A stretch of DNA of 21,834 nt from a virus, in IMG/VR virus record IMGVR_UViG_3300020172_005612, positions 1-21,834 of that record. One strand, given 5' to 3'. Both the position numbers and the translations under genes were made by a program. The notes under the pieces were generated by a model that was not told where the DNA came from, searched no databases, and saw only the letters and a list, made by a program, of their open reading frames with translations. Positions 1 through 21,834 of the stretch are shown here, one piece after another. Numbering within the stretch: the first letter of the stretch is position 1; every line of letters begins with the position of its first letter.

Positions 1-86
1 CTTCCAGCCAAAACTAGGCCGCTCGCAACATGCCAGCCACCAACTTGACCAGATCCTATCTTACCACTTGTAACAGCGTTATTTGC
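1..86 (-). repeat. Fibre module repeat, copy 1 (partial)
   Basis: Bases 1-86 match 1015-1100 at an offset of 1014 bases (338 codons), and more loosely the block starting at 2383. All encode a variant of SGQ[VI]GG[WF]H[IVL]-x-SGL followed by AGS. The module is cut by the window edge here. Confidence 0.65.
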
Positions 87-2570
87 AATATCTTCTGAAG
101 CAACAGCGCCAGATGCAATTAATTCACCTGTGATGCTTCCGCTGGCTATATGATATGTTCCAATAGAACCGCTTGCTATCAAACCGCTTGTTATTCCGGC
201 AGTAGCTATGCTTACTGTTACAGCCCCAGAACCGTTGTAAGAACCGCCAGCAAGTCCTGTCCCGATTGTTAAAGTTGAATTGCTATAAGAACCGCCAAGA
301 GTCGTGGTAGAACCATTAATTGTAATAGAATTATTTACAAGATTGCTATTTTCTACAGACCCTTGTGCTATATGTGCTCCGCCAATTTGCCCACTAGCTA
401 TATCACCACTTCTTACTGCTCCATCAGCAAGGTGACCAGTACCGATTTGTCCGCTTGAAATATTGCCACTAGTTACTGCGCCACTTCCAAGCATAACATT
501 AGTAATGCCAGCATTAGCTACACTTATTGTTACTGACCCAGATCCATTATATGGTCCGCCTGTTAGCCCATCGCCAGCAGTCAAATTAGCGTTTGCGTAA
601 CTACCGCCTAAAGTAGTTGAAGCTCCGTTGATAGAAATTGAATTGTTAACAAGATTTGCATTTGTAATAGTGCTTGGAGCTATATGATTTCCACCAATTT
701 GGCCAGATGCTATGCTTCCAGAAACAACCGCATTTGCATATATATTTCCAGATCTAATTGCTCCAGAACTTATATTGAACCAATCAACGATACCAGAAGC
801 AATTTTGCCAGAGACAACCGCATCATTCGCAATCAGATTGCTGATTATACCGCCGCTTGATATTCCCAAAGTCATAGGAACAGAGCCATTGAAGCTGCTT
901 CCGCTACTTAGGCTTAAACCACTAGAAATAGTTAGAGGCTCTACAGCTACACCACCGCTGACTGTTGCATTGACTGTATACCTGTTGTTGGCATCAATTG
1001 TAACGCTTACATTGCTTCCAGCTATTACCAATCCACTAGCAATGTGCCATCCGCCAACTTGTCCAGAACCTATCTTGCCACTTGTTACTGCATTATCAGC
1101 AATATCAGCATTTATAACTGCACCACTAGCTATGTGCTCTGATGTTATACTACCACTTGCTATAGCAAACTGCCCGACTGAACCAGACGCTATACTTCCG
1201 CTTACTACTATGCCTGATGCAAGTATACCGAATATCTCACCACCAGAATTTATATAAGCCAAAACATTTCCACTTAAGGTAGAAATATTCATTCCCAAGG
1301 GGAAGCTTATATTGCCATAAATAGTTCCAGAAATAGTATTTGTATTACCAATTATTGTTGTATTCGAACCATGTCCTGAAGCTTGATAACCAATAACTAT
1401 CGAATTTTGTTGTCCAGAAGATCCAGTTGCGCCGTATCCAACAAAAATATTATTATTTCCTGGGCCGCCTGCTCCATGCCCTATTGCTACATTGTTGTTG
1501 CCACTTCTATTAGAGAGCAGAGTGTTTCCGCCCACTGAAACGTTATAGGCTCCACCGCTCATGCTATTTTGAGCACCAAATCCTACTGCAACATTGTAAT
1601 CATTTGTTGTATATCTTAAGGCTTGGTATCCTATAGCAACATTTCTTGCGCCTCGAGCAAATTCCATGACCTGATGGCCAATTGCAACATTAAATATACC
1701 GCTGCCATTTACTTGCATAGCATTTCTACCGATAGCAATATTTCCACTACCAGTATTATTTTGCAAGGCTTGGAACCCTACAGCTACATTACTCTCTCCT
1801 CCAGAACTAAATTGTAAAGCTCCAGCCCCAATAGCTACATTTCTGCTGCCTATAGTGTTTTCAGAGAGGGCTCCGTTGCCAACAGCAACATTTGATAAGC
1901 CCGTTGGAGAATTCGATGCTAAAGCATTTGTTCCAAAAGCAACATTTCCGCTTACACTACTGCCGCCAGTACCAATATTAATGTTATTAACAATTAAATC
2001 AGAATATAGAGTAAGACCACTTGAGACATGATAGCCATTAATTGAACCACTAGCAATACTACCGCTAACTACAGAAGCATCTCCAAGATAACCGCTTGTA
2101 ACCTGACCAGATTTTAGAGAAAAATCTAAACCAGATGCAAAATGCACTGCACCAATACTTCCAGAAGCAATTGTTCCACTATTTACAGATCCATCACCAA
2201 GAAGCCCGCTGACAACGCCACCGCTTCTAATTCCTATTACTGCTGGATTTGAGCCATCAAAATAAGAACCGCTGTTTAGTGCCAGACCGCTTGTGACAGT
2301 AAGAGTACTAACAGCCACGCCACCACTTACTGTGGCACTTATTTGATAATGATTATTACCATCAACATTTATTGTTACATTGCTTCCTGCTGTTATGAGA
2401 CCGCTTTCAAGATGAAATCCACCAATTTGACCAGAGGCAATATTGCCACTAAAAATAGAATTATTTGCAATTTGCCCACTTGATAAAAATCCAGATGTTT
2501 TCAAGGCATAAAGCGAATCTGCTCTTGCTTTTGTTAAACCAGGATTAAAGTTAGGTTGTGAATTTATCAT
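1..2570 (-). CDS. Long repetitive phage tail fibre / adhesin (partial, runs off the left edge)
   Basis: Open frame of about 856 codons from ATG at 2570 to the window edge with no stop, so the C-terminus is missing. It probably forms a trimeric fibre that contacts the host surface. The N-terminus (MINSQPNFNPGLTKARADSL) may be the virion-anchoring part. Residues about 30-190 and 448 onward are Ser/Gly/Ile repeats of the type SGSIASGQIGG-HIASG, as seen in beta-helical phage fibres. Residues about 206-410 are about 13 repeats of NVA[IV]G-x-x-AL with a 16-18 residue period, the pattern of YadA-head-like left-handed beta-rolls. Longer modules recur: an ASG-x-V/NATVSGGVAV module at residues about 41-120 and about 490-575, and a 104-residue module twice near the left edge. 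The start lies 2 bases after the stop of the 150-residue gene, so the two are probably co-transcribed. Fibre class is well supported; receptor and C-terminal chaperone or tip are unknown. Confidence 0.85.
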   Translation of the reverse strand, partial: MINSQPNFNPGLTKARADSLYALKTSGFLSSGQIANNSIFSGNIASGQIGGFHLESGLITAGSNVTINVDGNNHYQISATVSGGVAVSTLTVTSGLALNSGSYFDGSNPAVIGIRSGGVVSGLLGDGSVNSGTIASGSIGAVHFASGLDFSLKSGQVTSGYLGDASVVSGSIASGSINGYHVSSGLTLYSDLIVNNINIGTGGSSVSGNVAFGTNALASNSPTGLSNVAVGNGALSENTIGSRNVAIGAGALQFSSGGESNVAVGFQALQNNTGSGNIAIGRNAMQVNGSGIFNVAIGHQVMEFARGARNVAIGYQALRYTTNDYNVAVGFGAQNSMSGGAYNVSVGGNTLLSNRSGNNNVAIGHGAGGPGNNNIFVGYGATGSSGQQNSIVIGYQASGHGSNTTIIGNTNTISGTIYGNISFPLGMNISTLSGNVLAYINSGGEIFGILASGIVVSGSIASGSVGQFAIASGSITSEHIASGAVINADIADNAVTSGKIGSGQVGGWHIASGLVIAGSNVSVTIDANNRYTVNATVSGGVAVEPLTISSGLSLSSGSSFNGSVPMTLGISSGGIISNLIANDAVVSGKIASGIVDWFNISSGAIRSGNIYANAVVSGSIASGQIGGNHIAPSTITNANLVNNSISINGASTTLGGSYANANLTAGDGLTGGPYNGSGSVTISVANAGITNVMLGSGAVTSGNISSGQIGTGHLADGAVRSGDIASGQIGGAHIAQGSVENSNLVNNSITINGSTTTLGGSYSNSTLTIGTGLAGGSYNGSGAVTVSIATAGITSGLIASGSIGTYHIASGSITGELIASGAVASEDIANNAVTSGKIGSGQVGGWHVASGLVLAG
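217..664 (-). repeat. 312-base direct repeat pair in the fibre gene (104-residue module)
   Basis: Bases 217-352 and 529-664 are clearly similar at an offset of 312 bases (104 codons). Both encode NSI[ST]INGxxTTLGGSY followed by LTxGxGLxGGxYNGSG. The similarity continues to the left in coding direction-independent fashion: the blocks after 361 and 673 both encode a G-Q-I-G-G-x-HIA segment. The copies have diverged at the DNA level but keep the frame. Confidence 0.7.
1015..1100 (-). repeat. Fibre module repeat, copy 2
   Basis: Similar to 1-86 (offset 1014) and, more weakly, to the block from 2383. In the coding direction it is followed by the TVNATVSGGVAV module, which also follows the copy at 2383. 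So the whole unit of about 80 residues was duplicated within the gene. Confidence 0.65.
1341..1955 (-). repeat. YadA-head-like NVA[IV]G repeat array inside the fibre gene
   Basis: Encodes fibre residues about 206-410. NVAFG, NVAVG, NVAIG, NIAIG, NVSVG, NIFVG and similar pentapeptides recur every 16-18 residues, usually followed by xxAL. This periodicity is typical of trimeric left-handed beta-roll adhesin heads and of some phage fibres. On either side lie Ser-Gly-Ile repeats of a different type, so this is a distinct domain inserted in the fibre shaft. Confidence 0.75.
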
Positions 2571-2572
2571 CT

Positions 2573-3025
2573 TTAAACACCAATGTAGGAAACTGTTTGT
2601 GAAGAAGCGCTAGCTATAAGGTAGATTTTATCCGTATTGTCAATTGGAATCGAAACACCTTCTCCTGCTCCCAATTCAAATCCAGTACTAGTTGTTACTC
2701 CGCTTACTCCAACATAAACGGTGCCACTATTGTCGTTAGATGCCTTGATTGTTACAGCTAAATAAATTTGATTACTAGGCAATTGTACTTCTGATGTGCC
2801 TACTAATTGTTGTCCATAGACCATCGTATCACGAGCTACTTGCTGATCTGATGCGACAACAACTGGCTTGCTATTTGCGCTTGTTTGTATACCTTGTGCC
2901 GCTTCCCTGACTACCAATCCTACAGCCACCGAAGAAGGCAAGGCGTTTGCCAAACCAGCAGCACTGTTATCAGCATCTGTGATCTGTATTGGCATCGCCT
3001 GTTGTATTCGTGTTAGATCAGCCAT
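2573..3025 (-). CDS. Small beta-rich phage virion protein (fibre-linked)
   Basis: 150 residues. The first 30 residues contain a polar segment (MADLTRIQQAMPIQITDADN). The C-terminal half is a predicted beta-sandwich with the pattern GTVYVGVSGVTTSTGF, then EGVSIPID, then a short strand set ending in VSYIGV. This pattern is common in small tail- or capsid-associated proteins of large phages, although the exact role is not established. The start has a good Shine-Dalgarno sequence (AAGGTGG) and a perfect T4-late-type TATAAATA upstream. It lies 2 bases upstream of the fibre start, which suggests an accessory of the fibre such as an adaptor or attachment protein; that is inference from position. Confidence 0.6.
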   Translation of the reverse strand: MADLTRIQQAMPIQITDADNSAAGLANALPSSVAVGLVVREAAQGIQTSANSKPVVVASDQQVARDTMVYGQQLVGTSEVQLPSNQIYLAVTIKASNDNSGTVYVGVSGVTTSTGFELGAGEGVSIPIDNTDKIYLIASASSQTVSYIGV

Positions 3026-3052
3026 TCAACCACCTTATATTAAAACTAAAAG

Positions 3053-3060
3053 TATTTATA
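3053..3060 (-). promoter_or_regulatory. Candidate T4-type late promoter (TATAAATA)
   Basis: On the minus strand TATAAATA lies about 28 bases upstream of the ATG at 3025, leaving room for a short leader with the AAGGTGG ribosome site. TATAAATA is the consensus for T4 gp55-dependent late promoters. Several exact matches are expected by chance in DNA this AT-rich, and one lies inside a gene at 13211-13218. Support is therefore the position in front of a fibre operon, not the match alone. Confidence 0.45.
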
Positions 3061-3172
3061 TTCTACAAAGCAAAAGTGTAGCAATCTAACTTCTAGATTC
3101 CTGAAACTCTTTGAAAGCATTCATTATAAAATATATATTATCAATCTAAGATAAAGTGATTAAAATATTAAT

Positions 3173-3847
3173 CTAGACAAAAGATAGAAACGTTTGTGTT
3201 TCTGAATCATACTCATAAATCATTTTTGTCATAGGAGAAGCAAGCATTCCCCTATGAATATTTCCAACCACAGATATTAGCACATCAAGCGGCAAAGATG
3301 AATTAGAGAATAATTTTGTTACATAATTGCCTATTACTATCAATTTGTAAAACCACCAAGGCACCATATCCTTAACTAAAAAAGCTCCTCCCAAGTCAAA
3401 TCCACAATTTCCATACATTTGCTTGACTGCTTCAGTACAATAAAAAGCATTAGGATCGATAAAATTAAAATCATAACTTGGATCCATATCCAAAAATCTT
3501 TTAATTTGATAATCTAAACACAAATTATCTTTTTCAGTTTTTTCATTGAGTCTACAAACACAAAAATCTGTAGCTCCCCAATTATCAAACCAATCAACTA
3601 CTCTTAACTTTCTTGTTCCCCAATCTGACACATCTATTGCATAATACTCACCATTTTCAACTTGTATTAATGTTGCATGAGAATATGGAGAATGAGTAAA
3701 TTTTTGTATCCATTTGCCAAAAGGAATGCCTAATGGTCCTCTCACAGATGAAGCAGAATAAACAATATCGCCAGTCTCAAGACCTACTTTTTGTAGCTCT
3801 GTAACTATTATTTTCCGCTTTTCATATAAAGGACCGTGTACAAACAT
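3173..3847 (-). CDS. Permuted NlpC/P60-like (YiiX/papain-like) cysteine amidase or peptidase
   Basis: 224 residues. The order of motifs is that of circularly permuted papain-fold enzymes of the YiiX/NlpC-P60 superfamily. GDIVYSAS (about 26-33) is followed by SPYSHATLIQ with the probable catalytic His57. A strand with Asp72 comes next, and FYCTEAV carries the probable nucleophile Cys137. Family members hydrolyse amide or ester bonds in peptidoglycan, lipids or protein conjugates; the substrate here is unknown. No signal peptide is visible, although residues about 155-180 are rather hydrophobic. The start is fixed by an AGGAGA ribosome site that overlaps the TAG stop of the methyltransferase gene, so the two genes are translationally linked. 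Possible roles are a virion-borne lysin or a host-modifying hydrolase. Confidence 0.65.
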   Translation of the reverse strand: MFVHGPLYEKRKIIVTELQKVGLETGDIVYSASSVRGPLGIPFGKWIQKFTHSPYSHATLIQVENGEYYAIDVSDWGTRKLRVVDWFDNWGATDFCVCRLNEKTEKDNLCLDYQIKRFLDMDPSYDFNFIDPNAFYCTEAVKQMYGNCGFDLGGAFLVKDMVPWWFYKLIVIGNYVTKLFSNSSLPLDVLISVVGNIHRGMLASPMTKMIYEYDSETQTFLSFV

Positions 3848-3850
3848 AAA

Positions 3851-3856
3851 TCTCCT
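3851..3856 (-). promoter_or_regulatory. Shine-Dalgarno site overlapping the upstream stop codon
   Basis: AGGAGA on the minus strand shares bases with the TAG stop (3857-3855) of the methyltransferase gene and sits 3 bases before the ATG at 3847. This indicates coupled translation of methyltransferase and amidase and fixes the amidase start. Confidence 0.7.
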
Positions 3857-4505
3857 AGTTGGAAATCATCCAGAAAAAATTGTCTTTCTTAATTAGTGTT
3901 TTATTTCTTGTTTTGCAAAAATCATAAACAGCAGCTTTGACTCCATCCCAATTTAAATCATGGCCAAACATAACTCCATGAGGAGATAATAAATTATAAT
4001 ATAATCGTATATCAGTTGAAACACTATCAAAACTATGATCGCCATCAATATAAATCATATCAAACTGTATGTTTCTTCCCTTAAAAACCTCTGCTGCTAC
4101 TACACTTGGCAGCGGAACAGGAGTGATGTAATCCTGCATGCCATAATGACAAACATTAACTAAAAATTGATAATAAATTGTGGGATACCCATGATCAAAA
4201 CACAATTCCCTACCACCTTCACCATGAGTAAAATAAAACTCAGATGACCCCAACCAAGTATCAATACAAACAATATGCCCGTCAATTTTACTGTTTTTAA
4301 GTGCTTTGGCCATGTTTATAGCAGATTGGCCTTTATAAGTACCAACTTCGGCTATTACTTTTGGTTTATATCTTGATATTAATTCATTGAATATTTTATC
4401 TTCGCCACCCCATCCAAACAAATCAACATCACAATTCTGAAACTGAAACCCTTCAAATGGGTTGCCATAAGGCAGCAAAGATCGAAATCTAGTTTTGAAA
4501 TCCAT
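3855..4505 (-). CDS. Class I SAM-dependent methyltransferase (Methyltransf_24-like)
   Basis: 216 residues. A Rossmann-type SAM fold is visible. Motif I is VIAEVGTYKGQSA (about 50-62). It is followed by HIVCIDTWLGS (about 77-87), whose acidic Asp82 is expected at the ribose-binding strand. FDMIYIDGDHSFDSVSTDI (about 148-166) and a late SPHGVMFGHDL strand follow. The IDGDH motif with a downstream GHD is typical of the Methyltransf_24 / cephalosporin-hydroxylase-like group, often involved in sugar or small-molecule modification. The true substrate is unknown; modification of virion or host surface glycans is only a guess. The ATG lies inside a perfect inverted repeat and has no clear ribosome site. 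TAG stop overlaps the ribosome site of the amidase gene. Confidence 0.7.
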   Translation of the reverse strand: MDFKTRFRSLLPYGNPFEGFQFQNCDVDLFGWGGEDKIFNELISRYKPKVIAEVGTYKGQSAINMAKALKNSKIDGHIVCIDTWLGSSEFYFTHGEGGRELCFDHGYPTIYYQFLVNVCHYGMQDYITPVPLPSVVAAEVFKGRNIQFDMIYIDGDHSFDSVSTDIRLYYNLLSPHGVMFGHDLNWDGVKAAVYDFCKTRNKTLIKKDNFFWMISN

Positions 4506-4534
4506 GAAAGTAAATTAGTAAAAACTTTCATGGA
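4501..4534 (-). promoter_or_regulatory. Perfect 10-base inverted repeat covering the methyltransferase start codon
   Basis: TCCATGAAAG (4501-4510) and CTTTCATGGA (4525-4534) are exact inverted copies separated by 14 bases. On the minus-strand transcript the AUG of the methyltransferase (4505-4503) falls in the 3' arm and would be paired in the hairpin. A second AUG (4531) lies in the 5' arm, but it is out of frame and opens a different short frame. No Shine-Dalgarno sequence is seen in front of the 4505 start. This could be a translational switch or a protein-binding operator. Confidence 0.5.
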
Positions 4535-4572
4535 TATAAACTATTTCACTTCTTTTTATTTTTATGATCCTT

Positions 4573-4613
4573 GAGCCAAGAACCCCCCTGACTTTAGTCG
4601 GGGGAGAATGTCA
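4573..4613 (+). other. GC-rich hairpin 1, resembling an IS200/IS605 (omega-RNA) end
   Basis: GAGCCAAGAA is followed by a CCCCC(T)GAC / GTCGGGGG stem (4584-4604) with a TTTA loop and one bulged T, then AGAATGTCA. The GA-A-CCCC stem GGGGAG-ATGTCA layout is like the right ends of some IS200/IS605 elements, from memory of such elements. Alternatively, on the minus strand it is a hairpin followed by GTTCTT and may act as a terminator. Confidence 0.4.
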
Positions 4614-4644
4614 ATTAATATTATAAACCCATTTTATAGTTAAC

Positions 4645-4689
4645 GAGCCAGAAAACCCCGCACTCTTCAGGTGCGGGGATGAATGGCTC
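4645..4689. other. GC-rich hairpin 2 with closing GAGCCA/TGGCTC stem; possible minus-strand terminator
   Basis: The inner stem CCCCGCAC / GTGCGGGG (4656-4663 with 4671-4678) has a 7-base loop and is enclosed by GAGCCA (4645-4650) pairing with TGGCTC (4684-4689). Read on the minus strand, the stem is followed directly by TTTTCT, as in a factor-independent terminator, which would end transcripts from the gp13-like gene. Read on the plus strand, the two-tier structure and the GAAAACCCC entry look like a mobile-element end. Both readings remain open. Confidence 0.5.
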
Positions 4690-4710
4690 TAAGTAAAATA
4701 TTTACAAAAA

Positions 4711-4802
4711 CAGGTGGAGTCGTTGGCATTAGTCAAGGCTGTGAAACCTGAAGCCCCTAGTTCAATTTGAGCGTAGCGAAAAATTGACTAGGGGTAGTTC
4801 AC
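4711..4802 (+). ncRNA. Omega-RNA-like / IS200-IS605 right-end remnant without tnpB
   Basis: CAGGT (4711-4715) can pair with ACCTG (4746-4750). GTGAA (4741-4745) can pair with TTCAC (4798-4802). A long stem CCCCTAGT(T)CAATTT with AAATTGACTAGGGG (4754-4794) lies within them, with a GAGCGTAGCGA loop. The order GTGAA, GAAGCCCC, long stem, GGGGTAGTTCAC is what I recall from cyanobacterial IS200/IS605 elements downstream of tnpB, where it forms the 3' part of the TnpB guide RNA. If so, the guide would begin at 4803. No tnpA or tnpB is present in the window, and the 70 bases after it carry no gene. It may be a decayed element, a stand-alone guide RNA, or an unrelated structured RNA. Confidence 0.45.
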
Positions 4803-4878
4803 TTGTCAAAAACATGCCAGTTGCCTCTTGTGCCAATTTGTATAATAACGCAAAAAGCATTGCAAACAAGATAAAAAT

Positions 4879-5751
4879 CTAATCGAGAGTAATTGGTAAA
4901 ATATCACCATATCTTGTTATCAAACGCTCTTCCCAATCTTTCTTTTCTTGGTTGCCTTCTTGTAACAATGTATCACCATCTAGCTGTACTCCACCACCGG
5001 GGCCAGGTGGGTTTTTGATCTTAGACCTAATTCTGCCTAACATAATTTTTGCATATGCTAATGCGCCTTCCTGCATAACTTGCTGCACTCTTCCCCAATC
5101 ATTGTTTTTCTGTAAATAATGTACTACAACACGATGTGCTCTATAAGGTATAGGATAAATTTTTATTGTTTGATATCCGCCATAGAATTCCCAACCACCG
5201 ATATTTGATGCTAATCTTGAATACGTCTGTTCGTATCCCTTATACAAACTCCATTCTCCTGCTCTACCCCATATTGGTTGTACAGGGTCTATTAATCCGC
5301 CTTGTATACTAGCATATGCACCACCTGGATAAAAGTATTCAACAGGTATTGCTCCTCCAAGATCGCTTGATTGAAATGAGAACGTACCTGTTTCCTTATA
5401 AAATACGTTGCGAATGTATCCAATATCTGGTGGCATGGTATAAATACTTTGCCCCGGAATGGTATTAAATACATAATATTGAAAATACTCTCTTGGAGCC
5501 CATTCTTCCAAAACTTGCAAAGCCAAATCAACTGCTGCGTCTAATTGCTGTTCATCTAATTCAATTTGTACTACTGGAGCACCTAACATAAGCAGAACAA
5601 AATCTTTTAATTGGTCTCGTATTTTTCCACGATTTGGTCTTGCACTCAAAGAAGCAATATCTAAAGGGTCTGAAACCCCTAGGTTACTTCCTGTCCCATT
5701 GCAATTGAAACTAGTAGGCTTTTGGAGGTAAATACAATTTGAATTACTCAT
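4879..5751 (-). CDS. T4 gp13-like neck / head-completion (adaptor) protein
   Basis: 290 residues. After a variable polar N-terminus, residues about 43-85 read IRDQLKDFVLLMLGAPVVQI, then ELDEQQLDAAVDLALQVLEEW. This is the helical start of phage neck/adaptor proteins of the T4 gp13 type, where a LGAP-V-x-[IV]-E segment is followed by an acidic helix. A beta-rich middle with GQSIYTMPPDIGYIRNV follows, also usual in this family. The C-terminal part is helical (QEGALAYAKIMLGRIR). Such proteins seal the portal after packaging and form the ring to which the tail joins. The gene is on the opposite strand from the gp14-, gp15- and sheath-like genes, unlike T4. The ATG at 5751 lacks an obvious Shine-Dalgarno sequence; a GATAAATA lies 9 bases upstream and could be a weak late promoter. 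Confidence 0.75.
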   Translation of the reverse strand: MSNSNCIYLQKPTSFNCNGTGSNLGVSDPLDIASLSARPNRGKIRDQLKDFVLLMLGAPVVQIELDEQQLDAAVDLALQVLEEWAPREYFQYYVFNTIPGQSIYTMPPDIGYIRNVFYKETGTFSFQSSDLGGAIPVEYFYPGGAYASIQGGLIDPVQPIWGRAGEWSLYKGYEQTYSRLASNIGGWEFYGGYQTIKIYPIPYRAHRVVVHYLQKNNDWGRVQQVMQEGALAYAKIMLGRIRSKIKNPPGPGGGVQLDGDTLLQEGNQEKKDWEERLITRYGDILPITLD

Positions 5752-5794
5752 AATACATATATTTATCGCAAACTAAATTATAATTGGTGAAAAA
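5752..5794. promoter_or_regulatory. 43-base divergent intergenic region
   Basis: The region separates the leftward neck gene and the rightward 990-residue gene, so it should serve both directions if each has its own promoter. On the plus strand TATAAT is found at 5779-5784, and GGTGA is the ribosome site for the ATG at 5795. On the minus strand GATAAATA, one mismatch from the T4 late consensus, is present at 5767-5760. It is short for two full promoters, which favours minimal late-type promoters. Confidence 0.35.
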
Positions 5795-8767
5795 ATGCCA
5801 TCGAACGACAAATTGTATGAAATATTTGAAAAATACAATTTAAATTCTCAAAGTGTAAAATCTGTTGAGACCAAAAAGCATGCAAATATAAACGAAGTAT
5901 ACCAAAATTATAAAATATCAAAGTACAACTTTATTCATAAAAATTCGTATAAAGCAAATATATCAGAAGTTGTATTTGGGAATGTTTTCAAAGGCACTGT
6001 ATATCTTAATCAAGATGATATTCTGTTTTTAAGACAATTTGATCCTTATTATTGGAAGCAAGCTCTTTTTATGAGATATGACAAATATCTTTTTGAATAT
6101 TTGAGAAGACTGCACAATTTAAGAAAAAATGAATATGATGAAGTTTACAAACATGCTTTAGAACATGAAAAATCAATCATTGATAGCGACCCGTTGTATA
6201 TTAGTGCTGGTAATTCAGCATCATCATTAGCAAAACTTCACGCAAAAGATATAGCAAAACAATTTGTTGATAGAAGATATAATTATACAACTGTTCCGCC
6301 AGAGATGGATAGTTCACTACAGCCTTTTGATCTAGTAACAAGAGGTTTCGATGGATTTAGATTTTTTGCAAAGCCCTACATAAAACCACTTGTAAAAAGA
6401 CTTGAAGGTACAGTAGGTGTACATGATGGTTTTGATCTTCATAATCCTAGAGAAGTGCAAATTAAAACATCTACAAAAGATGGCAGAGTAATTACAACAA
6501 CAAAGAAAGCGACTGATGGATTTGCTTTTCCATCAGAGGAGTCAATTAGAGACATGATCGAAGATTATCTTCGACTGCTCGGCAACCAAATAGTGAAGTA
6601 TGATGCCGAAGACTTAAAGCATAAACCAAATCATCCTGAAAAAGATTCAGCAGACATGCCAGAACAGGATGCAAAATATCACTCATATAATGGTGGTGGC
6701 GGAAGAAAATTAGTAGACTCAATGTATTATGAGCTTACTAAAGACTTTTTAATGAATAATGAATTACAAAAATTAATTGCAAGTTATAGGGCTTCTGGAG
6801 TTGAAATAAACACCTCAGAACTCAGAAAACAAGCAGACAAGAATGCCAAGGATATACTTGACAGATTGATAAGCGAAGGAAAATTCAAAACTGGGAAAAG
6901 AGAAATCCGTATTCCTGACCCCTCAAATCCAAGCTCTGAAATTGTTCTAAGGCCTGAAGATTTACCAACAGGAGATAGAGGTCTTATTACCAAAAGCAGG
7001 ACATCTGTCAAAGGTGGGAAAGATAAAGGGAAAGAAATCGATAAGATCGATCATCCCAGTCTATATCTTCTACATCATACCAACTTTGTGAAAAAAGCGC
7101 CAATCAAATTCAATAAAGATGGGGACGTTGTTTATGAAGGTCAGCCAGAAATTGTAGAAACAGAAATGCCAGTATTAAAAAGCGGGCATGCATACAAAAA
7201 ACTAACCAGAGCAGAACTCGATATACTAGACAAGCTTAAAGAAGTAGGAAATGATCCTAATCGCTTAGATCCTTTTGAAAGAGATATTTACAATAGAGTC
7301 TTTGCTGGCGCTCCTAGCAGAGTATTGCGTGGCGAGCATATGGATGTAGAAAACGCAGACCATCCAGATGAATCAAAAAAGTTCAGATCCCTTTATGTAC
7401 ATAGTGAGCATTTGCCCGGAGCCAACAAGCAAGGTAGCGAGCATAGCCGTGCTGGAGGCCTATTCCCTAATGCTGAAACTCCTGAGAGGCAATATCTAAG
7501 AAAATATGATATTAAAATTTCAGAAGATGCTATTGAAAAATTCCACAATCCAAAATATGCAAAGAAAATCGAACGCATGTTTAGTGCCGATGGCCTCGGC
7601 CATAGTCTACGAAGCATAATAAAAGATTATATAGAAAACAGACTCAATTCAAGTGAATTACAAGAAACATTTAATTTAAGAGTAGAAAGATCAGTTCTAT
7701 TAATGTTTTTACCACAATTAGTAGAAATAGGCTTGCAAAAAGTATTTGAAAACTTAGATCGTGATAACATTGAAACAGATGTAACTGTTATCAAGGATCT
7801 GGTATCAAAAATGTTAACCAGCATGGAACAACAAGACTTCGGGCGTGGTTCCAGAAGAAGAAGACAAAACGCAGTTGCAGCATCTCCACAAGAAGCTGCT
7901 GATCTGTTCTCATTCACAAAATCAATAAGTTGTGGACCAGGCATCAGAAGAATGGAAACTGGAACATGCCGTTTCGTATACAGACTTGAAAACTTGGAAG
8001 AGCTTGCTTCAAACTTAAGCGATGATATTAGAGATTTGCAAAAAACAGTAGCAGACGACGGTGCAAGTGTGTCTGAAAAAGAAACAAGTATTGGAGAAAT
8101 TATATCTAGCTTCCAATTTGCTATGCATGATTTAGGACTCGCCTATTTAGCAAAAGCATTCTACGATAATCCCGATGAAAATTGGGCAAGCGTATCTGTA
8201 AAAAACAGTTATGCTAAGAAAGCACAAGAAAAAGCTGATAAATTTGTAGAAGAAGTATTAGAATCTTTCAGTTCTAATCAAACAGAAGATGGATCTGCTA
8301 TTAAAGCTGGAATGGCAATCGAAAGAATTAAAGCTGAAATTGAGGAAACATTCAAAGGCACTCCCATGCCTGCGGATGTAAATCCCCTTGTAATTCAGGC
8401 AGATAGAGAGCTAAATACAAATCCTATAGATCATGTTGCTATAGTAGAAAAGTATAAGGCTAAACAAGTGCCTGTTATTATTCTAGATTACATAGTATCA
8501 CATGCTAGACAAATTAGCGGTACTATAGCTAAAGCAGAAAATATTTTAGAAAAAATTATTAATGGCACCATGATTCCAACATTAATATTCACTCTAAACA
8601 CAAAATATATTACAAAACCAAAAATAGATGATTTAGTAAAATATTTACAAACAAACCTAAACAATAATACCAATTTTGCAAATAACTATAGAGATAAAAT
8701 TCTAGGTTACATAACAAGATCCAAGGCAGAATTAAATGCTAGATCTGCAAAAGGTATAAAAGCATAA
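5795..8767 (+). CDS. Large protein of unknown function (990 residues), probable virion protein
   Basis: I do not recognise a known domain. The protein is hydrophilic and mostly helical with many Lys, Asp and Glu. Residues about 55-115 include an aromatic-rich patch (FDPYYWKQALFMRYDKY). Residues about 620-700 form a helical stretch with leucines, ending in a basic cluster GRGSRRRR. The last 150 residues are again helical. There is no signal peptide and no clear membrane segment. The N-terminus MPSNDKLYEIFEKYN contains IFE at 10-12, a weak match to the [L/I]-x-E end of the capsid-targeting-like N-termini found on four genes downstream. The start is supported by GGTGA upstream. Its place between neck and tail genes and its size suggest an internal head or ejected protein, which is inference only. 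Confidence 0.8.
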   Translation: MPSNDKLYEIFEKYNLNSQSVKSVETKKHANINEVYQNYKISKYNFIHKNSYKANISEVVFGNVFKGTVYLNQDDILFLRQFDPYYWKQALFMRYDKYLFEYLRRLHNLRKNEYDEVYKHALEHEKSIIDSDPLYISAGNSASSLAKLHAKDIAKQFVDRRYNYTTVPPEMDSSLQPFDLVTRGFDGFRFFAKPYIKPLVKRLEGTVGVHDGFDLHNPREVQIKTSTKDGRVITTTKKATDGFAFPSEESIRDMIEDYLRLLGNQIVKYDAEDLKHKPNHPEKDSADMPEQDAKYHSYNGGGGRKLVDSMYYELTKDFLMNNELQKLIASYRASGVEINTSELRKQADKNAKDILDRLISEGKFKTGKREIRIPDPSNPSSEIVLRPEDLPTGDRGLITKSRTSVKGGKDKGKEIDKIDHPSLYLLHHTNFVKKAPIKFNKDGDVVYEGQPEIVETEMPVLKSGHAYKKLTRAELDILDKLKEVGNDPNRLDPFERDIYNRVFAGAPSRVLRGEHMDVENADHPDESKKFRSLYVHSEHLPGANKQGSEHSRAGGLFPNAETPERQYLRKYDIKISEDAIEKFHNPKYAKKIERMFSADGLGHSLRSIIKDYIENRLNSSELQETFNLRVERSVLLMFLPQLVEIGLQKVFENLDRDNIETDVTVIKDLVSKMLTSMEQQDFGRGSRRRRQNAVAASPQEAADLFSFTKSISCGPGIRRMETGTCRFVYRLENLEELASNLSDDIRDLQKTVADDGASVSEKETSIGEIISSFQFAMHDLGLAYLAKAFYDNPDENWASVSVKNSYAKKAQEKADKFVEEVLESFSSNQTEDGSAIKAGMAIERIKAEIEETFKGTPMPADVNPLVIQADRELNTNPIDHVAIVEKYKAKQVPVIILDYIVSHARQISGTIAKAENILEKIINGTMIPTLIFTLNTKYITKPKIDDLVKYLQTNLNNNTNFANNYRDKILGYITRSKAELNARSAKGIKA

Positions 8768-8768
8768 C

Positions 8769-8786
8769 TCCTTTTATACTAAAGGA
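8769..8786 (+). promoter_or_regulatory. Small hairpin overlapping a ribosome binding site
   Basis: TCCTTT (8769-8774) and AAAGGA (8781-8786) can pair over a TATACT loop. AAAGGA is also the ribosome site of the ORF starting at 8793, so the stem would hide it. With a 6-base AU-rich stem, the effect may be weak. Confidence 0.3.
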
Positions 8787-8792
8787 AACAAT

Positions 8793-9044
8793 ATGCAACA
8801 TAACTACGAACAATTTGTAAATACACAAAATTTTGTTGAGTTCTTGAAAAAATTAATGGATACAGATGTATCACCATATTTCCCTGTAATTTATAAAATG
8901 ATGATCAACATGGGAGATACAAACGATTATACAACTATGCTAAATATGTTAAAAAATATCTATGAAACTGGTTTTAATCGCTCGATTAAAGCTCATCAAA
9001 AAACCTTAGAACAAATGGGTTTGAAAAGCAATCCTAAAAATTAG
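8793..9044 (+). CDS. Small helical protein of unknown function (83 residues)
   Basis: The protein is predicted all-helical, with amphipathic patterns in VEFLKKLMDT and YTTMLNMLKNIYETGF, and it has no recognised domain. It has a strong ribosome site (AAAGGAA) 7 bases before the ATG and follows the 990-residue gene after 25 bases, so the two probably form an operon. Its last 11 bases overlap the 3' end of the convergent gene at 9034-9651. The helical fold and co-transcription with the large gene suggest a partner or assembly chaperone, but nothing in the sequence proves this. Confidence 0.7.
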   Translation: MQHNYEQFVNTQNFVEFLKKLMDTDVSPYFPVIYKMMINMGDTNDYTTMLNMLKNIYETGFNRSIKAHQKTLEQMGLKSNPKN

Positions 9045-9047
9045 GAT
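9031..9047. terminator. Symmetric hairpin over two convergent stop codons
   Basis: ATCCTAA (9031-9037) and TTAGGAT (9041-9047) form a perfect 7-base inverted repeat with an AAA spacer. Each arm holds the TAG stop of one of the two converging genes: plus 9042-9044 and minus 9036-9034. On the minus strand it is followed shortly by TTGCTTTTC. It may act as a weak bidirectional terminator. Confidence 0.4.
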
Positions 9048-9651
9048 GAGAATAACTCGGAAAACATTTTATAAAGTTTCCTTCAGGAGCTTTTTTTGTA
9101 GACTCTACTTGCCACCATCTTTTTTCTTTGTTTTTTGGATATAAAATTGTGAATTTATTTATTTTATCAAGATGTGTCCAAAATACTAAATTTATATCAC
9201 TTTCATCTAGTATAACTGCCTCAAAGGTAAATTTAGCTCCATAAGTAACTTTAACGCTCTTATCTCCATAAAGATCATCTAACTTTTCAGATACAGTAGC
9301 GGGTAAACAATTTAATATAGTTTTTGGCAATCCATCTAATTTATTACTTATTGATACTGGCCTCTCAACCTCGTGATCTTGGCTATTATTTGTATCTTCA
9401 TCTATTTTAGGCTTAGGCAAAGGTGGGGGCGCTTTTATTACTTCTTTTTCTTGTATTTTCTTTTCTTCTACAACAACCGTAGTTCCCATACTTATTTTTG
9501 GATTCTTTTTGAGTTTAACTTTATCCTCTTCTGTAGTTTGCTCAAAAATCATATTGTGCAAAGTAAAATTATTCCAAACATCCTGTGATTTCATGATTGG
9601 ATTAGGACTTTTTAGTTTATAAACCGATCCGTCTTTATTTTTTATTGCCAT
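9034..9651 (-). CDS. Protein of unknown function with Pro-rich linker (205 residues)
   Basis: This is the only leftward gene in the right-hand block. Residues 1-40 (MAIKNKDGSVYKLKSPNPIM, then a helical segment) form a small N-terminal part. Residues about 60-105 are a charged and Pro-rich linker that includes APPPLPKPK. Residues about 120-205 are a predicted beta-rich C-terminal domain with aromatic residues (KRWWQVES). I do not recognise the family. Such two-part small proteins are common among structural accessory proteins of large phages. It overlaps the preceding gene tail to tail by 11 bases, and its start is 41 bases from the divergent gene at 9693. No clear ribosome site precedes the ATG. 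Confidence 0.7.
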   Translation of the reverse strand: MAIKNKDGSVYKLKSPNPIMKSQDVWNNFTLHNMIFEQTTEEDKVKLKKNPKISMGTTVVVEEKKIQEKEVIKAPPPLPKPKIDEDTNNSQDHEVERPVSISNKLDGLPKTILNCLPATVSEKLDDLYGDKSVKVTYGAKFTFEAVILDESDINLVFWTHLDKINKFTILYPKNKEKRWWQVESTKKAPEGNFIKCFPSYSHPNF

Positions 9652-9692
9652 AACGATTATATATTAGTAAATACAATACATTTGGAGGCCTT

Positions 9693-10091
9693 ATGGCTTT
9701 TGTTGTGCCGACAGTAAGTGAATCAGTAATTCTCAGAAGGATACTAGGTCTTAACACAAATGGCAACTTATCCTTGCGTTTGTTCACAAACGAAGGATAT
9801 GAACCAGATGAAGACACTGTTTTAGCTGATTTGACAGAATGTTCAACTGCAGGATATGCAGCAATAACATTATCAAGTGGATCATGGACTATTACCACTG
9901 TTAGCGGCCAAACTACTGCTCAGTATCCTGAGCAAGTTTTTACTATGACAGCCGCAGCTACAATCCAAGGATATTTTATTCTTGATGCTTCGAGCAATCT
10001 TATTTTGGTGGAAGCCTTCACATCTGCTCCATTCGTTTTGCCTGGAGCTGGTGGGCAAATTGCAATTACTCCTACAATAAGTCTAGAATAA
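9693..10091 (+). CDS. Beta-rich phage virion protein (132 residues)
   Basis: The sequence starts MAFVVPTVSESVILRRILGL and continues with LRLFTNEGYEPDEDTVLADL, a segment seen in small structural proteins of many large phages. It goes on with GYAAITLSSGSWTITT and ends in strand-rich Gly/Ser/Thr sequence (GGQIAITPTISLE). No catalytic motif is visible. The fold looks like a compact beta-sandwich, as in decoration or tail-associated proteins; the exact virion location is unknown. The start is fixed by a strong GGAGG 7 bases upstream. The next gene begins 10 bases after its stop, so they share a transcript. Confidence 0.65.
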   Translation: MAFVVPTVSESVILRRILGLNTNGNLSLRLFTNEGYEPDEDTVLADLTECSTAGYAAITLSSGSWTITTVSGQTTAQYPEQVFTMTAAATIQGYFILDASSNLILVEAFTSAPFVLPGAGGQIAITPTISLE

Positions 10092-10101
10092 AAGGTTCAA
10101 G

Positions 10102-10395
10102 ATGTTAGATAATGGTTTTTATGGCTGGTTAAATCTTTTTGAAGCAAAAGAAAAGTCAAAAGAAGCACTAACACTTCTCCAAACTTTTGAAAGCAGATCA
10201 GAAGAAATTAGCAAAAACATTAAAGACTTTGCAAAATCCTTGATCGAAAAGAACAAGGAATTAGGGGGTCATTTTCTAAGTCCAAATCAATTGCAGGCTT
10301 GTGATGAAATAGTTTCTCAAGGAATAAATCATCCAGAAATCATAAAGCCAGTACTTTATGAAAAGTTTAGACCAGATTCTTTAATGGTAGACTAA
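10102..10395 (+). CDS. 97-residue ORF with capsid-targeting-like N-terminus; may be the 5' part of a broken longer gene
   Basis: The N-terminus MLDNGFYGWLNLFE-AKEKS carries an aromatic helix ending in LFE (12-14), similar to T4 capsid-targeting sequences that end in an [L/I]-x-E cleavage site. The rest is a helical, charged protein (residues about 20-70), then HFLSPNQLQACDEIVSQGIN. No domain is recognised. A ribosome site (AAGG) precedes the ATG. The frame ends at TAA (10393-10395), and the same frame then stays open to 13059. So this ORF may be either a complete small protein or the amino-terminal part of a gene of about 985 codons that was split by a nonsense change. Confidence 0.7.
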   Translation: MLDNGFYGWLNLFEAKEKSKEALTLLQTFESRSEEISKNIKDFAKSLIEKNKELGGHFLSPNQLQACDEIVSQGINHPEIIKPVLYEKFRPDSLMVD

Positions 10396-10758
10396 GCATA
10401 CCAAACTTGTTGGGGAGGAACTGGCGGCGATGAAAACGTTGGATTAAGGCCAAGAAAAGATATTAGTAATTCACCACAAATAAGAGGCAAAAGAAGCGAA
10501 CTAGGGACACATACAGGAATAATAAAAGCAGAAAATGGCCGTTTAGAATTTAACTATGAAAAAGACCGAGCTTTTGCTGTATCCACAGAAGTCACTAATT
10601 ATGGCCCAGGCAATATATTTGTAATTATCAATCGCAAATTTGAAGGACAAATAGAAGTATTTCCAAATACAACCCAGCAAATTCAAGATGGTTCAGACGA
10701 TATAAAAATTATAACAATAAATACTGATACAGTAGCCAAATATCGTGTTGTATCCAAC
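10396..10758 (+). other. In-frame open extension upstream of the 10759 ATG, no standard start codon
   Basis: These 121 codons are open, in the frame of both the 97-residue ORF and the 766-residue ORF. They contain no ATG, GTG or TTG in that frame. They look coding: residues encoded at about 10570-10755 read as a beta-rich domain (EVTNYGPGNIFVIINRKF, then VAKYRVVSN). A very good ribosome site GGGGAGGA (10412-10419) precedes an ATG at 10430, but that ATG is in another frame and stops after five codons. The stretch is therefore the missing start region of the downstream gene, reached by readthrough of the TAA, by a frameshift after 10430, or lost through mutation. Confidence 0.6.
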
Positions 10759-13059
10759 ATGGTATCACAAAGCAGATACAAAATAATAAAGCCCTTTCCT
10801 AGTTTTGCAACAAAATTTATTTTTAGACTTTTGGTTGAACTTCTTGCATGGGTATCAAAACAAAATATTGAGAATGTTGAAAATTTCAGATTTGAAGATT
10901 TCTATGAGTTAGTTATACGTCTTGGTGGCAAAGGTCTCCGTAAAAATTCTAGCAAAGGCGATTTCCACGATCTCCTATCAAACAAAAAATCTCGCTCTGA
11001 GGAGATTAAAGCTTCTTTAGAAGATAAAGATGAACTATTTGGCGATGTAGATAATGATTTTGAACCAGATGAAGAACTTGGGGACGAAGTTAAACTTGAA
11101 AACACTTATATAAATCAAAAACTAATTTATGTATTTGAAAATGCTCTAATCAAAGCCATTTACGAAAATCAAGAAAGTGATCCAGTTGATGACGATCATT
11201 TGAAGAAACAGCTATTAGATCTTGCATCAACCAACAAGCGAGTACCTGAGTTGAGTTCACCATTAGGAAAAGCACTTATTAGATTTACAAATCCATATTA
11301 CAAAAGATATGATAGAGAATTTGCAAAAAATATTGAAAGTATAAATCCAGATTTTATAGTAGTAGCAAACAAAAAAGGACAAGTACAAAGATTAAATGCC
11401 GCATTAGGCAACCTAAATACTTATTCGGGAAAATCCAATCTTATATTTTCACTGCTTAATTTCTTCACAGGTTGTTTTACATCCACACTTATTAATATAT
11501 CTAAATCCGCCATGCTAGCTGCTGCTAGTAGAGGCAAAGAAGACAAAGGCGAAGGTGGATTAAAAGGTGGAAAAGGTGCATTAAAAGCTGGTAGATTTGC
11601 AGTTTCAGCTAAACAAAGAAGCGCAGATCCTAGAATTGCACAAAGACAAGAACAAGAAAAAGAAGAGTTAGATAGATTGAAGGCTGCAGATGAGGCACAA
11701 AAACAAGCTAGAGAAACTGGAATAGCAGCAACATTGATGGGTGCAGAAGATACCGACGATAAAGATTATTCAGCAGATGTCAAAAAAGAAATATCAGAAG
11801 TAGCCGAGGATCACTTTGTACCAGAACTATACAGGTGCTTAAAACAAACACAAGAACAAGCAAGAAGCCTGCTAACTACGACAGGAATAACAGAACACGC
11901 AAAACGGCTAACACTAAAACTTATTGATGTTTTGGCAACAGAAATTATAGAAGAAATTGATAATGACTTGAAAGCCTTTGTTGATAAAGCAAGCTACGCC
12001 ATAACATCTGGATGGTTTGTTGCAAAAAGAAGACAATGGCCATATTGGCTTACTGCAGAACTTTATGCTAACAAACTTACTGAAGAAAAGTATCCAGAAC
12101 TTATAAAAATATTCCAAGACTATTGTGGCAAAGAAGCTTGCAAAATGGGTGTAAACTACGGACTTGCAATTAGAGACACTTTAAACACTAATGCAACATT
12201 AAAAGAAAATATTTATTACAACTTGGCCGTACCTTTTGTTAAAGCTTTTGAAATATATGAAATTGCTTCAAGCGGCAAAGAAGTCGAAAAATATAAACTG
12301 ACTCACAAATCTGACTGTGGGCAAATTTATACCAAAACTGCTTTCGCAGGTGATAAAAAATGGAAAAAATTAAGTCCTGATGAATTCCCTTACAGCAAGG
12401 ATATTCATCACGCCTCAAAACTAAAAGATATGCCAGTCACAGCACCAAAAAAACCTGAAAAACAAGAGTTGTATTCGGCAGAAGATAAAGCAGATCTAGA
12501 AAAATTTGCACAAGATAAATTTAGCAAAGGTCTCTCTGCTGCCCTTGCTTCTGGCAAAATAAATAAAGATTGGCTAGAGTCCAAAAAACAAGAAATTATT
12601 TCCCGTATTCGTAAATTTATTCTTGAAGACGATGATTTAGCAAGCAGATTCCAATACGATGAAAAAATTCCATCTTATGTTTATGAAATTATATTAAATC
12701 AACTAGGAATAGAAGCAAAACCCGAACTTGATGTCTCTAAACCGATAGAGCAAGAAAAACCAAAACCTACTATTGCTCCTATTATAAAACCAATAATATC
12801 ACCGTTGCCCATACAAAAACCTGAAGAGCCAAAAGTAGCTGCAAAACCTTTTGTAGAACCATCAGTAGATGTTCCCCCAGTTTCATTGCCAAAGATTCCT
12901 TTGCCAAAGATTATTTCTGCTCCAGCCGTAACGCCAGAACCAGAAAAAGTAGAGAAAGCCCCAGAACCAGTTGTTCAAGAACCGAAAGCACAGCAACCTT
13001 CGAATTTACAAAAGTTTTTAGACATACTAAATAAAGCTAAACAGGGCAAAACTACATGA
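10759..13059 (+). CDS. Large unknown protein, probable virion component (at least 766 residues; true start uncertain)
   Basis: I recognise no domain. From the ATG at 10759, residues about 60-115 are acidic. Residues 226-255 are a hydrophobic segment (NLIFSLLNFFTGCFTSTLIN), followed by a Gly/Lys-rich stretch (GGLKGGKGALKAGRF). Residues about 300-330 form a charged helix, and residues about 345-560 are mostly helical. Residues about 654-747 are a Pro/Lys/Glu-rich linker with PxP repeats, and the last 19 residues form a short helix. The ATG has no ribosome site, and the frame is open 363 bases upstream, so this is probably not the real start. The TGA stop overlaps the next ATG (ATGA), so the two are coupled. 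A membrane-like segment in an otherwise soluble protein would suit an ejected internal protein, but this is speculation. Confidence 0.75.
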   Translation: MVSQSRYKIIKPFPSFATKFIFRLLVELLAWVSKQNIENVENFRFEDFYELVIRLGGKGLRKNSSKGDFHDLLSNKKSRSEEIKASLEDKDELFGDVDNDFEPDEELGDEVKLENTYINQKLIYVFENALIKAIYENQESDPVDDDHLKKQLLDLASTNKRVPELSSPLGKALIRFTNPYYKRYDREFAKNIESINPDFIVVANKKGQVQRLNAALGNLNTYSGKSNLIFSLLNFFTGCFTSTLINISKSAMLAAASRGKEDKGEGGLKGGKGALKAGRFAVSAKQRSADPRIAQRQEQEKEELDRLKAADEAQKQARETGIAATLMGAEDTDDKDYSADVKKEISEVAEDHFVPELYRCLKQTQEQARSLLTTTGITEHAKRLTLKLIDVLATEIIEEIDNDLKAFVDKASYAITSGWFVAKRRQWPYWLTAELYANKLTEEKYPELIKIFQDYCGKEACKMGVNYGLAIRDTLNTNATLKENIYYNLAVPFVKAFEIYEIASSGKEVEKYKLTHKSDCGQIYTKTAFAGDKKWKKLSPDEFPYSKDIHHASKLKDMPVTAPKKPEKQELYSAEDKADLEKFAQDKFSKGLSAALASGKINKDWLESKKQEIISRIRKFILEDDDLASRFQYDEKIPSYVYEIILNQLGIEAKPELDVSKPIEQEKPKPTIAPIIKPIISPLPIQKPEEPKVAAKPFVEPSVDVPPVSLPKIPLPKIISAPAVTPEPEKVEKAPEPVVQEPKAQQPSNLQKFLDILNKAKQGKTT

Positions 13060-13589
13060 TATACAGAAATGATGGTAGACCATATTGTGTTACTGGATCC
13101 CAACAACAGTTCGATGATGGGCTGCCAGAACACAACTTGTTTAATGCTTGGGATGAAGAATCAATAAAAATTGGTGGCTCCCCCATATTTTATTATGAGC
13201 TATTTGTTGATATAAATAATATAGATCCAATATATCTTGAAACCCGTACAAAGATGTTCAGTCCAAATCCTGTACAACTATATGGGTTTTATGAGCCTGT
13301 GCCTAGTCAGAACTTACAAACTGCTTTTGGCATAGATTCGCCTGACGAAATGATATTTGAATTTAACTATAGATCAGTTTTGAGAACACTTGGCCATGCT
13401 CCAAAAATAGGATCAAGACTGTTCACGCCTTTTTTGAAAGAGAACTGGACAATAATTGAAAGAAAGACTGGGGAATTCAAAATGTATGGAGTTGTTAGAC
13501 TTCAATGTATATGCCAACGCTTCCAAGAGGACGACGTAAGCGGCACCTCTGTAAATAAAGCCCCAGATGTAGATTACAAAATTGTATAA
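13056..13589 (+). CDS. Probable T4 gp14-like neck protein
   Basis: 177 residues. The start overlaps the previous stop in ATGA. The middle resembles T4 gp14 in the order of features. GSPIFYYELFVD is followed by PNPVQLYGFYEPVPSQ. A FGI-x-SPDEMIFEFN strand comes next, then PKIGSRLFTP-F and WTIIERK, comparable to the gp14 order of FGM-x-x-x-DEVTLSI, PKEGDLIYFP and LFEI. The similarity is remote and I judged it by eye. gp14 joins gp13 and the tail terminator (gp15) at the head-tail junction; the presence of gp13-like and gp15-like genes nearby supports this. It could also be another neck or tail-tube-terminal protein. No RNA or membrane signals are seen. Confidence 0.5.
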   Translation: MIYRNDGRPYCVTGSQQQFDDGLPEHNLFNAWDEESIKIGGSPIFYYELFVDINNIDPIYLETRTKMFSPNPVQLYGFYEPVPSQNLQTAFGIDSPDEMIFEFNYRSVLRTLGHAPKIGSRLFTPFLKENWTIIERKTGEFKMYGVVRLQCICQRFQEDDVSGTSVNKAPDVDYKIV

Positions 13590-13602
13590 ATGAGGATTTA
13601 TT

Positions 13603-14184
13603 ATGAAAAGTTTTTTTTCCTTTTATGACAAACTTAAGAATATTAATGAGCAAGACATGGGAATGCCACCATTAGGCGTTCAACAACAAGGCATGCAGCC
13701 TCAAGGCCCAGCACCTACTTTGCCTATGGGAATGCCTCCGGTAATAGCTCCCGGAAATCAAGCAAATCAATTGGGTATGCAGCAAACTGAATTGCCAGCA
13801 CAAGATGCTCCTGCTGATAATCTTAGTCAGCCAGAAGGCAAAGATGCACAAGACCCACAAAGCATGATGATAAAAGCTTTACAAGATATTCTCGCTGCAT
13901 TAGAGCCTTCAGAAGAAGGAGATGAATCCAAAAAAGGAATGGATTTAGACGAAGATAGAAAAGCCACTATTTCTCAATTAGCAAAAATGGGACTTCGCAT
14001 ACTAGGTGTAAGTGATGACGAAGATGAAGAGGAAGAAGAATCTGAGTCTCCAGCAGATATGCCTGTAGGAACAACCGCTCCAGAAAAACCGATTGGGGAA
14101 CTTGGAGACATGGCAGGAATGTCAAATGCTGGCACATCCGATATGCCAAATCAAGCTGGAGTATTACAACCACAAGCAGAATGA
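13603..14184 (+). CDS. Pro/Met/Gln-rich protein with capsid-targeting-like N-terminus (193 residues)
   Basis: No known domain. The N-terminus MKSFFSFYDKLKNINE-Q is nearly the same as that of the next gene (MKSFYEFYRKL) and ends in INE (14-16). Residues about 18-80 are Pro/Met/Gln/Gly-rich and probably disordered. Residues about 86-136 contain two helices (MMIKALQDILAALE and KATISQLAKMGLRILG). Residues 137-150 are very acidic (DDEDEEEEESESP), and the tail is again Pro/Gly/Met-rich. The layout equals the first 190 residues of the neighbour, so the two probably arose by duplication. Ribosome site GAGG lies 8 bases before the ATG. The T4 prohead-core and internal proteins have similar short N-terminal signals; role as an internal head protein is an inference. 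Confidence 0.7.
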   Translation: MKSFFSFYDKLKNINEQDMGMPPLGVQQQGMQPQGPAPTLPMGMPPVIAPGNQANQLGMQQTELPAQDAPADNLSQPEGKDAQDPQSMMIKALQDILAALEPSEEGDESKKGMDLDEDRKATISQLAKMGLRILGVSDDEDEEEEESESPADMPVGTTAPEKPIGELGDMAGMSNAGTSDMPNQAGVLQPQAE

Positions 14185-14237
14185 TATTATTATAATAAAG
14201 TAAATATATAATTTAGGAATCATATTCAAGGTGAAAC

Positions 14238-17200
14238 ATGAAGAGTTTTTACGAATTTTATAGAAAACTACAAGCAGATAAACTTTTCGAACAAGTTGGT
14301 GGCGCACAACAAATGCCTCCTATGGCTCCTCCAGCCCCCGGAATGATGCCTCCCGCTCCTCCTACAGGAGGACTGCCTCCCTTGGCTCCCCCTACAGGTA
14401 TGCCGCCTGCTATGCCTATGGCTGCTGCAGATATGAATATGCCTGCAGAGGCTTTGGGGGATGAAAATGTAGATTCAGTAGAAGGAATAGACACTACTAC
14501 ACCTGAAGGAATGGTTCACCAAAGCATAATTGACATACAAAGTGCCATCGAAATGGCCAAAGAAGGTGGCACTAACCTTGATAAAAACGATCTGCAAGTA
14601 TTATCAGATATTGCTGATATGATCAAAACAAACCTTGATAAAGCTAGTGGCAAAGCAGCACCTCTAGGAGACATGGAATCACCTCCAGAAGAAGGAATGG
14701 CTGCTCCTGAAGGGCCTCCTATTGGCGATCAAGCCATGATGATGGGAGCAGCCCCCGATATGGGATCTATGCCTCCTGCTACACCTCCTGCTCCTATGGC
14801 TATGCCAAATGAATCCTATGTATATTCAGAAGCTGTAACTGGCGACTCTTTCAATTTTGACAATGTTAGACTAGCTTGGGGGCAAGTACAGGTTGATGCA
14901 GGCAAGCAAAAAGGAATTTTTAGCTGCCAGAAAGAACAACCCTATGACCCTTCTAGGTTTTGGAGTATTTTTTCACACCCAGAAGACGAAACATATGTAA
15001 TGGTACAAAGACTAGCAGTAACCCAAGATGGCAAAATTGACGGTCCTCCAGTTTTGGACGCAAAAGGAAGACCTGTATACAAAACCGTAAGAAAAGTAGT
15101 TAGAAAACCTGTAGTAGATTATATTGCTCCTGGCCTTCCAAGAAAAAGTGTTTTTGTAAATAAAGAGACAGGAAGAGAGTGGGAGAAACACATTCTTATT
15201 GCTCCTATGAAAGGTGTAAAAGGTGTAAGATCAGATCCCGCTACACATAAAAATGTTTACAAAAATATTGAGACAGGAGAGTTCCACAGCCAACCAAAAG
15301 TTGTGTCTCCTACTTTATCATTCCACAAGCCAAATCAACCTCAGCCTGGCGTTTTGGCATCAAAAAATCTGCTTACTAAAGTTAATGATTGGAAACCTTT
15401 CATAGATTCAGACAATCAATTATCACTATCACAATCTATTGGGGTTAGTGAAGCCTGTTTCAACATGAAAATGATTGAAAGAATGATTTATTGTGGCTGG
15501 ATCAAACCCGATTACATTAATACATTCTTTGTTAAACTTGAAAAAGACAAGCATCTTTCAAAACATCACGCAGCAGATGAGTATTTTAAGATACCATGCT
15601 ATATCAACAAAGCAAGCCTTGGCAAGTACAACTACAATCTAGCCAAAAAAGAAAAAGAACTTACCGACATGAAATCTCAAGTTATTGATGAACTTAATCA
15701 ATATGTTGAAGCTATTCTTGATCCAGAAAACAAATTTGGCACATATGCTAAGAATCTTGCAAAAGATCTTGAAGGCAAAATGGCTAATTTTGATTCAGAT
15801 GAGGTAGGAGCTACAGCAGCTTTCAAGCGTCTTATGTTTGCTATGGCAAACAGACATAAAGTTCAGGACATAGCAAAAAGTATAAGTCCAGAAGCCATGA
15901 GACTTGTTGATGAAAAAGAAAGATCAATTCCACAGCTTATTGAAAAAATAAAACGAGAAGAAAACATTCCTCTTCATCTTGATAATGCAATCATGTTAGT
16001 TGACAACGAAGTCTGTGATGCTGCTGGATTCTCTCATCCCCAACTAGTTGCAGGCCAAGCTCCAGATCTTCCTACATTCAAAGCAGGAGAAGACATAATT
16101 GGATACGGCGATGACGAAGAAGAAGATGTAGAAACAATTGTCGAAAGACGCATGAAAGTAATTAAAAAGCTTTATCCTGCCAAGAAGTATCCAAGAGAAG
16201 AATACATAGGACCAGATCCAGACAATCCTGATAAAACCAAGCTTCTGCCAGACCATATTAAGATAAGAGTAAAAACTCTTGCTGGCAAGGATGGTTTGAA
16301 AAAGAAAGTTTACCTCGTAATAAATCAAAAGACTGGCCAGCCTGTAATGCCTCTAAAAGTTTATATCCCTTACACTGGCGATCCAGCAAAAGATAAAGAT
16401 ATAAAAGATTTGAATAATGCATATTCAAGCGCCACAAACTTTGAGTATGATCAATTAGTCAAAAAACTAAAAGATGTCGATGCTTTAAAAAATGTAAATA
16501 AATTGTTCAAAACAGTAAGTGGCGAAGAATCTAAACAAAAAGAACTTGAGAAGCTTTCAGATCCATTCTTCTATAGAGATTATCCAAATTACCCCGCTTT
16601 CATGAGAGAGCTTACTGATATGGTTGGAGCACAAAAACCAGATGAATCTAAAGAAGAATTTGAAAATAGGAAGAAAAAAGCTTCAGACGCTCTTGCTAGG
16701 AAATATGAACTTGGAATTTATAGTCCAGCATATGCTACTGTTCTAGCAACAGACCCTGAAGATGAATTCGTATGGAGTCCTCAGTATGATGAAGACAGTC
16801 CACTACTACGCTCCCAAGAAGCTGGTACTGTAAAAGTTACGGCTGGTCCTAGTTTAACCAGACCAGATATGACACAGCCTGAAGAAATGAAATCTCCAGC
16901 GCCTGCACGAACAAAAGAGAAAAAGCCTAAAAAGCAAAAAACAAAAATTGCTTCTAAAAAAGTTGCAGACACATCATCCACCACTCCACAAGAAGAGCCC
17001 ACAATACCTGAGTTCAAAACTGAGGAAGAAGCTTGGGAAGCAGTGCAGAACTACGAAGCTACTATAAAAAATATTTTAGACCAAATGGACGAATTAAGAA
17101 AATCGATTCGACCCCAAAATGACGAAGACTCCAAGTATTTAAAAATGCAAACTGCTTTTGTTAAAGATTTAAAGGAAAAAAACCCCACAGCAGGTTACGA

Positions 17201-17405
17201 CGAAATATATAAAGCCCCACAGTATCTTGAATTACAAAAACAAAGAGATGCTATAGAAAAAGAAATAGCACCAACTAAAGCTAAAATTGATGCGCTAAAA
17301 AAACGTCCAGAAGTAGAAAAACTTAATAGGTTACAAACTGCTTGGACTACACTTTGGAGAGCAAAAAAAGAAAAAGAAAAGGCTCAAGAAGATAAGGGAA
17401 AATAA
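14238..17405 (+). CDS. Large protein of unknown function (1055 residues) with capsid-targeting-like N-terminus
   Basis: The N-terminus MKSFYEFYRKLQADKLFE-Q ends in LFE (16-18). Residues about 24-68 and 145-190 are Pro/Met/Gly/Ala-rich. Between them lies a helical module (HQSIIDIQSAIEMAKEGG, then LDKNDLQVLSDIADMIKTNL) like that of the previous gene. Residues about 200-330 form a folded mixed region (FNFDNVRLAWGQVQVDAG). Residues about 400-640 are mainly helical, and residues about 640-760 are basic (KKLYPAKKYPREEY). Residues about 894-910 are a Lys-rich linker, and about 927-1055 are a probable coiled coil rich in Lys and Glu. No recognised catalytic motif or signal peptide. The ribosome site AGGTGA precedes the ATG. 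It is transcribed together with the 193- and 274-residue genes. Likely a virion protein. Confidence 0.8.
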   Translation: MKSFYEFYRKLQADKLFEQVGGAQQMPPMAPPAPGMMPPAPPTGGLPPLAPPTGMPPAMPMAAADMNMPAEALGDENVDSVEGIDTTTPEGMVHQSIIDIQSAIEMAKEGGTNLDKNDLQVLSDIADMIKTNLDKASGKAAPLGDMESPPEEGMAAPEGPPIGDQAMMMGAAPDMGSMPPATPPAPMAMPNESYVYSEAVTGDSFNFDNVRLAWGQVQVDAGKQKGIFSCQKEQPYDPSRFWSIFSHPEDETYVMVQRLAVTQDGKIDGPPVLDAKGRPVYKTVRKVVRKPVVDYIAPGLPRKSVFVNKETGREWEKHILIAPMKGVKGVRSDPATHKNVYKNIETGEFHSQPKVVSPTLSFHKPNQPQPGVLASKNLLTKVNDWKPFIDSDNQLSLSQSIGVSEACFNMKMIERMIYCGWIKPDYINTFFVKLEKDKHLSKHHAADEYFKIPCYINKASLGKYNYNLAKKEKELTDMKSQVIDELNQYVEAILDPENKFGTYAKNLAKDLEGKMANFDSDEVGATAAFKRLMFAMANRHKVQDIAKSISPEAMRLVDEKERSIPQLIEKIKREENIPLHLDNAIMLVDNEVCDAAGFSHPQLVAGQAPDLPTFKAGEDIIGYGDDEEEDVETIVERRMKVIKKLYPAKKYPREEYIGPDPDNPDKTKLLPDHIKIRVKTLAGKDGLKKKVYLVINQKTGQPVMPLKVYIPYTGDPAKDKDIKDLNNAYSSATNFEYDQLVKKLKDVDALKNVNKLFKTVSGEESKQKELEKLSDPFFYRDYPNYPAFMRELTDMVGAQKPDESKEEFENRKKKASDALARKYELGIYSPAYATVLATDPEDEFVWSPQYDEDSPLLRSQEAGTVKVTAGPSLTRPDMTQPEEMKSPAPARTKEKKPKKQKTKIASKKVADTSSTTPQEEPTIPEFKTEEEAWEAVQNYEATIKNILDQMDELRKSIRPQNDEDSKYLKMQTAFVKDLKEKNPTAGYDEIYKAPQYLELQKQRDAIEKEIAPTKAKIDALKKRPEVEKLNRLQTAWTTLWRAKKEKEKAQEDKGK

Positions 17406-17406
17406 A

Positions 17407-18231
17407 ATGAATTTTAGAGATCATTTAATAAAAGAAGAACAACAAATACTAGCAGACTTCATAAACTTTTGTGAAGCCAATAATCTTCCAGTCACTATGG
17501 AGTCTGTTACTGTATACAATGAATTCTTAAGTAAAATGGGGCAAGGTGCCCGTAGAGCTTTAGTCGGTGCAACATTACCATTTCTTATGTGGCAAACTGG
17601 CACCGCTACTGCTCAAAATGCTAGAGGAAAATCTGCTACTCCAGCTCAAAAACCAGTAGCTGCTATGGCGCAAAAAGCAGAAATTGCTGGCGTAAAGAAA
17701 ATGGATATGGCTTTAAAAAACTGGAAAGCTGTAAACACTTATTCAACTTTAGTTACAAGAGAAAAAGAATCAGATCTAAGTAAGACTGGCATGCGTAGTG
17801 GAAAAGGAATGCCATATAAAATTATATTTGGCGGATCAAAAGAACATATGTATCACCAAAATGCTTTTGGTGTAAAATCTGATTTTGATTTCAGCAAAAT
17901 AAAAAGAACACAAAATTCAAACCCTGATTGGAGATACATTCCTGCTCTTAACAAATTTGTTAGTTTAAAAGATTTGCAAGATAGTGATTCTCCGCTCGAA
18001 GTTCATTTACATGATTCTTTTGATGGCGAAGAACAAGGAACTGTTGGAGAATTTTTTGGCATGCAACAACATGAGCTAGAAGATCTTTTTTCACAAGGTC
18101 TAGTGCCTATTCAAAAAGCTCCCAAAATGCAAAATACACCAGACTCACCTCTTCGTGGTTTGCCAAAAGCAGAAACAGATCCAAGTAAAATTCCTGATGC
18201 ACCAAAACAATATAAGCCGGATGTATACTAA
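17407..18231 (+). CDS. Protein of unknown function with targeting-like N-terminus and internal signal-like segment (274 residues)
   Basis: The gene starts one base after the stop of the 1055-residue gene, with AAGGGA as ribosome site. The N-terminus MNFRDHLIKE-EQQ has IKE at 8-10 and closely resembles T4 internal protein III (MKTYQEFIAE). Residues about 44-71 read like a bacterial signal or membrane segment: Met44, RR at 49-50, hydrophobic ALVGATLPFLMW, then TATA before Gln70. Residues about 75-100 are Ala/Lys-rich. The middle (residues about 120-220) is mixed alpha/beta with GMPYKIIFGGSKEHMY and a HLHDSF motif. The last 45 residues are Pro/Lys-rich. I recognise no family. The hydrophobic segment could be membrane-active after ejection, or fortuitous. 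Confidence 0.75.
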   Translation: MNFRDHLIKEEQQILADFINFCEANNLPVTMESVTVYNEFLSKMGQGARRALVGATLPFLMWQTGTATAQNARGKSATPAQKPVAAMAQKAEIAGVKKMDMALKNWKAVNTYSTLVTREKESDLSKTGMRSGKGMPYKIIFGGSKEHMYHQNAFGVKSDFDFSKIKRTQNSNPDWRYIPALNKFVSLKDLQDSDSPLEVHLHDSFDGEEQGTVGEFFGMQQHELEDLFSQGLVPIQKAPKMQNTPDSPLRGLPKAETDPSKIPDAPKQYKPDVY

Positions 18232-18244
18232 CTAATATAGAAGT

Positions 18245-19240
18245 ATGAAACCTATAGGCCCAAATGTTAATAGTTATGGTAAATCTCTTAACGACTTTAA
18301 GGAGTTGTCTCCCCAAGATCGTTCAGAGAATATTGATCCACCACCAGGTTATTGTGAACAGCCTCCAGATAATCAAAACAATCAAAATATCTCGCCTCCT
18401 AGCGATTGGAATTTTGACACTTTAGTAATTAACAAAACAGGCAATGGAAGTCAAAACAATTGTGACCCTATGCAAACGGGGCAAATTGTTAATGATTTAA
18501 ATCCGCCGAATAGAAACACAATATACAGATATTCAAAATCAATTCGTGGATGTGATGAAGCTGTAATGGATTTGTTTAGAAATTTAGTAATTATAGACGA
18601 AGACGGAAAAGCTTTACCTGTGCCAGTTATATGGGCAACACAAGAAAGAGCAGTAGCAGCAGTAGTACAAGACAATGTAAGAAAAGATGATACACTTGTA
18701 GTTGATCGTATTAAATTACCTATGCTTGCAATCAGTTCAACTGAATTTAATTTTAATCAAGATCGATACACATATCATCAAGCAATTAGTTTTATGAAAG
18801 ACACAGATGGCAAGCCTGCATTTTATACTTCTGAAAAATACAAAATGGATACTGTATTTGGAGTTGCTAGAGGCATACCAATAGATGTTGGATATACTTT
18901 ATATGCATGGACCATGCAATTAGAAGATATGAACCAAATACTAGAGCAAATAGTTACTAAATTTAGTCCTGTAGCATATATAAAAGTGAGAGGAGTCAAT
19001 TGGGAAGTTCCAGTAAAGTTAACATCTATTGCTAACAATCTTGAAACAGAACCAGGAGATCAAGCTCTCAGAGTAATTAAGTTTCAGTTCGGCCTAACAG
19101 CAGAAACATATGTTGCTCAACCCATTAGAAGAGAAAAAACTGTTCTATCTACTAGGGTTGAAATTGGTGATGCTGCCGCCGACGAAAATATTACTGAGAT
19201 AATTGCAAGAATAGAAGAAACAGTTAAGGAGATTGGATGA
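18245..19240 (+). CDS. T4 gp15-like tail terminator / tail sheath stabilisation protein
   Basis: 331 residues. The N-terminal 90 residues are Pro/Asn-rich and probably flexible. Residues about 90-300 match the T4 gp15 plan: YRYSKSIRGCDEAVMDLFRN, then ALPVPVIWATQERAVAA, an LPMLAIS strand, and YTLYAWTMQLEDMNQILEQI with TKFSPV. The corresponding T4 gp15 features are the YELSIFTRYEDDMFQIVEQI helix and the preceding LPRI strand. A gp15-type hexamer caps the tail tube and sheath and binds the neck. The N-terminal extension is not in T4 gp15. The ATG is only 13 bases after the previous stop and has a weak AGAAG ribosome site. Stop TGA overlaps the next ATG. Its place just before the sheath gene agrees with this role. 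Confidence 0.8.
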   Translation: MKPIGPNVNSYGKSLNDFKELSPQDRSENIDPPPGYCEQPPDNQNNQNISPPSDWNFDTLVINKTGNGSQNNCDPMQTGQIVNDLNPPNRNTIYRYSKSIRGCDEAVMDLFRNLVIIDEDGKALPVPVIWATQERAVAAVVQDNVRKDDTLVVDRIKLPMLAISSTEFNFNQDRYTYHQAISFMKDTDGKPAFYTSEKYKMDTVFGVARGIPIDVGYTLYAWTMQLEDMNQILEQIVTKFSPVAYIKVRGVNWEVPVKLTSIANNLETEPGDQALRVIKFQFGLTAETYVAQPIRREKTVLSTRVEIGDAAADENITEIIARIEETVKEIG

Positions 19241-19473
19241 TTGAAATTAAAAATGTGAAAAGGCAACCCATACAAATAATTGTAAGATCAAGAAAATCTC
19301 CAAAACAATTCACAGTCTTGCATCTTCCAGGGATAGGAAATGAAAAAAATATTTTTTATTTAGAAGAAGAGAGAGCAACTGAATATATAAAGAGAGCAGA
19401 AAAATCTGGTCATATAAAAACCAGACTTGTAGCAAATACATTTGGAACAGGAGAAAAACATGGCAATTCTTAA
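19237..19473 (+). CDS. Small protein of unknown function (78 residues) upstream of the sheath gene
   Basis: The start overlaps the gp15-like stop (ATGA) and has AAGGAG 5 bases upstream. The 3' end overlaps the sheath start by 14 bases, so translation of all three is coupled. The protein is basic with beta-strands near the N-terminus (PIQIIVRSRKSPKQFTVLHL) and a helix at about 44-58 (EEERATEYIKRAEKSG). No family is recognised. Its place between tail terminator and sheath suggests a tail assembly accessory. Confidence 0.7.
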   Translation: MIEIKNVKRQPIQIIVRSRKSPKQFTVLHLPGIGNEKNIFYLEEERATEYIKRAEKSGHIKTRLVANTFGTGEKHGNS

Positions 19474-21834
19474 GGGTTTTCCACCTTCTAATACGATCAG
19501 TCCCAGTGTACGCATCACTGAGAAAGATCTAACATCTCTTGCAACAGCCCCTTCGGTTAATAATATTGGTATCGTAGGATATGCTTCTAAGGGACCAATC
19601 AATGTTCCAACTTTAGTAACCGACATTTCTAGCTTGCAAAGAATTTTCGGAAACCCACATCCAGCAACAACAACTCCCTACTTGATTTATGCTGCACAAA
19701 ATGCACTAATTACAAGTAGCGCAGTCTATGTCGTTCGTGTAGCTGACCAAGATATTCTTAGTCCTACATATGCTAAAACTGCCACTGTTGATATTCCTGC
19801 TGCCGGAAGTGTCATTGAAGTTGAAGGCGATCAAGATGGCGATTTCAACTTTACACAAGACACTTACTTTCGCTGGAAGCTCAATGGTGTAGAAAGCGAC
19901 AAGATTCTTGTTGTTCTAAAAGATGACTCTAGACCATCTCCTGATACTGGCGATCCTTACAACGCTGCTGATTTGGTCGAAACACTCAATTCTCAACTAG
20001 ACTTTGATGTTGACGGCATCGAATTCTTCGTTGGTTCAACAGGCTCAAATGTTGGCATTCGTACAACTTGGGCATATGGACCGAACGCCTCACTTGAATT
20101 TATGGGTATCGAGAGTTCCCTAGTAGGTGGCACAACATCTGCCACAAATAATCTACTAGGCCTTGGTAACGCTATGGAGCCAGCCAGTCTTGTAGGAACA
20201 GTAACAAAATATCCAAATAATGTTTACACACCTCCCGGTCGTTGGGACTTCCATGCTGTAACAAACTTCTTCATCGATGTTGTTGTTGATGGAACAGGCA
20301 ATACATCTATAGATAATATTGTTCAAACTGTAGATCTTTCTGCTTTGGAAGGTGCCGACTATAACATTACAAACATCATCACTGAAATCAACGATCAAAT
20401 TGCCAATCTTCCCGGTGGATTTGTAGCAGTTGCTAATGCAGGCGCTGTTGAACTAAAGACTACAATTAACGGCAGAAACGGTCGTTTAAGCGTTAAAAAT
20501 AATGGTGACGGACCTGTAATTCTAGGCCTAACAAACCCAGTTAGTGGAGTTGCAACATACAACCCAGTCGTAGGCGTAAGTCCTGCTGGGGCTTCTGATG
20601 ACACAGATCCATTTGATTTTGGACTTCTCACAGGACCAACCAACACTACTGACGCTATTTCTTTAACAATTAATGCAGACAGCCCCGGCATCGAAGGAAA
20701 CTCGACTCAGGTCGTTGTTACAAATTATGACGGCGGCACATTTAGCATCTCTGTGTACAGCGAAGGCAGCCAAGTTGAAGTATTTGGCAACTTGACCAAG
20801 AATGTTGCTTCCCGTTATTATGTTGAAACATATGTAAATCTTCTTAGCAACTATATTCGTGTTGTAGATAACACAGATGTAAATGCTCCTCCACAAAACA
20901 GTGTTGCCACCGGAGTTTCTTTAGTAGGCGGCACAGATGGTGTTCCAACTGATCCAGATGATTATGACAACGTACTAATAGGCAGTCCTCTTCTAGATAC
21001 TGGTCTTTACGCTTTTAGCGAACCAGAGTATACAGATATTGGACTTCTAGCCGCCCCCGGCCAATCTTCTACAGATGTTGTTCTTAAATTGATTGATGTT
21101 TGCCAAAACTATCGCCAAGATTGTTTGGCTATCATCGATCCTCCAAGCGACATGCCTCCAAGTGAAATAGTAATGTGGCAAAATGGTGCTCACCCATTAA
21201 ACAACGTCAGATTTGATTCTGACTTTGCTGCCCTCTACTGGCCTTGGGTTGTTGTAAGAGATACTTATAACAACATGAATGTTACAGTTCCACCAAGCGG
21301 TGCTGCTCTAGCTACAATTGTCAGAAGTGATACTCTAGGATATCCTTGGTTAGCTCCTGCTGGTCTCACTAGAGGAATTGTTCCAGGCATATTAGATGTT
21401 GCCTACAGCCCAACTCTAGCTCAGAGAGACCAGATGTATGGCTTCCAAAATGCAATCAATCCAATTATCAGCTTCCCTGATGTTGGAGACTTTGTTATCT
21501 GGGGACAAAAAACACTTCAGAGAAGACCCTCTGCTCTTGACAGAGTCAATGTACGCAGAATGATGTTTTTCATAGAGAAAAACATACGCATTCAAGCTCG
21601 CAACTTAATATTTGAACCAAACACCTCGGCTGTAAGAGCTAAGTTCATTAGTCTTGCTCGCACAATACTAGATGGCGTTCAAATTAATCAAGGAATATAT
21701 GATTATTTCATCAAGTGTGATGCAGAACTAAACACACCAGATGTAATTGACAGAAATGAACTAAGAGCAAGAATAGGTGTCCAGCCTACAAGAGCAATAG
21801 AATTCGTATTTATTGAATTCTCTCTACATAGAAC
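19460..21834 (+). CDS. Tail sheath protein (T4 gp18-like; partial at the right edge)
   Basis: 791 codons are visible with no stop, and the end is close because the gp18-type C-terminal strands are already present (RAIEFVFIEFSLHR). The N-terminus (MAILKGFPPSNTISPSVRI) and NNIGIVGYASKGPINVPTLV are typical of sheath N-termini. Residues about 530-620 have QNYRQDCLAIIDPPSD and ALYWPWVVVRD, and then GYPWLAPAGLTRGIV and NPIISFPDVGDFVIWGQKT. Residues about 690-780 carry RVNVRRMMFFIEKNI and NTPDVIDRNELRARI. The middle (about 110-500) is beta-rich and contains extra domains compared with T4 gp18 (659 residues). Contractile sheath subunits surround the tail tube and shorten to drive injection. The ribosome site AGGAG lies inside the preceding gene. 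Confidence 0.93.
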   Translation, partial: MAILKGFPPSNTISPSVRITEKDLTSLATAPSVNNIGIVGYASKGPINVPTLVTDISSLQRIFGNPHPATTTPYLIYAAQNALITSSAVYVVRVADQDILSPTYAKTATVDIPAAGSVIEVEGDQDGDFNFTQDTYFRWKLNGVESDKILVVLKDDSRPSPDTGDPYNAADLVETLNSQLDFDVDGIEFFVGSTGSNVGIRTTWAYGPNASLEFMGIESSLVGGTTSATNNLLGLGNAMEPASLVGTVTKYPNNVYTPPGRWDFHAVTNFFIDVVVDGTGNTSIDNIVQTVDLSALEGADYNITNIITEINDQIANLPGGFVAVANAGAVELKTTINGRNGRLSVKNNGDGPVILGLTNPVSGVATYNPVVGVSPAGASDDTDPFDFGLLTGPTNTTDAISLTINADSPGIEGNSTQVVVTNYDGGTFSISVYSEGSQVEVFGNLTKNVASRYYVETYVNLLSNYIRVVDNTDVNAPPQNSVATGVSLVGGTDGVPTDPDDYDNVLIGSPLLDTGLYAFSEPEYTDIGLLAAPGQSSTDVVLKLIDVCQNYRQDCLAIIDPPSDMPPSEIVMWQNGAHPLNNVRFDSDFAALYWPWVVVRDTYNNMNVTVPPSGAALATIVRSDTLGYPWLAPAGLTRGIVPGILDVAYSPTLAQRDQMYGFQNAINPIISFPDVGDFVIWGQKTLQRRPSALDRVNVRRMMFFIEKNIRIQARNLIFEPNTSAVRAKFISLARTILDGVQINQGIYDYFIKCDAELNTPDVIDRNELRARIGVQPTRAIEFVFIEFSLHR

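Follow-up and report, generated by a model that had tools for sequence, protein, structure and literature searches.

The proteins encoded at 13603, 14238 and 10102 (continuing into 10759), and the protein at 5795 with a longer propeptide, most likely carry removable capsid-targeting propeptides of the T4 type, cleaved by a gp21-type protease, and would be retained in the head; from sequence comparison, the probability of this reading is put at roughly four in five (genes are named here by their first base). The window, a complete IMG/VR record (21,834 bases), is part of the genome of an uncultured T4-like myovirus. A DNA-level search of the window against known phage genomes gave no match. Its gp15 is 54% identical to that of LR756511.1, a 595-kb uncultured phage record that is the closest relative among the large sequences of the phage collection, and about 25% identical to those of cyanophages. 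Related gp15 genes are present at 46 IMG/VR loci, and the gene in the gp14 place (13056-13589) at 29.

The preliminary description had read four N-termini (10102, 13603, 14238 and 17407) as capsid-targeting signals. The four ORFs and the quoted N-termini are present in the sequence as claimed, and the reading itself agrees with the conservation of two blocks in each N-terminus, the presence of the protease in relatives and the absence of tagged replication or metabolism homologs, from which head entry and cleavage are inferred. Docking, cutting, packaging and ejection are carried over from T4. By this analogy the first part, an amphipathic helix of aromatic character (MKxF.E[FMWY]), would serve to dock the protein on the prohead's scaffold core, and a variable linker would join this helix to a [L/I/M/F/V]-x-E site. 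A gp21-type prohead protease would cleave at this site, and the mature protein would stay in the DNA-filled head, ready for ejection.

The features of the window are as follows (↓, putative cut).

4879..5751, minus strand: head-tail adaptor of the gp13/Ad2 type (PHROG 211); untagged
5795..8767, plus strand: 990-aa protein, conserved at the same place in relatives, with a predicted 58-residue propeptide ending NISE↓VV
10102..13059, plus strand: 985-codon open frame with one in-frame stop (TAA at 10393-10395)
10102..10143, plus strand: predicted targeting propeptide MLDNGFYGWLNLFE, putatively cut before A15 (N-terminus conserved in relatives)
13056..13589, plus strand: conserved neck protein of 177 aa in the T4 gp14 place, assigned by synteny alone; untagged
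13603..14184, plus strand: 193-aa tagged protein, conserved in relatives by alignment
13603..13650, plus strand: predicted targeting propeptide MKSFFSFYDKLKNINE of 13603, 16 codons, putatively cut after E16 and before Q17 (N-terminus alignment)
14238..17405, plus strand: 1055-aa tagged protein with a 13603-like N-terminal core and a long C-terminal extension
14238..14291, plus strand: predicted targeting propeptide MKSFYEFYRKLQADKLFE of 14238, 18 codons, putatively cut before Q19 (T4 internal-protein register)
14823..14834, plus strand: putative second cut site YSE↓A at residue 198 of 14238, aligned with LNE↓S of the homolog at locus L006
17407..18231, plus strand: 274-aa protein with a possible N-terminal tag, MNFRDHLIKE, and a hydrophobic stretch further on; its sole homolog is 96% identical
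18245..19240, plus strand: tail sheath stabiliser gp15 (PF16724, 8.5e-20); untagged
19460..21832, plus strand: tail sheath, gp18-like by homology, incomplete at the contig end; untagged

Tagged genes of the neck region

13603 and 14238 lie between the gp14 place and gp15 and are probable paralogs, their related cores aligning with 35% identity. The mature part of 13603 is low-complexity and rich in Met, Pro and Gln, with a helical acidic segment. A gene with a tagged start is found in this interval in nearly every relative that reaches it. The exceptions are loci L007 and L123, for which ORF calling did not recover the gene start, and the most distant loci (L045, L043 and L138), which have no such plus-strand gene in the interval. 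The protein in the gp14 place shows no sequence match to T4 gp14.

Twenty distinct N-termini of interval genes from relatives were compared. The aromatic helix is present in all 20, beginning MK[STN]F in 19, with MSNSFYKLF as the exception. At the site, P3 is L, M, F or I in 20/20 (strictly L or I in 15), P1 is glutamate in 20/20, and P1' is Q in 19 and A in one. The linker varies in length, placing the site glutamate anywhere from residue 13 to 21, and the remainder of these proteins is mostly low-complexity. Two fixed blocks across a variable linker are what a docking part and a cut site would look like. Since the interval genes are orthologs, the 20/20 conservation does not amount to 20 independent events.

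The likeness to T4 internal protein III, on which the preliminary description had drawn, extends to the register. In the T4 record (NC_000866), IPII and IPIII begin MKTYQEFIAE↓A and IPI begins MKTFKEF...ITE↓A; the window's MKSFYEF and MKSFFSF stand in register with MKTYQEF, both having an aromatic residue at positions 4 and 7. For T4, targeting depends on residues 4 and 7 and processing on residues 8 and 10, and gp21 cleaves after L/I-x-E (PMC9026906).

14238 may be cut twice. It is 32% identical to its L006 homolog, and the two share two site columns, the tag's own and that of YSE↓A (residue 198) and LNE↓S (residue 215). The second column lies near the end of the short orthologs and at the border between core and extension in 14238. 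A second cleavage at YSE↓A is hypothesized from these two sequences.

10102 is the front of a longer gene. Mechanical ORF calling splits the frame into 10102-10395 (97 aa) and 10759-13059 (766 aa), which are two parts of one gene because a single TAA divides the open frame 10102-13059. A single unbroken ORF of 455-825 aa is found at this place in relatives, and 10102 as a separate small protein is ruled out. The pattern F-x-x-W...[hydrophobic]-x-E-[A/S] is kept in 10 of 10 distinct N-termini of the family, unlike the bodies, which are poorly conserved. The F-x-x-W of 10102 is shifted two residues from the IPIII register.

5795 had been described as having a weaker version of the signal, with IFE at residues 10-12. 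That is not the conserved site; the alignment gives ISE↓V at residue 58 in its place, so that the protein is probably cut between E58 and V59 and not at 12. In the closer homologs a [hydrophobic]-x-E site falls in one and the same alignment column (LLTE↓A, LLGE↓A, RLDE↓A and VLSE↓A), directly ahead of the conserved start of the mature part. The AlphaFold model (mean pLDDT 62) becomes ordered only at about residue 67, with disorder through residue 66, and a Foldseek search of this model against the PDB returned nothing below E = 1. In several more distant relatives the protein of this family begins right at the aligned column (MKLFSEYF), which makes the case of 5795 weaker.

17407 has one near-identical copy (96% identity) as its only homolog. 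Pfam and PHROG searches of the tagged window proteins gave no confident match, and 5795, 10759 and 14238 gave no match to the Alt/Mod ADP-ribosyltransferase families in these searches. With 14238 and 5795 as queries, tblastn against the genomes of known phages gave no match either.

The gp21-type protease and capsid-like small proteins

A gp21-like protease had been named as something to look for, and PF03420 hits were found in LR756511 and in four relative contigs (G007, G014, G016 and G017). Each of these four carries the protease and the orthologous neck region on one contig. The catalytic His (in GELxHP) and Ser (in SSRG) are conserved with T4 gp21 in the two proteases that were aligned. 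In G007 and LR756511 the gene is within a gp20-21-22-23 module, and in G014 and G017 some 7 kb separate it from the orthologous neck gene with the tag. No gp21-type protease was found in the window or in the contigs of its nearest relatives, all of which are fragments without the head module.

Five small proteins (61-70 aa) occur in G005, G006, G007, G016 and G013, and G012 has an identical copy of the G013 one. They carry the tag, or a sequence close to it, followed by [hydrophobic]-x-E↓V[S/G]TST..VA, and most have a basic tail at the end. Examples are KLKE↓VGTSTANVA and LNE↓VSTSTADVA, against LINE↓VSTDTADVA in the capsid protein. The stretch after the site thus repeats the predicted mature N-terminus of the capsid protein of G007, G014 and G016, E↓VSTDT..(V/I)A. 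That small proteins copy the mature capsid start after the site ties the site to head maturation.

These observations bear on an alternative in which the N-termini are retained docking helices for assembly on scaffold, portal or neck, and [L/I]-x-E is an uncut helix cap. The window's tagged genes do sit among neck and tail genes, and in T4 targeting can occur without processing (PMC9026906). However, the glutamate and the hydrophobic P3 stay fixed despite the changing linker length, the same site opens the capsid-protein-like small proteins, and gp21 is conserved with its catalytic residues. Retained helices appear unlikely on this evidence, and removable propeptides are preferred.

Frequency of the helix-plus-site signal

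The claim that the N-termini share a signal stands when the aromatic helix is included, and fails for [L/I]-x-E taken by itself, which occurs near chance frequency. Within the first 18 residues, 23% of the proteins of relatives (109 of 479) have the bare motif, as do 17% of the stretches that follow an internal Met, used as a control. In the window, 6 of 18 proteins have it within 18 residues, including 3173 and 5795 (binomial p=0.07), and it was dropped as evidence. A pooled position profile of hydrophobic-x-E-[A/S/G] showed no genome-wide N-terminal peak; the site must therefore be read together with the helix.

A strict pattern, MK[STN][FY].E[FYWM], was derived from the T4 internal proteins. 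It fits 22 N-termini out of 2,429, counting those of the window, but only 2 of the 9,385 internal Mets. In T4 itself it matches IPI, IPII and IPIII as well as gp61.1 (54 aa).

Coupling of helix and site was measured in ten long relative contigs, LR756511 and the window, whose proteins were clustered on the part after residue 30 into 1,386 families, with a single representative per family. [LI].E is present at residues 8-23 in 53 of 116 families with an aromatic tag (46%) versus 183 of 1064 others (17%; p~3e-11). Without LR756511 the same coupling is 42/78 versus 74/435 (p~4e-11). Position controls at residues 31-46 and 51-66 showed no [LI].E excess in the aromatic-tag families.

The number of tagged genes expected per contig was computed from internal Mets. 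The 225-kb relative contig has 19 tagged genes against 0.8 expected, which is best read as a much expanded use of the tag in this clade. The excess is also seen in a 91-kb contig (15 observed, 1.2 expected), LR756511 (30 and 13.8) and T4 (10 and 2.4). The use of the tag as a tool for listing the internal proteome, proposed at the outset, thus holds statistically in the strict pattern, the family coupling and the excess per contig.

Shared N-termini could also reflect duplication or common descent within one family, with no general tag. The cores of 13603 and 14238 are indeed related, and the interval genes of relatives are orthologous. However, the same helix-plus-site tag occurs on families without detectable homology in their mature parts, the coupling was computed with one representative per family, and the 225-kb contig has the excess given above. 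Descent in a single family is thus very improbable as the explanation, and a general tag is favored. Least credible of all is chance, the idea that short aromatic starts and [L/I]-x-E are simply common. The bare motif does have the frequencies given above, but conservation in relatives refutes it for 13603, 14238 and 10102, and the family coupling with its position controls argues against it generally.

The preliminary description had also asked about the motif on early, non-virion proteins. Among homologs of T4 non-virion proteins 0 of 60 are tagged, where only about 4 were expected, and no replication or metabolism homolog is among the tagged. The homologs of shell, neck and tail proteins, 47 in number, are likewise all untagged, versus 143 tagged among 2,322 other genes. 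The loose tag pattern does yield false positives, with DNA primase and SpoVR among the tagged set.

Comparison with known systems

The capsid-targeting mechanism of T4 is already known (PMC9026906, PMC3012670, PMC9391042), and a different form of the propeptide mechanism is known from giant phages (PMC5694885). A literature search for this tag in jumbo phages or phages from metagenomes turned up nothing beyond the T4 and SPN3US/phiKZ work. The novelty lies in the clade, in how large some tagged proteins are, in where they are encoded (among neck genes), in a linker of changing length combined with Q at P1', and in how many families have the tag. T4 has an established tag on a few proteins, and some of these are counter-defence proteins that are injected.

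Should tens of proteins in huge uncultured phages prove to bear this tag, sequence alone would reveal what the head contains, and many uncharacterized genes would gain a testable location and a likely role, such as DNA binding, capsid lining, early host takeover or counter-defence. Its presence on dozens of proteins in relatives makes it usable for listing what these heads probably carry, and short, portable import tags of different design are on offer. A bolder picture, to which we give less than even odds, is that these huge uncultured T4-like phages put a single modular head-import tag on dozens of proteins in each genome and would thereby inject a large protein payload. Among the tagged would be proteins of about 1,000 residues and also enzymes, namely HAD phosphatases, a C39 peptidase and a serine hydrolase. 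In this picture some long members such as 14238 would be cut twice, freeing a C-terminal cargo, and the small tagged peptides that copy the capsid N-arm would line the shell.

The window tags resemble those of T4 IPI, IPII and IPIII in being N-terminal propeptides of 10-19 residues with aromatic residues at 4 and 7, K2 and E6, in the [L/I]-x-E site, which gp21 cuts in T4, and in the conservation of the tag on diverged bodies. They differ in that they are found on proteins of up to about 1,000 aa among neck genes, the linker length varies, and many more families are tagged per genome. The T4 internal proteins have E↓A, whereas here P1' is mostly Q in the 13603/14238 family and A or S in the 10102 family.

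T4 Alt is likewise a large protein with a short N-terminal propeptide; that of Alt is removed by gp21, and Alt is ejected into the host. No sequence relation to Alt was found, and its start, MELITELFDE, is a different helix. In the head proteins of phiKZ and SPN3US, the prohead protease of these giant phages likewise cleaves behind a glutamate within a short motif and inner-head proteins have N-terminal propeptides, but these are mostly >100 residues with another motif (PMC5694885). The clade described here has short T4-style tags, a T4-type S77 protease and the gp20-21-22-23 module.

Interrupted frame at 10102-13059

The 985-codon frame at 10102-13059 of the window is open apart from a lone in-frame TAA (10393-10395), and its counterpart is a single intact ORF in syntenic relatives. 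The TAA may be a sequencing error, a population variant or a real stop.

Tagged proteins and a protease-like protein in related phages

Small proteins with the putative capsid-targeting tag are encoded on five contigs of relatives. Beyond the predicted cut site their sequence copies the arm (TSTxxVA) at the N-terminus of the mature capsid protein, and most end in a basic tail.

G005:C1:75989-76201
G006:C1:18896-19105
G007:C1:617-829
G016:C1:222066-222257
G013:C1:64778-64963

Two 49-aa tagged peptides from related viral loci, starting MISFKQWLNE and ending in a lysine run (KKKKKKKSKKKKK), are possibly DNA-binding internal peptides.

L138:4433-4582
L043:8386-8535

Other related loci encode tagged proteins with enzyme domains, which are candidate injected enzymes.

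L145:8763-9524, HAD_SAK_1
L173:13795-14364, NIF-type HAD
L090:9897-10484, C39 peptidase
L165:10428-11102, FSH1 serine hydrolase
L165:11130-11528, phospholipase A2-like (tag doubtful)

T4 gp61.1 (54 aa; NC_000866 18966-19130) has a capsid-targeting-like start, MKTFKEFIKE. The relative LR756511.1 encodes a second, diverged S77 protease-like protein (242240-243133) that lacks the conserved GELxHP histidine.

Neighbouring genes and the gp15 interval

Two genes of the window adjoin tail-fibre genes.

3173-3847, minus strand, Peptidase_C92-type protein (match 4e-7)
3855-4505, minus strand, Methyltransf_24 protein (match 7e-17)

The interval between the tagged gene and gp15 (tail sheath stabiliser) looks like an insertion point. 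Some related loci have an opposite-strand gene there, whose product starts MKSIFRYPGGKS and, judged by eye, looks like a DNA adenine methyltransferase; other relatives have a different opposite-strand gene.

L009:9081-9971, minus strand
L119:7170-8060, minus strand
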